NCBI RefSeq assembly: GCF_014190875.1
Contig: NZ_JACHVS010000001.1
Span: forward strand, 496,001-560,000
DNA length: 64,000 nt
DNA from: Paeniglutamicibacter cryotolerans
GTDB lineage: Bacteria > Actinomycetota > Actinomycetes > Actinomycetales > Micrococcaceae
Direction: 5' to 3'
Shown piece by piece: positions 1 to 64,000 of the stretch. Both the position numbers and the translations under genes were made by a program. Position 1 is the first letter of the stretch. The number at the start of each line of letters is the position of its first letter. The notes beneath the pieces are model-generated. The model ran no database searches and had not been told where the DNA came from. It worked only from the letters and a program-made list of their open reading frames with translations.

Positions 1-1
1 G

Positions 2-112
2 GTGCTGCGCCCGGACGGCGTCGATGTCTCCTCCGGCGTCGAATCCCGCCGCGGAGTCAAGGACCCGGAGCTGGTCAAAGCCTTCATCGCTGCGGCGCGC
101 TCGGTACGCTAG
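2..112 (+). CDS. trpF: Phosphoribosylanthranilate isomerase, C-terminal end (partial)
   Basis: Only the last 36 codons lie in the window; the stop is TAG at 110-112. The visible peptide contains the pattern DGVDVSSGVES followed by RGVKDPELVKAFI, which is the conserved phosphate-binding C-terminal region of TrpF (Ser-Ser-Gly-Val-Glu and Gly-x-Lys-Asp). TrpF isomerises phosphoribosylanthranilate in tryptophan biosynthesis. The gene is followed by a strong hairpin with a T-run. Because the N-terminus is outside the window, a fusion to another trp enzyme cannot be excluded. Confidence 0.8.
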   Translation: MLRPDGVDVSSGVESRRGVKDPELVKAFIAAARSVR

Positions 113-182
113 GCACCCGGCAAGCCGGCCCGGGATCGGGCGCACTCCCGGTGGTGGAAACTGCCGCTTCCCGCAACGGCCC

Positions 183-228
183 GGGGGTCCTGCCCGGGGA
201 ATTTCCCCGGGCAAGACCCCCTTTTTTC
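183..228 (+). terminator. Rho-independent terminator after trpF
   Basis: A long GC-rich hairpin with arms beginning gggggtcctgcccgggg and ending ccccgggcaagaccccc (one mismatch) is followed directly by six T residues at 222-227. It lies between the trpF stop and the convergent fumarase stop, so it ends trpF transcription. Confidence 0.85.
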
Positions 229-241
229 GTATCGTCGGCCG

Positions 242-1948
242 CTACTTGGCGCGGACCGGGATGCCGGTGAACGTCGGCTTCAGCGTCTCGGCGAAGAAGT
301 CGTTCCCCTTGTCGTCGACCACGATGAACGCGGGGAAGTCCTCGACCTCGATCTTCCAGATGGCCTCCATGCCGAGCTCTTCGTATTCGAGCACCTCGAC
401 CTTCTTGATGCAGTCAAGCGCCAAGCGGGCCGCCGGGCCGCCGATGGAACCCAGGTAGAAGCCGCCGTGCTCGTTGCAGGCATCGGTGACGACCTTCGAG
501 CGGTTGCCCTTGGCCAGCATGACCATTGAGCCGCCGGCGGCCTGGAACTGGTCCACGTAGGAGTCCATCCGCCCGGCGGTGGTCGGACCGAAGGATCCCG
601 ACGCCATGCCCTCGGGGGTCTTGGCCGGTCCGGCGTAGTACACCGGGTGGTCCTTGAGGTACTGCGGCATGTCTTCGCCGGCGTCCAACAGGTCCTTGAT
701 CTTGGCGTGGGCGATGTCACGGGCCACGACCAGCGGGCCGGACAGGGACAGGCGCGACTTGACCGGGTGCTTGGTCAGTTCGGCCAGAATCTGCTCCATC
801 GGCTGGTTCAGGTCGATCTTCACCACGGAGGAGCCGCCGGTGCCGCTGATGCCCTCGGTCTCGGCGTCGTGTGCGTCGAGCGCGGGGTGGTCGGCCTCGG
901 GCATGAAGCGTGCCGGATCGGTTTCCAGCTGCTCCACGAACACTCCCTCGGGCGTGATCTTGGCCAGCATCTGGCGGTCGGCGGAGCAGGACACGGCGAT
1001 GGCCACCGGCAGCGAGGCACCGTGGCGCGGCAGGCGCACCACGCGCACGTCGTGGCAGAAGTACTTGCCACCGAACTGGGCCCCGATGCCGAAGTGGCGG
1101 GTCAGTTCCAGGACCTTGTCCTCCAGCTCGATGTCGCGGAAGCCGCGGCCGGTCATGGCACCGGTGGTCGGCAGCTCATCGAGGTACTTCGCCGAACCGT
1201 ACTTGGCGGTCTTCAGCGCGAATTCGGCGCTGGTGCCGCCGATGACGATCGACAGGTGGTACGGCGGGCACGCCGCCGTACCCAGCGAGCGCAGCTTCTC
1301 GTCGAGGAACTTCAACATGGCGTTCTCGTTGAGGATCGCCTTGGTCTCCTGGTACAGGAAGGACTTGTTGGCCGAGCCGCCGCCCTTGGCCATGAACAGG
1401 AACTTGTACTGGCTCTCGTGGCCCGCCGTCGTATCGGCATAGAGCTCGATCTGTGCCGGCAGGTTGTTGCCGGTGGACTTCTCTTCCCACGTGGTCAGCG
1501 GGGCCAGCTGCGAGTAGCGCAGGTTCAGCGTGGTGTACGCGTCGTAGATGCCCTTGGACAGGGCTTCCTCGTCCTGGCTGGAGGAGAGCACGTGCTGGCC
1601 GCGCTTGCCCATGACGATGGCAGTGCCGGTGTCCTGGCACATCGGCAGGATGCCGCCTGCGGCGATGTTGGCGTTCTTCAGCAGGTCGAGCGCGACGAAC
1701 TTGTCGTTCGGGCTGGCGTCCTCGTCGTCGAGGATGTTGCGCAGCTGCTGCAGGTGCGCCGGGCGCAGGTAGTGCGAGATGTCGTGCAGGGCCGTGGCGG
1801 CCAGCGTCTCGAGCGCTTCGGGATCGACTTCCAGGAAGGTACGGCCGCCCGGCCCCTCGAGCGTGCGGACGCCATCGGTGGAAATCCTGCGGTAGGGGGT
1901 CTTATCGGCCCCGATGGGCAGCAGGTCTTCGTACTTGAATTCGGGCAT
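242..1948 (-). CDS. fum: Fumarate hydratase class I
   Basis: This 568-residue protein matches the full length of iron-sulfur class I fumarases (FumA/FumB type), which interconvert fumarate and malate in the TCA cycle in the cytosol. The three cysteines expected to hold the [4Fe-4S] cluster are visible: in PMCQDTGT (Cys104), in [10 protein letters not shown], and in VSCSADRQ. The C-terminal part carries the [14 protein letters not shown] region (here [14 protein letters not shown]). A good ribosome site (GAGGAAG) precedes the ATG on the minus strand. It is a single gene facing trpF and divergent from the SseB-domain gene. Many actinobacteria carry the class II enzyme instead or as well; no class II gene is in the window. 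Confidence 0.93.
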
Positions 1949-2046
1949 GGTGCTTCCTCACGACATTATGGGACTATGCCCCTCCACTGTAGGTCGTTTC
2001 GGCGCCCGGACGGGCATCGGGTTGCGTACACCACGTCCTCCTCGTC

Positions 2047-2556
2047 ATGCTGGAGAGCATGAATGAGAACGCACAGCTTCCGGCAACGGGCCCCGGCCCG
2101 GCAGACATCCCCGACTTCGGCGCCAAGGCATCGGGCACCGATTGGGACAAGCCACAGACCCATCTGGAGGTCGTGCTCCAGGCCGGCCAGGACGATCCGC
2201 AGCTCACCGGCGCGGTCATCTCCACGTTCCTGGGCTCCGAGGTGCTTTTCCTCAGCCGCGAACAGGTCGCTGAGGACTCCACCAACGTGCAGCCGCTGCT
2301 GTTGCAGAACGCCGCCGGGGATCCGGTCATCGCACTGTTCACCCACGCCGCCCGCATCCCCGCCACCTATCTGGAGGAGGCCGCGTATGCCGTGCGCGTT
2401 CCGGGTGCAGCCGTCATCGACACGCTGGAGGGTGCCGGGCTGGTCATCAACCCGGGTCACGAGCTGGGTTTCGAGATCGGGGCCGAGGGAGTGGCGGCGA
2501 TCCGCCGCGATTTCAACGCCGACGGGACACTGCGCGACGCTGCGCCGCAGGCGTAA
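2047..2556 (+). CDS. SseB family protein
   Basis: The 169-residue product looks like a single SseB N-terminal-type domain: PQLTGAVISTFLGSEVLFLS at the front, a central LLLQNAAGDPVIALFTHAARIP segment that matches the family pattern of a predicted strand followed by F-T, and a C-terminal VINPGHELGFEI. The NPG and ALFT elements are family hallmarks as I recall them. Function in bacteria is not established. It starts divergently from fumarase with about 100 bases between. An alternative start is ATG at 2059; neither start has a well-spaced ribosome site, so the N-terminus is uncertain. It reads toward the antiporter pair but is separated from it by 45 bases. Confidence 0.7.
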   Translation: MLESMNENAQLPATGPGPADIPDFGAKASGTDWDKPQTHLEVVLQAGQDDPQLTGAVISTFLGSEVLFLSREQVAEDSTNVQPLLLQNAAGDPVIALFTHAARIPATYLEEAAYAVRVPGAAVIDTLEGAGLVINPGHELGFEIGAEGVAAIRRDFNADGTLRDAAPQA

Positions 2557-2601
2557 TTCCCGGGTCCCCGGTGGTCCCCGCGCGGGGCTAGAGTGGGTTG
2601 C

Positions 2602-3084
2602 ATGAATTTTGAAGATACCCCCCTGCCGGGGATCGGTGTGCGGCGGGAAATCACGTTGGCCACGGGACGCCGTGTGGGCGTGGTGATGCTGCGTGATGGC
2701 GACATGGAACTGATCATCTCCCGGCGGGAGGATCCCGACGCGTGTGCGGCGGCGATCCCGCTGAACTCCGAGGAAGCGGCGGCGCTGGGTGCCATGCTCG
2801 GTGCCCCGCAGCTGGTTGCCCACCTCACCGATCAGCACAGCGAACTGCCCGGGGTCAACACCCAGCAGTTCGTGATCAGCGCGGACAGCCCGTATGTCGA
2901 GCAGACGCTGGGCGACACCAAGTTGCGCACGCGCACCGGTGTCTCGGTGGTCGCCATCGCCCGCGGCGGACGTGTCGTTCCCTCCCCCAAGCCGGACTTC
3001 GAGCTGGGCCTCGGGGACGTGCTGATCATCGTCGGCACCACCTCGGGGCTGGAAAACGCCGCCCATATCATCCACGACGGATAG
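2602..3084 (+). CDS. TrkA-C domain regulatory subunit of a cation:proton antiporter (KhtT-like)
   Basis: The protein is about 160 residues. Its first 70 residues form a small alpha/beta domain and the last 80 form a TrkA-C (RCK-C) domain, with the typical ending of strands around FELGLGDVLIIVGTTSGLENA. This is the layout of KhtT/YhaT, the soluble subunit that gates the K+/H+ antiporter KhtU. The next gene, 16 bases downstream, is exactly such an antiporter, so the two form one transport system. I chose ATG 2602 over GTG 2593. A TAGAGT hexamer at 2589-2594 lies 7 bases before the ATG, so the message may be leaderless. Confidence 0.8.
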   Translation: MNFEDTPLPGIGVRREITLATGRRVGVVMLRDGDMELIISRREDPDACAAAIPLNSEEAAALGAMLGAPQLVAHLTDQHSELPGVNTQQFVISADSPYVEQTLGDTKLRTRTGVSVVAIARGGRVVPSPKPDFELGLGDVLIIVGTTSGLENAAHIIHDG

Positions 3085-3100
3085 CGGGGCCGGGCTGCGC

Positions 3101-4294
3101 ATGGATGGCATGTCACTCGTCCTGATCGAACTCGGCGTCATTTTCCTGGGCTTGGGACTGCTTGGGCGCCTCGCGGCTCGCTTCGGGATGTCCCCGGTGC
3201 CGCTCTACCTGCTCGGTGGGTTGCTCTTCGGGAACGGGGGTGCCATCCCGCTGGTCGGCATCGAGGAGTTCGGGGTGATCACCAGCGAGATCGGCGTGAT
3301 CCTGCTGCTGCTCATGCTCGGCCTGGAATATTCGGCCCGCGAGCTGGTCACCGGGCTCAAGCGCTCCTGGTTGGCCGGGCTGATGGACCTGGTCCTGAAC
3401 TTCACCCCGGGCGCCGCGCTGGCGATCATCCTGGGCTGGGGCTTCACCGGCGCCTTGGTCATGGGCGGCGTCACCTACATATCCTCCTCCGGGATCGTCG
3501 CCAAGGTGCTCTCGGACCTGGGCCGGCTGGGTAACCGCGAGACACCGGTGGTGCTTTCGGTGCTGGTCCTCGAGGATCTGGTCATGGCCGTGTACCTGCC
3601 GATCCTGACGGCGACGCTGGCCGGCCTGAGTTTCTTCGGCGGACTGCGCGCCGTGGGCATCGCGCTGCTGGTCATCACCTTGGTGCTGCTGGTCGCCCTG
3701 CGTTTCGGTCCGCAGATTTCGCGCCTGATCCACTCAAACGACCGCGAGAACTTCCTGCTCAAGCTCATCGGCGCCGCGCTGTTCGTGGCCGGAGTAGCCT
3801 CCGCGTTGCAGGTTTCAGCCGCCGTGGGTGCGTTCCTGTTGGGCATCGCCATCTCCGGGTCGACGGCACATTCGGCGGCCAAGGTGCTCGAACCGCTGCG
3901 CGACCTGTTCGCGGCGATGTTCTTCGTGCTCTTCGGTCTCAACACCGATCCGAGGACCATTCCCCCGGTGCTCCTGCTCGCCGTGCTGCTGGCCATCGTC
4001 ACGTCATTGACCAAGGTCGCCACCGGAGTCTGGGCGGCCAAGCGGGTGGGCATCGGGCTTCCGGGCCAGCTGCGTGCAGGTGCCGCGCTGATAGCCCGGG
4101 GCGAGTTCTCCATCGTGATAGCCGGCCTGGCTGTCGCCTCGGGGGCCGTCAACGAGAAGCTTGCCGCCCTGGCGACCGCCTACGTGCTGCTATTGGCCGT
4201 CTTCGGCCCGATCGCCACCCGCTTCGTTGAACCACTGACCAGGCCGTGGGTGGCGCGGCAGCAGCGCAAACCTGCTCCACCGGTCATGCCCTAG
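3101..4294 (+). CDS. CPA2-family cation:proton antiporter (KhtU/KefB-like)
   Basis: This 397-residue integral membrane protein has about 12 hydrophobic segments and reads as a Na+/H+ exchanger domain of the CPA2 family from end to end. The glycine-rich PLYLLGGLLFGNGG stretch and the acidic pair in VLEDLVMAVYLP (the position of the ion-binding aspartate in this family) are visible. It lacks a C-terminal TrkA-N domain, which fits with regulation by the separate TrkA-C protein encoded just upstream. It probably exchanges K+ (or Na+) for H+ across the cell membrane. ATG 3110 is an alternative start three codons downstream. Confidence 0.85.
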   Translation: MDGMSLVLIELGVIFLGLGLLGRLAARFGMSPVPLYLLGGLLFGNGGAIPLVGIEEFGVITSEIGVILLLLMLGLEYSARELVTGLKRSWLAGLMDLVLNFTPGAALAIILGWGFTGALVMGGVTYISSSGIVAKVLSDLGRLGNRETPVVLSVLVLEDLVMAVYLPILTATLAGLSFFGGLRAVGIALLVITLVLLVALRFGPQISRLIHSNDRENFLLKLIGAALFVAGVASALQVSAAVGAFLLGIAISGSTAHSAAKVLEPLRDLFAAMFFVLFGLNTDPRTIPPVLLLAVLLAIVTSLTKVATGVWAAKRVGIGLPGQLRAGAALIARGEFSIVIAGLAVASGAVNEKLAALATAYVLLLAVFGPIATRFVEPLTRPWVARQQRKPAPPVMP

Positions 4295-4349
4295 CTGTCG
4301 GCGCCACGCCGGTAGGCCGCCGATTAGGCACCGGCCCCGGGGTGTGCGC

Positions 4350-4355
4350 TATGCT
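4350..4355 (+). promoter_or_regulatory. Candidate -10 element of the tRNA-Gly gene
   Basis: TATGCT lies 40 bases upstream of the tRNA. No convincing -35 element is seen at 16-18 bases, so this is a weak call. Confidence 0.35.
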
Positions 4356-4395
4356 GGTGAACGCCCGGCCGCCAATGGCGGACGGGGCAGGCATT

Positions 4396-4469
4396 GCGGG
4401 TGTAGTTCATTGGTAGAATGCGACCTTCCCAAGGTTGAGAGGCGAGTTCGATTCTCGTCACCCGCTCCA
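4396..4469 (+). tRNA. tRNA-Gly, anticodon CCC
   Basis: A full cloverleaf can be drawn: acceptor stem GCGGGTG (4396-4402) with CACCCGC (4459-4465), D arm GTTC/GAAT, anticodon stem CGACC/GGTTG around the loop TTCCCAA, and T arm GCGAG-TTCGATT-CTCGT. The anticodon is CCC, reading GGG glycine codons. The discriminator T is followed by an encoded CCA (4467-4469). A hairpin terminator follows at once, so it is a single-gene unit. Confidence 0.95.
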
Positions 4470-4473
4470 ACCG

Positions 4474-4513
4474 ATCCGGTCCCCCACAGCGTGGGAGGCC
4501 GGATTCTTGTTTG
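4474..4513 (+). terminator. Terminator after tRNA-Gly
   Basis: An inverted repeat starting ATCCGGTCCCCCAC and closing GTGGGAGGCCGGAT with loop AGC is followed by TCTTGTTT. It ends the tRNA transcript. Confidence 0.8.
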
Positions 4514-4613
4514 CCTCCGGACACCCGCGTCGCCGGATTACATCGTCGGATCCGGCCGCGGCTAGTGTCGATTCGGCAACCATGGTTCGGTGAAACGATC
4601 GGAAGGCGAAAAC

Positions 4614-5540
4614 GTGGGCGGAGTGCTGTCGGGATTCGCCGTGGTCTGGACAGTCATCGTCGTCGGCTACTTCGTGGGCCGCACCGGTGTACTGGGACCC
4701 GATGCCAGGCTCATTCTGAACAGGCTGACCTTCTTCGTCGCCAGCCCGGCGCTGCTCTTCACCACGCTGTCCACGTCGAACCCCACGGCAGTGCTGGGAC
4801 CACAGCTCGGCGTGGCGACCATCTCGGCGTTCCTCACCGGAACCCTGTTCGTGCTGATCACCCGTTGGTGGCTGCGACGCGACCTGACCGAAACAGTCAT
4901 CGGGGCGATGAGTGCCTCCACGGTGAATTCGGCCAACCTCGGCCTACCCATCGCCCTGTACGTTCTCGGGGACCTGTCCCATGCCGCCCCGATCATCCTC
5001 TTCCAGCTGGCCGTCTACTCACCCATCTGCCTGGCCATCCTCGACGCGAGCACTTCCCGGCACCGGACCACCCCGCTGACGATGCTCATACAGACGGCCC
5101 GGAACCCGATGATCGTCGGATCCCTGGCCGGCCTGCTCGTCGCCGTGTTCGGCTGGAAGCTTCCACCGCAGGTCGCCGATCCGGTCGAACTGATCGCCGG
5201 TGCCGCGATCCCGGCCATGCTGATCGCCTTCGGCATCTCGCTGGTTGGGTCCAAGCCGCTGGAACGGGCCGCCGGACGGCGGGCCGACACCCTGGTGGCG
5301 ACCGGGCTCAAGCTCGTGGTGCACCCCGTGCTGGCCTGGCTGATTGCCGCGTTCGTCTTCCGCCTGACCGGGCTCGACCTGTTCATCGCCGTGATCATGG
5401 CGGCACTGCCCACCGCCCAGAACATCTTCGTCACGGCCTCACGTTACGATCGCGGCGTCACGCTGGCCAAGGACACCGTCCTGCTGACCACCGTTATTGC
5501 GCTTCCGGCGATGCTGCTGGTGCCGCTGCTGCTCGGCTGA
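4614..5540 (+). CDS. AEC family transporter (auxin efflux carrier / malonate-malate permease type)
   Basis: The product has about 308 residues and ten hydrophobic segments. It shows AEC (PF03547) features: an N-terminal VGYFVGR, LNRLTFFVASPALLF, the central NSANLGLPIALYVLG, and the C-terminal helix pair with MAALPTAQNIFVTASRY. AEC carriers move small organic acids or other metabolites across the cell membrane; the substrate is not predictable here. I chose GTG 4614 because GGAAGG at 4601-4606 is ideally spaced; an upstream GTG at 4590 has no ribosome site. It is monocistronic between the tRNA and the SAM riboswitch. Confidence 0.85.
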   Translation: MGGVLSGFAVVWTVIVVGYFVGRTGVLGPDARLILNRLTFFVASPALLFTTLSTSNPTAVLGPQLGVATISAFLTGTLFVLITRWWLRRDLTETVIGAMSASTVNSANLGLPIALYVLGDLSHAAPIILFQLAVYSPICLAILDASTSRHRTTPLTMLIQTARNPMIVGSLAGLLVAVFGWKLPPQVADPVELIAGAAIPAMLIAFGISLVGSKPLERAAGRRADTLVATGLKLVVHPVLAWLIAAFVFRLTGLDLFIAVIMAALPTAQNIFVTASRYDRGVTLAKDTVLLTTVIALPAMLLVPLLLG

Positions 5541-5562
5541 GGTCACACGACGGCGTCAAATA

Positions 5563-5590
5563 GTGACACGCATCGCTTCCGTGATAGGAA
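5563..5590 (+). promoter_or_regulatory. Candidate promoter of the riboswitch-metE-core transcript
   Basis: GTGACA (5563-5568) and TAGGAA (5585-5590) are 16 bases apart and lie just upstream of the aptamer. Both hexamers are imperfect, so this is only a plausible sigma-A type promoter. Confidence 0.4.
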
Positions 5591-5603
5591 TTATTCGTAC
5601 CCA

Positions 5604-5710
5604 TCCGGAGCGGCCGAGAGACCTGGATCGATGAAGCCGCAGCAACCTACCCCGCCGATGAGGCATCTGAAACGGTAACGGTGCTACTGCCAGGTTCGAT
5701 GGAAAGAGGC
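5604..5710 (+). promoter_or_regulatory. SAM riboswitch (S-box, SAM-I type)
   Basis: The leader carries the SAM-I core: a P1 strand with ATCCGGAGCGGCCGAGAGA, the kink-turn/loop sequence ATCGATGAAGCC, the conserved GCAACC at 5642-5647, and GGTGCTACTGCCAG at 5680-5693. CCATC (5611-5615) pairs with GATGG (5698-5702) to close P1. The 3' strand of P1 runs straight into the ribosome site AAAGAGG (5703-5709) of the next gene, 9 bases from its ATG, and no terminator hairpin with a T-run is seen. This suggests control of translation: SAM binding would stabilise P1 and hinder ribosome access. The SAM-I versus SAM-IV subclass is judged by eye only. Confidence 0.85.
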
Positions 5711-5718
5711 AATTGCCC

Positions 5719-6948
5719 ATGTCCTTTAACGACAGTCGTATCCGCACCACCCACGCCGGCTCGTTGCCGCGCACCGAAGCACTCCTGACGGCCAACGCGG
5801 CCAAGGAGCGCGACGGAATCACGCCCGAGTTCCATGAACTGCTCGAGGCCTCCGTCACCGGAATCGTCGCCAAGCAGCGGGAGCTGGGCATCGACATTCC
5901 CAACGACGGTGAATTCGGACACACCATGTCCTCCGCCGTCGACTTCGGCGCCTGGTGGAACTACTCCTTCGCCCGCCTAGGCGGCCTGGAGGAAACCACC
6001 GTCGACCGCTGGGCCGATGCCCAGGTCAACCGCTCCACCCCCGGCAACGTCGTACTGACGTCCTTCCCGGACCGGCGCGACCGCCAGGCGTTCGCCGAGG
6101 CCTACGCGGATCCGACATCGGGCATCCTGGCACACCGCAAGGCCACCACGCAGCCGAAGGTCGTCGCACCGCTGACCTACACCGGGCACGACCTGGTGGC
6201 ATCGGACATCAGGAACCTGAAGACCGCCATGGCGGCAACCGGCACCGAAGAGGGCTTCCTCGCGGCACTGTCCCCCGCCTCCTGCGCGCGCCTGGCCAAC
6301 GACTTCTACACCAGCGACGAGGAGTACCTCTTCGCCGCGGCGGATGCCATGCGTGAGGAATACAAGGCGATCATTGATGCCGGGCTGACCCTGCAGATCG
6401 ACGACCCGTCACTGGCCGAATCCTGGGACCAGGTCAACCCGGAGCCGAGCCTCGAGGACTACCTGAAGTTCCTCGAGCTGCGCGTCGAGGCGACCAACTA
6501 CGCGCTGCGCGGGCTGCCGGCAGAGCGGATCCGCCTGCACGTGTGCTGGGGTTCCTGGCACGGGCCGCACACCACCGACATCCCGTTTGCCGACATCCTC
6601 GATCCGGTGCTGCGCATCAACGCCGGCCAGTACTCGTTCGAGGCCGGCAACGTGCGCCACGAGCACGAATGGCGCCTCTGGGAGGACCATGTACTGCCCG
6701 AGGGCAAGATCCTGGTCCCCGGCGTCGTCTCGCATGCCACGAACGTGGTCGAGCACCCGGAGCTGGTCGCCGACCGCATCGAGCGCTTCGCCAACCTGGT
6801 CGGCCGCGAGAACGTGATTGCCTCCACCGACTGCGGACTCGGCGGCCGCGTCCACCCGCAGATCGCCATGGCCAAGCTCGAGGCACTGGGCGCCGGCGCC
6901 GCACTGGCCACCAAGCGCCTCTGGAAGGGCACCGAGATCATCGTCTGA
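5719..6948 (+). CDS. Cobalamin-independent methionine synthase family protein (MetE C-terminal type, core-MetE)
   Basis: The protein is about 410 residues, half the length of classical MetE, and corresponds to the catalytic C-terminal barrel only. It starts with THAGSLPR, as in MetE-C proteins, and contains the expected zinc ligands: His and Cys in LHVCWGSWHG and the late Cys in STDCGLGGR. The family transfers a methyl group to homocysteine or a related thiol; short forms may use a donor other than methyl-tetrahydrofolate. The SAM riboswitch directly in front supports a role in methionine supply. ATG 5719 is chosen over TTG 5713 because of the AAAGAGG ribosome site. The exact methyl donor is unknown. 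Confidence 0.85.
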   Translation: MSFNDSRIRTTHAGSLPRTEALLTANAAKERDGITPEFHELLEASVTGIVAKQRELGIDIPNDGEFGHTMSSAVDFGAWWNYSFARLGGLEETTVDRWADAQVNRSTPGNVVLTSFPDRRDRQAFAEAYADPTSGILAHRKATTQPKVVAPLTYTGHDLVASDIRNLKTAMAATGTEEGFLAALSPASCARLANDFYTSDEEYLFAAADAMREEYKAIIDAGLTLQIDDPSLAESWDQVNPEPSLEDYLKFLELRVEATNYALRGLPAERIRLHVCWGSWHGPHTTDIPFADILDPVLRINAGQYSFEAGNVRHEHEWRLWEDHVLPEGKILVPGVVSHATNVVEHPELVADRIERFANLVGRENVIASTDCGLGGRVHPQIAMAKLEALGAGAALATKRLWKGTEIIV

Positions 6949-6965
6949 TCTCGGTTTCAGCAGCA

Positions 6966-7010
6966 CCCGCCGAGGCCGCCGCACGCATCTGTGTGCGGCG
7001 GCCTCGGCGT
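6966..7010 (+). terminator. Hairpin after the core-MetE gene
   Basis: GCCGAGGCCGCCGCAC pairs with GTGTGCGGCGGCCTCGG around a short loop. No T-run follows, so it is a hairpin-type terminator by inference. Confidence 0.6.
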
Positions 7011-7120
7011 CGTCCGGTCGTGGCATTTCGTAGCACTTCGGAACATAGCTCTTATCCTGCACCAGCGGGGGTGTTAGCGTCGTGTCCAACCCGTTTGACC
7101 AACGAAAGGCCCCCCTCCCC

Positions 7121-7939
7121 ATGAAACGCCGTCTCCTCACCTTCGCCGCAGCGGCCGCCCTGGTAGCGCTCACAGCCACCGGCTGCGGCTCATCGAAGCC
7201 CGCCACGCCCGGGGCTTCGGGCGAGGCCGCCGGCCTGACCCTGCAGCAGGTCAAGGACGCCGGCGTGCTGACTATCGGCACCGAGGGCACCTACAAGCCC
7301 TTCTCGTTCCACGAGGGTGGAACCGGCCCGCTGACCGGTTACGACGTCGAAGTCGCCACGGCCGTGGCGGACAAGCTGGGCGTGAAGCCGGAGTTCAAGG
7401 AAACGCAGTGGGATGCGATCTTCGCCGGACTGGACGCGGGACGCTTCGACATGATCGCGAACCAGGTGACCATGACGCCTGAGCGCGAGGCCAAGTACCT
7501 GTTCTCCACCCCGTATACGATCAGCACCGGTGTCATCGTGACCAAGGCTTCCAACACCGACATCACCTCCTTCGCCGACCTCAAGGGCAAGACCACGGCG
7601 CAGTCGCTGACCAGCAACTGGAATCAGCTGGCCAAGGATAGCGGCGCCAAGGTCGAGGCGGTCGAGGGCTGGGCCCAGGCCATCACGCTGTTGAAGCAGG
7701 GCCGGGTCGATGCGACGATCAACGACAAGCTGACCTACCTGGACTCGCAGAAGACCAAGAACGACCCGGACATCAAGATCGCCGCCGAGACCACCGAGAC
7801 ATCCAAGAGCGCACTGACCTTCAGCAAGGGCAGCGACGACCTGGTCAAGGCCGTGGACCAGGCCCTGGCGGACCTGACCGCCGACGGGACGCTGAAGACC
7901 ATCTCCGAGAAGTACTTCGGCGAGGATGTCAGCAAGTAG
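7121..7939 (+). CDS. Amino-acid ABC transporter substrate-binding lipoprotein (TcyA/TcyJ-like)
   Basis: The 272-residue protein has a lipoprotein signal peptide with the acylated Cys at about residue 22 (lipobox LTATGC). The mature part is a family-3 solute-binding protein: GVLTIGTEGTYKPFSFHE, GYDVEVATAVADKLG, FDMIANQVTMTPEREAKY and the closing LKTISEKYFGEDVS. The NQVTMTPER pattern and the overall layout remind me of cystine-binding TcyA/FliY proteins, and the SAM-riboswitch gene just upstream supports a sulfur amino acid, but the substrate remains inferred. ATG 7121 is preceded by GAAAGG. It is the first gene of a three-gene importer. Confidence 0.85.
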   Translation: MKRRLLTFAAAAALVALTATGCGSSKPATPGASGEAAGLTLQQVKDAGVLTIGTEGTYKPFSFHEGGTGPLTGYDVEVATAVADKLGVKPEFKETQWDAIFAGLDAGRFDMIANQVTMTPEREAKYLFSTPYTISTGVIVTKASNTDITSFADLKGKTTAQSLTSNWNQLAKDSGAKVEAVEGWAQAITLLKQGRVDATINDKLTYLDSQKTKNDPDIKIAAETTETSKSALTFSKGSDDLVKAVDQALADLTADGTLKTISEKYFGEDVSK

Positions 7940-7980
7940 CCACCGGCTCGAAACCGGCAACCACAACGTAAGGGGCGGGA

Positions 7981-8640
7981 ATGGACTGGACGCTGTTCTG
8001 GAGCTCGCTGGGTCCGTTGGTGTTGGGCGGGCTCAAGGGCACCATCCCGCTGTCGCTGGCCAGCTTCGCCATCGGCCTGGTGATCGCCCTGCTGATGGCG
8101 TTGATGCGGCTCAGCGCCAACAAGCTGGTTTCCTTCATCGCCCGGGCATACATCTCGGTGATCCGTGGAACCCCGCTGCTGGTGCAGCTCTTCGTCATCT
8201 TCTTCGGACTGCCCTCCATCGGGGTGACGCTTAGCCCATGGCCCAGCGCCATTATCGCCTTTTCGCTGAACGTGGGCGGTTACGCCGCCGAGGTCATCCG
8301 CGCCGCAATCCTCTCGGTGCCCCGGGGCCAGTGGGAAGCCGGATACACCATCGGAATGTCCAGCACCCGGACCCTGATCCGGGTCATCCTGCCCCAGGCG
8401 GCCCGGGTCTCGGTGCCTCCGCTCTCCAACACGTTCATCTCCCTGGTCAAGGACACTTCGCTGGCATCGTTGATCCTGTTCTCCGAAATGTTCCGCAAGG
8501 CGCAGGAAATCGCGGCGTTCAGCCAGGAGTTCATGCTGGTGTACCTGGAGGCAGCACTGATCTACTGGGTGTTCTGCCTGGTGCTTTCCACCGGCCAGTC
8601 GAAACTGGAAGAAAGGCTGGACCGCCATGTCGCCCGCTGA
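7981..8640 (+). CDS. Amino-acid ABC transporter permease
   Basis: The 219-residue membrane protein has five hydrophobic helices of the HisM/TcyB type. The N-terminal [16 protein letters not shown], the [10 protein letters not shown] motif and the cytoplasmic EAA loop region ([22 protein letters not shown]) are clear. It forms the membrane channel for the upstream binding protein. A strong ribosome site (AAGGGGCGGGA) precedes ATG 7981. Its 3' end overlaps the ATPase gene by 14 bases, pointing to translational coupling. Confidence 0.9.
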
Positions 8641-9406
8641 GAGCTCCGGCGCCCCGGCCCTGCTGCGGGTTGCCGGACTGAAGAAGGCCTTCGGATCCAA
8701 CGAGGTGCTCAAGTCCATCGACCTGGAGGTGAGGCCCGGCGAGGTGCTCGCACTCATCGGCCCCTCGGGGTCGGGAAAAACCACTGTGCTGCGCTGCCTG
8801 AACGGGCTCGAACGCCCCGATGCCGGCACGGTGGCCTTCGCCGACGGCCCGGCCGTCGGCTTCACCCCGGGGACCACGAAGAAGGAATACGAGGCGCTGC
8901 GCACCCGCAGTGCCATGGTTTTCCAGAACTACAACCTCTTCCCGCACATGAGCGTGCTGCAGAACATCATCGAGGGCCCAATCCAGGTCCAGAAGCGCAA
9001 GAAGGCCGAGGTCATCGCCGAAGCCGAGGCGCTGCTCGAACGGGTAGGCCTGGCCGAGAAGCGCGATGAGCATCCATACCAGCTCTCGGGCGGCCAGCAA
9101 CAGCGGGTGGGAATCGTGCGCGCACTGGCGCTGAAGCCCTCGCTACTGCTCTTCGACGAACCGACCTCCGCACTGGATCCGGAGCTGGTCGGTGACGTGC
9201 TCAAGGTCATTAAGGAACTGGCGCAGGAGGGCTGGACGATGGTCATGGTCACCCACGAGCTCGCGTTCGCCCGCGAGGTCGCCCACGAGGTCGTATTCAT
9301 GGACGGCGGCGTCGTGGTGGAACGCGGACATCCGGACACCGTGCTGCGTGCCCCGCAGCAAGAGCGCACCCGCCAGTTTGTGCACCGGCTGCTGAACCCG
9401 TTCTAA
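8627..9406 (+). CDS. Amino-acid ABC transporter ATP-binding protein
   Basis: This 259-residue ATPase shows Walker A GPSGSGKT (about residues 45-52), Q-loop [13 protein letters not shown], signature [10 protein letters not shown], Walker [15 protein letters not shown] and the switch His in MVTHELAFA. These belong to the polar amino-acid (GlnQ/TcyC/TcyN) subfamily. It powers the importer formed with the two genes upstream. It ends in front of the convergent MacB-like permease gene with 33 bases between the stops. Confidence 0.92.
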
Positions 9407-9439
9407 CGGGCGGTTCAGCTGCCGGTGCGTTCCCGCCCC

Positions 9440-10732
9440 CTATTCGTAGCGCAGGGCGTCAATCGGGTTCTGCCGAGCAGCGCGGCGCGCAGGCAGCGTT
9501 CCGGCCAGGAAGGCTATCAGCATGACCACGCCGATGATGGTTGCCACCGAGGCCGGTGCGAACTGCATGACCTGCAGCCCCGGCAATCCGGACAGGACGG
9601 TGTCCGCCAGGATGTTGCTGATCAACGAGCCGAGGCCGATCGCCGCCACGGCGCCGATGGCGCTGCCCAGGAAACCGATGAAGATCGCTTCGAGGCTGAA
9701 GAGCGTGTAGACCCTGCCTCCGCCCATGCCCATGGCCTTCATCAGGCCGATTTCCCGGGTCCGCTCCTGAACGCTCATCAGCAGCGTATTGATGATGCCG
9801 AATCCGGCAGCGATCAGGGCGATCACCGCGAAGGCGTTCAGGACGCCGACGATCCCGTTGATCACGCTTTGGAAGGCACCCAATTGATCCTGGACCGTCT
9901 GGGCAGTGTACCCCTGGGCGGCCAATGCGTCCTTCAGGCCCTGGGTATGGTCGCTGCCCAGGTTCGGGTCGAAGTGGGCCGTGGCCATGACATAGCCCTG
10001 GACCAGGCTGGCCGGCCTTCCGGTGTTCTGGATGGCGACAAGCTCATTGATCAGGTGCTGGTTGATGCCGGCGGTAGTGCCAAGCAGCGTCTCGTTTTGC
10101 ACGCCGACCACCGTTGCGTTCACTGTGCTCTGTTTGCCGGCGTAGTCGGTGATGCCGATTCGCACCGTTTTGCCCACTGCTTCCTCGGCCGTTCCCAGGC
10201 CCATCGAATCGAGGTAGGAGGTGGGCAGCAGGATCTGCGATTCCGTTCCCGACTCGTCCAGCTGGGAGCCGGAGGCCAGGTCGGCCCGGGTAATGCCCGC
10301 GACGGGATTCAGGGAAAGCTGGAATTTTCCGTGGTTCCCGTATTGGATGTAGTCGGGCGAGACAAGGACCACCGGTTCGACGGATTCGATGCCGCTCGTA
10401 CCGGCAATGACCTTCAGGTCCTTCGCGCTCAGGACGGAGGTGGGCCTGCCCGGGACCTGCGCCCCGCTGGCCTTGGCCTGCTCGGGATCGTACTTGGCCG
10501 GACCGGAGTCGGGGTTCGCCGTGGTTTCGGAGGTCTTGGTGATACTCAGGACGTCGGTGGCACCGATCGAAGCGACCTGGGTATCGATGTAGTTGGAAAT
10601 GCCGGTGCCGATGGCGCTGGTGATGGTCAGGGTGAAGGCACCGATGAAGATGGCCACGACGGTGAGGCCGGTGCGCAATTTGCTGCGGAAGGTATTCGAG
10701 ATGGCAGAGGCGAGGGTATCGATGAATTTCAT
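9440..10732 (-). CDS. ABC transporter permease, MacB/FtsX type
   Basis: The 430-residue protein has one N-terminal membrane helix (after KLRTGLTVVAIFIGAFTLTI), a large extracytoplasmic MacB-PCD domain of about 230 residues and a C-terminal FtsX block with three helices, ending in LPARRAARQNPIDALRYE. The last motif is typical of MacB-family permeases. Such proteins act in export of peptides, drugs or lipoproteins by a mechanotransmission mechanism. It starts 3 bases after the stop of the ATPase gene, so both are one operon. The exported substrate is unknown. Confidence 0.88.
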   Translation of the reverse strand: MKFIDTLASAISNTFRSKLRTGLTVVAIFIGAFTLTITSAIGTGISNYIDTQVASIGATDVLSITKTSETTANPDSGPAKYDPEQAKASGAQVPGRPTSVLSAKDLKVIAGTSGIESVEPVVLVSPDYIQYGNHGKFQLSLNPVAGITRADLASGSQLDESGTESQILLPTSYLDSMGLGTAEEAVGKTVRIGITDYAGKQSTVNATVVGVQNETLLGTTAGINQHLINELVAIQNTGRPASLVQGYVMATAHFDPNLGSDHTQGLKDALAAQGYTAQTVQDQLGAFQSVINGIVGVLNAFAVIALIAAGFGIINTLLMSVQERTREIGLMKAMGMGGGRVYTLFSLEAIFIGFLGSAIGAVAAIGLGSLISNILADTVLSGLPGLQVMQFAPASVATIIGVVMLIAFLAGTLPARRAARQNPIDALRYE

Positions 10733-10734
10733 GG

Positions 10735-11430
10735 TTAGGCCGTCATCTCTTCAGCAGTGATTTCGAGTCCGTCGCGGACGTAGAACTGCCTGCCGCATCG
10801 CGCGGCCAGGTCCCGGTCGTGGGTGACGATGATCAGGGTGATGCCGCGTTCCTTGTTCAGGGAAAAGAGGATGTCTTCGACCACGGTGCCGGTGGCCGTG
10901 TCCAGGTTGCCGGTGGGCTCGTCGGCGAAGATCACCTTGGGTGTGTTCACCAGGGCCCGGGCAATGACGGCCCGCTGCTTCTGGCCGCCCGAAAGATCGG
11001 TCGCCTTGTTCTTGGCCTTGTCGGCAAGTTCCAGCAGTTCCAGGGCGGCCATGCCCCGTTTCCGCCGCTCACTCGCCGGAACTCCAGCAATCTTCAGCGG
11101 GAGGACCACGTTGTCCAGGACAGTGGCGTTCGGCGTCAGGAAGAACTGCTGGAAGACGAAGCCAAAGTCCTGGTTCCGCAACCGGTTCAGGTCCTTGGGC
11201 TTCAGCCCGGAGGCGTCCTTCCCCTCCACCAGAAGGGTTCCACTGTCCGGTTCGTCCAGCAGGGCCAACAAGTGCATGAGGGTCGACTTTCCCGATCCGC
11301 TCTTACCGACGATGGCGAGGGATTCACCCTCGCTGATGGCCAGGGAAACCCCCTTGAGCGCCTCGAAGCGCGAGGCACCGTGCCCGTAGGACTTTTGGAT
11401 CCCATCGGCCTGGAGAATTCGTGTCGTCAT
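10735..11430 (-). CDS. ABC transporter ATP-binding protein, MacB/LolD type
   Basis: The 231-residue ATPase carries Walker A GKSGSGKST, Q-loop FVFQQFFL, signature LSGGQKQRAVIARAL, Walker B VIFADEPTGNLDT and switch His in VTHDRDLA. The NLDT ending of Walker B is typical of the LolD/MacB branch. It pairs with the MacB-like permease downstream. A possible operator (TGCA-N5-TGCA) lies about 95 bases upstream of the start and is shared in form with one in front of the TetR gene, so TetR control is likely. Confidence 0.9.
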   Translation of the reverse strand: MTTRILQADGIQKSYGHGASRFEALKGVSLAISEGESLAIVGKSGSGKSTLMHLLALLDEPDSGTLLVEGKDASGLKPKDLNRLRNQDFGFVFQQFFLTPNATVLDNVVLPLKIAGVPASERRKRGMAALELLELADKAKNKATDLSGGQKQRAVIARALVNTPKVIFADEPTGNLDTATGTVVEDILFSLNKERGITLIIVTHDRDLAARCGRQFYVRDGLEITAEEMTA

Positions 11431-11522
11431 GTCCGGTTCCTTCTAGATCAGGCGGGAAAGCCCAGGTCGTGGTCCGCCTCCACCGCGAGGCAGCGCTTCC
11501 TGTCCGCAAAAAAGATAAAACT

Positions 11523-11535
11523 TGCAGACTCTGCA
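11523..11535. promoter_or_regulatory. Candidate TetR operator upstream of the MacB-like operon
   Basis: TGCAGACTCTGCA is a perfect 13-bp palindrome of the form TGCA-N5-TGCA. The same form occurs in front of the neighbouring TetR gene at 12438-12450. It lies about 95 bases from the ATPase start. Confidence 0.5.
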
Positions 11536-11681
11536 TAATTACCAGTTTCCACAAAATATAGGCGCGTTCCTGGCCGCCAAACACCCCAGCCAATCCGCAT
11601 TCCCCTGCGGGCACTGCCCGAGCAGGCGCCACGCGCCGGACCATGCCCCGGAAACCAGCATCCATCATCGCGGGCAAACGC

Positions 11682-11714
11682 AAAAGGCCGGCGCAGCTAT
11701 GCGGCCGACCTTTT
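11682..11714 (-). terminator. Terminator of the TetR gene
   Basis: AAAAGGCCGGC and GCCGACCTTTT form a stem with one mismatch. On the minus strand it ends in CCTTTT, just after the TetR reading frame stops; the A/T-run symmetry could make it work in both directions. Confidence 0.65.
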
Positions 11715-11730
11715 CGGGAATACCACCCTG

Positions 11731-12388
11731 CTATTGGGGCGGGATTCCCGCAACGACGCGTCGAATCAGTTCCGAGGTCCGCTCAAGCAGCTCGGTTCGG
11801 TCCAACGCGAAGTTCGATCCCACCCACTTCTGCATGAGCCAGTGCATGGCGCCCAGGGCCAGCAGGACGAGCATTCCGGCCTCGTCGTCCAGCCCCTGGG
11901 CAAGCAACCGGGAAGCCACGAGCTCTCGAAGCCTCCCCTCGGCCTCCCCCATTCGGGCCTTTCCCGGGTCATCAACTCGGGGTTGGCTGAATGAGCTTCC
12001 TGCGCACCTGGAAAAGGGAAGTATCCGGTTCCCGCGAAGAGACGGCCGTAGCAATTATTCGCACTAGGTCGCCCAGGACATCGCTCCCACGTTCAGCGAT
12101 GAATTCGGCGGCCAGCTCCTCGCTGGGGAAGGCAGGCGACTTGCCGAGGATGACGCCTTCCGTGGAGCCGAAATAGTTGAAGAACGTGCGCTGGGAAACC
12201 ATGCTCGTTTCGCAGATCATGTCCACGGTGACCTTCTCGTAACCGCGTTCGAGAGCCATCTCGAGAGCCACCGTGGCAATGGACCGCTCGGTGGCAGCCC
12301 TTTTGCGGGCACGCAGTCCCTGGTCGAAACCCACCGTGAGCGCGCTCCCTCTTTCACACGAAGCGATAACCATCAACCCGCCGCCCAT
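11731..12388 (-). pseudogene. TetR/AcrR family regulator, reading frame broken by two single-base losses
   Basis: The N-terminal part (frame ending at 11972) has a complete TetR HTH: ATERSIATVALEMALERGYEKVTVDMIC followed in order by SQRTFFNYFGSTEGVIL. It then runs SLFQVRRKLIQPTPS to a stop. The C-terminal part continues in another frame as ARMGEAEGRLRELVASRLL to the stop at 11731. Adding one G/C near 11987 and one near 11959 restores a continuous family-like sequence (RRKLIQANPELM then TRERARMGEAEG). Either the gene is inactive or the sequence has two homopolymer errors 28 bases apart. Its position upstream of the MacB-like operon suggests it controlled that exporter. The start (ATG 12388 or 12373) is uncertain. 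Confidence 0.75.
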
Positions 12389-12437
12389 GGCGCTGCCCCT
12401 GAGGCAACCGGCTGCATCCGAATTCCATCTGTAAATA

Positions 12438-12450
12438 TGCACCGTATGCA
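12438..12450. promoter_or_regulatory. Candidate TetR operator in front of the TetR gene
   Basis: TGCACCGTATGCA has the same TGCA-N5-TGCA form as the site at 11523-11535, and its arms extend to ATGCA/TGCAT. A third TGCA follows at 12455-12458. It lies about 50 bases from the likely TetR start, fitting autoregulation. Confidence 0.5.
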
Positions 12451-12579
12451 TTTATGCAGTTCCTTTTGTCGAACCCGTCTGCCCTCAACCGCTGCCCCGC
12501 GCACCGCTGTTCTCTCCCGCCAAGCTCCGACCAGTATCGACATGCAGCGGTCGGCATCCGCATTCCGCTCCCGGGCCCA

Positions 12580-12609
12580 CTGACACATCGGTCCAGCTGC
12601 CCGTATGCT
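12580..12609 (+). promoter_or_regulatory. Promoter of the HerA-like gene, leaderless
   Basis: CTGACA (12580-12585) and TATGCT (12604-12609) are 18 bases apart. The ATG of the gene begins 6 bases after the -10 hexamer, so transcription should start at or next to the start codon, as in leaderless actinobacterial messages. Confidence 0.7.
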
Positions 12610-12615
12610 GACCCC

Positions 12616-14301
12616 ATGGCGAAGAAGACACCAGGTGAGCATGCGGCAACCATTGCTTCCGGATACGCATTCGAGGGCGAGGTGATCCATCTGGGCGCCG
12701 CCCTGGTGGATGGCGAAATACATGCCGAGGCGCAGGTCCGGCTCCCCCTGTCCATGATGAACCGGCACGGCCTGGTCGCCGGGGCCACCGGCACGGGCAA
12801 AACCATCACGCTGCAAGTCATGGCCGAACAATTGAGCAGCCTGGGGGTTCCGGTCTTCCTCTCCGACATCAAGGGCGACCTGACCGGCCTGTCTTCCCCG
12901 GGGACGGCCTCGGAGAAGCTGCTGGCACGCACAGCATCGGTGGGAATGGACTGGAGCGCCACGGGATTCCCCGTCGAATATCTGGCCCTGGGCGGCGATG
13001 GAACCGGGGTCCCGATCCGGGCCACCATCGCATCGTTCGGTCCGCTGCTGCTCTCGAGGGTCATGGACCTGAACGAAACGCAGGAATCGTGCCTCCAGCT
13101 GATCTTCCACTACGCGGACACGAAGGAACTGGAGCTGTACGACCTCAAGGATCTGCGCGCGGTCATCACATTCCTGTCCAGCGCCGAAGGCAGGGTCGAA
13201 CTCGAGGGTCTGGGCGGGGTCTCCAAGGCCACCGCCGGGGTTATCCTGCGCGGTCTGGTCACCCTGGAGGCCCAAGGCATGGACAGGTTCTTTGGAGAGC
13301 CGGAGTTCGAGACTGCTGAACTGCTGCGGATGGCTCCCGACGGCCGCGGTGTCATCTCCTGCCTCGAGCTCCCCACGATGATGCAGAAGCCCGCGCTGTT
13401 CTCCACGTTCATGATCTGGCTTCTGGCCGATCTTTTCGCCGAGCTCCCCGAGGTCGGAGACTCGGACAAGCCCACACTGGTCTTCTTCCTAGACGAGGCA
13501 CACCTGCTCTTCAACGGCGCCTCCAAGGCGTTCCTGACCTCCATCACCACCACGGTCCGGCTGATCCGTTCCAAGGGCGTGGGGATTTTCTTCGTCACCC
13601 AGACCCCGAAAGACATCCCGTCCGACGTGCTCGGACAGCTGGCCAACCGGATCCAGCATGCGCTGCGGGCTTTTACCCCCGATGACGCGAAGGCGCTCAA
13701 GGCCACCATCTCCACGTTTCCGACCAGCGACTACGACCTGGAGGAGGCCCTCACACAGGCGGGAACCGGCGAGGCCGTGGTGACAGTCATGAACGAGAAG
13801 GGCGCTCCGACACCCGTCGCCTGGACCCGGATGCGCAGTCCGCAATCGACGATGGGCCCCTCCGCTCCGGACACCATCGCACAGGTGCTTGCCGCCTCGG
13901 CCCTGATGGGCGTCTACGGCACGGCTGTGGACCGTGTTTCCGCCTTTGAACGGCTCAACGCAGCACCTCCCGTCACGGTTCCGACGGCGCAAGCACCGGC
14001 GTCCACCGGGGGTTCGGTAGGCGGCGGGGTTCCGGCAGCCGGACAGAGCCAGGGCGACATCGATGCAGAAGCCCGGCGGATCGAGGAGTCGATCCTCGGC
14101 CGCCCCTCCTCGCTTTCAACCTCCGCATCATCCCCCGGCACCAGCGGCCATGCGCGGCCCGAGACCCCCACCAGGGCTCCCACGCCAGCCACGGAAACAG
14201 CGGGGAACCCACTGATGGACATGGCCCTGCAGGCGGCGAACGCACTCGGCGGGGAACTGCTCCGCGGCATGTTCGGGACCAAGCGTCGACGCCGGCGCTA
14301 G
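12616..14301 (+). CDS. DUF853 / HerA-like ATPase
   Basis: The 561-residue protein has Walker A GATGTGKT (residues about 55-62) within HGLVAGATGTGKTITLQVMA, a DIKGDLTGL motif, and a Walker B-like VFFLDEAHLLF. The C-terminal half reads VRLIRSKGVGIFFVTQTPKD and ADR-like QLANRIQHALRAFTP, as in the DUF853/HerA helicase C-terminal family (E. coli YjgR). The last 100 residues are a Ser/Pro/Thr/Ala-rich low-complexity tail ending in a basic KRRRRR. Its cellular role is not known; a DNA or protein remodelling ATPase is inferred. No ribosome site is needed if the message is leaderless, see the promoter just upstream. Confidence 0.88.
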   Translation: MAKKTPGEHAATIASGYAFEGEVIHLGAALVDGEIHAEAQVRLPLSMMNRHGLVAGATGTGKTITLQVMAEQLSSLGVPVFLSDIKGDLTGLSSPGTASEKLLARTASVGMDWSATGFPVEYLALGGDGTGVPIRATIASFGPLLLSRVMDLNETQESCLQLIFHYADTKELELYDLKDLRAVITFLSSAEGRVELEGLGGVSKATAGVILRGLVTLEAQGMDRFFGEPEFETAELLRMAPDGRGVISCLELPTMMQKPALFSTFMIWLLADLFAELPEVGDSDKPTLVFFLDEAHLLFNGASKAFLTSITTTVRLIRSKGVGIFFVTQTPKDIPSDVLGQLANRIQHALRAFTPDDAKALKATISTFPTSDYDLEEALTQAGTGEAVVTVMNEKGAPTPVAWTRMRSPQSTMGPSAPDTIAQVLAASALMGVYGTAVDRVSAFERLNAAPPVTVPTAQAPASTGGSVGGGVPAAGQSQGDIDAEARRIEESILGRPSSLSTSASSPGTSGHARPETPTRAPTPATETAGNPLMDMALQAANALGGELLRGMFGTKRRRRR

Positions 14302-14383
14302 GGCGTCGACGCGGACGAGCCTCGATACACCGCGATGACCCGTCGATTCTGTGGGCTCCGGACTGACGGGTACGCTTGGGCTA

Positions 14384-15379
14384 ATGACTGCACAGAAGCG
14401 CTTGGCACGGGTCGTCACCATTTGGGTGGCGGCTTTCTTCCTGTTGTCCGTTGCCGCGGTGGCCGGAATCATGTTCGTGAACACCAAGTTCTTCGGTCCA
14501 CAGAACCTGGTCACCGAGCTGCACCAGAGCCTGGCTGCCGGCGAAGGCGGCAAGGCGCTGGGACTGCTGGGCGCCAAGGTGCCAGCGGGAAACGCGTTGC
14601 TGCTGGACGGGGAGGGCCTGAGGAACTCGGTCGAACCGATCAAGGACTTCGGCATCGTATCGGTGGCCAAGGTCCCCGGCGAGAAGGACAGCGCCGATGT
14701 CACTGCCGGGTACGAGGTCTTCGGCTCCAAGAAGACCATCACTTACCGGCTGCACCGGACCCATACCGAGTGGCTGTTTTTCGACCGCTGGGCCTTCGCT
14801 CCCACCATCCTGCCCGTGGCGAAGGTGTCCGCCGACACCACCACCGAGGTCAGGGTCAATGGGCTCGATTCGCCGCTGAAAAAGGGAAATCAGACACTGC
14901 CGGTGTTCGCGCCGTCGGTGGTCGACGCCTCGTTCGCCACCAAGAACTTCCAGGCGCGACCCAAGTCGATACTCGTCGGGGCCCCCCATGCCAAGCCGGT
15001 AGAGATCGACTTGATCACCGAGCCATCGGAGGAGTTCATCTCCGCCATCGACACCCAGCTGCGCTCGTATCTTGATGGATGCGCCAGCCAGCAGGTCCTC
15101 ATGCCCTCCGGATGCCCGATGAGCTATGAAACCCATGCCCGGGTTAATGCCGATTCCATCAAATGGGAAATCACCAGCTACCCGAAGCCCGAGGTCAACT
15201 CCTACGACGGCAACTGGATCCTGCGCCCGCTGGAAGTCGGCACCCGGCTGCGGCTCACCGAACAGGACCTCGTGAGCGGTGAATTCAAAGATCGTCAGAT
15301 CGACGCCACCTTCGGCTTCACCCAGCGGCTCGAGGCCAACACCACCACGTTTTCGCTGACCCCGGTCACCGGCGGCTGA
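14384..15379 (+). CDS. Conserved actinobacterial membrane-anchored protein of unknown function
   Basis: I do not recognise a named family. The 331-residue product has one N-terminal membrane helix (about residues 10-32, TIWVAAFFLLSVAAVAGIMF) and a large extracytoplasmic part without further helices. The outer part looks like repeated beta-rich domains: a segment near residues 35-130 with YRLHRTHTEWLFFDRW and a later one with NGLDSPLKKGNQTLPVFAP. Two cysteines sit close together in the segment DGCASQQVLMPSGCPMS, which may form a disulfide. TACGCT ends 7 bases before ATG 14384, so a leaderless start is likely. It follows the HerA-like gene by 80 bases but probably has its own promoter. Confidence 0.7.
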   Translation: MTAQKRLARVVTIWVAAFFLLSVAAVAGIMFVNTKFFGPQNLVTELHQSLAAGEGGKALGLLGAKVPAGNALLLDGEGLRNSVEPIKDFGIVSVAKVPGEKDSADVTAGYEVFGSKKTITYRLHRTHTEWLFFDRWAFAPTILPVAKVSADTTTEVRVNGLDSPLKKGNQTLPVFAPSVVDASFATKNFQARPKSILVGAPHAKPVEIDLITEPSEEFISAIDTQLRSYLDGCASQQVLMPSGCPMSYETHARVNADSIKWEITSYPKPEVNSYDGNWILRPLEVGTRLRLTEQDLVSGEFKDRQIDATFGFTQRLEANTTTFSLTPVTGG

Positions 15380-15675
15380 TACGGCAGGCTTCTGAGCGCC
15401 CCGCGCAGCCGGTCCCAGGAACCGGCGATCATGGCGTAGTCCGCCGGCCCCTTGCCCACGAAGAAATCGGTCAGCGAGCCCATTCCCCCGCGCAGGGCAT
15501 CCAGCCCCGCCCTCGCTCCTTCGCGGAGCCCAGTGGCGTCCGCAGCACCTCTGATCCGCTTCCTGGCCCAGTCCACCGCACCGGGAGCACCGGGTGCGTC
15601 ATGGCGGGAGAAATGCCACTCAAGACGCATGGTGACCTCGACGATCTCGCCCATGGACTGCTGTCTGCGATCCAC
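15295..15675 (-). CDS. Hypothetical protein
   Basis: The ORF encodes up to 126 residues with actinobacterial codon bias, but no family is recognised. It is arginine- and glycine-rich and contains WARKRIRGAADATGLREGARAGL and a DFFVGKGPADYAMIAGSWDRLRG segment. A likely true start is the internal ATG in TMRLEWHFSRHD or MGEIVEV. It lies 33 bases downstream of the MFS gene on the same strand and may be its operon partner. Its last 28 codons overlap the convergent membrane-anchored protein gene by 85 bases, which is unusual and lowers confidence. Confidence 0.5.
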   Translation of the reverse strand: MDRRQQSMGEIVEVTMRLEWHFSRHDAPGAPGAVDWARKRIRGAADATGLREGARAGLDALRGGMGSLTDFFVGKGPADYAMIAGSWDRLRGALRSLPYQPPVTGVSENVVVLASSRWVKPKVASI

Positions 15676-15708
15676 GCGTGCCCGGTTGAAAAGTCCCTTC
15701 TCCGGATC

Positions 15709-16986
15709 CTACCCGTCCGAGCCGCGGCGCAGCGGGTTGATTTGGCGGCGCAGGTTCGCTGCCCGGCGCCGCAGCGATCCGCCCAGTCCGCGGTTCCTGA
15801 TCACCAGAATCGTCGCGATGCTGCCGGCTATCAAGGCGATGATGGAGCCGCCGGCCACGCCCCAGCGCGGACCGAACTCGGTGCCGAGCCAGCCCACCAG
15901 GGGCGCACCGATCGGCGTTCCTCCCTGCACCACCGACATGTACAGGGCCAGCACCCGGCCGCGGTACTGCGGTTCCACCGAAAGCTGGACGGTGGTGTTG
16001 CAACTGTTCAGGAACGTGATGGCTGCGAGCCCTACCGGGATCAGCATGATTGCGTACCACCAGAAACCGGGCATGACCGCTGCCAGCAGCCCGAAGAAGC
16101 CGAATCCCACTGCCCCGCCCAGCAGGTAGCGCAATCGCGGGCGCTTGCGTCGGGCCGCCAGCAGGGCCCCGGCCAGGGTGCCGATGCCCATGAGCGTTCC
16201 CAGCAGCCCGAATTCTCCGGGGCCGACCCCGAACTCGATGGTTGCCATCATCGCGTTGGTGACCTGGAAATTGAGGCCGAACGTGGCGACGATGAATGCC
16301 AGACCCAGGATCAGCAGCAGGTCCGGGCGGCCCTTGACATAGGCAAGGCCCTCGCGCACCTGCCCCGATCCGCGCGGGGTGCGGGTGGAGAGCTGGAACT
16401 CGGCCGACCGCATCCGGGTGAGCGAGAAGATCACCGCGGCAAAACTGAACGCGTTGAGGTAGAAGGCCGGCGCGACGCCGACAGCGGCAATCAGCAGCCC
16501 GGCGAGGCCCGGTCCGAAGAGCCTGGCCGTATTGAACGAGGCGCTGTTCAATGCCACCGCATTGGGCACGTCGCCGGAGCCGACCAGGTCCGAGACGAAG
16601 GCCTGGCGTGCCGGGGCGTCGAATGCGCTCGCAATACCCAGGATGAAGGCGATCAGGTAGACCTGCCAGAGCTCGGCATTTCCGGTGCCGACCAGGATAC
16701 CCAGGCTCAGGGCGCACAGGCCCATGACCGACTGGGTGAAGAACAGGATGTTGCGCTTGTTGTGCCGGTCGGCGATCAGGCCGGCGTAGGGGCCCAGGAA
16801 CAGGATCGGCAGGAACTGAAGGCCGGTGGTGATGCCCGTGGCGGTGCCCGAGTGGTCGGTGAGGATGGTCAGCACCAGCCAATCCTGGGCCACGCGCTGC
16901 ATCCAGGTACCGATATTGGACACCAGCGCCCCGGAGACCCAGAGCCGGTAGTTGCGCACGTGCAGGGAGCTGAACATCGCGTTCAT
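15709..16986 (-). CDS. MFS transporter
   Basis: This 425-residue protein has 12 hydrophobic segments and the major-facilitator pattern of the EntS-like group (PF05977): RNYRLWVSGALVSNIGTWMQ, the A-like motif GPYAGLIADRHNKRN, and LGIASAFDAPARQAFV. The C-terminus is basic. Transporters of this type export siderophores, drugs or metabolites; the substrate is not known. Its start overlaps the end of the MarR gene by 4 bases, so the regulator and the exporter are translated together, as is common for MarR-controlled drug efflux. Confidence 0.88.
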   Translation of the reverse strand: MNAMFSSLHVRNYRLWVSGALVSNIGTWMQRVAQDWLVLTILTDHSGTATGITTGLQFLPILFLGPYAGLIADRHNKRNILFFTQSVMGLCALSLGILVGTGNAELWQVYLIAFILGIASAFDAPARQAFVSDLVGSGDVPNAVALNSASFNTARLFGPGLAGLLIAAVGVAPAFYLNAFSFAAVIFSLTRMRSAEFQLSTRTPRGSGQVREGLAYVKGRPDLLLILGLAFIVATFGLNFQVTNAMMATIEFGVGPGEFGLLGTLMGIGTLAGALLAARRKRPRLRYLLGGAVGFGFFGLLAAVMPGFWWYAIMLIPVGLAAITFLNSCNTTVQLSVEPQYRGRVLALYMSVVQGGTPIGAPLVGWLGTEFGPRWGVAGGSIIALIAGSIATILVIRNRGLGGSLRRRAANLRRQINPLRRGSDG

Positions 16987-17492
16987 CGGGCGCTCAGCTC
17001 CTGCAACAGGGCGGCGGCCCGAGCCAGGACCGCCCGGTCCGCCGGGTCGAGTTCCTCGATCCTGCGGGCCAGCCAGGCGGTGCGCTCGGAGCGGGCCAGC
17101 GCCAGGACCTCCAGGCCCCGTGCCGTGGCCTCGATGATGACCTGGCGTCCGTCGGTGGGGTGCGGCCTGCGTTTGAGGAGGCCGCCGGTCTCCAGCGAGT
17201 TCACTATCCTGGTCATCGACGGCGCGGTGACCCGTTCGCGGGCTGCCAGTTCGCCGAGGCTGTGCCCCTGTTTCCGCAGCGCGACCAGGACCGAGTACTG
17301 GCCGGCTGTGAGCATGTTGCCGCTGGCTTCGACGCGCAGCCGGCGCGAGGTGCGCATGATGGCCACGCGGAGTTCGGCCGCCAGTCCGCCGTCCGGGCCA
17401 TCGGGCCGGGGTTGTTCTGCTTCCAGCTCGGGATCCGGTGATTGCACGGAATTTCCTCGATTCGCCCGCGGGCTTCCAGGGGTTTCGACCAC
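16983..17492 (-). CDS. MarR family transcriptional regulator
   Basis: The 169-residue product has a disordered acidic N-terminus and then the MarR winged helix: LTAGQYSVLVALRKQGHSLGELA, RERVTAPSMTRIVNSLETGGLLKRRPHPTDGRQ, with the DGR wing motif. The start is GTG 17492. A perfect short dyad (TTAGC-GTT-GCTAA) lies at 17502-17514, just upstream, and is the likely operator for its own expression and that of the MFS gene with which it overlaps by 4 bases. Confidence 0.88.
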   Translation of the reverse strand: MVETPGSPRANRGNSVQSPDPELEAEQPRPDGPDGGLAAELRVAIMRTSRRLRVEASGNMLTAGQYSVLVALRKQGHSLGELAARERVTAPSMTRIVNSLETGGLLKRRPHPTDGRQVIIEATARGLEVLALARSERTAWLARRIEELDPADRAVLARAAALLQELSAR

Positions 17493-17501
17493 ATTAGTTA
17501 C

Positions 17502-17514
17502 TTAGCGTTGCTAA
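17502..17514. promoter_or_regulatory. Candidate MarR operator
   Basis: TTAGCGTTGCTAA is a perfect inverted repeat with 5-bp arms, 10 bases upstream of the MarR start codon. A broader GTTA/TAAC symmetry surrounds it. Confidence 0.5.
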
Positions 17515-17559
17515 CAATACGCCTGAATTTCAGCTTCATCAAACGCCGGGGTCAACAGC

Positions 17560-17596
17560 GGCGGCCCGCCGTCCCGGGTCGGGAAGACGGGCCGCC
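17560..17596 (-). terminator. Hairpin after the NHL/thioredoxin gene
   Basis: GGCGGCCCG pairs with CGGGCCGCC, with further partial pairing inside. It sits right after the minus-strand stop at 17607. No T-run is present. Confidence 0.5.
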
Positions 17597-17606
17597 AGTG
17601 GACGGG

Positions 17607-19562
17607 CTAGTCCATGCCGCGCAAATCCAGCGTCAACTCGGTCTCACCGTCTGCGTCGAGCAGCACCGGGATGCCCCAGTCCTGCTGGTACAGGTGGCAG
17701 GCCGCATGGTCCGGGATCTCCCCGCCGAGCTCCCCGTCGCAGGCCGCGGCGCGCGCGGTAATGTGCAGCACGCCGCCCTCGACCGCGGGGTTAAGTTCCA
17801 GCATGCGGGTCAGGCCCGTCGAGGTTCCGGCGCCGGCCAGCAGCAGCTCCTCCGGAGAGGAAGAGATCTTCAGCTGCGTCGGGTCGCCCCAGCGGTCATC
17901 GAGCTTCTGGCCCTTGGGCGCCGAGAAGCGCACGGTCAGTCCGTGCTCCCCCGCGGCGACCCGGGTCTTGGGCCGCTGGGTTTGCGCAGCACCCTCGTCG
18001 ACGCTCAGCGCCTCCTTGGGCAGCGGCAGCCGCACCAGCTGGTGGGCGTTGGTCTCCACGACCAGCAGCACCGGCTCTCCGTCCACCGAGCTGTCCAGCT
18101 GCACGTCGGCCGGCTCCTGCAGGCCGCGCGCCAGCGTGGAGACGGTCTTCGTGGCCGGATCGTAGCGCCGCACCGCCCCGTTGTAGGTATCGGCGATGGC
18201 CACCGAGCCATCGGGCAGCACGGCGACGCCCAACGGGTGCTGCAGCCGGGCCTGGGCCGCGTCGCCGTCGCGGAAACCGAAGTCGAAGAGCCCGGAGCCG
18301 ATGACCGACTCGACGGACGCGACGGCGCCGGCATCGTCGAGCACCAGCTTGCGCACCGCCGAGGTCTCCGAGTCGGCGACCCAGATGTTGCCCTGCGCGT
18401 CGGCTGCCAGGCCCGAGGGCTGGGCGAACCAGGACTGCCCCGGGGCGCCGTCGGTCAGGCCCTCGAGGCCGGTGCCGGCGAAGACGTCCAGGGCGCCGGT
18501 CAACGGGTCGAAGGCGAAGATCTGGTGGGTGCCGGCCATCGCGACGATGAGCTTGCCGGCCCGATCGCTGTAGAGCACGTCCCACGGAGATGAGAGCGAG
18601 GTTCCCAGCGGGTCGTTGCCCAAGTCGCTGATCCAGGCGTCCGGGTCGTTGGCCGCGGCTCCGGCGGCGCGTGCCTGTTCGGCGTCGAGCAACCGCTGCA
18701 CGCCGTTGCCGGCCACCGTAGTGACCTCCCCGGTGTCCAGGTTCAGCCCGCGCAGGCGGTGGTTGACCGTGTCGGCGACGACCGCGTGGTAACCGGTGCG
18801 CGACGCCACATCGGCGGGCAGCAGGGCCAGCCCCTGGGGTTCGTTGAAGCGGGCCGCATCGGCGCCGCCGTCGGCGAAGCCGCGGGTGCCGGAGCCGAAG
18901 GAGCGCACCACCGATCCCAGATCCGCTGTGAGCTCCACGATGCGGTGGTGTCCGGAATCCCCGACCAGGAAGTTTCCGTTCTCCAACGCCACGGCCTTGC
19001 CCGGGAAGCGCAGGTTGCCCTCGCGGGCCGGCGGTGCCACGTAGGGCCCGTCGCCGCGGTGCAGTGTGCCCTTGGCCTCATGCTCGGCAACCAGCTCGCC
19101 GATCAGCACTTCAAGCCCGTTGGCATGGCCCTCGCCGGAGAGGTGGGCGACGATGTAGCCCTCGGGGTCGACGACCACCAGCGTCGGCCAGGCGCGGGCC
19201 GAGTAGGCCTGCCAGGTGGCCAGCTCCGGGTCGTCGAGCACCGGATGGTGGATCTCGTAGCGTTCCACGGCTGCAGCCAGCGCCACCGGGTCGGCCTCGT
19301 GCTCGAACTTCGGGGAGTGCACGCCGATGGTCACCAGCACCTCGGAGTACTTCGCCTCCAGCGGGCGCAGCTCATCGAGCACGTGCAGGCAGTTGATGCA
19401 GCAGAACGTCCAGAAGTCCAGGATCAGGATCTTGCCGCGCAGCTGCTCGAGCCCGAGCATCTTGCCACCGGTATTCAGCCAGTTCCGGCCCTGCAGCTCG
19501 GAGGCGCGGACACGGTAGGCGGAGCGGACCGATTCGGTTGCGGCAGTGGATTCAGGACTCAT
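17607..19562 (-). CDS. Thioredoxin-like/NHL repeat protein (NHLRC2-like)
   Basis: The 651-residue protein begins with a thioredoxin-like domain (about residues 25-165). Its redox site is WTFCCINCLHVL, a CxxC variant with an extra Cys, followed by the cis-Pro region ARAWPTLVVVDPEG. After it come about five to six NHL beta-propeller repeats, each with patterns like VADTVNHRLR, VADSETSAVRKL and IADTYNGAVRRYD, and a C-terminal beta domain. This order is that of the human NHLRC2 family and its bacterial relatives, whose molecular role is unclear. No signal peptide is seen, so it is probably cytosolic. ATG 19562 has a fitting AGGAGAA ribosome site; upstream in-frame codons overlap the neighbouring gene and were not used. 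Confidence 0.88.
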   Translation of the reverse strand: MSPESTAATESVRSAYRVRASELQGRNWLNTGGKMLGLEQLRGKILILDFWTFCCINCLHVLDELRPLEAKYSEVLVTIGVHSPKFEHEADPVALAAAVERYEIHHPVLDDPELATWQAYSARAWPTLVVVDPEGYIVAHLSGEGHANGLEVLIGELVAEHEAKGTLHRGDGPYVAPPAREGNLRFPGKAVALENGNFLVGDSGHHRIVELTADLGSVVRSFGSGTRGFADGGADAARFNEPQGLALLPADVASRTGYHAVVADTVNHRLRGLNLDTGEVTTVAGNGVQRLLDAEQARAAGAAANDPDAWISDLGNDPLGTSLSSPWDVLYSDRAGKLIVAMAGTHQIFAFDPLTGALDVFAGTGLEGLTDGAPGQSWFAQPSGLAADAQGNIWVADSETSAVRKLVLDDAGAVASVESVIGSGLFDFGFRDGDAAQARLQHPLGVAVLPDGSVAIADTYNGAVRRYDPATKTVSTLARGLQEPADVQLDSSVDGEPVLLVVETNAHQLVRLPLPKEALSVDEGAAQTQRPKTRVAAGEHGLTVRFSAPKGQKLDDRWGDPTQLKISSSPEELLLAGAGTSTGLTRMLELNPAVEGGVLHITARAAACDGELGGEIPDHAACHLYQQDWGIPVLLDADGETELTLDLRGMD

Positions 19563-19678
19563 GGAAGGGTTCTCCTCGGGCTTTGTCGGCTGACGATATG
19601 CTGCCTCCATTATCGCGCCTTTGCCCAGCGTCCTGGTACACGATGACCCACTGCTACGCCGGCCGCCCCGGGGACGCC

Positions 19679-20458
19679 TTACAGCTGGGAGAGCGCCGCT
19701 TCCAGCACCTGGCCGGCGATCTTCGCGAACTCTGGCTTCTGCAGGTTGCTCGCCGCGATGAACGAAACCATGGCGACGTGATCCCCGCGCTCCTTGATCA
19801 GCACCAGCGCCTGCTGGCGCATCGGGTGGCCCTCCCCTGCCCGGGTCCACAAGATCGCCGAATCGGCACCGCCGTCCTTCACCACCGGTGCGACGGTACT
19901 GAACGGGATGGCACCGGATCCGTCGTCCAGGGTGAGCCGGTGGCATTCGCCCAGTAGCCGGCGCGCGGTGGCCAGATGAGCGTCGAGCTGGGCCCGGTCT
20001 TGGATCCTGGCCACCTCGACGGAGCCGGTGACACTGATCTTCTCGTTGATGAAGTCGCTGCGCGCACCCTCGCCGCCCTGCTGCACCGGGGACCAGTTCA
20101 GCCCCTCGATCACCTCTGCGCAGGTGCCGGGGTCCACGGTGACGCCTTTGAGTGTGTCGGCCGGGGGCTGGCGCAACGATTCGAGATCGGCCCCGGTGAT
20201 TTCACGGGCCTTATCGAAGCCCAGGGCGTAGGCCATCGAAATGCCCGAGGCCACGGCAAGCCGCGAGGCTGAGACGACGTCCTTTTCCGGATCCGACGGC
20301 TCGGCGGGGGCCACCGAGCCATCGGTGGCGATCGGGGCGTGGCCCTCGGGAAGGGAGGGGCCCCCGTGTTCCGGGGCGGATGAACATCCGGCCAGGGCCA
20401 GGGACAGGGCCAGCACTGTCCCGACGAGTTGGATGGTGCGTCGGTGATTAACGGACAC
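19679..20458 (-). CDS. Putative lipoprotein, copper-cluster associated
   Basis: A 259-residue product starting at GTG 20458 would have a short lipoprotein signal peptide with lipobox ALAGCSS near residue 25. The mature part has no motif I can assign; it contains two cysteines (PGTCAEV and LGECHRL) that may pair, and a C-terminal QKPEFAKIAGQVLEAALSQL helix. It resembles the general shape of actinobacterial sensor-like lipoproteins. AGGAG lies 10 bases upstream of the GTG. The start overlaps the stop of the CopD-CtaG gene, so it is probably the last gene of the copper operon. ATG 20479 is an alternative start. Confidence 0.65.
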   Translation of the reverse strand: MSVNHRRTIQLVGTVLALSLALAGCSSAPEHGGPSLPEGHAPIATDGSVAPAEPSDPEKDVVSASRLAVASGISMAYALGFDKAREITGADLESLRQPPADTLKGVTVDPGTCAEVIEGLNWSPVQQGGEGARSDFINEKISVTGSVEVARIQDRAQLDAHLATARRLLGECHRLTLDDGSGAIPFSTVAPVVKDGGADSAILWTRAGEGHPMRQQALVLIKERGDHVAMVSFIAASNLQKPEFAKIAGQVLEAALSQL

Positions 20459-22607
20459 GGCGGTCGATCTCCTGGTCATGTTTCTTGTACTGGGCAAACA
20501 TCTGGTTATACGCCTCAAGCTCGGCGTCGTTGTCGCGGTCCGCCGCACGGTCCTTGCGCTTTGCCTCCTTGGCGTCGTCCCGGTTCCAGGACACCATCAC
20601 CCCGAGCGCGAGCATCAGTGTGGGCACCTCTCCGATGCCCCACATCGCGGCGGCGCCGGTGCGTTGGTCCTCCAGCGCCGGTGCGCCCCAGGGCCTGCCC
20701 ATGTTGCCGAACCAGTCGGCCTGGATCAGCGAGGTGCTGCCCATCAGCGAGACGCCGTAGAACGCGTGGAAGCTCATCGTCGCCAGCAGGATGACCAGCC
20801 GCAGCGGGTAGGGGGCCCGACGCGGAATCGGGTCGATCCCGATCATGCTCAGCGCGAAGAGGTATCCGGTGAGCAGGAAGTGCACGTTCATCAGCTCGTG
20901 TCCGACGTGGGCTCGCATTGCGAAGGAGAACAGGTCGGTGTTGTAGAAGATGATGATCGAGCCGGCGAAGTTCGCCGCGGCAAACAGCGGATGGGTAATG
21001 AATGCCGAGTACTTCGAGTTCACCACCGCCAGTATCCACTCGCGTGGGCCGCGGGTGCCGTCGGTGCGCGAGGGCAGCGCCTTCAACGCGAGGGTCACCG
21101 GGGCGCCGAGCACCAGGAACAGCGGCGCGACCATGGTCAGCGCCATGTGGTCGACCATGTGCATGGAGAAGAGCACCTGCCCGTAAACGGCCGGGGCTCC
21201 CGAGGTGATGTAAAACAGTGCGATCAGGCCCACGGCCCAGGCCACGGCGCGGATGACTGGCCAGCTGTCCCCGCGCCGGCGCACGGCCACCACGAAGCGC
21301 ACGTAGGTGACAAGCAGGAACACGATGATCGCGATCCAGAGCCAGTCCATCCGCCAGACAGAGAACCAGGAGCCTCCGACGAGTTCCGGGGGCAGCTCGT
21401 AGCCGGTGAGCAACCGGGCGGGGCTCGGCAGCTGGGGGGCCACCTCGGGCAGCGGCGGGGCGGTGCGCGCCAACACGGTAGCCAGCGCCATCACGGCGCC
21501 CATCACCAGCGCTTCGACGCCGACCACACGCCAGGCGGCGCGGGTGGCGCTGAGCTTGCCGGCAAGCAGTGCCGGGATGATCCGGCGTCGGTGCATCAGG
21601 CCCAGAAAGCCCAGGGCCAGCGTGCCGGCCGTCTTGGCCAGGATCAACATCCCGTAGGGTGTGGTCAGCTGGGACCAGGAATCCATCCGGATCATGGCGC
21701 TGACCACGCCGGATCCGGTCACCAGCACGATGCAGACTGCAGCCAGAACGGAGAACCGCGAAAGCACCACGCCGGCAAGCAGCGGCTTCCGCCCGGCGAA
21801 GCGGCCCGGGGCCTCGCCGGAGAGCTTGGATGCCAGCAGCGCCAGCACCACTATTCCGCCGAACCACAACGAGACGCCCACCAGGTGCAGCCCGATTGCG
21901 TTGACCGCCCCCCAGTGGTCGTCTCCACCTGCCGCGTGGCCGATCAGCGACATCGGCAGCACGCCGGCCAGCGAGAACACGGCGGTGGCACCGACCATGA
22001 ACGGAGAACGGACGGCGAATGCCAGCGAAGCGGTGACGGCGGCGATGACCACCATCCAGGCCCAGGCCTGGCCGGTGGAGATCGTCATGATGTAGCTGTA
22101 GAGCAGGTTGGTCGTCGTCGGATCGGTGCTGATGGGGACGCCGGCCAGGTCGAAGAAGGACAACACCATCACTGCCGCAGCCGCCAGGGTCCAGACCATG
22201 GCGGCGCCCGCGGCGAGGTTCATCACCGCGGCGAAGGCCGGGTGTTCATTCCCGCCGTCGGTGCCCTTCTCTCCGGGTCCGGCCCGGCGGGGCCTGGTGG
22301 AGCGGGGAATGATCGTCGCGGCAAAGACCAGCGCCGCAATGGTCGTGGACATCGCCACGTGGTGGACCAGCTTCGCCGCCGGCAATCCCCAGCGCACCAG
22401 CGCACCGGGATCACCCAGCGCCTGCTCGGATCCGACACCGGTGTAGAGCGCCGCGAGTACCAGCACAATGGCCGCCACGAGCACCGCCGGCAGCCCGGCC
22501 ACCGCCCAGAGTGGTCTGCTGGTTGCCCGCACCCCGTGGGGGGTCCTCGTTTCGCTGGTTTGTCCTGGCTTGTTCACGTCGTCCTTTCCCGTGGCACGTC
22601 CCTCCAT
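20448..22607 (-). CDS. CopD-CtaG fusion: copper resistance D domain and cytochrome c oxidase assembly (caa3_CtaG) domain
   Basis: This 719-residue membrane protein joins two families. The first half (about residues 30-370) has eight or more helices of CopD type, with conserved His in KLVHHVAMS and SLIGHAAGGDDHWG. The second half (about 400-680) is a caa3_CtaG domain with FSMHMVDHMALTMVAPLFLVLG, RAHVGHELMNVHFLLTGYLF, and SFHAFYGVSLMGS, rich in His and Met that could carry copper. Such fusions are known in actinobacteria and are thought to move copper across the membrane for oxidase assembly. The C-terminus is charged (EAKRKDRAADRDND). The neighbours are other copper genes. Confidence 0.9.
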   Translation of the reverse strand: MEGRATGKDDVNKPGQTSETRTPHGVRATSRPLWAVAGLPAVLVAAIVLVLAALYTGVGSEQALGDPGALVRWGLPAAKLVHHVAMSTTIAALVFAATIIPRSTRPRRAGPGEKGTDGGNEHPAFAAVMNLAAGAAMVWTLAAAAVMVLSFFDLAGVPISTDPTTTNLLYSYIMTISTGQAWAWMVVIAAVTASLAFAVRSPFMVGATAVFSLAGVLPMSLIGHAAGGDDHWGAVNAIGLHLVGVSLWFGGIVVLALLASKLSGEAPGRFAGRKPLLAGVVLSRFSVLAAVCIVLVTGSGVVSAMIRMDSWSQLTTPYGMLILAKTAGTLALGFLGLMHRRRIIPALLAGKLSATRAAWRVVGVEALVMGAVMALATVLARTAPPLPEVAPQLPSPARLLTGYELPPELVGGSWFSVWRMDWLWIAIIVFLLVTYVRFVVAVRRRGDSWPVIRAVAWAVGLIALFYITSGAPAVYGQVLFSMHMVDHMALTMVAPLFLVLGAPVTLALKALPSRTDGTRGPREWILAVVNSKYSAFITHPLFAAANFAGSIIIFYNTDLFSFAMRAHVGHELMNVHFLLTGYLFALSMIGIDPIPRRAPYPLRLVILLATMSFHAFYGVSLMGSTSLIQADWFGNMGRPWGAPALEDQRTGAAAMWGIGEVPTLMLALGVMVSWNRDDAKEAKRKDRAADRDNDAELEAYNQMFAQYKKHDQEIDRRVR

Positions 22608-22625
22608 TCTCCCACCCCCGGGAGG

Positions 22626-23840
22626 CTACCTTCGGCCAGCCTCCGGCAGCCCGCCGCCGATGAATCCACCCGGCAGGCAGCCGGGCGGGATCGCGTAGAC
22701 GGCCGATCCGAGCGGCGTCGTCCACTGATTCAACAGATCCGCCCCGGCCAGCCGGCGCTGGATGGGCAGGAACTGCTTCTCCACATCCGCCTGGTAGGAG
22801 GCGAAAAGCAGGCCCGATTCCACACCGTCGACGTACTTGTAGCCGCGGCGCCAGATCACCTCGTCGACTCCGCGCGGAAGCGCCCGTGCCACGTGGCTGT
22901 CGGCCGAGAGCAGCGGCAGTCCCAGCTCATCGAGCGCGCCGGGATCCACCGAATCGTGTTCACCGCCACCGTGCAGCGGCGCACCGGAACCCTGCCGCCG
23001 GCCGAGGCTGAAGTCCCGGCCGGGCCGGTCCGCCTCGTCCCACCCGTCCAGGTCCATGCGGATCCGGCGCAGCACCAGCGAGGTGCCGTTTTCGATCCAG
23101 GGTTCCAGGTTCTCCCCGCCCCAGAGGGCCCGCTCCAGCCGCTCACCGGAGGGGTTGGCCGAACCGTCGAGCTGCCCGAAGAGGTTGCGCATGGTCGACC
23201 CGTCCGGAGCACTTCCGTAAGCCGGGCGGAAACCAGCCTGGACCCAGGCCGTGCTGGCCAGCGATCGGGTGTCCTTGAGCAACGCCCGCCGCGCATGGGC
23301 CAGCGTCACCGGGTCGTCGCAGCACAGCTGCAGCAGCAGATCGCTCTGGCCGTAGGCGGCATCGAGCTCATCGATGCCGAAAGCCTCCAGCGGGCGCAGC
23401 CAGCGCGGGGCCAGGTCCCGGTTGAGCAGACCGACGGCATGCGGACCCAGCCCGAAGGTGACGGTCAACCGGGCCGGATGCGCGGCAAGTTCCGGTTCGG
23501 TGTCCGCAAGCACGCCGCGTCCGTCCATGAGCCGGGCCGCGTCCTGGCTGAGCAGGCGCAGCAACCGCTCCAGCGCATCGCGCTCCCCCGCCCGGTCGCT
23601 CCCGCGGCGCAGATCCAGCCCGATGAAGACGGCGTGGGCCGGCGCCGGGGTTTCGATGCCCGGCTGCCGCTGGCCGTGGAAGCCGATCCGCTGCGCCCCG
23701 TTGGCACCGTGGGCGTCAAGCACCGGACCGGGTTCGCCGCGTGGCGCCAGCACCGCAGCACCCGCCAGTCCGGCGGCGGCACCGACCATGGTGGTGGCGC
23801 CGCCGAAGAGCAGCGCCCGGCGCGAGGGCCGCGTGCCCAC
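22626..23840 (-). CDS. Dyp-type (dye-decolourising) heme peroxidase, Tat-exported
   Basis: The 404-residue protein starts with a twin-arginine-like signal (RPSRRALLFGGATTMVGAAAG). The DyP hallmark GxxDG is present in FGQLDGSANP, and the presumed proximal heme His lies in DSHVARALPRGVDEVIWRRGYKY, with the conserved Arg nearby. This places it with the EfeB/TyrA-like secreted DyP group. It uses hydrogen peroxide to oxidise organic substrates, or may act on heme in iron uptake; here the surrounding copper genes suggest a role at the cell surface. Its start is 2 bases from the stop of the PCu(A)C gene, indicating one operon. Confidence 0.9.
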   Translation of the reverse strand: MGTRPSRRALLFGGATTMVGAAAGLAGAAVLAPRGEPGPVLDAHGANGAQRIGFHGQRQPGIETPAPAHAVFIGLDLRRGSDRAGERDALERLLRLLSQDAARLMDGRGVLADTEPELAAHPARLTVTFGLGPHAVGLLNRDLAPRWLRPLEAFGIDELDAAYGQSDLLLQLCCDDPVTLAHARRALLKDTRSLASTAWVQAGFRPAYGSAPDGSTMRNLFGQLDGSANPSGERLERALWGGENLEPWIENGTSLVLRRIRMDLDGWDEADRPGRDFSLGRRQGSGAPLHGGGEHDSVDPGALDELGLPLLSADSHVARALPRGVDEVIWRRGYKYVDGVESGLLFASYQADVEKQFLPIQRRLAGADLLNQWTTPLGSAVYAIPPGCLPGGFIGGGLPEAGRR

Positions 23841-23842
23841 CC

Positions 23843-24394
23843 CTAGTGGCCCATTCCGTGCTCGGATTCCGGCGCGTAGGACTCGTTTGCCCCGGTGAAG
23901 GACTTGACCTCGAATCGCACCGGGATCGTGGAACCATCGGCCAATTCCAGGGCGATCACCGGCGATTGGCCCGGCTTCACTGCCTCGTGGACGCCCATCA
24001 GCATCAGGTGCAGGCCTCCGGGAGCCAGCTCGACGCTTGCTCCGGGTTCCACCGTGATACCGCCGGGAAGCTCCTTCATCGACGTGGCGCCGGTGCCACC
24101 GGTCATCTCGTGGAGTTCAATGTCATCGGCAATATCGCTCGAGGCCCCGCTGAGCGTGAGCGGTTCGGCCGACTCGTTGTGCAATGTGGCGAAGGCGCTG
24201 GTCATGCCACCGTCGGCTGCCTTGATCCAGGCGTCATGGACGTGCAGGGGTGCCGGTTCGTCCTGGGTGGCAGTCTGGGCCACATCGTGGCTTTCCGCCG
24301 GGGGCTGGGCAGGTGCCGCACAGGAAGCGAGCATCAGCGTGAGAGCGAACGCCGGGATCAGGGCGGCTCGGGAAGAGGGTACGACAAAGGACAT
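23843..24394 (-). CDS. PCu(A)C-type periplasmic/extracytoplasmic copper chaperone
   Basis: The 183-residue lipoprotein (lipobox LMLASCAAP) carries the PCu(A)C domain (PF04314) with the Cu(I) site of the form His-x-Met ... His-x-Met: IELHEMTG and GGLHLMLMGV. A His-rich tail (ESEHGMGH) may bind further copper. PCu(A)C proteins hand copper to the CuA or CuB centre of cytochrome oxidase. The gene lies between CopC and DyP peroxidase and continues the copper cluster that ends with a CtaG-domain protein. Confidence 0.9.
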   Translation of the reverse strand: MSFVVPSSRAALIPAFALTLMLASCAAPAQPPAESHDVAQTATQDEPAPLHVHDAWIKAADGGMTSAFATLHNESAEPLTLSGASSDIADDIELHEMTGGTGATSMKELPGGITVEPGASVELAPGGLHLMLMGVHEAVKPGQSPVIALELADGSTIPVRFEVKSFTGANESYAPESEHGMGH

Positions 24395-24478
24395 GGTGTC
24401 TCCAAAAAAGTAGATGCTGCGCCGCCGTGGCCGCGCAGGGTGGCCCGGCGGACCGGGCAGGGGCTCAAAACCGTGGGG

Positions 24479-25114
24479 CTATTTAGCGCGGGTCTTGGCG
24501 ATGATCATGACGACGGCTCCGAGGCCGACCAGTCCGGCAATGCTCCAGACCAGCGGTGCGGGGATTCCGCCCTTGACTGCGGCAGGCGCCTGTTCCGGTT
24601 CCGGCGTGGCCTGTGCAGTGGCGCTTGGGCTGACTGCAGCAGCGGGGGCCGTGGTCGAGGCCGGCGCCGGCGATGCCACGGCGCTCGGGCTGGCTGAAGC
24701 CGCCGGGGTCTTCACGGTGAAGGCCAGTTTCTGGTCGATCGGGTGGCCGTCGCTGGAAACTACCCGGGCCACCAGCGAATAAGTTCCGTTTTCCAAGGGC
24801 TTCACCGGGGTGATGGTCAGCTCGGTGCCCGCGATGGAGTGGGTGGTTTCCACTGCGGCGTTGTCGGCATCGGTCAGCTTCACGATGTCGCCGATCGGCT
24901 TCAGCTCTCCGCTGAAGGTCAGCGTGATCCGTTTCGGCGGGTTCTTCACCGTGGCGCCCGGCTCCGGGCTGGATTGCACCAGCTGGTCGTGGGCGTGGGC
25001 GCTGGGCGCCATGAAGACGGCTGCCAAGGCCATCAAGACGGCTGCCAGGGCGATGCGCATCGCGCGCATGGGGTATTGCGCCGTTGCGTGGTTGCGTGTG
25101 TGGTGCTGGTTCAT
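24479..25114 (-). CDS. CopC domain protein (YcnJ N-terminal-like), membrane-anchored
   Basis: The 211-residue product has a signal peptide ending near AHAHDQL; the His directly after cleavage is the usual N-terminal copper ligand of CopC proteins. The CopC fold is seen in LVQSSPEPGATVKNPPKRITLTFSGEL and in VVSSDGHPIDQKLAFTV, where DGH holds the second His. A Pro/Ala/Ser/Thr-rich linker leads to a C-terminal membrane helix (LVWSIAGLVGLGAVVMIIA). It would bind copper outside the membrane and work with the CopD-CtaG protein of the same cluster. Confidence 0.9.
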   Translation of the reverse strand: MNQHHTRNHATAQYPMRAMRIALAAVLMALAAVFMAPSAHAHDQLVQSSPEPGATVKNPPKRITLTFSGELKPIGDIVKLTDADNAAVETTHSIAGTELTITPVKPLENGTYSLVARVVSSDGHPIDQKLAFTVKTPAASASPSAVASPAPASTTAPAAAVSPSATAQATPEPEQAPAAVKGGIPAPLVWSIAGLVGLGAVVMIIAKTRAK

Positions 25115-25180
25115 GGGGTACGGGTCCTTCGCTTCCCCGCCAGTCTGTGTCAGGCGGGAGATGGGGGCGTTTGCTGTCGT

Positions 25181-25822
25181 CTAGAACGCAGGACGCAGCG
25201 GAGGACCCCGGCGCAGCAGGGCGCCGAGGGTGAAGACCAGATCCACGGGGCCCTCGAGCCGGGTCTCGATGACCGGGCGGGGGCGGGCCGTGATGAGAGT
25301 GGGCCTGGCGAACAGCACGGAGGCAGGCCGCCGCAGCAGCAAGGCGAAGAGCAGTGCCAACACCGCTGCTTCGCCCCGGCGCAGCACCGAGATGGTGGCC
25401 AGCGCGGCAAGCACATGGCCTAGTGGCATCCACGCGGCAGCTAGACCCATGGTGGCCGGAGAATCGCTCATGAATGCCACCGCGGCGCCCGTCAGCTGCA
25501 TTGAGTGCCCGGCATGCGGCCCGGCGTCGAGCAGCATCCCGTTGGCCGGGGCATGTCCGACGAGGGAAAAGAGAAGGTGGTAGGTGCCTTGGCTCAGCAG
25601 CACGGCCAGCGTTGTGCGCCTGCCAGAATGCGCGAGCCCGGTCAGCGCAGTGCAGATGGCCGCCGAGACGACGAGTACCAGGCCCAGGATCGGCAGCGGG
25701 GGGAGTTGCCCGTCGGCCAGCGTATGCGAAGCGGCCGCCAGGGAAGTGGAAAAGAGCGCACCGATCCAGCCACGCACGGCGCGCAGACTGCGATCTTCCA
25801 CCAGCATTTCCACCCTTGCCAT
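25181..25822 (-). CDS. Small membrane protein of the copper cluster
   Basis: A 213-residue protein with about five hydrophobic segments and several His/Met residues (NGMLLDAGPHAGHSMQLTGAAVAFM, WMPLGHVLAAL) that could bind metal. I do not recognise a named family; similar proteins often accompany copC/ycnI-type genes in Arthrobacter as far as I recall. ATG 25822 is chosen because an 18-bp palindrome ends next to it; ATG 25807 is an alternative. It is the first gene of the minus-strand run through CopC, PCu(A)C, DyP and CopD-CtaG, although a 66-base gap precedes CopC. Confidence 0.65.
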   Translation of the reverse strand: MARVEMLVEDRSLRAVRGWIGALFSTSLAAASHTLADGQLPPLPILGLVLVVSAAICTALTGLAHSGRRTTLAVLLSQGTYHLLFSLVGHAPANGMLLDAGPHAGHSMQLTGAAVAFMSDSPATMGLAAAWMPLGHVLAALATISVLRRGEAAVLALLFALLLRRPASVLFARPTLITARPRPVIETRLEGPVDLVFTLGALLRRGPPLRPAF

Positions 25823-25823
25823 C

Positions 25824-25841
25824 CCTGCTCGTACGAGCAGG
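25824..25841. promoter_or_regulatory. Perfect 18-bp palindrome at the start of the copper cluster
   Basis: CCTGCTCGTACGAGCAGG is fully self-complementary and lies directly upstream of the presumed start codon. It may be an operator for a metal regulator, or a hairpin that hides the start region in the mRNA. Confidence 0.5.
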
Positions 25842-25862
25842 CTTTCCAGCAACCCTACCGGA

Positions 25863-25881
25863 TTTCTACTCGGCGTAGAAA
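25863..25881. promoter_or_regulatory. Second palindrome upstream of the copper cluster
   Basis: TTTCTAC and GTAGAAA form perfect 7-bp arms around five bases. On the minus strand a TAGGGT -10-like hexamer follows it, so the site would overlap the -35 region. The CTAC/GTAG form recalls BlaI/CopY-type operators, but this is only a resemblance. Confidence 0.5.
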
Positions 25882-25900
25882 ATAAGTCTTCATCAAGCAG

Positions 25901-25950
25901 GAAAGACCGCTCGAATCCCCCATCGGGGGCCGAACGGTCCTTCCAAAAAA
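25901..25950 (-). terminator. Terminator after the HU gene
   Basis: GACCG-TTCG-GCCCCCGATGGGGG with a closing CGAGCGGTC forms a hairpin just after the HU stop on the minus strand, followed by TTTCC. The other side has a run of A residues, so it may also stop transcription from the plus strand. Confidence 0.75.
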
Positions 25951-25962
25951 GCAGGTGTCGAA

Positions 25963-26244
25963 CTACTTGGCGACAGCGGCCTTCAGCTTCGAACCGGCGG
26001 TCAGCTTGACCGAGTGGCCGGCCGGAATCTGGATGGTGGCGCCGGTCTGCGGGTTGCGGCCGGTGCGCGCTGCACGGTCGGTGCGCTCGACTGCGAGCCA
26101 TCCCGGGATCGAGACCTTTTCACCCTGGGAGATCTGGGAAACGAAGACCTCGAAAACGGCATCCAGAACGCCGTTTACGGCGACCTGGGAGTTGCCGGTC
26201 TTCTCGGCGACGGCTGCAACGAGCTCACTACGGTTCATAGCCAA
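25963..26244 (-). CDS. hup: HU family nucleoid protein
   Basis: The 93-residue protein is a complete HU: RSELVAAVAEKTGNSQ at the N-terminus, VNGVLDAVFEVFVSQI, IPGWLAVERTDRAARTGRNPQTG with the DNA-contacting arm, and the end KLTAGSKLKAAVAK. It bends and packs DNA as a dimer. I start it at TTG 26244 rather than ATG 26238: AGGAGG is 7 bases from the TTG, and the resulting MAMNRSELV matches the usual MAKNRSELV of the family. No lysine-rich tail as in mycobacterial HupB is present. Confidence 0.93.
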   Translation of the reverse strand: MAMNRSELVAAVAEKTGNSQVAVNGVLDAVFEVFVSQISQGEKVSIPGWLAVERTDRAARTGRNPQTGATIQIPAGHSVKLTAGSKLKAAVAK

Positions 26245-26799
26245 AGTATGTCCTCCTGGACTGATCTTCCTTGCCACACCGGGCAAAGACGCCCCGCGCT
26301 TGCGAGGACTTCTGAGTGAGAACCTACCAAAGAGAACCGATGAAAAGCCTTGAATTCGGGCGGTTTTCCGGGAAAATTTTGGATATTGGGTAAAATTTCG
26401 CGCTGAGCGGACTCAACCGGCGGGCAAAGAGAGACGCATCGCACTTTTTCGGTTCGCGGGCCATTCGGTACGCACAGTCGCCAAGCCAGGTGAAATTCCG
26501 ATCCGGGACGGTTCCGGCGTGCTTTTCACCGCCATGTTCTCCCCGTGGGCCGGTGGTTCGGGGGCCTCGAATTTGCATTCGGTCCGCGCGGAAGACCGGA
26601 GGGATCCCCTCGATCACCGGTGACATGCCGTCACTGATCCCTGGCCGGGGAGCTGGCCCTCGAGCCGCCAGGCGGGCCCTTCACAGCTTGGGTCCCACCC
26701 TGGGCCATGCTGCATTCAGGACTCCGCTGGAAGCCGTTTCACCGGGCGTCGGCGGCACGCCGGCGGCCTTGCGCGGAGGCTGGACGTGGCGATTAAAGG
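26245..26799. other. Gene-free stretch between HU and rpsN
   Basis: About 550 bases without a gene I can support. On the minus strand it holds the HU leader, with a TAGGTT -10-like hexamer near 26325 and the AGGAGG at 26251-26256. The region 26330-26400 is richer in A/T (several runs of three or four T or A). ORFs here on both strands lack ribosome sites and family features. Confidence 0.5.
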
Positions 26800-26838
26800 C
26801 CAAGGGCCCCCACCGAACGAATCGGTGGGGGCCCTTGG
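26800..26838 (-). terminator. Terminator of the rpmB-rpmG-rpsN operon
   Basis: A perfect 17-bp stem, CCAAGGGCCCCCACCGA with TCGGTGGGGGCCCTTGG, lies 14 bases after the rpsN stop. On the minus strand it is followed by CCTTTAA, a weak T-run. Confidence 0.8.
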
Positions 26839-26852
26839 AATGCTTCTGGGAT

Positions 26853-27158
26853 TTACCAGGAAGACTTGGTGATGCCCGGAAGCTCACCGCGGTGAGCCAT
26901 TTCGCGGAAGCGAATACGGGAAATACCGAACTTCTGGAAGTTACCGCGGGGGCGGCCGTCGATGGCGTCGCGGTTGCGAACGCGGACCGGCGAGGCGTTG
27001 CGGGGCAGCTTCTGCAGGCCCAGACGAGCCTCTTCGCGTGCCTCGTCGGTAGCCTGGGGATCAACGAGAGTCTTCTTCAGCTCGGCACGCTTTGCGGCGT
27101 AACGCTCAACGATGACCTTGCGCTGCTCGTTCTTAGCGATCATGGACTTCTTAGCCAT
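26853..27158 (-). CDS. rpsN: 30S ribosomal protein S14, zinc-independent long form
   Basis: The 101-residue protein starts [14 protein letters not shown] and ends [19 protein letters not shown], the standard S14 ends. It has no cysteine, so it is the C-minus form that does not need zinc. It is the last gene of a tight operon with L28 and L33, where L33 also lacks cysteine. In actinobacteria such trios are often under Zur control, but I see no clear Zur box here; they may equally be the only copies in this genome. Confidence 0.97.
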
Positions 27159-27160
27159 GT

Positions 27161-27328
27161 TTAGCGCTCCTCTCGGAATTCGACGTGCTTGCGGATGACC
27201 GGGTCGTACTTCTTCAGAACCATGCGGTCTGGGTTGTTACGACGGTTCTTGCGGGTCACGTAGGTGAACCCGGTACCGGCGGTCGACTTGAGCTTGATGA
27301 TCGGACGTACGTCCTTATCCTTAGCCAC
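27161..27328 (-). CDS. rpmG: 50S ribosomal protein L33, cysteine-free
   Basis: This 55-residue protein reads [18 protein letters not shown] at the front, has [15 protein letters not shown] in the middle and ends [12 protein letters not shown], which is L33. It lacks the two CxxC pairs of the zinc form. The start is GTG 27328; the G is shared with the TAG stop of rpmB, so the two genes overlap by one base. It is two bases from rpsN. It is too short for many gene callers. Confidence 0.96.
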
Positions 27329-27564
27329 TAGAGCTTCACACCCTTCGCAAGCAGGTCGGCGACGACTTTGTCGATGCCGCGCGAGTCAATGGTCTTAATG
27401 CCCTTGACCGAAAGGGTCAAAGTGACATTACGGCGCAGGGTCGGAACCCAGTAGCGCTTCTTCTGGATATTCGGGTCGAACCGACGCTTGTTGCGGCGGT
27501 GCGAGTGGGAGATGCTGTGTCCGAAGCCCGGAACCGCACCTGTCACCTGGCATACTGCTGCCAT
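27328..27564 (-). CDS. rpmB: 50S ribosomal protein L28
   Basis: The 78-residue product starts [19 protein letters not shown] and contains [19 protein letters not shown], diagnostic of L28. It has one cysteine only, so no zinc site. GAGGAG lies 6 bases before ATG 27564. It is the first gene of rpmB-rpmG-rpsN. Confidence 0.96.
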
Positions 27565-27936
27565 GATCACTCCTCAGTTGTAGTAAATATTGACGGTACT
27601 CAGCACAGATACAGCGGAATGATGCTGCCTCTGAATCTGCGTGTAAGAGTCCCGCCACCAGTTGTGACACCGTTTTATTACTGCACATCTTCGAAGGTAA
27701 CCAGGCTGGGTGAGAACCAACCGAAGCGCCTTGACTACGTGAAAGACGGTGAACTCCGGCATCCGTTTGAGTATTTTTCCCTACTCAGGTGGACACCGAC
27801 ATTCGGTAATACGGGTAAACGCGCGATACCACTGCCATCCATCGTGAAATGGACGCATAAGATACGCACGACTTAACGCCTTACTATCCTAGGCCACGAA
27901 CGGCCTCCGGTTCAAACTGACATATTGTGGGCTGCC
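27565..27936. other. Gene-free region upstream of rpmB, lower GC than its surroundings
   Basis: About 370 bases with visibly lower GC than the neighbours. It should carry the promoter of the rpmB operon on the minus strand. A dyad TGAGTA / TACTCA with 8 bases between sits at 27768-27787. No Zur box of the TGAAAAT-type was found. A short inverted repeat AGGCC/GGCCT near 27892-27907 may end the MarR transcript. ORFs across it have no family features. Confidence 0.5.
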
Positions 27937-28419
27937 TTACGCCTCGTCGCGGAAGATCCAGTGATCCGGATCCAGGCGAGCCGTGATCTTGCGTCCAAGA
28001 CGGGACAAATCGTCTACATCCTTGGAATCGAGCCCGTCGAAGATGAGCCGGCGCACCGATTCAACGTGCTCCGCGGCGAGCCCCTCGAGCATTTCGCAGC
28101 CGGCATCCGATAGGTGCGCCATGGTCACTCGAGCGTCGCTTGGACACTGGGTGCGCTCCACCCAGCCTCGGGCCTCGAGCTTCTTCACCACATGGGACAG
28201 CCTGGACAGCGAGGCGTTGGTTTTCGATGCCAGTTCACTCATCGGCAGGTACCGTTCCTCTTCCTCGGAGAGCATGGCCAGCACGTTGTAGTCGAACAAG
28301 GTGATCTTCGCCTGGGTCTGCAGGTCTGAATCCAGCTTCCCGGGCAGCTGGGTGGTGACGGCCAGCAGCGCCAACCAGGCATCTCGTTCTTGCGGATTCA
28401 ACCAGCGGGGTTCAGTCAT
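27937..28419 (-). CDS. MarR family transcriptional regulator
   Basis: The 160-residue protein is a full MarR: an N-terminal dimer helix (NPQERDAWLALLAVTTQLPG), TLFDYNVLAMLSEEEERYLPMSELA, and the HTH-wing NASLSRLSHVVKKLEARGWVERTQCPSDARVTMAHLS with the DAR wing. The single Cys in the wing base (TQCPSD) is at a place where redox-sensing MarR proteins sometimes have one, but this is speculative. It lies downstream of the polyamine operon on the same strand, behind a hairpin, so it is probably its own unit. No target gene is evident. Confidence 0.88.
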   Translation of the reverse strand: MTEPRWLNPQERDAWLALLAVTTQLPGKLDSDLQTQAKITLFDYNVLAMLSEEEERYLPMSELASKTNASLSRLSHVVKKLEARGWVERTQCPSDARVTMAHLSDAGCEMLEGLAAEHVESVRRLIFDGLDSKDVDDLSRLGRKITARLDPDHWIFRDEA

Positions 28420-28476
28420 ACCCCCAATGTTGGCATATCTACAGGTCTTCCCCCGTCGACCACGCCCCGCACGCGG

Positions 28477-28517
28477 AACGGACCGGCCACGCCCCGATGG
28501 GCGTGGACCGGTCCGTT
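28477..28517 (-). terminator. Hairpin after the polyamine transport operon
   Basis: AACGGACCGG, CCACGCCC, then GGGCGTGG and CCGGTCCGTT build a long near-perfect stem with a 4-base loop and one bulge. No T-run follows on the minus strand. Confidence 0.65.
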
Positions 28518-28535
28518 GGCCGCATCCCCCGTCGG

Positions 28536-29333
28536 TTACCGGGCTGCCAGCATTTTCTGCCGGCGGTAGGAGATGATCTGCCCGATGACCACGATCAGCA
28601 ACGCGATGATGAACATCGCCGAGCCGATGACATTGGCCTGGGCCGGGATACCCCGGGTCGCCGCAACGTAGATGAACTTCGGGAAGGTGTCGAAGTTGCC
28701 CGAGTTGAAGTTCGTGATGATGAAGTCATCGAAACTCATCGCGAAGCTGAGCAGTGCCGCTGCGGTGATGCCCGGAAGCAGCAGCGGGAACGTCACCTTC
28801 CAGAAGGTGGCCATCGGCGACGCGTAGAGGTCGCTTGCCGCCTCCTCCAACCGGGGATCCAGGCCCGAGACCCTGGCCCGGACGGTCACTACGACAAATG
28901 ACATGCAGAACACCGTGTGCGCGATGATGATCGTCCAGAAGCCCAGCTCCCAACCCAGGTTGAGGAACTGCGCCAGCAGCGAGGCCCCGAGCACCACCTC
29001 GGGGGTGGCCAGCGGCAGGATGATCAGCAGGTCCGCCGTGTTGCGGAACCTGAACTTGTAGCGCACCAGGCCCAGCGCAATGCAGGTGCCGAGCACCGTG
29101 GCGAAAATCGTCGCCAGGATGCCGATCTGCAGCGAGTTGCCCAGAGCCTCGCAGATGTTCGGGGCCCCACAGGGATTCTGCCAGTTCTTCAACGTGAATC
29201 CGCGCCAGGCCAGGTTGGTGCGCCCGGCATCGTTGAAGGAAAAGACGAAGATGTAGACAATGGGGACAAGCAGGTAGACAAAGGCCAGTCCACCAACGAC
29301 GGGAATGAACCAGCGACCGATTTTTTGTTTCAT
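28536..29333 (-). CDS. potC: Polyamine-type ABC transporter permease (PotC-like)
   Basis: The 265-residue membrane protein has six helices and the PotC pattern: the EAA loop LEEAASDLYASPMATFWKVTFPLLLPGI and the DDFIITNFNSG segment near the fifth helix, typical of spermidine/putrescine systems. It starts 10 bases after the PotB-like gene. Together with PotB, PotA and two PotD-like proteins it forms a complete importer. Confidence 0.88.
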   Translation of the reverse strand: MKQKIGRWFIPVVGGLAFVYLLVPIVYIFVFSFNDAGRTNLAWRGFTLKNWQNPCGAPNICEALGNSLQIGILATIFATVLGTCIALGLVRYKFRFRNTADLLIILPLATPEVVLGASLLAQFLNLGWELGFWTIIIAHTVFCMSFVVVTVRARVSGLDPRLEEAASDLYASPMATFWKVTFPLLLPGITAAALLSFAMSFDDFIITNFNSGNFDTFPKFIYVAATRGIPAQANVIGSAMFIIALLIVVIGQIISYRRQKMLAAR

Positions 29334-29343
29334 GCCATCGCTC

Positions 29344-30297
29344 CTAGAACAGTTCCTTGGTACCGAAACGCTTGATGTAGATCAGGACCAGTACCAAGAT
29401 GGCCACCATCAAGATGAAGCTCAGCGCCGAAGCGCCCGGGTAGTCGACTACCCTGAAGAACCGCGAATCAATGACCTGCCCGATCATCGTCGTGTCCCGG
29501 TTGTTGCCCAGGATCGCCGCGTTGACGTAGTCGCCTGCGGTGGGGATGAACGTCAAAAGCGTCCCCGCGAAGACACCGGGAGCCGACAGCGGCAGCGTCA
29601 CCCTGAAGAAGGTGGTCATCGGGCTGGCATACAGGTCACCCGAAGCCTCCAGCATGGAGACGTCCAACCGGTCCAGGCTGGCGTAGATCGGCAGCATCAT
29701 GAACGGTAGGAAATTATAGGTCAGACCGCAAATGACGGCGAAGGCCGTGGCCGTCAGCCGCCCGTCGGGCGGCAGGATCGCGACGGCACGCAGCACGCTG
29801 ACCACGGGGCCCTCGTCCGCGAGGATCTGCTTCCAGGCCTGGGTACGCAGGATGAAGCTGGAGAAGAACGGGGCGATCAGCAGCACCAGCAGGATGCCCT
29901 GCAACAGCCGATAGCCCCGCAGCCGCACGGCAACCAGATAGGCCATCGGGTAGCCGATGAGCAGCGCGGCAATGGTGGCAATCAGCGCGAACCCGAAGGA
30001 GCGCACCAGCGTATCCCAGTAGGCGGACAGCACGGTGAGATAGTTGCTGAACTGCAGCGCCGGAACGAATTCGCCGATTTCGGCGCCCGGCGGCTTGGCG
30101 TACAGCGACATGGCCAGCAGCACCACGACCGGCGCCGCGAAGAACAGCACCAGGAAGGCGAAGCCCGGGACGATCAGGTACATCCCGACCCGGCCCTTGC
30201 GCTTGTCGGCGGCTATCTCCTCCTCGCTGCGCCACTCCTCCGTCTCGACCTTGGCGCGGCGTCCGGAGACACGTGGCTTGTCGTCCAGGGCGGTCAT
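29344..30297 (-). CDS. potB: Polyamine-type ABC transporter permease (PotB-like)
   Basis: The 317-residue protein has a charged N-terminus of about 35 residues and then six helices. The PotB markers are LSAYWDTLVRSFGFALIAT, FFSSFILRTQAWKQIL, and the EAA loop MLEASGDLYASPMTTFFRVTLPLSAPG, plus FIPTAGDYVNAAILG. It pairs with the PotC-like permease. Its start overlaps the end of the ATPase gene by 4 bases. Confidence 0.88.
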   Translation of the reverse strand: MTALDDKPRVSGRRAKVETEEWRSEEEIAADKRKGRVGMYLIVPGFAFLVLFFAAPVVVLLAMSLYAKPPGAEIGEFVPALQFSNYLTVLSAYWDTLVRSFGFALIATIAALLIGYPMAYLVAVRLRGYRLLQGILLVLLIAPFFSSFILRTQAWKQILADEGPVVSVLRAVAILPPDGRLTATAFAVICGLTYNFLPFMMLPIYASLDRLDVSMLEASGDLYASPMTTFFRVTLPLSAPGVFAGTLLTFIPTAGDYVNAAILGNNRDTTMIGQVIDSRFFRVVDYPGASALSFILMVAILVLVLIYIKRFGTKELF

Positions 30298-31499
30298 GCC
30301 GGTTCCACCTCGGCTTCCAGCTCACCGTCGAAATCGTCGGCGGATTCCGCTTCGGTGACCGCTTCGGGGCCGTCTCCGCCATCCAGTCCGAAGGAGTACT
30401 CCGGTTCCCAGGTCAGACGGACCGTTTCACCAGGAGCGGCGGGACGCTGGCCCAGGTTCTGCGAGAAGGTACCCAACGTTCCGATGCCCGGCACCTCAAC
30501 GAGGTACTCGGTGCTCACACCGGTGAATGAGGCATCAAGCACGGTTCCAGTGAGCTGATTGTCCGTGTGGGTGTGGTCCATGTTCATGTCAAGGATGCGC
30601 ATTTTTTCCGGACGCACCCCCACGACCACGTTGCCTGAATGGGCGACCGATCGGTCCTTGGGCATGAGCACTCGGGAGCCGGCGACGTTGACCGCCACGA
30701 AACCGCCCAAGTCCTCGATGACCTGTCCGGACATGAGGTTCGACTTGCCTAGGAAGTTGGCGACAAATGCGGTTCGGGGCAGTTCATAGAGGTCACGCGG
30801 AGCGCCCATCTGCTCAATCTTGCCCTTGTTCATCACGGCGACCGTGTCGGCCATGGTCATGGCCTCCTCCTGGTCGTGGGTGACGTGGATGAAGGTCAGG
30901 CCGACCTCGGTCTGGATGGCTTTGAGCTCCACCTGCATTTGCCGGCGCAGCTTCATGTCCAGTGCACCGAGCGGTTCGTCGAGCAGCAGCACCGCCGGTC
31001 GGTTGACCAGGGCACGGGCCAACGCCACGCGCTGCTGCTGGCCGCCGGAGAGTTGGGCAGGGCGGCGGGCTCCCAGGTGTCCGAGTTCCACTAGTTCCAG
31101 AGCGGCCTTGGCCTTCTCCGTGGCGCCGGCGATCTTCTGGCGCTTGAGTCCGAACGACACGTTGTCCAGCACCGACATATGCGGGAAGAGCGCATAGGAC
31201 TGGAACACCGTGTTCACGTGGCGCTGGTGCGAGGACAGCTTGGTGACGTCCTTGCCGCCAATGCTGATCTCACCGCTCGTGGGCTGCTCAAGGCCCGCCA
31301 CCATCCGCAACGTGGTGGTCTTGCCACAGCCAGAAGGTCCCAGCAGGGCGAAGAAGGACCCCGAGGGAATGGTCAGGGTCAGGTCGTCCACCGCCGTGAA
31401 TTCTGCGAAACGCTTGGTGACGTTGGTCAGCTGCAGGTCGGCCCCGCTGCTGTTCAGTGTGCCGGTCGGGGTTACGCCGAGGCTGGTTTCTGTGCTCAT
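30294..31499 (-). CDS. potA: Polyamine-type ABC transporter ATP-binding protein (PotA-like)
   Basis: The protein is about 401 residues. It has Walker [10 protein letters not shown], signature [15 protein letters not shown], Walker [12 protein letters not shown] and His in [13 protein letters not shown], as in PotA/MalK-like ATPases. A C-terminal TOBE domain (about 290-370) contains VRPEKMRIL. The last 30 residues are an acidic Glu/Asp-rich tail. ATG 31499 lies 2 bases after the stop of the binding-protein gene; the longer frame to 31514 would overlap it. Confidence 0.9.
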
Positions 31500-31503
31500 C
31501 TGT

Positions 31504-32739
31504 CTATACGCCAATCACTTGCTGGAACAGTTCCTGGAAGCGCGCTTCCTCTTCGATGGACATGGTTCGCTCGGTGGTTGCCTTGGAGAGGTACTCCGCC
31601 GTCGGGAAGATCAGCGGGTTGTCCACGAGCTCCGGGTCGATTTTTTCCATGGCCTCCCTGGCTCCGACGACCGGGCAGACGTAGTTCACGTAGGCCGCCA
31701 CCTCGGCGGCAACGACCGGATCGTAGTAGAAGTCCATGAGCTTCTCCGCGTTCGTCTTATGCGGGGATCCGATCGGCACCATGAAGTTGTCGCTCCAGAT
31801 CAGTCCGCCGGCATCGGGCATGATGAACTCCCACTTATCGCCCTCCTCGAAGTTCAACTGCGTGATGTCACCCGAGTAGACCAGTGCCGCCAGTACGTCT
31901 CCGCTGATCAGGTCCTGCTTGTAGGAGTTGCCCTTGACCTGGCGGATCTGCCCGGAGCTGACATGCTCATCCAACACGTCGATGGCGTTGCCGTACTCGT
32001 TGTCGCCCCAGTCACCCCGGATATCCACGCCGGCATCCAGCAGCATCATCGGCATCGTGTCGCGCATTTCATCAAGCACGCTGACGCGGCCCTTGAGCTC
32101 TGGCTGCCACAAGTCCGAGACGGTGCGCAGGCCCTTCGGGAACGCCTCCTTGTTCCAGGCGAGGCCGGTGAAGCCGGACTGCCAGGTCAACGACTGCTTG
32201 CGCCCCTGGTCGAAGCGCACGTCCTTGAGCTCGGGTAGCAGGTTCTTGATGTTCGGGATGTTCGCGTGGTCCAGCTCCTGGACGTAGCCCTGGCGGATCA
32301 GCCGTTCGGACATCCAGTCACTGGGCGTGATGATGTCCTGCCCGATGTCCTGACCAGCGGCCAGCTGCGCCTGGACCTTCCCGTAGTACATGTCATTGCT
32401 GTCGATGTCCTCGGAATAGTTCGCTGTAATGCCGCTCTGTTTCTTGAACTTCTCCAGCGTCGGGTATTTCTTGGACTTGTCGTCATAGTCCAGGTAAAGC
32501 GTCCAGTTAGCCCAGTTGACTATGGCTTGCTCGGCCGAAAGATCAGCCGCGGCGGTAGGTTTGACTACCCCTTTGGCCGTACCTCCCCCGCTGCCGCTGC
32601 CGGTGCCACAGGCCGCGAGCATCGCGGCCAGGGCCAGACCGCCGCTCCCGGCGAGCATGCCCCGCCGGGAGAGTTGGGTCTTTTCCAGCGCTTGTACCCA
32701 ATGACGGGCCGATTCGCGCCGACGGATACTGCGTGACAT
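31504..32739 (-). CDS. PotD-like substrate-binding protein, second copy
   Basis: This 411-residue lipoprotein has a long N-terminus with a Tat-like SRRGMLAGSGG motif and lipobox MLAACGTG. The mature part shows NWANWTLYLDYDDKSKKYPTLEKF, SEDIDSNDMYYGKVQAQLAAG, and WKGEVSV-type LKGRVSVLDEMRDTMPM, as in PotD/PotF proteins. It is very similar, line by line, to the gene directly upstream, so the pair arose by tandem duplication. Its ATG shares the A of the upstream TAA. Two binding proteins may widen the substrate range of one importer. Confidence 0.9.
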   Translation of the reverse strand: MSRSIRRRESARHWVQALEKTQLSRRGMLAGSGGLALAAMLAACGTGSGSGGGTAKGVVKPTAAADLSAEQAIVNWANWTLYLDYDDKSKKYPTLEKFKKQSGITANYSEDIDSNDMYYGKVQAQLAAGQDIGQDIITPSDWMSERLIRQGYVQELDHANIPNIKNLLPELKDVRFDQGRKQSLTWQSGFTGLAWNKEAFPKGLRTVSDLWQPELKGRVSVLDEMRDTMPMMLLDAGVDIRGDWGDNEYGNAIDVLDEHVSSGQIRQVKGNSYKQDLISGDVLAALVYSGDITQLNFEEGDKWEFIMPDAGGLIWSDNFMVPIGSPHKTNAEKLMDFYYDPVVAAEVAAYVNYVCPVVGAREAMEKIDPELVDNPLIFPTAEYLSKATTERTMSIEEEARFQELFQQVIGV

Positions 32740-33983
32740 TATGCTCCGATCGCGGTCTGGAACCGTGAGTTGTAGTTCGATTCCTCGTCCGCATCCAGCG
32801 TGCGGAAGACATGAGCATGTTTAAGGTCGTCTTCTGACGGGAAGATCAGCGGGTTGTCGACCAGTGACGGGTCGATTTTGTCCATGGCCTCGCGGGCCCC
32901 GACCACCGGGGAAATGAAGTTTACGTAGGCGGCAACCTGGGCTGCGACCTCGGGGTCGTAGTAGAAATTCATTAGTTTCTCGGCGTTGGTCTTTCGCGGG
33001 GAGGCGACGGGGACCATCATGTTGTCGCTCCACAGCGTGCCGCCGGCCTCGGGCAGGATGAAGTCCCAGCGGTCGTCGTTCTCGAAATTCAACTGGGTTA
33101 TGTCCCCCGACCACACGATGCCGGCAATGGCGTCGCCGGAGACAAAGTCCTCCTTGTAGGAGTTGCCCTTGACCTGACGGATCTGCCCGGAGTCGATCTG
33201 CTGCTGCAGGCTATCCAGCGCATGGGTGAATTCGGGGTCGCCCCAGGTGCCGGAGATGTCCACGCCGTCCTGGAGCATCAGCAGGCCCATCGTGTCGCGC
33301 ATTTCGTCGAGCACGGTGATGCGGCCCTTGAGCTCCGGATTCCAGAGGTCGGCGACGCTGCGCAGGCCGCCGGGGACCTTTTCCTTGTTCCAGGCAATGC
33401 CGGCATATCCTGACTGCCAGGTCAGCGAGTGCTTGCGGCCCGGGTCGAAATCAACGTCCCGCAGCGAGGGCAGCAGGTTCTTGATGTTCGGAATGTTGGC
33501 ATGGTCGAGTTCATGGGTGTAGCCCTGACGGATGACGCGCCCGGCCATCCAGTCGGTCAGCGTGATGATGTCCTGGCCGATGTCCTGGCCAGCCGCCAGC
33601 TGCGCCTGGACCTTCCCGTAGTAGGTGTCGTTGCCGTCGATGTCCTCGGAGTAATTGACGCTGATGCCGGTCAGCTTGTTGAACTGCTCCAGCGTAGGGT
33701 ACTTCTTCGTCTTGTCGTCATAGTCCAGGTACAAGGTCCAGTTGGCGAAGTTCACCGTCTTATCCGTTGCCGACAGGTCCACCACGGCAGGGGTGGCATC
33801 GGCGGTCCCCGCCCCTGCCCCTGCCCCGGTTCCGCCCTTGCCGCCCGTGCCGCAGGCGGCAAGCATCCCGGCCAGCCCGAGCCCGCCGGCTCCCAGCAGC
33901 ACGTTGCGGCGGCTCATCTGAGCCTTGATCAGGGCCCTGAGGGCCGGGTCCTGCGGCAGCTCGCGCCGTGGCCTCGTCGACAT
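32739..33983 (-). CDS. PotD-like substrate-binding protein, first copy
   Basis: The 414-residue lipoprotein carries a twin-arginine-like MSRRNVLLGAGGLG and lipobox MLAACGTG. NFANWTLYLDYDDKTKKYPTLEQ, SEDIDGNDTYYGKVQAQLAAG and the late FYYDPEVAAQVAAYVNFISPV are shared with the second copy. It probably binds putrescine, spermidine or a related amine; the aminotransferase gene divergent to it supports this. GAAGGGG precedes ATG 33983. It is the first gene of the operon. Confidence 0.9.
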   Translation of the reverse strand: MSTRPRRELPQDPALRALIKAQMSRRNVLLGAGGLGLAGMLAACGTGGKGGTGAGAGAGTADATPAVVDLSATDKTVNFANWTLYLDYDDKTKKYPTLEQFNKLTGISVNYSEDIDGNDTYYGKVQAQLAAGQDIGQDIITLTDWMAGRVIRQGYTHELDHANIPNIKNLLPSLRDVDFDPGRKHSLTWQSGYAGIAWNKEKVPGGLRSVADLWNPELKGRITVLDEMRDTMGLLMLQDGVDISGTWGDPEFTHALDSLQQQIDSGQIRQVKGNSYKEDFVSGDAIAGIVWSGDITQLNFENDDRWDFILPEAGGTLWSDNMMVPVASPRKTNAEKLMNFYYDPEVAAQVAAYVNFISPVVGAREAMDKIDPSLVDNPLIFPSEDDLKHAHVFRTLDADEESNYNSRFQTAIGA

Positions 33984-34130
33984 GATGGTACCCCTTCATC
34001 ACCGTTGAAAAGCTCTTATCGAACACGGCTGCGGATCGCCAGGCAAATGTGAGGCGAACCACAGCACGTGACTTGGATCATGTCAGGTTTCATGGGTGTT
34101 TGACAATACTTTCCGTCGGATCGATTTGAG

Positions 34131-34141
34131 TTCGATACGAA
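34131..34141. promoter_or_regulatory. Dyad between the divergent polyamine operon and Lrp gene
   Basis: TTCGATACGAA is a perfect 4-bp-arm dyad; outer GATTT and AAATC add to the symmetry over 22 bases. A TTGACA at 34100-34105 lies nearby without a good -10. It may be the site of the Lrp protein encoded next to it. Confidence 0.4.
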
Positions 34142-34184
34142 ATCAGTTGTCCTTACCCCCTATCCACAACTGATTCCTTCGGGT

Positions 34185-34190
34185 TAGTCT
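34185..34190 (+). promoter_or_regulatory. -10 element for the leader ORF and Lrp gene
   Basis: TAGTCT lies 6 bases before ATG 34197, the spacing of a leaderless start. TCCACA at 34163-34168 could be the -35 (16 bases apart). Confidence 0.45.
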
Positions 34191-34196
34191 CTTGCC

Positions 34197-34268
34197 ATGG
34201 AGGTTGCAGCCATGCCACCTGAGCAGTCCGCAGTTCCCAACACGCAGCAGGAGGTCGATACCCGGTGA
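34197..34268 (+). CDS. Possible 23-codon leader peptide overlapping the Lrp start
   Basis: ATG 34197 opens a 23-codon frame (MEVAAMPPEQSAVPNTQQEV and three more residues) that ends at TGA 34266-34268. This stop overlaps GTG 34265 of the Lrp gene as GTGA, and the AGGAGG ribosome site of Lrp lies inside the frame. The -10 element is 6 bases before the ATG. The layout suggests coupled translation from a leaderless start. No repeated codons of one amino acid are present, so attenuation by charging is not suggested. Confidence 0.4.
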   Translation: MEVAAMPPEQSAVPNTQQEVDTR

Positions 34269-34744
34269 CCCACTCCGCACTGCCCAGCGCCGGCAACGGA
34301 TTCACGATGGATGCCACGAGCAAGGCAATCATCGAACAGCTTCAGGAAGACGGGCGCCGTTCCTACGCGTCGGTCGGCAAGGCAGTGGGCCTGAGCGAAG
34401 CGGCCGTGAGGCAGCGGGTCCAGAAACTTGTGGACAGCAAGGTCATGCAGGTCGTGGCGGTCACTGATCCGCTGCAGCTGGGCTTCAAGCGCCAGGCCAT
34501 GATCGGGGTGAAATCCGACGGGGACATCATCGCCACGGCGGACCGCATCTCGGAATTGCCTGAGGTCGACTACTGCGTCGTGGTCGCCGGTCCGTCGGAC
34601 ATCATCGCGGAGGTCGTATGCGCAAACGACGACGACCTTCTGCGCATCATCAAGGAAATCCGAGCCATCGAGGGCGTCCGGGACACCGAAACGTTCATGT
34701 ACCTCTCGTTGCGCAAACAAGAATACAACTGGGGTACACGATGA
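34265..34744 (+). CDS. Lrp/AsnC family transcriptional regulator
   Basis: The 159-residue protein has the AsnC-type HTH (DATSKAIIEQLQEDGRRSYASVGKAVGLSEAAVRQRVQKLVD) and the RAM ligand domain (VMQVVAVTDPLQLGFKRQAMIGV, AEVVCANDDDLLRIIKEIRAIEGV). GTG 34265 is favoured by AGGAGG at 34249-34254. It overlaps the aminotransferase ATG as ATGA, so the regulator and enzyme are co-translated, and it diverges from the polyamine importer. It probably senses an amine or amino acid and controls both units. Confidence 0.9.
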   Translation: MTHSALPSAGNGFTMDATSKAIIEQLQEDGRRSYASVGKAVGLSEAAVRQRVQKLVDSKVMQVVAVTDPLQLGFKRQAMIGVKSDGDIIATADRISELPEVDYCVVVAGPSDIIAEVVCANDDDLLRIIKEIRAIEGVRDTETFMYLSLRKQEYNWGTR

Positions 34745-36132
34745 CCATCAACAGCACAACCCCCCGCGGCACCGATCGCCAGCGGGCAGCCCGGGACCAC
34801 CTCTGGATGCATATGGCCCGCCACTCCCCCCTCATCGAGGGCGGCAGGGTTCCGATCATCACCCGCGGCGAAGGTCATATGATCTACGACGACCAGGGCA
34901 AGGGCTACATCGACGGCCTGGCCGGGCTATTCGTCGTCAACGCCGGCCACGGCCGCACCGAGCTGGCCGAGGCAGCGGCGAAGCAGGCGGCCAAGCTCCC
35001 GTTCATGCCGCTGTGGTCCTACGCGCACGAACCGGCCATCGACCTGGCCGAGCGCCTGGCGAACTATGCTCCGGGCGACCTGAACCGGGTCTTCTTCACC
35101 ACAGGCGGCGGCGAGGCGGTCGAATCCGCCTTCAAGCTGGCCAAGCAGTACTTCAAGCTCATGGGCAAGCCCGGCAAGCACAAGGTCATTTCCCGCGCGC
35201 TGGCCTACCACGGCACGCCGCAGGGCGCCCTGGCCATCACCTCGCTGCCGGACATGAAGACGCCCTTCGAACCGCTGGTACCGGGCACCTTCCGCGTCCC
35301 GAACACCAACTTCTACCGCGCGCCCGAACAGTTCGCCGACAATGAGAAGGACTTCGGGCTCTGGGCCGCCGAGCGCATCCGCGAGGCCATTGAATTCGAG
35401 GGCGCCGATTCGGTCGCCGCGGTCTTCCTCGAACCGGTACAGAACTCCGGCGGCTGCTTCCCGCCGCCCCCGGGCTACTTCCAGCGCGTGCGCGAGATCT
35501 GCGACGAATACGACGTGCTCCTGGTTTCCGACGAGGTCATCTGCGCCTTCGGCCGCATCGGCTCGATGTTCGCCTGCGAGGACTTCGGCTACGTTCCGGA
35601 CATCATCACCTGCGCCAAGGGCCTGACCAGCGGGTACTCCCCGCTGGGCGCAATGATCGCCTCCGACAGGCTCTTCGAACCGTTCAGCAAGGGCGATACG
35701 ACGTTCTACCACGGCTACACCTTCGGCGGCCACCCCGTATCTACCGCGGTCGCGATGGCAAACCTGGACATCTTCGAGCGCGAGGGCCTGAACCAGAACG
35801 TGAAGGACAATGCCGGGGCCTTCAAGTCCACGCTGTCCAAGCTGCTGGACCTGCCGATCGTGGGCGACGTGCGCGGCGCCGGGTACTTCTACGGCATCGA
35901 GCTGGTCAAGGACAAGGCAACGAAGGAGACGTTCAACGACGATGAGTCCGAGCGCCTGCTGCGCGGGTTCCTCTCCACTGCGCTCTTCGACGCGGGCCTG
36001 TACTGCCGTGCCGATGACCGCGGGGACCCGGTGATCCAGCTGGCCCCGCCGCTGACCATCGGCCAGCCGCAGTTCGACGAGATCGAGTCGATCCTGCGTT
36101 CGGTGTTGACCGAGGCGTCCAACCACATCTAG
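34741..36132 (+). CDS. Class III aminotransferase, putrescine-pyruvate type (SpuC-like)
   Basis: The 463-residue PLP enzyme shows the class III order: GKGYIDGLAGLFVVNAGHGR, FFTTGGGEAVESAFKLAKQY (phosphate-binding GG), LALVSDEV-type LLVSDEVICAFGRIG and the PLP lysine in ITCAKGLTSGYSPLGAM. The long SRALAYHGTPQGALAIT and GYTFGGHPVSTAVAMANL fit the SpuC/omega-transaminase branch. It would transfer an amino group from putrescine or another diamine to pyruvate. The adjacent Pot importer supports this use. A perfect 15-bp hairpin follows. Confidence 0.88.
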   Translation: MTINSTTPRGTDRQRAARDHLWMHMARHSPLIEGGRVPIITRGEGHMIYDDQGKGYIDGLAGLFVVNAGHGRTELAEAAAKQAAKLPFMPLWSYAHEPAIDLAERLANYAPGDLNRVFFTTGGGEAVESAFKLAKQYFKLMGKPGKHKVISRALAYHGTPQGALAITSLPDMKTPFEPLVPGTFRVPNTNFYRAPEQFADNEKDFGLWAAERIREAIEFEGADSVAAVFLEPVQNSGGCFPPPPGYFQRVREICDEYDVLLVSDEVICAFGRIGSMFACEDFGYVPDIITCAKGLTSGYSPLGAMIASDRLFEPFSKGDTTFYHGYTFGGHPVSTAVAMANLDIFEREGLNQNVKDNAGAFKSTLSKLLDLPIVGDVRGAGYFYGIELVKDKATKETFNDDESERLLRGFLSTALFDAGLYCRADDRGDPVIQLAPPLTIGQPQFDEIESILRSVLTEASNHI

Positions 36133-36148
36133 CGGCTCGCCCGAGCTA

Positions 36149-36196
36149 AGAACAGCGGATGCCCGTGATGATTCCATCAACGGCATCCGCTGTTCT
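36149..36196 (+). terminator. Terminator after the aminotransferase gene
   Basis: AGAACAGCGGATGCC and GGCATCCGCTGTTCT are perfectly complementary over 15 bases with an 18-base loop. It stands between convergent genes and may serve both; no T-run follows. Confidence 0.7.
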
Positions 36197-36216
36197 CGTG
36201 TCGGGGCATCCTTCAG

Positions 36217-36639
36217 TTACCGTGCCCGAGCGGCAAGCACCCGGGCCGTGGCCAGTCGGTTCAGCGCCAGCGCACCTATCAATAGTCCAAAGTCACGCAG
36301 GGCGACATCGTAGAACCCGGGCAGGATCAGCAGGTTCGCGATGATGCCCAGCAGCCAGGCAGTGACGACCAGCGATCCCCACCGCGGACGCCAGGCCACG
36401 AGCAAGCCGGCAATGATCTCCACGACGCCGACGCCGTACATGAAGACGTGAGGATCGACCGGGATCATGTCGGTGGCCAACGGGGCCAGATAGTGGGTCC
36501 AGTCGGTCAGCAGGTTGGTAAACTTGTCGATCCCGAAAACGATGGGGGCCACGATGAAGATGGTCCGCAACAGCATGAAGGCCTGGGTGTCCAGGTCGTG
36601 GCGCAGGCCCTTGCCGGCGCTCAGCGTGTGGGTGCTCAT
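36217..36639 (-). CDS. DoxX family membrane protein
   Basis: The 140-residue protein has four hydrophobic helices. The features of the DoxX/DoxD group are FGIDKFTNLL near the first helix, MYGVGVVEIIAGLLV and RDFGLLIGALALNRL at the end. Such proteins are linked with quinone or thiol redox reactions in membranes, but no activity is proven for this branch. It is divergent from a Cys-containing HTH regulator with a shared control region of 92 bases, so the two probably form one regulated pair. Confidence 0.85.
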   Translation of the reverse strand: MSTHTLSAGKGLRHDLDTQAFMLLRTIFIVAPIVFGIDKFTNLLTDWTHYLAPLATDMIPVDPHVFMYGVGVVEIIAGLLVAWRPRWGSLVVTAWLLGIIANLLILPGFYDVALRDFGLLIGALALNRLATARVLAARAR

Positions 36640-36669
36640 GATGCTTCCTTTCTAAAGTTGCGATGTTTC

Positions 36670-36699
36670 ATCTTAGAATCACGTCCATCTCTAAGTCAA
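36670..36699 (-). promoter_or_regulatory. Promoter of the DoxX gene
   Basis: On the minus strand TTGACT (36699-36694) and TAAGAT (36675-36670) are 18 bases apart. The transcript would start about 20-25 bases before the DoxX ATG. Confidence 0.65.
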
Positions 36700-36714
36700 C
36701 AGTTTCTAGTTATA

Positions 36715-36730
36715 GAGTTAGGCTTAACTC
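36715..36730. promoter_or_regulatory. Palindrome at the HTH regulator start
   Basis: GAGTTA and TAACTC are perfect 6-bp arms around GGCT, ending one base before ATG 36732. A TATAGA -10-like hexamer overlaps it at 36711-36716. A second wide dyad CTTAGA/TCTAAG lies further upstream at about 36672-36695. Confidence 0.5.
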
Positions 36731-36731
36731 C

Positions 36732-37415
36732 ATGGACAACACCCCTCCCACCGAACAGCTCGCCGCCCTGGGCGCACTTGCCGATCCTGTGCGCAGGCGA
36801 ATTTATGAATTCGTGCGCACCTCAGCCGGGCCGGTAGGCCGCAATGCCGTCGCCGAGGCATTAGATCTGCCCCGGAACGCCGTTGCCTTCCAGTTGGACA
36901 AGCTCGCTGAGGAAGGCCTGCTGGAGTTCGAATTCCGGCGCGTCAACGGGCTCGATGGCCCGGGTTCGGGTCGCCCGGCCAAGCTCTATGCGGCCCGGTT
37001 CGGTGAGCTGGCGGCAAGCATTCCCCGACGCGAATACAGCCTAGCGGCCGAGCTCATGGCCCGCGCCATCGACCTTTCCACCCTGGCTGACTTGCCGGTC
37101 GCGCAGGCGTTGGCTCGGGTCTCCCGCGACGAGGGTCTGCGGATCGGCACCGGATCGGGGCAGCTGGCCGAGACACTGGAACGGCACGGTTACCGGCCCA
37201 GGGAGAATGCTCAAGGCGCGCTGGAACTACTTGACTGCCCCTTCCATCTGCTCTCCGAAAAGCACGTCGATACTGTCTGCTCGATGAACCTCGAGCTGCT
37301 CGGTGCGGTCATCGAGGGTTCCGCCGCCCCCTACCAGGCATGCCCTGATACCCCGCGCAGAGAAGGACGCTGTTGCGTTCGGCTTGACCCGGTCGATGCG
37401 GGTGGACCTAGATGA
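36732..37415 (+). CDS. HTH regulator (ArsR/SufR-like) with a Cys-rich C-terminus; 3' end altered by an IS
   Basis: The 227-residue protein has an N-terminal winged helix (ALADPVRRRIYEFVRTSAGPV, EALDLPRNAVAFQLDKLAEEGLL) and a C-terminal domain with conserved-looking cysteines: LLDCPFHLL, HVDTVCSMN, YQACPD and RCCVRL. This spacing recalls iron-sulfur or redox-sensing regulators of the SufR kind. It is divergent from DoxX. The IS at 37412 enters at the last codons: without it the frame would end GGPRPA and stop at 38434-38436; now it ends GGPR and stops at 37413. Only two residues are lost, so the protein is probably still active. Confidence 0.8.
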   Translation: MDNTPPTEQLAALGALADPVRRRIYEFVRTSAGPVGRNAVAEALDLPRNAVAFQLDKLAEEGLLEFEFRRVNGLDGPGSGRPAKLYAARFGELAASIPRREYSLAAELMARAIDLSTLADLPVAQALARVSRDEGLRIGTGSGQLAETLERHGYRPRENAQGALELLDCPFHLLSEKHVDTVCSMNLELLGAVIEGSAAPYQACPDTPRREGRCCVRLDPVDAGGPR

Positions 37416-38337
37416 TTGATTCCAAGGGTTCATGGTCATAGGCGGTCAGCGACCGCAGTGGATGGGAACCGGTGTTCAGGTTGTGCCAGATGGCCACGGT
37501 CAGCGCGAGGATGCGTTGCAGGACCCGCACGGTGACCCCGGCGATGGTCCTCCCGCCATGGGCCTCCAGGTCCAGCTGGCCCTTGAGGGTGTCGTTGATT
37601 GACTCGATGACCTGACGCAGTGGCTTGAGCAGACTCTTTCCGGGACGGGGTTTCTCACCTTGACGGGTCGGACGGACCAGGGTGATCCCGGCCTCGGAGA
37701 GGTCCTGCTCGAAGGCCTTCCCGTAGTAGTTCTTGTCCGCGATGATGATCTGTCCCGGCTCCACCGGGGTGGGCAGGTTTTCCAGGATGCCCAGCAGGGT
37801 CTCACGCTCATCGGCCTTCGCCCCGGTCAGCGCGTAGCCGACCGGCAGTCCGGTCGGGGTGCACAGCAGGTGCAGGCGCAGCCCCCAGAACCACCGTGAA
37901 TGCGAGGCGCAGTACCCGTATTCGGCCCAGCCGGCCAGTTCGGAGCGGTGGGCCGTGGTGTGGGAGCGCCCGCATTCCACAGGGGTGGAATCGGCGAGCC
38001 ACAGCTCATCGGACCAGAGCCCGGTGGTGTGGGCCAGGTGTTCGTTGAGAGCCTGCAGGGTCCCGCCCAGCTTCCGCAGCCGTTTGTTGTATCCGGGTTG
38101 TTGGGGCAGGTCCGGGAACCATCGGCGCAGGTCGTTATGGGATTGGCGGAGCCAGCGGCGTTCGGAGGTGAAGCCGAGCAGGGCCTGGAGGACCGCGATG
38201 GTGACCAGTTCGGCGTCGCTGATCCGGGGCCCGAAGCCGATGGCCGGACGCCACGGGAGCAGGTGCGGATTGGCCTTCAGAAAGTCGTCCGCGCAGGCGT
38301 ACAGTGCTGTTGCAAGGGTGTCCAGATCGGGAGCCAT
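37408..38337 (-). CDS. DDE transposase (IS982-like)
   Basis: The 309-residue protein begins MAPDLDTLATALYACADDF and contains WLADSTPVECGRSHTTAHRS, GYCASHSRWFWGLRLHLLC, IIADKNYYGKAFEQDL and VIESINDTLKGQLDLEAHGG. The Asp in ADST, the Asp in ADKN and the Glu in VIES fit a DDE triad. I recall near-identical layouts in Streptomyces proteins labelled IS982 family, although the ends of the element look more like IS5-type. The start is ATG 38337 with GGAGAG upstream. The stop TAG is formed by the CTAG at the element boundary. The frame is intact. Confidence 0.85.
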   Translation of the reverse strand: MAPDLDTLATALYACADDFLKANPHLLPWRPAIGFGPRISDAELVTIAVLQALLGFTSERRWLRQSHNDLRRWFPDLPQQPGYNKRLRKLGGTLQALNEHLAHTTGLWSDELWLADSTPVECGRSHTTAHRSELAGWAEYGYCASHSRWFWGLRLHLLCTPTGLPVGYALTGAKADERETLLGILENLPTPVEPGQIIIADKNYYGKAFEQDLSEAGITLVRPTRQGEKPRPGKSLLKPLRQVIESINDTLKGQLDLEAHGGRTIAGVTVRVLQRILALTVAIWHNLNTGSHPLRSLTAYDHEPLESII

Positions 38338-38422
38338 CGGAACTCTCCAGGTTCGAATGTTGGGTATTACATCTCGATTCTGGACACCCTTGCCCGCGCT
38401 GTCACCCCTTGGAATCAATCAT
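37412..38422. mobile_element. Insertion sequence, about 1.01 kb, one transposase gene
   Basis: The ends are perfect inverted repeats of 17 bp: ATGATTGATTCCAAGGG on the left and CCCTTGGAATCAATCAT on the right. CTAG flanks both ends (37408-37411 and 38423-38426), best read as a 4-bp target duplication; since CTAG is self-complementary it could also be part of the repeats. Removing the element with one CTAG joins the HTH gene to a natural stop at 38434-38436. The transposase frame is open, so the element may be active. Confidence 0.88.
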
Positions 38423-38432
38423 CTAGGCCCGC

Positions 38433-40100
38433 CTAGTCCCCCGGAGTCGTTTCGATGCGATGCCGCGGCGCCCTGCCACCGGGTGCAGGCGCGGCACCTG
38501 CTTGTTCCGGTACATCCGCCGGCTCGTCCACCGCTTGGGGGCCGTCGGCAAGCGCTGCCGGGCCATCCCGGTCGATGGAGGTGGCAAGCGGCTTTTCGTG
38601 CAGGAATACCAATAGGATTGCCGCGACCAGCACCAGCGGGACCATGTAGAGGAACACCGGGGTCAACGCCTCGCTGTAGGCCCCGATGACGATCTGGCGG
38701 ATCGCTTCGGGCAAAGCGCGTACCGCATCGGGAGTCAGTGAATTATGGTTCCCGGCCACCGCGGCGGCGCTCCCGCTCAGCCGCTCCTGCAGCAGGTTGC
38801 CCAGGTTCGTCACGAACAGGCTGCCGACCACCGCAGTACCCAGCGATGCGCCGATCTGGCGGAAGTAGTTGTTGGAGGCGGTGGCCATGCCCACCTGCGA
38901 ATTCGGGAAGGTGTTCTGTACGATCAGCACCAGGATCTGCATGCATAGCCCCAATCCGATGCCCATCAGCGCCAGGTAGCTGCAGATGACCCACACGGCC
39001 GTTCCCGGCTCCATGGTCGAGAGCAGGGCCAGTGCTCCGGCGACGATGAACGTGCCGATCACCGGGAACCACTTGTAGCGACCGGTCCTGCTTACGATGA
39101 CACCGGAGCCGATCGATGTCACCAGCAGCCCGCCCATCATCGGGATCATCAGCAGGCCGGACTGGGTGGCATTGGCCCCGGTGACCATCTGCAGGAAGGT
39201 CGGCAGGTAGGCCAGCGTCCCGAACATCGCCACCCCGATGATCAGCCCGCTCACCGTAGTAAGGATGAAGTTGTGCGCCCTGAACAGGGACGGGGACATG
39301 ATCGGAGCCTCGGCCCGGCGCTCCACGAGCACGAACCCGATGCCGGCCGCCAGGGTCAGCGCGATCAATCCGATGATCCTCGGCGAGTCCCAGGCGTACA
39401 TGGTCCCGCCCCACGTGGTGGTGAGCACCAGCGCCGCGGAGGCCACGGCCAGCAGCATCATGCCCGCCACGTCGACCTTGGGCCGCTGCGTTCGCACCGG
39501 GGGCAGATGCAGGAAGAAGACAGCTGCGACCATCGCCGCAATACCCAGCGGAATGTTCATCCAAAGGCACCAGCGCCAAGTCACCTCCTCGGTGAACCAG
39601 CCCCCCAACAGCGGGCCGGCCACCGAGGACAGTGCGAAGACGCCGCCCATGATACCCATGTACCTACCGCGTTCCCGGGCCGGAACCACGTCGGCTATGA
39701 TCGCCTGCGAAAGCACCATCAGCCCGCCGCCGCCGAGGCCCTGGATGCCGCGCCCGGCGATCAGCCAGGTCATGTCCTGCGCGAAGCCGCCCACGATCGA
39801 CCCGATGATGAACAGTGAGATGGCTCCCAGGAAGATGCCCTTGCGCCCGATCAGGTCGCCCATCTTCCCGTAGATCGGAAGGGTGATCGTGGAGGCCAGC
39901 ATGTAGATCGTGATCACCCACAACATGTACTCCACGCCGTTGAGCTCGCCGACGATGGTCGGCAGCGCGGTAGAGAAGATGGTCTGGTCCAATGAGGCCA
40001 GCAGCATCGCCATCACCAGTCCCGCGAAAACCAGCAGGATGCTGCGGTGCCGGGCCTTTTCGGAAAGCAGCCCTTCGGCAGTCGTTACCTGAACTATCAT
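38433..40100 (-). CDS. MFS transporter, DHA2 (EmrB/QacA) family, 14 helices
   Basis: The 555-residue protein has about 14 hydrophobic segments. The DHA2 signature is clear: LLASLDQTIFSTALPTIVGEL (motif D1), IYGKMGDLIGRKG (motif A), and SVAGPLLGGWFTE (motif C, GPxxGG). It probably exports drugs or other organic compounds using the proton gradient. The C-terminal 60 residues are a Pro/Ala-rich cytosolic tail. ATG 40100 is chosen because the conserved part starts there; upstream codons look random. The stop overlaps the ancestral stop of the convergent HTH gene at CTAG 38433-38436. Confidence 0.9.
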   Translation of the reverse strand: MIVQVTTAEGLLSEKARHRSILLVFAGLVMAMLLASLDQTIFSTALPTIVGELNGVEYMLWVITIYMLASTITLPIYGKMGDLIGRKGIFLGAISLFIIGSIVGGFAQDMTWLIAGRGIQGLGGGGLMVLSQAIIADVVPARERGRYMGIMGGVFALSSVAGPLLGGWFTEEVTWRWCLWMNIPLGIAAMVAAVFFLHLPPVRTQRPKVDVAGMMLLAVASAALVLTTTWGGTMYAWDSPRIIGLIALTLAAGIGFVLVERRAEAPIMSPSLFRAHNFILTTVSGLIIGVAMFGTLAYLPTFLQMVTGANATQSGLLMIPMMGGLLVTSIGSGVIVSRTGRYKWFPVIGTFIVAGALALLSTMEPGTAVWVICSYLALMGIGLGLCMQILVLIVQNTFPNSQVGMATASNNYFRQIGASLGTAVVGSLFVTNLGNLLQERLSGSAAAVAGNHNSLTPDAVRALPEAIRQIVIGAYSEALTPVFLYMVPLVLVAAILLVFLHEKPLATSIDRDGPAALADGPQAVDEPADVPEQAGAAPAPGGRAPRHRIETTPGD

Positions 40101-40392
40101 CGCTATCGCGTCCCGTCGGTCGCTGGTTACCCCATCTAAACCGGACCGCCGGCGAGGCGACCGGAAACGAGGAAGCGGCGCCCTGAAGGGGGTCCATTTC
40201 CCCATCCTTGCAGTGCGGACAGCCCGAAACAATGCCTTGGCGCATCTGCATGGCAAGCACTCAGGAAAGGCCCGGACCACTCCCCTATCACCCCGCCTGC
40301 CAACGGGTTAGGCTGGGGCGAAAGCGCAGGACTGCGGGGTGCCGAAGACGTGGACCGGATCCCCGCCACTACCGCAGGAAGTGGGACCAGCC

Positions 40393-42351
40393 ATGGCCGT
40401 CACCGGACACCGTAGCCCCGAGGCCTCGGGCGGAATCGATGAAAAAGCGGCCCGACAGGTCGCCGAGGACGCCCGCGAGCAGGGCTGGGAACGGCCCAGC
40501 TTCGCCAAGGGCCTCTACATGGGCACCTTCGACTGGTCGCTGATCCATCCGCACCCGCAGGCCCCCTCGGCGGACGCGGCGGACGGAGCCGCGTTCATCG
40601 CCCGGTTGCGCACCGTACTCGAGGGCATCGACGGCCGGGTCATCGAACGCGAGGCCCGGATCCCCGATGCCGACATCAGGGCGCTGGCGGGCATCGGGGC
40701 GTTCGGCATGAAGATCCCGAAGGCATACGGCGGGCTGGGTCTCTCACTGGCCGACTACGGGCGGGCGCTGATGCTCGTGGGCTCGGTCAGCCCGGCCATC
40801 GGAGCGCTGCTCTCGGCACACCAGTCCATCGGCGTGCCGGAACCGGTCAAGATGTTCGGCACGGAGGAACAGAAACGCGAATTCCTGCCGCGCTGCGCTG
40901 CCGGAGCCATCACCGCCTTCCTCCTCACCGAAAACGATGTCGGATCCGATCCGGCCCGGCTAGGCACCTTGGCAGTCCCCTCTGCCGACGGAACCAGCTA
41001 TACCCTGAACGGCGCGAAGCTGTGGACCACCAACGGAGTGGTGGCCGAGCTGCTCGTGGTCATGGCCACCGTCCCGCCGCATGTGCTGCCCGACGGCACC
41101 GCCGCCCGCGGAGGGATCAGCGCGTTCGTGGTGGAGGCCGATTCCCCGGGCCTGGTCGTGGAAAACCGCAATGCATTCATGGGCCTGCGCGGCATCGAAA
41201 ACGGCGTAACCCGCTTCCACGACGTGGTGGTCCCGGCGGCCAACCGGCTAGGCCGCGAGGGCAGCGGGCTGAAGATTGCGCTGAGCACGCTGAACACCGG
41301 TCGGCTCTCGATTCCCGCGCTGTGCGCCGGGGCCGGGAAATGGAGCCTGAAGATCGCCCGCGAATGGTCGAACGCCCGCATCCAGTGGGGGCGCCCGGTC
41401 GGTGAACACGAGGCCGTGGGCAAGAAGATCGCCTACATCGCTGCCAGCACCTTCGCCTTGGAGGCCGTCTTCGAACTGTCAGCCGCGCTGGCCGATGCCG
41501 GCATGAAGGACGTGCGCATCGAGGCGGCCCTCGCCAAGCTGTTCTCCAGCGAAATCGCCTGGAAGATCGCCGACGAGCTGGTACAGGTGCGCGGCGGGCG
41601 CGGCTACGAGAGCGCCGCTTCGCTCGCCGCCCGCGGTGAACGCGCGGTTCCCGTGGAACAACTGCTGCGCGATATGCGCATCAACCGGATCTTCGAGGGA
41701 TCCACCGAGATCATGCACCTGATCATTGCCCGCGAGGCGGTCGACGCGCACCTGAAGGCCGCCGGCGACCTGGCGGTGGCCGATGCCGACCTGAAGCACA
41801 AGGCCAAGGCAGCCGCCGGGGCCTCGGGATTCTATGCACGCTGGCTGCCGAGACTGGCCGCCGGACCCGGGATGCTGCCCAATTCCTACGCCTCGACGGG
41901 GCCACTGGCCAAACACCTGCGCTACGTCGAGAGGGCTTCACGCCGGCTCGCCCGGCATACCTTTGCCGGAATGGCCCGGTGGCAGGCCGGGATGGAATCC
42001 AAGCAGGCCTTCCTGGGCCGGGTGGTGGACATCGGAGCCGAGCTGTTCGCCATGTCGGCCTGCGTGTCCCGGGTCCAGCTGCTGCGCGGTACCGAGCCCG
42101 GACATGCCGACGCGGCGCAGGAACTGGCCGATGCGTTCTGCCGGCAGTCCAGGCTCCGCTGCGAGGAGCTCTTCAACGCACTGTGGGACAACACGGATGC
42201 CGCCGACAAGAAACTCTCCCGCGGTGTCCTCACGGGCGACTACGCCTGGCTGGAGGACGGCGTGATCGATGTTTCCGAGGGCACCGGGCCGTGGATCGCC
42301 GAATGGTCCAGCACCGCCCACGAAGACAAACGACGGCCCTACGGCAGTTAG
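40393..42351 (+). CDS. Acyl-CoA dehydrogenase family protein, long form
   Basis: The 652-residue protein contains a complete acyl-CoA dehydrogenase core: AFGMKIPKAYGGLGLS, FLLTENDVGSDPA (FAD-contacting TE-xx-GSD), LNGAKLWTTNG, the middle beta domain and RIFEGSTEIMHLIIAREAVD near residue 440. Arg/Gly-rich VRGGRGYE precedes it. About 180 extra residues follow the core, as in the long FadE5-like or VLCAD-like enzymes. It oxidises an acyl-CoA thioester; chain type is not predictable. It is alone, facing the gamma-glutamyl-GABA hydrolase gene. Confidence 0.9.
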   Translation: MAVTGHRSPEASGGIDEKAARQVAEDAREQGWERPSFAKGLYMGTFDWSLIHPHPQAPSADAADGAAFIARLRTVLEGIDGRVIEREARIPDADIRALAGIGAFGMKIPKAYGGLGLSLADYGRALMLVGSVSPAIGALLSAHQSIGVPEPVKMFGTEEQKREFLPRCAAGAITAFLLTENDVGSDPARLGTLAVPSADGTSYTLNGAKLWTTNGVVAELLVVMATVPPHVLPDGTAARGGISAFVVEADSPGLVVENRNAFMGLRGIENGVTRFHDVVVPAANRLGREGSGLKIALSTLNTGRLSIPALCAGAGKWSLKIAREWSNARIQWGRPVGEHEAVGKKIAYIAASTFALEAVFELSAALADAGMKDVRIEAALAKLFSSEIAWKIADELVQVRGGRGYESAASLAARGERAVPVEQLLRDMRINRIFEGSTEIMHLIIAREAVDAHLKAAGDLAVADADLKHKAKAAAGASGFYARWLPRLAAGPGMLPNSYASTGPLAKHLRYVERASRRLARHTFAGMARWQAGMESKQAFLGRVVDIGAELFAMSACVSRVQLLRGTEPGHADAAQELADAFCRQSRLRCEELFNALWDNTDAADKKLSRGVLTGDYAWLEDGVIDVSEGTGPWIAEWSSTAHEDKRRPYGS

Positions 42352-42360
42352 GCGCGGAGC

Positions 42361-43137
42361 TCAGGCGACAGCCAGCCGGGCCTCCTGGCGCCGTGCCGAT
42401 TCGGAGACCAGGGCGCCGAACAGGGCCTGCAACTGGCCAGGTTCGGTCAACGCGTCCTCCGGATGCCACTGCACGGCAACGACCCATTCGCCACCCTCCT
42501 GCGCGGGGACCTCTATCCCCTCTACGATGCCGTCATCGGCCAACGCCGAGACGATCAGTCCCTCGCCCAGCTCTTCGACCCCCTGGTGGTGGGAGGAGCG
42601 GACCTCGACGACGGGCGCACCGAGCATCGTGCGCAGCACCGTTCCCGGCACCACCATCACCTGATGCCCGACCATCGCGCTTTCAGGCGAGTGGTCCTTG
42701 TGCGCGGAGTCGGGTCCCAGATCAGTGATCAGCGAACCACCGAAGGCGATATTGATCAGCTGCAGGCCGCGGCAGATGCCCAAGACCGGCAGCCGGGCCG
42801 CCCGGGCCGCCGCGATGAGTGCCAGTTCCAGGGCATCGGCGCGCGAATCGACACGGACGGCGTCGGGATGCCCGGGGCTGCCATAGTGGGCCGGATCCAC
42901 GTCCCCTCCGCCGAGCAGCACCACACCGTCGATCCGTGCGATGTCGAGAAGCTCGGTGGCATCCGGTGCGATCGAGGAACCCGAGGAGTCGAACAGCAGC
43001 GCCCGGCCACCCGCCGCTTCGATGCCGGCACAGGCCTGGGCTGCCAGCCGGTCCAGGTCCGCGATGTAGTCCCGGGAGTAGGCAGTGGAATGCAGGGGCG
43101 TGGTCAGGGCAATCACCGGGCGCTGTGCTGTAGTCAT
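42361..43137 (-). CDS. puuD: Gamma-glutamyl-gamma-aminobutyrate hydrolase family protein (PuuD-like)
   Basis: The 258-residue class I glutamine-amidotransferase-like hydrolase has the nucleophile elbow LGICRGLQLIN (Cys), and His-x-Glu in VQWHPEDAL, the peptidase C26 triad. GGDVDPAHY and SSHHQGVEELGEGL are typical of PuuD. PuuD releases GABA from gamma-glutamyl-GABA in the putrescine route. No gamma-glutamylputrescine synthetase (PuuA) is in the window, so another gamma-glutamyl amide may be the substrate. It follows the reductase gene by 40 bases and may belong to the Rieske operon. Confidence 0.85.
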   Translation of the reverse strand: MTTAQRPVIALTTPLHSTAYSRDYIADLDRLAAQACAGIEAAGGRALLFDSSGSSIAPDATELLDIARIDGVVLLGGGDVDPAHYGSPGHPDAVRVDSRADALELALIAAARAARLPVLGICRGLQLINIAFGGSLITDLGPDSAHKDHSPESAMVGHQVMVVPGTVLRTMLGAPVVEVRSSHHQGVEELGEGLIVSALADDGIVEGIEVPAQEGGEWVVAVQWHPEDALTEPGQLQALFGALVSESARRQEARLAVA

Positions 43138-43177
43138 GGCAACACCCTACCCGTCCGCCCGCAGACCAGTTCGGCTC

Positions 43178-44146
43178 CTAACCCAGGTCAAGGCATAGCC
43201 GCGCGCCCTGACACCGGGACACGCAGATCATCATGGTGTCCCCCGCTTCACGTTCGTCATCGGAAAGCAGCGAATCCCGGTGATCGATCTCCCCGGAGAG
43301 CACGGGGGTTTCACAGGTACCGCAGATTCCTTCCCGACAGGAATTGATCTGGTGGATTCCGGCACCTTCCAACGCCTCGAGGATCGAAGTCCCCGCGGGC
43401 ACCACTACCTCGACTCCGCCGTTGGTTTCCACGATGAACTCGTGGTCCCCCGCATGAGGCCGGTGGGTCTCGGCGATCAGGGCCGGATCCGCTGCGAAGC
43501 GTTCCAGATGCAGCCGCTGCGGATCCTCCCAATCGGCGGTCAACTTCTCCAACACATTCAACAACGGTCCCGGTCCACACGCATAGGCGTCGAAGTTCCC
43601 GGCGGGGTCCGCCAACAGCTCGGCCAGCGGGTAGAAACCCGATTCGTCATCGGCGTGGATGTGCACGCAATCCCCGTATGCGCTCAGCTCCTCGATGAAG
43701 GCCATCGAGCTGCGGGAACGGCCCATGTACACCAGCCGCCAGGGAACCCCGGCCGCGGCTGCCGCCCTGACCATGGGAATGATCGGGGTGATCCCGATGC
43801 CACCGGCGAGGAAGAGGTATTCCTGCGCTGCGGAGAGCACGAAGTTGTTCTTAGGACCGCGGATCTGGATCTTGGCCCCCGGACGCAGCTCATCATGCAC
43901 GAAGGCCGAACCACCGCGGCCGGCCGGTTCGCGCAGGACGGCGATCCGCCAGGAGGCGTCGGCCGGGGATGAGCACAGCGAATACTGGCGCACCAAGCCG
44001 TTGGGCAGCAGCACATCGAGGTGGGACCCGGCATCCCACTGCGGCAGGTCCTCGCCCAGCGGATGGCGCAGCGTCAGCGACAGTACGGTATCCGATTCGC
44101 GGGTCATGGAATGGACTTCGGTTTCGAAGAAATCCAGTGTAGTCAT
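43178..44146 (-). CDS. Ferredoxin-NAD(P)H reductase of the phthalate dioxygenase reductase/VanB type
   Basis: The 322-residue protein has an FMN domain (RQYSLCSSPAD, the RxYS motif), an NAD domain (LAGGIGITPIIPMV, YACGPGPLL) and a C-terminal plant-type [2Fe-2S] domain with cysteines in SCREGICGTC and later in CVSRC. This is the VanB/PDR order. It passes electrons from NADH to a terminal oxygenase; the Rieske oxygenase gene at the head of the same operon is the obvious partner. ATG 44146 is taken as the start (an upstream ATG at 44155 is possible). Confidence 0.9.
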   Translation of the reverse strand: MTTLDFFETEVHSMTRESDTVLSLTLRHPLGEDLPQWDAGSHLDVLLPNGLVRQYSLCSSPADASWRIAVLREPAGRGGSAFVHDELRPGAKIQIRGPKNNFVLSAAQEYLFLAGGIGITPIIPMVRAAAAAGVPWRLVYMGRSRSSMAFIEELSAYGDCVHIHADDESGFYPLAELLADPAGNFDAYACGPGPLLNVLEKLTADWEDPQRLHLERFAADPALIAETHRPHAGDHEFIVETNGGVEVVVPAGTSILEALEGAGIHQINSCREGICGTCETPVLSGEIDHRDSLLSDDEREAGDTMMICVSRCQGARLCLDLG

Positions 44147-44175
44147 GCTGAACACCTTTCGGGTGGGGACGGGTA

Positions 44176-44958
44176 TTAGAGGACGGAGGAGAGGAAAGCG
44201 CGGGTCCGCTCATGCTGCGGATCCCCGATCACCTGCGCAGCAGGACCGGACTCCACCACATGCCCATCAGCCATGAACACCACCCGATCAGCAACATCCC
44301 GGGCAAAATGCATCTCATGGGTCACCACCACCATCGTCATCCCCGTCGCGGCCAGATCCTTCATCACCTTCAGCACCTCACCGACCAACTCCGGATCCAA
44401 CGCACTGGTCGGCTCGTCAAAGAGCATCACCTTGGGCTTCATGCACAACGCCCGCGCAATCGCCACCCGCTGCTGCTGCCCACCGGAGAGCTGACGCGGA
44501 TAGGACTTGGCCTTATCGGCCAACCCCACCGACTCCAACAACGCCAACGCCCGGGCCGTCGCCGTGGAACGCTTCTCCCCCAACACCAGCCGCGGGGCCT
44601 CGATCAGGTTCTCCAACACCGTCATGTGCGGGAACAGGTTGAAATGCTGGAACACCATCCCGATCTCCGTGCGCGAACGGCAGATCCGCGCATGGGACTG
44701 CTCATGGAGCTTGGTGCCCTTGATGTCAAAACCCATCACCGACCCATCGACCCACATCCGACCCCCATCGATCGTTTCCAGGTGGTTGATGCACCGCAGC
44801 AGCGTCGACTTGCCCGAACCCGAGGGCCCGATCAGGCACACCACCTCCCCCTGGGCGACCTGCAGGTCAATGCCCTTGAGCACATGCAACCGGTCGTAAT
44901 ACTTATGGATCAAATCGGCCTTGATCATCGGGGCCGGTACAGCGGTGGCGGCGGTCAT
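44176..44958 (-). CDS. Amino-acid ABC transporter ATP-binding protein (GlnQ type)
   Basis: The 260-residue ATPase shows Walker [26 protein letters not shown], signature [15 protein letters not shown], Walker [15 protein letters not shown] and His in VVTHEMHFA. It belongs to the polar amino-acid importer group. It overlaps the permease gene by 4 bases and stands in the middle of the Rieske operon, so it powers uptake of the operon's substrate. Confidence 0.92.
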
Positions 44959-45896
44959 TTGACTGCTCCCTTCCGGGTCAGCGGGTCATGGACCCGCACG
45001 AAGCGCTTGAGCGTCTGGAACGGGGTCAGCGGCAGCGAACGCTGCCCGCCCCGGGCATAGTGCCGCTCCAGGTAGTACTGCCCGATGCTCAACACCGAGG
45101 TCACCACGATGTACCAGATGCTGGCCACCAGCAACAACGGAATCGTCTCGAAGGTCCGCGCGTAAATGATCTGCGCCGAATACAACAGCTCGGGCACCGA
45201 GATCACCGAGACCAGCGAGGTGGTCTTGAGCATCCCGATCGTCTCGTTGCCGGTCGGCGGGATGATCACCCGCATCGCCTGGGGCAGGATGATCCGGCGC
45301 ATCGTCTGCAACCGGTTGATGCCCAGCGCCCCGGCCGCCTCGGACTGGCCGTGGTCCACCGAGAGGATCCCGGCACGCACGATCTCGGACATGTAGGCAC
45401 CCTGGTTCAGCCCCAGGCCCAGGATCGCCGCGGTCATCGGGGTGATGATCGCATTGGCATCCAACGCCACCCCGGGGATCCCGAAACTGATCAGCGGATA
45501 CAGTGCCGCCAAGTTGTACCAGAACAGCAGCTGCACCAGCACCGGGGTGCCGCGGAAGAAGTTCACGTACGCGAACGCCGCGGTACGGATCACCGGGTTC
45601 GCCGAGAGGCGCATGACCGCCACGATGACACCGAGCACGATGCCGATGACCATGCAGATCGCGGTCAGTTCCAGCGTCACCATGATGCCGCGCACGATCG
45701 ACACGTCGCGGATATACGCCCCGACGGTGGCCCACCCGAAGTTCGGGTTCACCATCACCGAACGGGCCAGCATCCCGGCCAGGATCAGGATCACGATGGC
45801 CGAAGCCCACCGCCCCGGATGCCGGGCCTTGACGATCGTAAAGGCATCAGCCGGCAGCGTTGCCGACCGTGCTTCAGAAGCTAATGTTGCTTTCAT
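44955..45896 (-). CDS. Amino-acid ABC transporter permease
   Basis: The 313-residue membrane protein has an N-terminal extension of about 30 residues, then helices of the HisM/GlnP type. [36 protein letters not shown] and the EAA loop [22 protein letters not shown] are visible. The C-terminus ([11 protein letters not shown]) is typical. Being a single permease gene, it should act as a homodimer with the GlnQ-type ATPase and the binding protein encoded upstream. Confidence 0.9.
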
Positions 45897-45906
45897 GGCA
45901 CCGCCG

Positions 45907-46842
45907 CTATTTCATGATGGCGTCAGCGGCAGTGATGGAAGCGCTCGCTGGCAGCCCCCACTTGTCGTTGATCTGCTGGTAGTTCGGATCTTCGATGATT
46001 TTCTGGGTCGCGGCCTGGATCGCTTCGAGCAATCCGGTCTTCTTGCCCAGCGCGGTTCCGGTCAGCTCAGGCTCGAAGTCGGGGCCGGGAGCGATCTCGA
46101 ACTTTCCGCCGGCCAGTTTTCCCTGGTAGGCGGTCGAGATCGAGTCGGCCATGGCACCCTCGACGCGACCTGAAGTCAGTGCCAGGTTCACATCGGACTG
46201 CGTGGGGAAGAACTGCATGTCGATGGCCGGCTTACCGGCATCGGTGCACTTCTTGGAGAAGGCCGGCAGCACGTCCAGGGACTGGATCGAGCCCTTTTGT
46301 GCTGCGATCTTCTTGCCACAGAGCAGCATCGGGTCCACGCCGAGCTTCTCCGGGTTTCCCGCCGGCACGGCGAGTCCGGTGCCGCCTTGGAGGTAGGGCA
46401 CGAAGTCCACGACCTTGGCGCGTTCCGGGGTGACCGAGAAGGTCGACATGCCCAGATCGTACTTACCGGACTGCAGCCCGGGCAGGATGGTGTCGAACGT
46501 GGCCGGTACGTGGGTGGCCTTGAGCCCCAGGACCTGGGCGATGGCGTCACCCATGTCCACATCCCAACCGATCATGGTCTTGTTGTCAGTGTCGTAGTAC
46601 TCGAACGGCGGGTAGGTCGGATCCGAGGCGATCTTCAGCACGCCGGAATCACGGATGGCTGCCGGAAGCAGCGCGCGGGCCGCCTCGTCGACCTGGAGTG
46701 CCGAGACGCTGCTCGTGGGCTCGGAGGCAGCCGACCCGGAAGCGCTGGAACCGGTCCCCTCCGAGACGGTGGTGCAGCCGGTTGCGGCCAGCGCGATCAG
46801 CGCCGCACCTGCGAAAAAGCGGATGTGGTTTTTCTTCAACAT
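45907..46842 (-). CDS. Amino-acid ABC transporter substrate-binding lipoprotein
   Basis: The 311-residue protein has a lipobox (LAATGCTT, Cys about residue 23), a Ser/Gly-rich linker, and then a family-3 binding protein: SGVLKIASDPTYPPFEYYD, IGWDVDMGDAIAQVLG, YDLGMSTFSVTPERAKVVDF. A Cys pair (MLLCGKK, SKKCTDAG) may form a disulfide. The ligand is likely amino-acid-like, given the family, and should be the substrate of the oxygenase or deacylase in this operon. Confidence 0.9.
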   Translation of the reverse strand: MLKKNHIRFFAGAALIALAATGCTTVSEGTGSSASGSAASEPTSSVSALQVDEAARALLPAAIRDSGVLKIASDPTYPPFEYYDTDNKTMIGWDVDMGDAIAQVLGLKATHVPATFDTILPGLQSGKYDLGMSTFSVTPERAKVVDFVPYLQGGTGLAVPAGNPEKLGVDPMLLCGKKIAAQKGSIQSLDVLPAFSKKCTDAGKPAIDMQFFPTQSDVNLALTSGRVEGAMADSISTAYQGKLAGGKFEIAPGPDFEPELTGTALGKKTGLLEAIQAATQKIIEDPNYQQINDKWGLPASASITAADAIMK

Positions 46843-46898
46843 GGGAGCCTGTCCTTCAATTGAGTCCGCACTTCGGAGTGCGGGCGGGAGTGGAGAAA

Positions 46899-47909
46899 TT
46901 AGACGGTGTCGATGTCGAGCAGTGGTGCGATATACATCAGGTGCGTTCCGGCAGATACCAGCGTCGGTCGGCGCATGATCGCCACCATTCCATCCACGCG
47001 GGCGGTCAGGGTGAGCGGGTCACGGTCGAGCTCGTCGATGAAGTGCACCTGGGCGACCGGGGCACCGGCCGCGACCTGATCGCCGAGGTCGACCAGCGGT
47101 TCGAAGAGTCCCACTGCGGTGGAGGTCACAGGTGAGTCCGAGACCAGTTCCAGCCAGACCGGATCGTCAGGATCCAGTTCCGGGGTTCCATCTTCCGGAG
47201 CCAGCACGCCCAGCGAACGCAGCAGCCCGCCCATTCCGGTCCGCATGGTCGCCAATGTCCGCCGGTCGACGGTACCGGCCCCGGAGAGCTCCGTGGAGAT
47301 CGTCGGAATTCCGGCCAGGTCCCCGGCACTGCTCAGCGAGCCCGGTTCCAGCAACGGTGCGACGACCATCGCATAGGGAAGGCCCAGCGACCGTACCGCC
47401 TTCAGCTTGGCTGCCCAGCCCGCTTCGTCGGGGCCGCGGTAGGTGAAGCTACTGGGCAGGTAGGTGGAATTCGATCCACCCGAATGCAGGTCGATGACGA
47501 AGTCGGCCCGGGGCAGCAGACCCGAAGAGATCAGGTTTGCCACCTGGTCGGTGGGCCCACCACGCGCATCGCCCGGGTAGCTGCGGTTCAGGTTTCCGGC
47601 ATCAATCGGGGAGACGCGTGTTCCTGCGCGCACGGCGGCCGAGTTGGCAGCCGGGACGATCATCAGCGTCCCGGTCAGATCCGCCGGGTCGATCGTGCGC
47701 ACCAGCTCGTGGAGCAGGATCTGTCCTTCGTACTCGTCCCCGTGCGTCCCGGCCACCAAGAGTACGACGGGCCCGGGGCCCGAGGACAGGTGTGCCACCG
47801 GGACCGGGATGACCGAGCCGTCGTGCACGTTATCCGAGTGAACCACGTGTCCGTAGCCGAGTTGCTTACCGGTGCCGGAGAAGTCGATCCCGGTGAACAC
47901 GGCGCTCAC
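46899..47909 (-). CDS. Succinylglutamate desuccinylase/aspartoacylase family deacylase (DoeB-like)
   Basis: The 336-residue protein has the zinc carboxypeptidase-like fold of AstE/AspA: VAGTHGDEYEGQ with the His and Glu zinc ligands, NLNRSYPG, and DLHSGGSNS with the second His. TELSGAG supplies the usual Glu region. The form resembles DoeB, which removes acetyl from N-acetyl-diaminobutyrate in ectoine breakdown, but no other ectoine gene is here. It would cleave an N-acyl amino acid or similar amide. GTG 47909 overlaps the stop of the HutD-like gene as GTGA. Confidence 0.85.
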   Translation of the reverse strand: MSAVFTGIDFSGTGKQLGYGHVVHSDNVHDGSVIPVPVAHLSSGPGPVVLLVAGTHGDEYEGQILLHELVRTIDPADLTGTLMIVPAANSAAVRAGTRVSPIDAGNLNRSYPGDARGGPTDQVANLISSGLLPRADFVIDLHSGGSNSTYLPSSFTYRGPDEAGWAAKLKAVRSLGLPYAMVVAPLLEPGSLSSAGDLAGIPTISTELSGAGTVDRRTLATMRTGMGGLLRSLGVLAPEDGTPELDPDDPVWLELVSDSPVTSTAVGLFEPLVDLGDQVAAGAPVAQVHFIDELDRDPLTLTARVDGMVAIMRRPTLVSAGTHLMYIAPLLDIDTV

Positions 47910-48355
47910 GGGACCCACCGCAGCGCCGCTGCGTGCCGGGGCACCAGCGTGGTGACCGAGACCCGCGACGTCGGACCGTCCAACGAAACGCGAAGCTTCT
48001 CGTCGTCTTCACCCTCCACGATGAACACGTCACCGGGGTGCAGCCAGCGTTCCCAGGGTCCGTCCACGGCGGCAACCAGCGCCTGCCCGAAGAGCACCGC
48101 AATCACCGTCTGTGTTCCCGAGGCGCGTTCCACGACCTCGCTGTGTCCATCGGCATAGATGTCGGTGGAGACGGCAATGAATTCGGGGTCCGCGTTGATG
48201 AGCACCTTCGAACTCTCGGTGCGTTCATCCAACTGCGCCGTCCAACGCCACGGATCCCCGCGCTCGTCGGTGTCGGGGCAGGCAGCCAGAGTCCGCAGAC
48301 CCTGTTCATCGTCCCAATAGCCGTCGAGGGAACCGGCACGTACGAGTAACCACAT
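47906..48355 (-). CDS. HutD-like cupin protein
   Basis: The 149-residue product looks like a small cupin. The pattern WRWTAQLDERTES, then AVLFGQALVAAVDG, WLHPGDVFIVEGEDDEKLRVSLDGP recalls HutD, a protein of unknown biochemical function tied to histidine use in Pseudomonas. The match is by eye and moderate. It lies between the Rieske oxygenase (5 bases away) and the deacylase (overlap), so it is a core member of the operon, perhaps as a sensor or regulator of flux. Confidence 0.5.
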   Translation of the reverse strand: MWLLVRAGSLDGYWDDEQGLRTLAACPDTDERGDPWRWTAQLDERTESSKVLINADPEFIAVSTDIYADGHSEVVERASGTQTVIAVLFGQALVAAVDGPWERWLHPGDVFIVEGEDDEKLRVSLDGPTSRVSVTTLVPRHAAALRWVP

Positions 48356-48360
48356 GGCCG

Positions 48361-49404
48361 TTACGCCCGTGTACCGGCGACAGCGGCCGGCTTCTGTGCT
48401 GCGGCCTGCTCGCGCTTGATCAGGTTAGCCAGGATGCGTCGGGCCTTGGCCACGCCGCCGTCCTGGGCGATGAGCACGTCGAATTCTCCGGCCGGGCGTT
48501 CCTGCATCCCGATTTCCTGCGCCTCGAGCGCCTCGGCATCCTCGCGCAGCACCGTGGCTAGTCCGACTTCCAGGTCCGCCGTCGCCTGTGCGTCGTCCAC
48601 GGCGAAGTTGCGGCTGAAGGCGTAGTAGTACCAGGCGTTGTTCGCATCGATCGGGGTGATTCCGTTGAGCACCTTGATCAGGTAGCCCTCGGCACGTGGA
48701 CGTCCTTCACCGGTGATGCCCGAGTGCAGTACGTGCAGGTTCGGCACGAAGAATTCGGTGCAGTGGAACCGGTCGTAGTTTCCGCTAATCCCCATGGTGT
48801 CCGCGTACAGCGGCGGGGCCGGCACCGAAGGCATCAGCCGGTCTACGCTGACGACCGAGCCTTCTACCTCAACAGTGATGCCATGTTCGTAGATGTAGTC
48901 GTCTCCGACGGTGGACTGGTGCAGGAACGACTCGTGGGTCAGGTCAAGCAGGTTGTCATGGATCAGATCGGCACGGCAGGCGAAGTGCACCGAGTGGGTG
49001 ACTGTGGCCCATTCCGGATCGGTCATCCAGTGGGTGTCCGGCACGTCGGCCGGGTCGGCCAACTCCGGGTCGCCCATCCAGGCCCAGATCCAGCCGTCCT
49101 TCTCCACCAACGGGTACTTGCGCACCTTAGCGCGCTCGGGGATGGTGGTCTGTGCCGGAACCTTGGTGCACATGCCATCGGACCCGTAGGTGAAGCCATG
49201 GTAACCGCATTCGATGGAGTCGCCGACGGTGCGGCCGGCCGAGAGCGGGAAGGCGCGGTGTGCGCAGCGGTCTGCCAGTGCCACGGGCGTGCCGTCCTGG
49301 GTCCGGAAGAGCACCAGCGGCTGCTCGCAGATGACGCGGCGTTCCGGCTTGCGCGTGACTTCGGTGGACCAAGCAGCAACATACCAGGTGTTCAGGACAT
49401 ACAT
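48361..49404 (-). CDS. Rieske non-heme iron oxygenase, VanA-like terminal component
   Basis: The 347-residue protein has a Rieske domain with Cys-x-His in CAHRAFPLS and Cys-x2-His in CGYHGFTYG. The catalytic domain holds the mononuclear iron site DNLLDLTHESFLH (Asp-x-His-x4-His arrangement). The size and layout fit the VanA/dicamba demethylase group that works with a VanB-type reductase, which is encoded at the end of this operon. Enzymes of this group demethylate ethers or amines or hydroxylate rings. The amino-acid importer in the operon suggests a zwitterionic or amino-acid-like substrate. It is the first gene after the GntR-controlled region. Confidence 0.88.
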   Translation of the reverse strand: MYVLNTWYVAAWSTEVTRKPERRVICEQPLVLFRTQDGTPVALADRCAHRAFPLSAGRTVGDSIECGYHGFTYGSDGMCTKVPAQTTIPERAKVRKYPLVEKDGWIWAWMGDPELADPADVPDTHWMTDPEWATVTHSVHFACRADLIHDNLLDLTHESFLHQSTVGDDYIYEHGITVEVEGSVVSVDRLMPSVPAPPLYADTMGISGNYDRFHCTEFFVPNLHVLHSGITGEGRPRAEGYLIKVLNGITPIDANNAWYYYAFSRNFAVDDAQATADLEVGLATVLREDAEALEAQEIGMQERPAGEFDVLIAQDGGVAKARRILANLIKREQAAAQKPAAVAGTRA

Positions 49405-49439
49405 TTTTCGGGCCTAACGTGAGTAAGACGACTGTGATT

Positions 49440-49463
49440 GTATTCACCGTATACAGTGAATAC
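49440..49463. promoter_or_regulatory. GntR operator candidate, 24-bp near-perfect palindrome
   Basis: Arms GTATTCAC and GTGAATAC flank a core that contains GTATAC (49449-49454). Only one base pair of twelve is mismatched. It lies 36 bases upstream of the Rieske start and 113 bases upstream of the GntR start. A second GTATAC core, within GGTATACC, is at 49522-49529. Confidence 0.7.
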
Positions 49464-49575
49464 CGATGGGTCAAGCAAAATTTGTGATCCACCACACCCA
49501 CGCGACCCGTCTGCGGGTCGAGGTATACCACAAGCTAGACTTCAGCTAACAGTCTGAGAACGCGGGGGAAAACGG

Positions 49576-50256
49576 ATGGCATCGAGGGTCCAGGACACGC
49601 GGCCGCTGGCTGTCAGGGTCTATGAGCGCATGGCATCGGAGATTGTCGACGGCACGCTCAAGCCCGGTACGGCCCTGATCCAGGAACACGTAGCCGCGCA
49701 ATACGGAGTTTCCCGGACCCCGGTGAGGGACGCCCTCACCCAGGTCACCTTGGAGGGTCTGGCCTCCCTGGTGCCGGGCAGCGGCTATGTGGTCAACGAA
49801 CTCACCTCCCAGGACGTGAGCAACGTCTTCGAGGTGCGCTATGCCTTGGAAGAACTCGCCGTCCGCCAAGCCATCGGACACCATACCCCCAAACAACTGG
49901 TGCGCCTCCGAGCCCTGATCGACGAATTCGAAACAATCGATCCGGACGACGCCGAAGAGCAGTTCCAGCTCGGGAAGGACTTCCACCTTGCGCTGGTGGG
50001 CCCCTGCCCCAACCGGTATCTGCGCGAAACCCTGGAGAACATCTGGGCGCATCCGATCCAGCGCCGGATCACCCGAGCCTATGAAATCGGGCCCCGGCAT
50101 CAGGCGGAGATCGCCACGGCACATCGACAGATTCTTGCCGCGCTACAGAGCGGGGACATCGATCTGATCATTCGCGTCCTAGGCTACTGCCACGATTCCG
50201 GCGACGTCACCGCCTACGCTCAGGTTGTTGATTCCACCAACGCAGCAACCCAGTGA
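49576..50256 (+). CDS. GntR family regulator, FadR/FCD subgroup
   Basis: The 226-residue protein has the GntR HTH (AVRVYERMASEIVDGTLKPGTAL, AAQYGVSRTPVRDALTQVTLEGL) and an FCD ligand domain with the metal-type ligands in DFHLALVG and AHRQILAALQSGD. It diverges from the Rieske operon and should repress it in the absence of a pathway metabolite by binding the palindrome between them. It ends 28 bases from the convergent PucR gene. Confidence 0.9.
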   Translation: MASRVQDTRPLAVRVYERMASEIVDGTLKPGTALIQEHVAAQYGVSRTPVRDALTQVTLEGLASLVPGSGYVVNELTSQDVSNVFEVRYALEELAVRQAIGHHTPKQLVRLRALIDEFETIDPDDAEEQFQLGKDFHLALVGPCPNRYLRETLENIWAHPIQRRITRAYEIGPRHQAEIATAHRQILAALQSGDIDLIIRVLGYCHDSGDVTAYAQVVDSTNAATQ

Positions 50257-50284
50257 CGGACCATCACCGATGCTCAGGCATCGG

Positions 50285-51958
50285 CTAACGCACGGCTTCC
50301 CTTCCCACTGCTTGCCCGTTAACCCGCCGCCACAGCAGGGCCACATGGAGCGAGGTACGCGATTCAGCGTCCTCCAGCGAGACGCCCAGGCGAGCCTCCA
50401 GCTTGGCCAGGCGCGCATACAGTGCGGGCCGACTCAGGTAGCCGGTGCGGGCCAGTGCCGATTTGTTACCGCCGTGGCGCAGGTAGAGCTCAAGCAGTTC
50501 CAGCGCCTCGGCATCGGGCGGGTTCAGGATCCCGGCCAGCTCCGCCTCGGCAAAGGTGGCCAGCCGGGCGTTGGAGGCCAGCAACGAGAGCAAACCGCGC
50601 AGGCGGACGTCGGCGAAGCGGTAGAAGCGCCGGGTGCGCGAGTCGAAGGTCGCAACAGTCTCCGCGACCTGGGCAGCCTCGTCCAGGCCGTGGGCCGCCG
50701 CGCCGATGCTCCCGTAGCCGCGCCCGACACCGGCCGAGAAGCGGGACCCGCCAAGCTCGTCGGCCAGCTGCCCGCAGATCCGCTCCAGCGCCGGTTCCTC
50801 CAGCTGCCGCGCCGAAAGCCCGAGCAGCACGCCGATCGAGCCGGATTGCAGGCTGGCTGCCAGTGCCTGGTTCCGGGTGGATGCCAGCACCGTGCCGAGC
50901 ACCTCGAGCAGTTCGCGCTCGCGGAGTTGCAAGCCGGTCGGCGCCTCCCCGGGGGCCGCATCGAGGCGCAGCACCAGCGGTACGTAGTGCACGGCGGCGC
51001 CCAGCCCCAGTGCGGCGGCGCGGGCGGCAACCGCCGCGTCGCTCAGCGCGTGCGGCTGGCGCAGTTCGTGCAGCAGTCCGGCCCGGGCCTGGTGCAGCAG
51101 CTCGCGTTCGTCGCGCCCGGCCAACCGGGCGATGGTTAGCGTCTGCCCGGCTCGTTCGAGCACCAGCGCCGCGTCGTCGTCATCGACCAGCGGTCCGGGC
51201 ACCACCAGCCGGCCCCAGCGCCGCCCGCGGACCCCGACGGGGGCCTGCAACCAGGATTCCGGTGCGTTGGCGCTGCGCCCGGTGGCTTCCCGGTAACGCA
51301 CCCGGCGCGAGCGTTCGGTCCAGCCCTCCAGCAGTTCATCGGCAGCGCTGCCCGCCGTCTCGAAGGCGAGCACCAGGTGCCCGACATCCTCCAGTACCAC
51401 CGGCGCCTCGATCAACTCGGCGGCCCGTGCGACGATATGCTCCTCGCTGGCGGATTCCAGGCTGAGCGCGGTGAACACCTCGTGGATGGTGCGTGAGCGT
51501 TCCAGCGCCGCCAGCTGGTCCGACACCAGCATGCGGTGCACCACCTCGGTCACCTCGACGAAGCGCATCCGCTTGCGTACCAGGACCACCGGGTAGTCCA
51601 CTTCCCGGGCAGCGGCGCGCAGACCCTGGACGCTCGATTCGACCTCGTCCCCGGCTCCTGCCAGCTCGATGACCACGCCTGCGGCACCCGCCTCGCGGAT
51701 CTGGCGCAGGAAGTAGTGCGCCCCGGCCCCGGGTCCCCTGAAGGCCAGGCCGGTGCTGAGCACCAGTTCCCCGCCCTGGAGCAGACCGGCCATGTCTGCC
51801 GATTCGGCTACATGCACCCAACGGACCACGTTTTCCAGTGAATCGGCGCCGGCCAGCACCAGTGGTTCGGCGTCGCGCAGCACCTTCAGCTCGAGGATGC
51901 GGGCCACGCTCAGTCGCCCGGTGGCCGGGTGGGTAAATCCGTCGTTCTGCTCCATCAT
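50285..51958 (-). CDS. PucR family transcriptional regulator
   Basis: The 557-residue protein starts with a PucR N-terminal domain (SVARILELKVLRDAEPLVLAG, VVRWVHVAESADMAGLLQGGELVLSTG), has a GGDEF-like middle part and ends with the PucR HTH (LELLELYLRHGGNKSALARTGYLSRPALYARLAKLEARLG). PucR proteins control purine, amino-acid or polyamine catabolic genes. It diverges from the semialdehyde dehydrogenase gene with about 110 bases between. TACACT ends 6 bases before ATG 51958, so the start is probably leaderless; ATG 51964 and 51955 are alternatives. Confidence 0.9.
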   Translation of the reverse strand: MMEQNDGFTHPATGRLSVARILELKVLRDAEPLVLAGADSLENVVRWVHVAESADMAGLLQGGELVLSTGLAFRGPGAGAHYFLRQIREAGAAGVVIELAGAGDEVESSVQGLRAAAREVDYPVVLVRKRMRFVEVTEVVHRMLVSDQLAALERSRTIHEVFTALSLESASEEHIVARAAELIEAPVVLEDVGHLVLAFETAGSAADELLEGWTERSRRVRYREATGRSANAPESWLQAPVGVRGRRWGRLVVPGPLVDDDDAALVLERAGQTLTIARLAGRDERELLHQARAGLLHELRQPHALSDAAVAARAAALGLGAAVHYVPLVLRLDAAPGEAPTGLQLRERELLEVLGTVLASTRNQALAASLQSGSIGVLLGLSARQLEEPALERICGQLADELGGSRFSAGVGRGYGSIGAAAHGLDEAAQVAETVATFDSRTRRFYRFADVRLRGLLSLLASNARLATFAEAELAGILNPPDAEALELLELYLRHGGNKSALARTGYLSRPALYARLAKLEARLGVSLEDAESRTSLHVALLWRRVNGQAVGREAVR

Positions 51959-52071
51959 GAACATAGTGTAAAGCCAGAACGGCAAGTACTTACAAGGTGC
52001 GCGTGGTGTGCGGTTCGTGTGCGGGGTCACAATGGAGGAAAGCACACCCCCGGGAAAGGACCCCACCCATC

Positions 52072-53565
52072 ATGCAGACAGTTACCCACTGGATCAACGG
52101 CGCCTACGTGGCACCGGAAGCCGACGCCCGCTACTCCGACGTCATGAACCCGGCCACCGGCGCAGTCACCTCCCAGGTCGTCCTGGCCTCCGCCGCCACC
52201 ACGGCCGAGGCCATCGCCGCCGCACAGGCCGCTTTCCCGGCTTGGCGCGACACGTCGCTCTCGCGTCGTGTCGCCGTCATGTTCAACTTCCGCGAACTGC
52301 TCAATGCCCGCAAGAGTGAACTCGCCGCCATCATTACGGCCGAGCACGGCAAGGTCCTGGATGACGCACTGGGCGAGGTCGCCCGCGGACAGGAAGTCGT
52401 GGAATTCGCCTGCGGCATCCAGCACTTCATGAAGGGTGGCTACACCGAAAACGCTTCCACCAAGGTCGATGTGCACTCGATCCGCCAGGCCATCGGCGTC
52501 ACCGCCATCATCTCCCCGTTCAACTTCCCGGCCATGGTCCCGATGTGGTTCTACCCGGTCGCCATCGCCACCGGCAACACCGTCGTGATCAAGCCCTCCG
52601 AGAAGAACCCGACCGCGCTGAACTGGATGGCCGAACTCTGGAAGGAAGCCGGCCTCCCCGATGGCGTCTTCAACGTCGTGCACGGCGACAAGGAAGCGGT
52701 CGACACCCTGCTGACCCACCCGGACGTGAAGTCCGTTTCATTCGTCGGCTCCACCCCGATCGCCGAATACGTCTACAAGACCGGCACGTCACACGGCAAG
52801 CGCGTGCAGGCGCTGGGCGGGGCGAAGAACCACATGCTGGTCCTCCCGGATGCAGACCTGGACCTCGCAGCAGACGCAGCGGTCAACGCCGGCTTCGGCG
52901 CTGCGGGCGAACGCTGCATGGCCATCTCCGCCCTGGTCGCGGTCGAGTCCATCGCCGATGAGCTGGTCGCCAAGATCGCCGAGCGCACCCGCACCCTGCG
53001 CGTGGGCGACGGAACCCGCGGCTGCGACATGGGCCCGCTGGTCACCGCAGTGCACCGTGACAAGGTTGCCTCATACATCGACGCCGGCGAAGCAGCAGGC
53101 GCCACCATGGTGCTCGACGGCCGCAACGCCACCCCTGACGCCGACGGCGAGGGCTTCTTCCTGAACCCGACCCTCTTCGACCATGTCGGCACCGACATGA
53201 GCATCTACACCGACGAAATCTTCGGCCCGGTCCTCTCGGTAGTACGCGTCGAGTCCTACGACGAGGGCATCGAGCTGATCAACAACAGCCCGTACGGCAA
53301 CGGCACCGCCATCTTCACCAACGACGGTGGCGCCGCCCGCCGCTTCGAGAACGAGATCCAGGTCGGCATGGTCGGCATCAACGTGCCGATCCCCGTCCCG
53401 ATGGCCTACTACTCCTTCGGCGGCTGGAAGAACTCGCTCTTCGGCGACACCCACGCCCACGGCGCAGAGGGCGTGCACTTCTTCACCCGCGGCAAGGTCG
53501 TCACCTCGCGCTGGCTCGACCCGAGCCACGGCGGCATTAACCTCGGCTTCCCGCAGAACGCCTAG
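52072..53565 (+). CDS. mmsA: CoA-acylating methylmalonate/malonate-semialdehyde dehydrogenase
   Basis: The 497-residue aldehyde dehydrogenase has the MmsA/IolA pattern: WINGAYVAP, ITAEHGKVLDDALGEVARG, AIISPFNFPAMVPMWF, FVGSTPIAEYVY, QALGGAKNHMLVLPDAD and the catalytic Cys in GAAGERCMAIS, with GERCMA specific to the CoA-acylating group. The C-terminal GWKNSLFGDTHAHG is also typical. It turns (methyl)malonate semialdehyde into acetyl- or propionyl-CoA. With the aminotransferase downstream it would convert beta-alanine (or aminoisobutyrate) to acetyl-(propionyl-)CoA. Confidence 0.93.
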   Translation: MQTVTHWINGAYVAPEADARYSDVMNPATGAVTSQVVLASAATTAEAIAAAQAAFPAWRDTSLSRRVAVMFNFRELLNARKSELAAIITAEHGKVLDDALGEVARGQEVVEFACGIQHFMKGGYTENASTKVDVHSIRQAIGVTAIISPFNFPAMVPMWFYPVAIATGNTVVIKPSEKNPTALNWMAELWKEAGLPDGVFNVVHGDKEAVDTLLTHPDVKSVSFVGSTPIAEYVYKTGTSHGKRVQALGGAKNHMLVLPDADLDLAADAAVNAGFGAAGERCMAISALVAVESIADELVAKIAERTRTLRVGDGTRGCDMGPLVTAVHRDKVASYIDAGEAAGATMVLDGRNATPDADGEGFFLNPTLFDHVGTDMSIYTDEIFGPVLSVVRVESYDEGIELINNSPYGNGTAIFTNDGGAARRFENEIQVGMVGINVPIPVPMAYYSFGGWKNSLFGDTHAHGAEGVHFFTRGKVVTSRWLDPSHGGINLGFPQNA

Positions 53566-53592
53566 TCCCGAGACCTCGCAGAAGGATAGAAC

Positions 53593-54966
53593 ATGACCAC
53601 CGAAGCAACCACGGCAGCCGTGTCCGCGCAGGACATTGCCGATGGCGTCCGCGCCCACGAACTGGACCGCGAGCACGTCTTCCACTCCTGGCAGGCACAG
53701 GGCCCGTTCACCCCGATGACGATCCTCAAGGCCGAGGGCTCGTATGTCTGGGACGGCGAGGGGAACAAGCTGCTTGACCTCTCCTCGCAGCTCGTGAACA
53801 CCAACATTGGACACCAGCACCCGAAGGTCGTCGCGGCGATCCAGGAGCAGGCAGGCAAGCTCTGCACGATCGCACCTCAGCACGTGAACGATGCCCGTTC
53901 CGAGGCCGCCCGGCTTATCGCCGAGCTGACCCCCGGGGACCTGAACCACGTGTTCTTCACCAACGGCGGCGCCGACGCGGTGGAGCACGCGATCCGCATG
54001 GCCCGCCTGCACACCGGCAAGCACAAGGTCCTCGCGGCCTACCGCAGCTACCACGGCGGCACCCAGCTGGCCGTGAACGTCACCGGCGACCCGCGCCGCT
54101 TTGCCAACGACCACTCGGATTCCGGCGTCGTGCACTTCATGCCTGCCTACGGCTACCGCTCCTACTTCGCCTCCACCACCGAGGCCGAAGAGACAGAGCG
54201 CGCGCTGCGCCACCTGGAAGACATGATCGTGCTCGAGGGCGCATCCAACATCGGCGCGTTGATCCTCGAATCAATTCCGGGCACCGCGGGCATCTACATG
54301 CCGCCGGCCGGCTACATGGCCGGCGTGCGCGAACTGACCCGCAAGTACGGCATCGTCTTCATCGCCGACGAGGTCATGGCCGGCTTCGGCCGTTCGGGCA
54401 AATGGTTCTCGATCAACCATTGGGACATCACCCCGGACCTGATCACCTTCGCCAAGGGCGTGAACTCCGGATACGTTCCGCTGGGCGGCGTCGCTATTTC
54501 CGATGCCATCTTCGAGACCTTCCGCGATCGCGCCTACCCGGGCGGCCTGACCTACTCGGGCCACCCGCTGGCCTGCGCCGCCGCCGTTGCCACGATTGAG
54601 GCAATGAAGGAAGAGGGCATGGTGGAGAACTCCGCCCGCCTGGGCGAAGACATCATCGGCCCGGCGCTGCGCGCCATGGCAGCCAAGCACCCGTCGGTGG
54701 GCGACGTGCGCGGAGCCGGCTGCTTCTGGGCGGTCGAGCTGGTCAAGAACCGCGAAACCCGAGAACCACTGGCTCCGTACGGCGGCTCCTCGCCGGAAAT
54801 GAACCAGGTAGTGGGCGCATTGAAGGCCGAAGGCATCCTGCCCTTCGCCAACTTCAACCGCATCCATGTGGTTCCGGCGCTGAACATCAGCGACGAAGAC
54901 CTGCTGACCGGGCTTGCCGCCCTGGACAAGGCACTGGACGTGGCCGACGGATTCGTCGAAGCATAG
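53593..54966 (+). CDS. Class III aminotransferase (beta-alanine/GABA type)
   Basis: The 457-residue PLP enzyme shows GSYVWDGEGNKLLDLSSQLVN, FFTNGGADAVEHAIRMARLH, YHGGTQLAVNVTGDPRR, VFIADEVMAGFGRSG and the lysine in TFAKGVNSGYVPLGG. The nearest known functions are omega-amino acid:pyruvate and GABA transaminases. Its place 27 bases after the semialdehyde dehydrogenase gene, with a divergent PucR gene, argues for beta-alanine or 3-aminoisobutyrate breakdown. A strong terminator follows. Confidence 0.88.
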   Translation: MTTEATTAAVSAQDIADGVRAHELDREHVFHSWQAQGPFTPMTILKAEGSYVWDGEGNKLLDLSSQLVNTNIGHQHPKVVAAIQEQAGKLCTIAPQHVNDARSEAARLIAELTPGDLNHVFFTNGGADAVEHAIRMARLHTGKHKVLAAYRSYHGGTQLAVNVTGDPRRFANDHSDSGVVHFMPAYGYRSYFASTTEAEETERALRHLEDMIVLEGASNIGALILESIPGTAGIYMPPAGYMAGVRELTRKYGIVFIADEVMAGFGRSGKWFSINHWDITPDLITFAKGVNSGYVPLGGVAISDAIFETFRDRAYPGGLTYSGHPLACAAAVATIEAMKEEGMVENSARLGEDIIGPALRAMAAKHPSVGDVRGAGCFWAVELVKNRETREPLAPYGGSSPEMNQVVGALKAEGILPFANFNRIHVVPALNISDEDLLTGLAALDKALDVADGFVEA

Positions 54967-54986
54967 CTCCTGCCGCCTTGGCTTGT

Positions 54987-55030
54987 ACGGGCCGTCCACA
55001 CCAGTATGGTGTGGACGGCCCGTCCTTTTA
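54987..55030 (+). terminator. Terminator after the aminotransferase gene
   Basis: A perfect 17-bp stem starting ACGGGCCGTCCACACCA, with loop GTA, is followed by CCTTTTAA. Confidence 0.9.
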
Positions 55031-55138
55031 ACCACTGTTTCAGCACAAGCACGTTTATTCGAACATACACGTCTGAAACACCCCGTCAACGCTCCCACGC
55101 AGACGGGTGAATAACCCATTAAAACATCATTGAGCTGT

Positions 55139-55152
55139 GATTTAAGTAAGAC
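55139..55152 (+). repeat. Left 14-bp target-site duplication of the IS481-like element
   Basis: GATTTAAGTAAGAC is repeated exactly at 56763-56776 on the other side of the element. Confidence 0.9.
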
Positions 55153-56762
55153 TGTTATGTCGCAGGACATCGGTGACAGTTCTGTATCAACACAGCGGTG
55201 ACAGTTCCGCCGGTCCTGGTGGTGACACTTCTACCCGTTATTAACGGTTTTCATCGGATTGGGCGGTGTGACCGGGGTTCGGGTCGGATTGATGGGTGAA
55301 GAGCAACCAACCCATTGATCCGCGGATCCGACTAGCAATCTCCCAATGGCCGGACAACGCCCCGCGAGGAGCGGTCACCACGTTCTGCGCCGAACACCAG
55401 ATCAGCCGCAAGACGTTCTACAAGCTACGGGCCATCGTCCGCGATGAGGGACAAGCAGCGGTGCTTCAGCCACGCTCCCGCCGACCGAAAACCTCACCCA
55501 CCCGGATCGCCGAGGACCTCAAAGCCCAAGCGCTGGCGGTGCGCTCGGCCCTGGAAGCCTCCGGGCTGGACCACGGCCCGATCAGCGTGCATGACAAGAT
55601 GAACTCCCTGGGCTTCGAAACGCCGGCCATCGCTTCCCTGGCCCGGATCTTCCGCGAAAAGAACGTCGCTCGTGCAGCACCGAATAAGCGGCCACGCTCG
55701 GCCTACCGCCGGTTCGTCTACCCGGCACCCAACGCCTGCTGGCAGTTGGACGCGACCGAATACGTGCTCACCGGTGGGCGTAAATGTGTGATCTTCCAGC
55801 TGCAGGATGACCACTCACGGCTGGCGATCGCGACCCATGCGGCGCGCAGCGAGAACAGCGAGGATGCGCTGGCGGTGATGCGCAAGGGCATCGAAGCCCA
55901 TGGGGTCCCACAAAGGCTGCTAACCGACAACGGATCGGCTTTAAATCCCTCACGCCGGGGTTGGATCGGGCAGCTGGTCGCCTACGCCGCCTCCCTGGGC
56001 GTGGAGGCGATCACGGGCAAAGCGGGCAAGCCCACCACCCAGGGGAAGAACGAACGCTTTCACCAGACCCTGTTCAAATGGTTGGATAAGCAACCCTTCG
56101 CCAACAGCCTTGAGCAACTTCAGGAACAGGTGGACCGGTTCGACGCGATCTTCAACACCGAGCGTCCGCACCAGGGACTGGCCGGGCGGATGACCCCGCA
56201 ACAGGCCTGGGATGCCACCGTGGTGGCCGAATCGCCCCGACCCGACAGCCAGGCCCTGGAACGGATCGGGCTGCCGTTCATCGATGAGGTGGTTGAGGCC
56301 AATCCGGTAGCGGAGATGGTCAATGCCTACGCCCGGCAACTGGATGAGCAGATGAAGGCCGAGGGCGTGATCGACCCCCTCGGCGCCCCTGTCGTTGATG
56401 CCTCTCCCGAGAAGATCCGCGGCAGCGTCAAGGATCTAGGTGAACGCGGGCATCGGAAGCTGAAGGTGTATTCCAACGGGACCTTGAAGCTGGGAGAAAC
56501 CATGTTCTTCGTCACCAAGCGCAGGGGGTCCCGGATCCTGAACGTGGATTGGGATCCGGAGAGCATCCTCATCTCCACCATGGAGGGCGAGCTGATTGCC
56601 GACTTCCCACGGCCCCCAGCGGGAACCACATACGTCGGCATGGACGGGGCCACCGTGTGTTTCCCGAACGCCGATCAACGCTAAGTGCCACCGATGTCCT
56701 GAGGCAGCGAGTGTCACCACTGTCCTGATACAGAAGTGTCACCGCTGCCTTGAGACATCACA
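55153..56762. mobile_element. IS481-like insertion sequence, about 1.61 kb
   Basis: The element starts TGT and ends ACA, as IS481 members do. The terminal 37 bases are imperfect inverted repeats (for example ATGTCGCAGGACATCGGTGA on the left against ATGTCTCAAGGCAGCGGTGA on the right end read inward). Subterminal GGTGACA motifs occur three times at the left (around 55172, 55198, 55221) and at least twice in inverse form at the right. It carries one intact transposase and is flanked by a 14-bp direct repeat. Confidence 0.9.
55296..56684 (+). CDS. IS481-family transposase
   Basis: The 462-residue protein has an N-terminal HTH (AVTTFCAEHQISRKTFYKLRAI), then an rve integrase core with the DDE triad: Asp in CWQLDATEY, Asp in LLTDNGSAL and Glu in TQGKNERFHQTLF. 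The LDATEY and the long C-terminal beta-rich part (about residues 370-462, KLKVYSNGTLKLGETMFFV) are typical of the IS481 group. The frame is complete with no stops, so the element may be able to move. Confidence 0.92.
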   Translation: MKSNQPIDPRIRLAISQWPDNAPRGAVTTFCAEHQISRKTFYKLRAIVRDEGQAAVLQPRSRRPKTSPTRIAEDLKAQALAVRSALEASGLDHGPISVHDKMNSLGFETPAIASLARIFREKNVARAAPNKRPRSAYRRFVYPAPNACWQLDATEYVLTGGRKCVIFQLQDDHSRLAIATHAARSENSEDALAVMRKGIEAHGVPQRLLTDNGSALNPSRRGWIGQLVAYAASLGVEAITGKAGKPTTQGKNERFHQTLFKWLDKQPFANSLEQLQEQVDRFDAIFNTERPHQGLAGRMTPQQAWDATVVAESPRPDSQALERIGLPFIDEVVEANPVAEMVNAYARQLDEQMKAEGVIDPLGAPVVDASPEKIRGSVKDLGERGHRKLKVYSNGTLKLGETMFFVTKRRGSRILNVDWDPESILISTMEGELIADFPRPPAGTTYVGMDGATVCFPNADQR

Positions 56763-56776
56763 GATTTAAGTAAGAC
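56763..56776 (+). repeat. Right 14-bp target-site duplication of the IS481-like element
   Basis: Identical to 55139-55152; it directly follows the terminal ACA of the element. Confidence 0.9.
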
Positions 56777-56841
56777 CGCGGCCTGCGCACGCGAGTGTGA
56801 AGACCTTTCTAAATATCGGCGTGGAGTCGTATTCCAGCTCT

Positions 56842-58247
56842 ATGTTCGATACGGGGAAAATCCAGGAATCGAACCCGAACGGCCCGCAGACGGGAACCGC
56901 CGGGGCACCGGACCACCCCCGCCCCGCAGTCCTTCCTCGCCACGCTCACCCACCAGGTCTCGCACACCATCTCCGAACACCTCAGCGAACGCCAACTGGC
57001 CGACCGCATCGAAACCACCGAACAACTCAAGAGCAGCCTGGCCGCTCTGCAGGCCCGTGACACCACCGCCCTCCACACAGCAGCGGCCACCCAGAGCCCC
57101 GAACCCGGCAAGAAGCGGGACACCGGGGTACGGGGCACCGGCACCCAGATCGCCCTGGCCCGGAGTGAAACACCCGCCGAGGGCACCCGACACCTCACCG
57201 GATCCCGCATCCTGTGCGCCGACCTGCCCCGAACCATGGCCCGGTTCACCACCGGGACCCTGAGCGAAAACCGGGCCATGCTCATCGCCACCGAGGTCCA
57301 GGACCTGGGCCAGGAGCACCGCGGCTGGGCCGATGAACAACTAACCTTGAACCCTGAGGACTTCGCCGGTGAAAGCCGCAAGGCCCTGGGCGACCGCGTC
57401 CGGGCCCTGGTCCAGGAAATCGAACCCGTCACCGCGCTGGAGCGGATCGATGACGCCCGGTCCCGGCGCTTCCTGCGCTTGATCCCCACCGGCAACATGA
57501 CCATGCGCTTGATCGGGCAGAACCCCGCCGAACACGGCGTACTGATGCACCAAGTCCTCAGCGACCTGGCGGACTCCAAGACCGCCGCAGGGAAGGGGCA
57601 GGGCCGCACCCGCGAACAGATCCGCGCCGATGAGTTCTGCGGGCTGGTCACCGGGGAGCAGAACATCAGCCCACGCGTGGAGATCGAGTTGGTCATGACC
57701 GACCGGATCCTGTTCCAGGCCGAGGCCGAACCGGCCTACCTGCAGGGCTACGGGACCATCCCGGCGGCCATGGCCCGGCAACTGGTCCGCGGCCGGGATA
57801 TGGAGCTGAAGCTTATGCGTTGGATCCGCCGGACTGGTGCACTGGATCTCGATCCGCGACCAGATCTGCGCGACCCCGGGCTGCCAGAACCGGGTGCGGC
57901 ACATTGACCACATCGACCAGTGGTTCCACGGCGGGGCAACCACCGCGCACAACGCCAGCGCCCGCTGCGCCTGGTGCAACCAGAGCAAGGAATACCCCGG
58001 CTGGAGCGAACGGCCCCTGTCCGGTAGTCGGCATGGACTGGAAATCACCACCCCGACCGGGAAGGTCTACCGCTCGACCTCCCCGCCGCTATCGGGCACC
58101 CGCGCCACCACCCGCACTGAACCGCCGGCACGCCCCCGCGGTGCTGCCTCCGGCTCCCGTCTCCGCAGGCAGGAGCACCTTCATGTTCCAAGGCGGATGA
58201 ACGATCCGGTTATCCTGCCAAGGGAAAGGCAACGCCTTCCCCGATGA
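56842..58247 (+). pseudogene. DUF222/HNH endonuclease domain protein, decayed
   Basis: Three frames must be joined to read the protein. Frame one starts at about ATG 56842 (FDTGKIQESNPNGPQ). Near 56930 the sense passes to another frame (LATLTHQVSHTISEHLSERQ, RDTGVRG, then the DUF222 core from 57236, GTLSENRAMLIATEV). At about 57830 the frame changes again to the HNH part (HWISIRDQICATPGCQ, RHIDHIDQW, NASARCAWCNQSKE). The usual stretch between the DUF222 core and the HNH part (LYT-x-PxTG-x-LVxMDS) is missing, so about 25 residues were deleted. The gene begins 65 bases after an IS481 element. DUF222/HNH genes are multi-copy in this group, so decay of one copy is not surprising. Confidence 0.8.
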
Positions 58248-59343
58248 TGCGCAGGTTCAGTTCCATCCCCGGACGCGCCATGGCGGCGTTCCAGTGCTTG
58301 ATGGAGATGATTTCCCCGCCGCCAACGGACGCCGTCCCCGATACCCGGGGGGCGGGCTGCAGCTTAATCCGCACCGTGGTCTCCGGACCGAAATAGACGG
58401 TGTCCACCACTACCCCCTTGATCGGTCCATCGGCTGTGATCCTGATCTGTTCCGGACGTAGCATCAAGCTCACGCGCCCCTGCACCGAGGGCTTGCGTAC
58501 CGGGATGCCCCCCAGCGAACAGGTGGCCAGGGTTCCCTCCAACATCGCTTCGAGAACGACCGCGTCGCCCAGGAACTCGGCGGCTTCCCGATCCGAGGGC
58601 ATAGTGTAGACGGAGAATGGCGTCCCCGTCTGGACCAGCTTCCCATCGCGCATGACCGCTACCTGATCCGCGAAGGAGAGCGCCTCGCCCTGGTCATGAG
58701 TCACCAGAATCGTCGTGATTCCGGCTTCACTGAGCACATCTCCCACCGCCTTTCGTGTTGCCACCCGCAGACCCGCATCCAGCGCCGAGAACGGCTCGTC
58801 GAGCAGGATGAGTTTTGGTTCCCGGGCCAGTGCGCGGGCCAACGCAACACGTTGCTGCTGGCCGCCGGAGAGTTCGTGCGGACGGCGGCCACCCATGCCG
58901 GCGGGCAGCGAAACCATGTCCAGCAGTGCCGCGATCTTCAGTTCGATCCCTCGGCGCCCCACCCGGCCCCCGGCACCCTTCAGGCCGAAGGAAATGTTCT
59001 GGGCAACAGTCAGATGCGGGAACAAGGCACCATCCTGGGCGACATACCCGATGGCACGCTTATGCGCCGGTACGCGAACACCCGGCCCCGCGACGACCTT
59101 GTCCTTGAGCTCGATCATTCCCGCATCGGGCTGCTGGAATCCGGCAATCAGGCGGAGCAACGTGGTCTTGCCCGACCCAGAGGGGCCCACGATGGCGGTG
59201 GTGCTTCCCTCGACCATGGACAGGTCCACGCCCTTGAGTACCTGTTGGGAGCCGAAGCTCTTGGACAGGCCCCGAGCCTGTAGGTAGGTCGCCGGCTCCC
59301 AATGGCCGGAGAACGTGCAAAGGGGTGTTGATACTTCGGTCAC
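58210..59343 (-). CDS. fbpC: Iron(III) ABC transporter ATP-binding protein (FbpC-like)
   Basis: The 377-residue ATPase carries Walker [10 protein letters not shown], signature [15 protein letters not shown], Walker B LILLDEPFSALDA and His in VTHDQGEALSFAD. A C-terminal TOBE-like regulatory domain (about 270-375) has LMLRPEQIRIT. The FbpC branch is supported by the neighbouring FbpB and FbpA genes. It overlaps the permease gene by 4 bases. The last 38 bases overlap the end of the decayed HNH gene. Confidence 0.9.
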   Translation of the reverse strand: MTEVSTPLCTFSGHWEPATYLQARGLSKSFGSQQVLKGVDLSMVEGSTTAIVGPSGSGKTTLLRLIAGFQQPDAGMIELKDKVVAGPGVRVPAHKRAIGYVAQDGALFPHLTVAQNISFGLKGAGGRVGRRGIELKIAALLDMVSLPAGMGGRRPHELSGGQQQRVALARALAREPKLILLDEPFSALDAGLRVATRKAVGDVLSEAGITTILVTHDQGEALSFADQVAVMRDGKLVQTGTPFSVYTMPSDREAAEFLGDAVVLEAMLEGTLATCSLGGIPVRKPSVQGRVSLMLRPEQIRITADGPIKGVVVDTVYFGPETTVRIKLQPAPRVSGTASVGGGEIISIKHWNAAMARPGMELNLRIIGEGVAFPLAG

Positions 59344-60932
59344 TGTCCTGCCGCTTTCTTTGACTGTTGGAACAGCAGATAGGTCATGGGCGTTGATATG
59401 AGGATCATCAGCAACGCATATGGGGCAGCCCCCATGTAGTCGATTTCGCTGCTCTTGGCCCAGAACGCCGTAGCCAGGGTGCGGGTGCCGTTGGGTGCCA
59501 ACAGCAGCGTCGCCGTCAGTTCGTTGACGATGGCCAGGAAGACAAGCGCGGCCCCACCTGCGGCGGCCGGCGCGCTCAGGCGCAAGGTGACTAGGAAAAA
59601 GGCGGCGAAGGGGCTGCGGCCCAGCGATTGGGCGGCTTCGTCCAGTTCACGCGGCGCCTGTGACAGCCCTGCCCGCAGGTTCACCAGCGCCCGTGGCAGG
59701 AATAACAGCACATAAGCAGCCAACAGCACGAGGGCGCTCTGATAGATCCCGGGGACCACCTTGATCGACACCGTAACGAAGGCCAAACCGACGACGATGC
59801 CCGGCATCGAGCTGGTCACGTAGTTCGAGAGTTCCAGCAGTCGGCTGAAACCGCTGGCGTGCCGCACCGCGAGGTAGGCCATCGGGAAGGCCACGACGAT
59901 GGTCAACAGCGCACCGCCCAGGCCATAGCCCAGGGTCTGGAGCAACGCGGGCAGGAAGCGGGCGGGCTCCCAGACCTGCGCGCCCCCTGCCACCAGCCAG
60001 CGGAGGACCGACCACAGCGGGATGCCGACGGACAGCACTCCCACGGCCAGCAGGCTGAGCTGGGCAGGCACTTCAAAGCACCCCAGCGGGTGCCGTACCG
60101 GAAGCCCTTGAGCCCCGAAGCCGACTCGGGCATAGCGGGCGGTCCCACGCATTTTCGATTCGCCCCACAGCAACAGCATGCACAGCAGCACCAACACGCT
60201 CGCCAGCATGTTGCCCGCTGCACCATTGAACGTCGACTGGAATTGCACCATGATCGCCGTGGTGAACGTGTCGAAGCGGATCATCGCGAATGCGCCGTAC
60301 TCGGAGAGCAGGTGCAGCGCCACCAGCAGTGATCCACCGGTCATCGCGATGCGTAATTGCGGAAGCACGACCTTGAGGAACACGCCCCAGGGTCCCAGCC
60401 CGAGGGACGCCGCAGATTGCTCGATCGCCGGGTCCAGGCGTCCCAGCGTCGCAGCGACGGGGATGTACACCAATGGGAAATAGGACAACGTGGCGATTAG
60501 GGTTCCTGCGCCAAGCCCCGCCAACGAGGGAACGGTCGAAGACCAGGCATAGCTGTTCACGAAGGCCGGGATGGCCAGTGGAGCTGCCAGGGCCAATGCC
60601 CACCAGCGGCGTCCGCGCAGGTTGGTGCGCTCCACCAGCCAAGCACCGCCGACGCCCAGGAGCAGGCACAACGGCACCGTCACGAGGATCAACAGGATGG
60701 TGTTTGCCAGCAGCTCACCCACCCGGGGGCGGACTACCAGTTCGAGTACCGTGTCCCAGCCGGCAGTCAACGTCATGTAGATGACGAAGCCCAGCGGGAT
60801 CAGCGAAAACAGGGCGATCAGGACAGCGAGCAGCGAGAGCGCTGAAACGCCCATAGGCGGGCGGTGGCGCTTGCCCCTGTCCGCTTTGTCCATTCCCTGC
60901 GTGGCGACCGGGACCGGTGGTGTATTGCCCAT
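59340..60932 (-). CDS. fbpB: Iron(III) ABC transporter permease (FbpB-like, two fused permease domains)
   Basis: The 530-residue protein has about 12 helices in two homologous halves, each with an EAA loop: IEQSAASLGLGPWGVFLKVVLP in the first and ELDEAAQSLGRSPFAAFFLVTL in the second. This fused form is that of FbpB/SfuB for ferric iron. The basic N-terminus (KADRGKRHRPP) is cytosolic. It starts 6 bases after the FbpA gene, all in one operon under a DtxR/IdeR box. Confidence 0.92.
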   Translation of the reverse strand: MGNTPPVPVATQGMDKADRGKRHRPPMGVSALSLLAVLIALFSLIPLGFVIYMTLTAGWDTVLELVVRPRVGELLANTILLILVTVPLCLLLGVGGAWLVERTNLRGRRWWALALAAPLAIPAFVNSYAWSSTVPSLAGLGAGTLIATLSYFPLVYIPVAATLGRLDPAIEQSAASLGLGPWGVFLKVVLPQLRIAMTGGSLLVALHLLSEYGAFAMIRFDTFTTAIMVQFQSTFNGAAGNMLASVLVLLCMLLLWGESKMRGTARYARVGFGAQGLPVRHPLGCFEVPAQLSLLAVGVLSVGIPLWSVLRWLVAGGAQVWEPARFLPALLQTLGYGLGGALLTIVVAFPMAYLAVRHASGFSRLLELSNYVTSSMPGIVVGLAFVTVSIKVVPGIYQSALVLLAAYVLLFLPRALVNLRAGLSQAPRELDEAAQSLGRSPFAAFFLVTLRLSAPAAAGGAALVFLAIVNELTATLLLAPNGTRTLATAFWAKSSEIDYMGAAPYALLMILISTPMTYLLFQQSKKAAGQ

Positions 60933-60937
60933 GATGC

Positions 60938-61972
60938 CTAGAGCAGTCCTGCCTTGGTCATCAGCTCGGTGACCTTGGCGGAGTTCAGCTTGGCCGGGTC
61001 GATCTTCGGCGCCTGCAACTCATCCAACGGGATCAGCTTCGCGTTGGAGGGAACTCCGGATCCAACGGTGTATTCGAAGGAGGTGCCGTCTTTCAGGACT
61101 TCCTGGCCCTTCTTACCGGTGATGAACTTCAGGAATTCCTGGGCCGCATCGGCGTTCTTGGAGGCCGCGAGCACGCCACCGCCGGATACCGAAACAAACG
61201 CCCCGGGATCCTGCTTCTTGAAGTAGTGCTGGGCGACGTTGCCCGAGTTCTCACCGGTCTTGGCTTGATCGCTGAAGTAGTAGTAGTGGTAAATCAGCGC
61301 GGCATCGACCTCGCCGGCGTTCACTGCCTTCATGGCAGTGCTGTTGCCCTTGTAGGCGGTGAAGTTGGACTTCATGCCCTTGAGCCAGGCGTCGGTTGCT
61401 TCCTCCCCCTTGAGTTCAAGCAGTGCCGCAACGATGGCTTGGAAGTCAGCTCCGGTCGGCGAGGCCGCCCATTTGCCCTTCCATTCCGGCTTGGCCAAGT
61501 CCAGCATCGACACCGGAAGCTGGTCCGCGCTCAGCTTGGCCTTGTCATAGACCAGGACGGTGGAACGGGCGGCAATTCCGGTCCATTTTCCAGTGGAGGG
61601 ACGGAATTCGGCGGGAACCTGATCAATGGTGGCCTTGTCGACGTCGGCGAAAAGGCCGGCGTTCTCGACCTGGGCCATGGCCGGGGAGTTCTCCGTGAGG
61701 AAGACATCGGCCGGGGACGCGGCGCCCTCCTGGATGATCTGGTTCGACATCTCGGTATCCGAGCCGTTGCGCACCGTGACCTTGATGCCGGTCTCCTGGG
61801 TGAAGGCATCTACCCATTCCTGGGCCAGAGACTCGTGCTGCGCGTTGTACACGGTGATCCCGCCGGCCTTGGGGGATCCCGGCGCCGCAGTGGAGCCTCC
61901 GCAACCGGTCAGCCCCAGTGCGGCGGTGGCTGCCAGGGCGATTCCGGCCAGCACGTTCTTGCGCATCTTCAT
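60938..61972 (-). CDS. fbpA: Iron(III) ABC transporter substrate-binding lipoprotein (FbpA/FutA-like)
   Basis: The 344-residue lipoprotein has its Cys near residue 24 (LGLTGCGGS). The mature part has ITVYNAQHESLAQEWVDAF, PADVFLTENSPAMAQVE, and the iron-binding tyrosine pair in ALIYHYYYFSDQA, as in FbpA/FutA. ATG 61972 is taken as the start; ATG 61966 is equally possible. The upstream iron box supports ferric iron as the ligand. Confidence 0.92.
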   Translation of the reverse strand: MKMRKNVLAGIALAATAALGLTGCGGSTAAPGSPKAGGITVYNAQHESLAQEWVDAFTQETGIKVTVRNGSDTEMSNQIIQEGAASPADVFLTENSPAMAQVENAGLFADVDKATIDQVPAEFRPSTGKWTGIAARSTVLVYDKAKLSADQLPVSMLDLAKPEWKGKWAASPTGADFQAIVAALLELKGEEATDAWLKGMKSNFTAYKGNSTAMKAVNAGEVDAALIYHYYYFSDQAKTGENSGNVAQHYFKKQDPGAFVSVSGGGVLAASKNADAAQEFLKFITGKKGQEVLKDGTSFEYTVGSGVPSNAKLIPLDELQAPKIDPAKLNSAKVTELMTKAGLL

Positions 61973-62045
61973 CGAGTGCAACTTTCTATCGTGTGAAGTC
62001 AGTCGGAGTCCGGTCAACGCTTCTGTCGGACCCCGCTCAAACACA

Positions 62046-62064
62046 TTAGGTAAGACATGCCTAA
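62046..62064. promoter_or_regulatory. DtxR/IdeR iron box
   Basis: TTAGGTAAGACATGCCTAA keeps both outer arms (TTAGG/CCTAA) of the 19-bp DtxR/IdeR consensus. It lies 74 bases upstream of fbpA and overlaps a TACCTAAT-like -10 region on the minus strand, fitting repression in high iron. Confidence 0.8.
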
Positions 62065-62663
62065 CTTGGCAAGTCGAAAGGAGCGCATCCTCGTTGCGAA
62101 TGTCCAACAACTTCATCCTGGCCTGATGCGATTCAACTTCGTAGTCCGATGTCGCAAATATTCACGAACAGTCAACACCGCGATGACACATTAATCAGGG
62201 TCACCAAGACCAGCTTGATAGTGAGGGCCACACTAACTTGGAACACTTGGTCACCAATGAACTACACCAGCACCTCGATCATCCACTGAAAGACCGAAGC
62301 CCGGTTCATGACCATCACCGCCACCAGAAAAACCTTCCCGAGACCATGGGGCAAACCAAGTACACGACGGCGAAGGTGACGCTCGCAGACGATAGCCGTT
62401 GGCTCAGTTGGAGTAGGTGATTGGAGGCGAAATCGTCCGAGTCCTCGGACGGCTCGCCGCTGGTCATCAGCCAAACAACGAACCTCACCTGGTCGGCACT
62501 GAAGATACAGAAACAACAGTCCGCCGCCCACCAGCTCCAGTCACCCCTCAAGCCTATTTGGCAACCATGCCCAGGACAAAAGCCTGCCCCACCGGTCCCG
62601 GTGCTCGAATCCTCCCATGCAGCCCCCGCAACGGCATCCCACCGCGGGAACACCTCGACCGGC
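62065..62663. other. Gene-free stretch between the iron operon and TetR
   Basis: About 600 bases with no gene I can support. ORFs on both strands lack ribosome sites, and none has family features. Base composition is less GC-rich than the neighbours between 62100 and 62420. It may hold remains of a lost gene; a short His-rich 60-codon frame (62238-62420) starting with TTG was not accepted. Confidence 0.45.
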
Positions 62664-63341
62664 TCAGGCCCCGGCGCGCACCTCGATGCCATCGAGCAGG
62701 AGCTCCAAAGCGAGCGTAAAGCTCTCATCATCGCTGATAGCAGCCATGATTCCCACAGCGCGCATGGCAAGAGGGGAGCTCCCCCGAGGCAGGCGCGAGT
62801 AGCTCGAGACCCAGGCCATGTCGTCGGCCGCAGATTTCTCTCCCAGGATCTTCAGTCCCGCACCGAAACCCGACCAGGCAAGCATGAAGTCGGCGCAGCT
62901 GCGGTGATAGCGGGCCGCCGCATCAGGGTCGAAGCCGGCGGACTCCAGTATGCCAAGCATGGCTTCAACGAAGCGCAGCTCCCCCTCCTGCCGGGTGACC
63001 CGCAATGCTGCAAGCGTGGCAATGTGCGGATAGTCCAGGAACTTGGCCCGCACTCGCGCCAGCAGATCCCCCAGAGCTTCCCGCCAATGAGACGCCGGAG
63101 AATAGCCATCCATGACCTCGGCGAGCAGCCGGTCGGCGAGCGCCAACAGCAGTTCGTCTTTGTCAGCAAAGTGGCGATACAGCGCGGTAGGGTCCGCCCC
63201 CAGTTCGCGTCCGATCCGGCGGAAGGTCAGGGGATCGCCCTCATGTGCGGCGGACAACCGTAAGCAGGCATCGAGGATCACTGTGCGGTTGAGGCCGCTT
63301 GCGCGCTTGCGCGGAGAGGCGGGGCTGGTTGATTCACTCAT
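62664..63341 (-). CDS. TetR family transcriptional regulator
   Basis: The 225-residue protein has the TetR HTH (TVILDACLRLSAAHEGDPLTFRRIGRELGADPTALYRHFADKDELLLALADRLL) as read in order over residues 20-75, and a helical ligand domain with TetR_C-like features (ALGDLLARVRAKFLDYPHIA). ATG 63341 is used; upstream codons to 63422 look non-coding. It diverges from the amidohydrolase gene, and a perfect dyad lies between, so it probably controls that gene and itself. Confidence 0.88.
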   Translation of the reverse strand: MSESTSPASPRKRASGLNRTVILDACLRLSAAHEGDPLTFRRIGRELGADPTALYRHFADKDELLLALADRLLAEVMDGYSPASHWREALGDLLARVRAKFLDYPHIATLAALRVTRQEGELRFVEAMLGILESAGFDPDAAARYHRSCADFMLAWSGFGAGLKILGEKSAADDMAWVSSYSRLPRGSSPLAMRAVGIMAAISDDESFTLALELLLDGIEVRAGA

Positions 63342-63371
63342 CAGCTCCAACACTAGGCCACCGACACAAAA

Positions 63372-63386
63372 GTCAACAGCGTTGAC
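63372..63386. promoter_or_regulatory. TetR operator candidate
   Basis: GTCAACAGCGTTGAC has perfect 6-bp arms around AGC and lies between the divergent TetR and amidohydrolase genes, 31 bases from the TetR start. GTTGAC on its minus-strand side could also serve as a -35 element. Confidence 0.55.
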
Positions 63387-63474
63387 AATGGTACAAAAAT
63401 AGGGTTTTATGAAACTAGTCACAATTCGTGGCGATAAACCCGCAGCCCTTCACTGCAACGCCCTGGAGTCATGC

Positions 63475-64000
63475 ATGGAAACTGGTTGGTTCTTTCATTC
63501 AGGCCGGATCTTTGACGGCACGACACTGCTTCCCGAAGGCACTGGCGTGCTCGTGCGGGACTCGCGTGTTGCCGCCGTAGGTCCCGAGACTGAACTCGAT
63601 GCAGGCCTGGAGGAAACGATCCGCCGGATCGACCTGGGTGGAAATCTACTCACTCCTGGATTCAGTGATGCCCACGTGCACACCATCATGGGCGGCGTCG
63701 AATCACTCGTCTGTGACCTCACGATCCCTGAGGGCATCGATGACGTCTTGGCGACCATTTCGGCCTACGCCTCGGCATCCACCACTGAGTGGATCACCGG
63801 CGGCGGCTGGAGCATGAGCGATTTCCCCGGTGGGACCCCCACTGCCGAAATGCTCGACTCAGTGACGTCCGACCGACCTGCCTACCTGATCAACCGCGAC
63901 CACCACGGCGCCTGGGTCAACAGCCGCGCACTGGAAATCGCCGGCATCACCGCTAGCACTCCAGACCCCTCCGACGGACGCATCGAACGCGATGCTGCAG
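63475..64000 (+). CDS. Amidohydrolase family protein, YtcJ-like (partial, cut by window end)
   Basis: The open frame runs from ATG 63475 to the window edge (175 codons). It starts with a beta-sandwich strand set (WFFHSGRIFDGTTLLPEGTG, VLVRDSRVAAVGPETEL) and then shows the first metal-binding His pair in TPGFSDAHVHTIMGG, as in amidohydrolase family 3. WITGGGWSMSDFPGGTPT and YLINRDHHGAWVNSRALE are typical of YtcJ-like members. It hydrolyses an amide or a ring bond; the substrate is unknown. GGAG lies 7 bases before the ATG. TetR control is likely. Confidence 0.85.
   Translation, partial: METGWFFHSGRIFDGTTLLPEGTGVLVRDSRVAAVGPETELDAGLEETIRRIDLGGNLLTPGFSDAHVHTIMGGVESLVCDLTIPEGIDDVLATISAYASASTTEWITGGGWSMSDFPGGTPTAEMLDSVTSDRPAYLINRDHHGAWVNSRALEIAGITASTPDPSDGRIERDAA

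Follow-up and report, generated by a model that had tools for sequence, protein, structure and literature searches.

A conserved Rieske oxygenase operon with an amino-acid importer and a HutD-like protein in Paeniglutamicibacter cryotolerans, tentatively linked to N-methylated histidine-type compounds

Introduction

The described Rieske systems that most resemble the locus reported here are vanillate O-demethylase (VanAB) and dicamba O-demethylase, both of which match it in the domain make-up of the oxygenase, VanAB also in having a separate FAD/2Fe-2S reductase. Hydroxylation is likewise among the reactions of Rieske oxygenases. As to the partner genes, the closest named deacylase is DoeB/EutE, with which the deacylase of the locus has the HGDEYEG, GNLNRS, HSGG and TEL stretches in common (as seen in solved DoeB), and a further small protein is compared below with HutD of histidine utilisation. 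No published locus with the same gene set or substrate was found in the openly licensed literature, a body of text mostly without subscription journals. Here we describe the locus within a 64,000-nucleotide stretch of the P. cryotolerans genome (hereafter, the window).

Results

Seven minus-strand genes make up the operon, in the order Rieske oxygenase, HutD-like protein, DoeB-like (AstE/AspA) deacylase, binding protein, permease, ATPase and VanB-type reductase. The first encodes a 347-aa VanA-type Rieske oxygenase (48361..49404; PF00355 and PF19112) and lies, by the coordinates, 5 bp from the gene of a 149-aa protein assigned to the HutD-like cupin fold by its predicted structure (47906..48355), which overlaps by 13 bp the gene of a 339-aa AstE/AspA-type zinc deacylase (46899..47918; PF24827, 131 bits). 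After 56 bp follows a family 3 solute-binding protein, a probable lipoprotein by our reading of its lipobox (45907..46842; PF00497), and after another 10 bp the sole permease gene, of polar-amino-acid type (44955..45896; PF00528; TIGR01726, 79.6 bits, cutoff 42.2). This gene overlaps by 4 bp that of a polar-amino-acid-type ABC ATPase (44176..44958; PF00005; TcyN-like and EhuA-like, under both cutoffs), and 20 bp further on, a VanB/PDR-type FAD-NAD-2Fe2S reductase gene (43178..44155; PF00970, PF00175, PF00111) is the last conserved member. A GntR/FCD regulator gene is divergent (49576..50256, plus strand; PF00392 and PF07729). ORF positions verified the coordinates that an earlier note on this DNA had given for these eight genes, and profile matches the families of all but the HutD-like protein, as well as the tight packing it described, the largest gap being 56 bp and the overlaps 4 and 13 bp; the operon genes are probably co-transcribed.

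We examined the surroundings of orthologous Rieske genes in 37 actinobacterial loci: the window, L035-L054, L021, L023 and 14 for which the Rieske protein was the sole query (L064-L068, L076-L078, L080-L082, L121, L122 and L124). Loci that length or position showed to be on the same contigs (L015-L020, L022, L024-L026, L079, L117-L120, L123, L125 and L126) were left out, as was G1385, whose match position is that of L047. A gene counted as present if it lay no more than 9.5 kb from the Rieske gene and passed an identity threshold that was chosen for each gene in this analysis. The Rieske proteins of the other loci are 67-89% identical to that of the window, and their genes are accompanied by GntR in 31/37 loci, the reductase in 30/37, the binding protein in 29/37, the permease and the ATPase in 28/37 each, and the deacylase in 24/37, the absences being upper bounds because contig ends cut L035, L047, L052, L066, L076, L077, L078 and L080. 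The HutD-like gene is present in 35/37, a figure inflated by the first loci (13 genomes) and 20 named loci having been found via the HutD-like protein; of the 14 loci to which only the Rieske protein led, 12 have it. Genomes with a HutD-like protein of 51-70% identity show this gene order again, so the arrangement is not due to chance. The note's joining of importer, two-part Rieske system and AstE-type deacylase into one unit is upheld. In L080, L081 and L082 the order is rearranged, yet deacylase and Rieske genes are kept together. Reduced forms also occur: L064, L065 and L067 have, of the set, the Rieske and HutD-like genes only, and in L066 and L068 the Rieske gene is joined by the importer, with no HutD-like gene or reductase. 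The Rieske gene in the L066 genome carries one stop within the matched stretch, and in L077 a cytochrome P450 gene lies between the HutD-like gene and the reductase. Together with the divergent GntR gene, the seven operon genes form one conserved unit, in which the deacylase is an optional member. Since the deacylase is optional, deacylation is not the core reaction; the genes that most often accompany the Rieske gene are those of the HutD-like protein, GntR, the reductase and the importer. The scheme of uptake, oxidation or demethylation and then deacylation that the note had sketched is supported in part.

Beyond the reductase, after 40 bp, lies a PuuD-like peptidase C26 gene (42361..43137, minus strand; PF07722), suggested earlier as a possible eighth member. 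It was not found in any of the 36 other Rieske loci, several of them cut by contig ends, and as it is found in the window only, we regard it as a local neighbour. Its score against the PuuD gamma-glutamyl-GABA hydrolase model (NF008471) is 74.1 bits, cutoff 266, placing it in the Peptidase C26 family only. The genes flanking the unit in the window (PuuD, PucR, an aldehyde dehydrogenase and a class III aminotransferase, the latter two named by reading) could mean that the unit serves putrescine or GABA use. Within 9.5 kb, PucR is found in 5/37 loci and this aldehyde dehydrogenase in 3/37, the window included in both counts, and related class III aminotransferases (68-82%) occur in L035, L037, L044 and L051. 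However, PuuD is confined to one locus and the PucR and aldehyde dehydrogenase genes to a minority, and we consider such a role very improbable.

Upstream of the Rieske gene, a 24-bp palindrome, GTATTCAC-N8-GTGAATAC (49440..49463, unstranded), is a probable GntR operator. Its GTATACA core was present in 24 of 25 GntR-Rieske intergenic regions, these being hand-picked cases with GntR beside Rieske and not every such locus. The full palindrome has a single site genome-wide with up to 3 mismatches allowed, and no site in 100 shuffles of the window. It overlaps a possible promoter of the Rieske operon read by eye, TTGACC-N17-TACGGT (49446..49474, minus strand); a sigma-70 consensus scan of 42000-50500 detected no promoter. 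As the sole copy in the genome, positioned over the putative promoter, the palindrome suggests a dedicated regulon. A palindrome regulon tying the operon to hut or paralogous loci was rejected, the genome having no second site. Beside the GntR gene is a TPP enzyme, whose best match is a model named 'thiamine pyrophosphate protein' that names no reaction; in 4/37 loci it lies no further than 9.5 kb from the Rieske gene.

In the alignment, the Rieske [2Fe-2S] ligands and the His-His-acid iron site of the oxygenase, which we identified by what we take to be their motifs, are apparently intact. The pair has the VanAB domain composition, namely an oxygenase with Rieske and VanA_C domains and a VanB-type reductase. 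Against the models of the betaine-type demethylase GbcAB, the oxygenase had no match to GbcA at E 0.001 and the reductase scored 78.6 bits with GbcB (cutoff 500). An ordinary vanillate O-demethylase locus would account for the VanA_C domain, the VanB-type partner and the 46% identity of the reductase to one beside pca genes, but the oxygenase is only 41.6% identical to the VanA-like enzyme beside those genes, the importer, deacylase and HutD-like gene are left unexplained, and the genome holds another Rieske/reductase pair at L056. Plain VanAB was rejected on this low identity and the other partners, and is the least credible of the readings considered. The best solved match of the oxygenase is the dicamba O-demethylase oxygenase, which, together with the VanA_C-type Rieske protein, the deacylase in 24 loci and the P450 gene of L077, would suit the import and O- or N-demethylation of some other aromatic amino-acid derivative, e.g., a methoxylated aromatic acyl amino acid, subsequently cleaved by the deacylase. 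This possibility leaves the HutD-like fold and the hut neighbours described below unexplained, and we hold it to be rather unlikely. A second Rieske gene in the same genome (56% identity) is accompanied by an importer and a HisC-like frame.

The closest solved structures to the deacylase are 3cdx and DoeB (6twm). Given this likeness, an ATPase at 326 bits against the EhuA cutoff of 345.4, and DoeB-like genes beside EhuB-annotated importers in Aminobacter and Bosea, the unit might be an ectoine-type degradation operon, with an Ehu-like importer, a DoeB-like deacylase and a Rieske enzyme that catalyses a side reaction. Yet the deacylase reaches 222 bits with TIGR02994, cutoff 402.7, and the other Ehu scores fall short as well (EhuB, 49.9 against 190.9; EhuC, 171.6 against 196.95; EhuD, 137.4 against 205.2). 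Moreover, the unit includes no ectoine hydrolase and its deacylase is optional. Ectoine degradation was rejected on the missed DoeB and Ehu cutoffs, and we consider it very improbable too, if marginally less so than the putrescine/GABA role.

The 149-aa protein, called a HutD-like cupin in the note, had no Pfam match at E 10 and no NCBIfam match, so the name is borne out by its predicted structure and not by these families. HutD structures were the top three matches to this structure in a second-look aligner, and the model shows a HutD-like fold; HutD was missing from the Foldseek top 50, which held cupin-type folds of other kinds. A PDB sequence search placed HutD (E 0.14) after an unrelated protein (E 0.032), and hhalign against the single HutD of the same genome gave a probability of 1.7%. 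That canonical HutD is encoded elsewhere in the genome (146.8 bits, PF05962). No match to the HutD-like protein was found in the plasmid collection. HutD is its best structural match, a likeness that rests on structure prediction and is not supported by sequence.

No hut gene lies in the window operon. The actinobacterial flanks were searched using the genome's own hut genes and Shinella and Rhodobacterales genes as queries, and hut genes were found within 9.5 kb of the Rieske gene in 1/37 loci, which chance could explain: in Arthrobacter sp. CAU 1506 (L049), the operon, without the deacylase, adjoins hutI, hutF and hutU (NCBIfam cutoffs passed). Homologues of the Shinella formaldehyde genes were not found in the window or in the actinobacterial loci searched. 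We also read the nine plasmid records closest to the L085 Rieske protein (at least 82%; eight Rhodobacterales and one Thalassospira, L085 included). In the stretches read, hut genes were present in five and absent from four, and an AstE-type deacylase was present in four and absent from five; three of these deacylases are 39-41% identical to that of the window. The 28-kb plasmid L094 combines Rieske, reductase and importer genes with five hut genes and a deacylase gene that is short and apparently split, and in Mameliella (L132) two HutD-annotated pieces lie beside the cluster, of which the first matches Pfam HutD and the second nothing. Of the best plasmid matches to the window deacylase, four of the seven contexts read had no Rieske gene. 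The L085-type Rieske and reductase proteins are 32% and 24-25% identical to their window counterparts, so these clusters may act on a different substrate.

Clusters with this distant type of Rieske gene in Shinella (L095) and 'Roseateles' (L129) additionally contain a glutathione-formaldehyde dehydrogenase, gfa and a HisC-like transaminase; the formaldehyde-detoxification genes are missing from L127. A search of the phage collection with the Shinella-type Rieske protein returned six records, all below 60% identity. The hut genes next to the L049 operon and in part of the alphaproteobacterial clusters would also fit a Rieske enzyme that, as is known of this class, acts as a hydroxylase, here on an imidazole or another heterocyclic amino acid, and takes off no methyl group. 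The formaldehyde genes of L095 and L129 speak against this, suggesting methyl removal there, though not in L127 or the actinobacterial loci, and we deem hydroxylation unlikely.

Discussion

We propose that the operon brings in an N-methylated histidine-type amino acid, often also N-acylated, and N-demethylates it oxidatively for entry into histidine degradation, a reading to which we assign a probability of roughly 0.35-0.4. The predicted HutD-like structure and the hut neighbours in other genomes are the grounds for this hint at histidine metabolism, which the note had not suggested. The GntR-type regulator would sense a substrate or product and control the operon from the operator over the promoter, while the binding protein, permease and ATPase would import an amino-acid-like compound. 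Electrons from the VanB-type reductase would allow the Rieske oxygenase to remove a methyl group (or hydroxylate the substrate), and the DoeB-like zinc deacylase, where present, might take off an N-acyl group. By analogy with HutD, the HutD-like protein may be a ligand-binding accessory, i.e., a flux guard or sensor. The likeliest substrate would be a methylhistidine, either free or N-acetylated, or another imidazole of this kind (anserine or hercynine, for instance), and histidine as product would enter the separate hut pathway. We infer the effector, the order of steps, the methyl removal, the imidazole substrate and the role of the HutD-like protein, and accordingly the explanation as a whole, from GntR-controlled import through Rieske demethylation or hydroxylation and optional deacylation of a histidine-type substrate, is put forward tentatively.

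In its favor are the recurrence in 37 loci, the partners staying together through rearrangement, the HutD structural matches, the hut neighbours of L049, the hut genes in five and deacylases in four of the nine plasmid records, the combined set of L094, the HutD-annotated pieces of L132, the formaldehyde and HisC-like genes of L095 and L129, and the second Rieske gene of the genome with its importer and HisC-like frame. Counting against it are the presence of hut genes in a single actinobacterial locus, itself without the deacylase, the low identity of the L085-type Rieske and reductase proteins, the plasmid records without hut genes or deacylase, the deacylase contexts without a Rieske gene, the failure to find formaldehyde-gene homologues in the window or the actinobacterial loci searched, the HutD likeness unsupported by sequence, and the reduced sets of L064, L065 and L067, and of L066 and L068. 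More doubtful is the broader proposal of an apparently undescribed route for N-methylated histidine in free, N-acetylated or dipeptide form, comprising uptake, zinc deacylation, Rieske N-demethylation and entry into hut with a HutD relative as guard, and assembled at least twice, in Actinomycetes and Alphaproteobacteria.

Methylhistidines and anserine occur in muscle and urine. Should the histidine reading be true, it would provide a bacterial fate for them and give a HutD-type fold a function beyond the hut operon. Should it be false, the operon remains a conserved one, equipped with a regulator site, an importer and a soluble oxygenase of its own, and ligand screens and enzyme assays could address its substrate directly.

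Compared with known systems, the unit is unlike VanAB in adding a polar-amino-acid importer, a deacylase and a HutD-like gene, as well as in the modest identity of its oxygenase to the VanA-like one. It departs from DoeB/EutE in the low family score of its deacylase and in having no ectoine hydrolase. Its HutD-like protein, at 149 aa, is shorter than HutD chains (184-190 residues), has no PF05962 match and is encoded in a Rieske operon. The alphaproteobacterial plasmid clusters consist of a Rieske oxygenase, a 2Fe-2S reductase, a peptide-type ABC importer, a HisC-like transaminase and sometimes an AstE-type deacylase or hut genes; they differ from the unit in importer class and in the low identity of both Rieske components, yet resemble it in joining Rieske, reductase and importer, with a deacylase in four of nine.

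The gene unit and its conservation

The eight minus-strand genes described in the earlier note, and its GntR gene on the plus strand, are all present in the window, at the correct coordinates, in a genome of 4.1 Mb. The seven-gene unit (Rieske oxygenase, HutD-like protein, deacylase, importer binding protein, permease and ATPase, reductase) is as tightly spaced as had been claimed, with gaps of at most 56 bp and two overlaps computed from the coordinates, and Pfam bore out the proposed families: Rieske and VanA_C, AstE_AspA_cat, SBP_bac_3, BPD_transp_1, ABC_tran, a FAD/NAD/Fer2 reductase, Peptidase_C26 and GntR/FCD. The 149-aa HutD-like product gave no match in the Pfam search, even at an E-value of 10.

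The Rieske ortholog is patchily distributed across genomes. With the window's own genome counted, it was found in 22 of 345 genomes of the family (E 1e-150), 7 of 396 of the order (1e-140) and 7 of 394 of the class (1e-120); at 1e-140, the own genome was the single hit among 296 of the phylum, and, on the same counting, a search of 295 genomes of another genus with large genomes, probably Streptomyces, gave one hit. The HutD-like gene occurs in 10 of 15 same-genus genomes, again including the own genome, and in 13 of the 59 genomes searched overall. Among 37 distinct actinobacterial loci with the Rieske gene, several cut by contig ends, the HutD-like gene accompanied it in 35, GntR in 31, the reductase in 30, the binding protein in 29, the permease and the ATPase in 28 each and the deacylase in 24, while PuuD and hut genes were each found once.

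Loci of the Micrococcaceae run from a divergent GntR gene through Rieske, HutD-like, deacylase and importer genes to the reductase, the exceptions being L049 and L050, which have no deacylase; the L035 sequence is cut after the binding protein. Elsewhere the unit is rearranged: the deacylase lies beyond GntR in L080 and L082, together with the importer, and in L081, where no importer was found; L076 reads Rieske, importer, HutD-like, reductase, without a deacylase. That partners stay together despite such rearrangement argues for a common function. In the Brevibacterium loci L053 and L054 only Rieske, HutD-like and reductase genes and a downstream GntR gene were found. Of the unit, L064, L065 and L067 retain only the Rieske gene and a distant HutD-like gene, and Rieske and importer are all that is left in L066 and L068; such gene-poor loci are a warning that the Rieske enzyme can have other partners.

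Individual loci showed further features. In L067 (3810-9960) the pair is accompanied by an amidase, an agmatinase-type ureohydrolase and another Rieske gene, this one GbcA-like. In L077 (1723-2961) a cytochrome P450 gene of opposite orientation separates the HutD-like gene from the reductase, and the binding-protein match in L080 (12539-13443) is split into two segments that differ in frame, a sign that the gene may be broken.

A palindrome in the GntR-Rieske intergenic region

The GntR-Rieske intergenic region contains TTGACC-N17-TACGGT, overlain by a 24-bp palindrome; a sigma-70 consensus scan of this region found no promoter. The palindrome's GTATACA core is present in 24 of 25 intergenic regions compared (absent from L077), and its full pattern, with up to three mismatches, occurs once in the whole genome; no copy arose when the window was shuffled 100 times. 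From these sequence patterns we infer a putative regulon, dedicated to the operon and self-contained.

Related genes in the same genome

A second Rieske gene, 56% identical, lies elsewhere in the genome (L055:9096-17755; C1, about 2431100), beside an importer, two hydroxyacid oxidase genes (FMN and FAD type) and a HisC-like frame scoring 265 bits, below the cutoff of 276.55. Judged by its genes, this locus is a predicted second related pathway.

The deacylase is DoeB-like and has metal-site and catalytic stretches in common with solved DoeB. A second copy, 75% identical, sits next to an acyl-CoA dehydrogenase at L057, a 19-kb stretch in which the Rieske queries had no match. CoA-transferase-like and TPP-enzyme genes also adjoin this copy (L057:9461-18478), and a TPP enzyme 85-86% identical to that of L057 lies near GntR in 4 of the 37 Rieske loci.

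The PuuD-like gene, which had been offered as a possible eighth member of the operon, may instead belong with the surrounding polyamine-type genes. By reading of translations, the window encodes a Pot-type polyamine importer and a class III aminotransferase at 29344-36132, and an aldehyde dehydrogenase and a second class III aminotransferase, with a PucR regulator (Pfam), at 50285-54966. Two insertion-sequence transposase-like genes, also identified by reading, flank the region (37408-38418 and 55296-56684).

hut genes and plasmid Rieske clusters

Plasmid matches to the deacylase comprised 574 records, and the contexts of 7 among 15 listed were examined. A Rieske gene was nearby in three, all from Rhodobacterales, and in none of the other four; hut genes lay within the stretch read in two of those three. 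A search with the Rieske sequence of one such record, L085, returned nine records of at least 80% identity, L085 included (eight Rhodobacterales and one Thalassospira), all of which were examined, L085 and L086 around the deacylase. hut genes were present in five (L085, L086, L092, L094, L132) and absent from the stretch read in four (L091, L093, L131, L133), and an AstE-type deacylase was present in four (L085, L086, L091 and, in a short and apparently split form, L094).

Five of the 16 more distant records listed were examined (L095, L127-L130), and none had hut genes. Shinella L095 and 'Roseateles' L129 carry a HisC-like transaminase, two formaldehyde-detoxification genes and, within the Rieske cluster, a DUF2817-ABC ATPase fusion (L095:15450-17414; L129:13384-15393). 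A DUF2817-annotated gene of equal length also occurs in Shinella L127, without the HisC and formaldehyde genes; in L128 and L130 sarcosine-oxidase-type genes take their place.

In the actinobacterial locus L049, the same operon as in the window, there lacking the deacylase, is separated by 45 bp from the hutI end, behind which follow hutF, an allantoate-amidohydrolase-type gene and hutU. The hut genes of the window's own genome, and its canonical HutD, lie at sites other than the operon; hutH, hutU and hutI there were assigned by reading and from their 70-84% identity to L049.

Substrate and relation to known systems

Taken together, these results point to a system dedicated to importing an amino-acid-like compound and oxidising it with the Rieske enzyme, a reading to which we assign a probability of about 0.8. 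More narrowly, a histidine-type N-methyl substrate would account for the HutD-like protein, the hut neighbours and the polar-amino-acid importer, as well as for the formaldehyde genes seen in the distant clusters. It is not a strict consequence, because the alphaproteobacterial Rieske protein is only 32% identical and the actinobacterial hut neighbourhood is a single case in 37, and we regard this substrate as a tentative proposal, somewhat short of even odds.

In the open-licence literature, where absence is weak evidence, we found no paper treating HutD and Rieske together and nothing on point for methylhistidine and Rieske. To our knowledge, the combination of these genes with a HutD relative inside a Rieske operon is undescribed; each component, taken singly, is a member of a known family or similar to one. 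VanA_C-type Rieske enzymes demethylate oxygen or nitrogen on aromatic rings, and the targets of the caffeine N-demethylases are N-methyl groups in an imidazole-containing ring system. Of the latter enzymes, NdmA and NdmB are among the solved relatives of the Rieske oxygenase, at low score.
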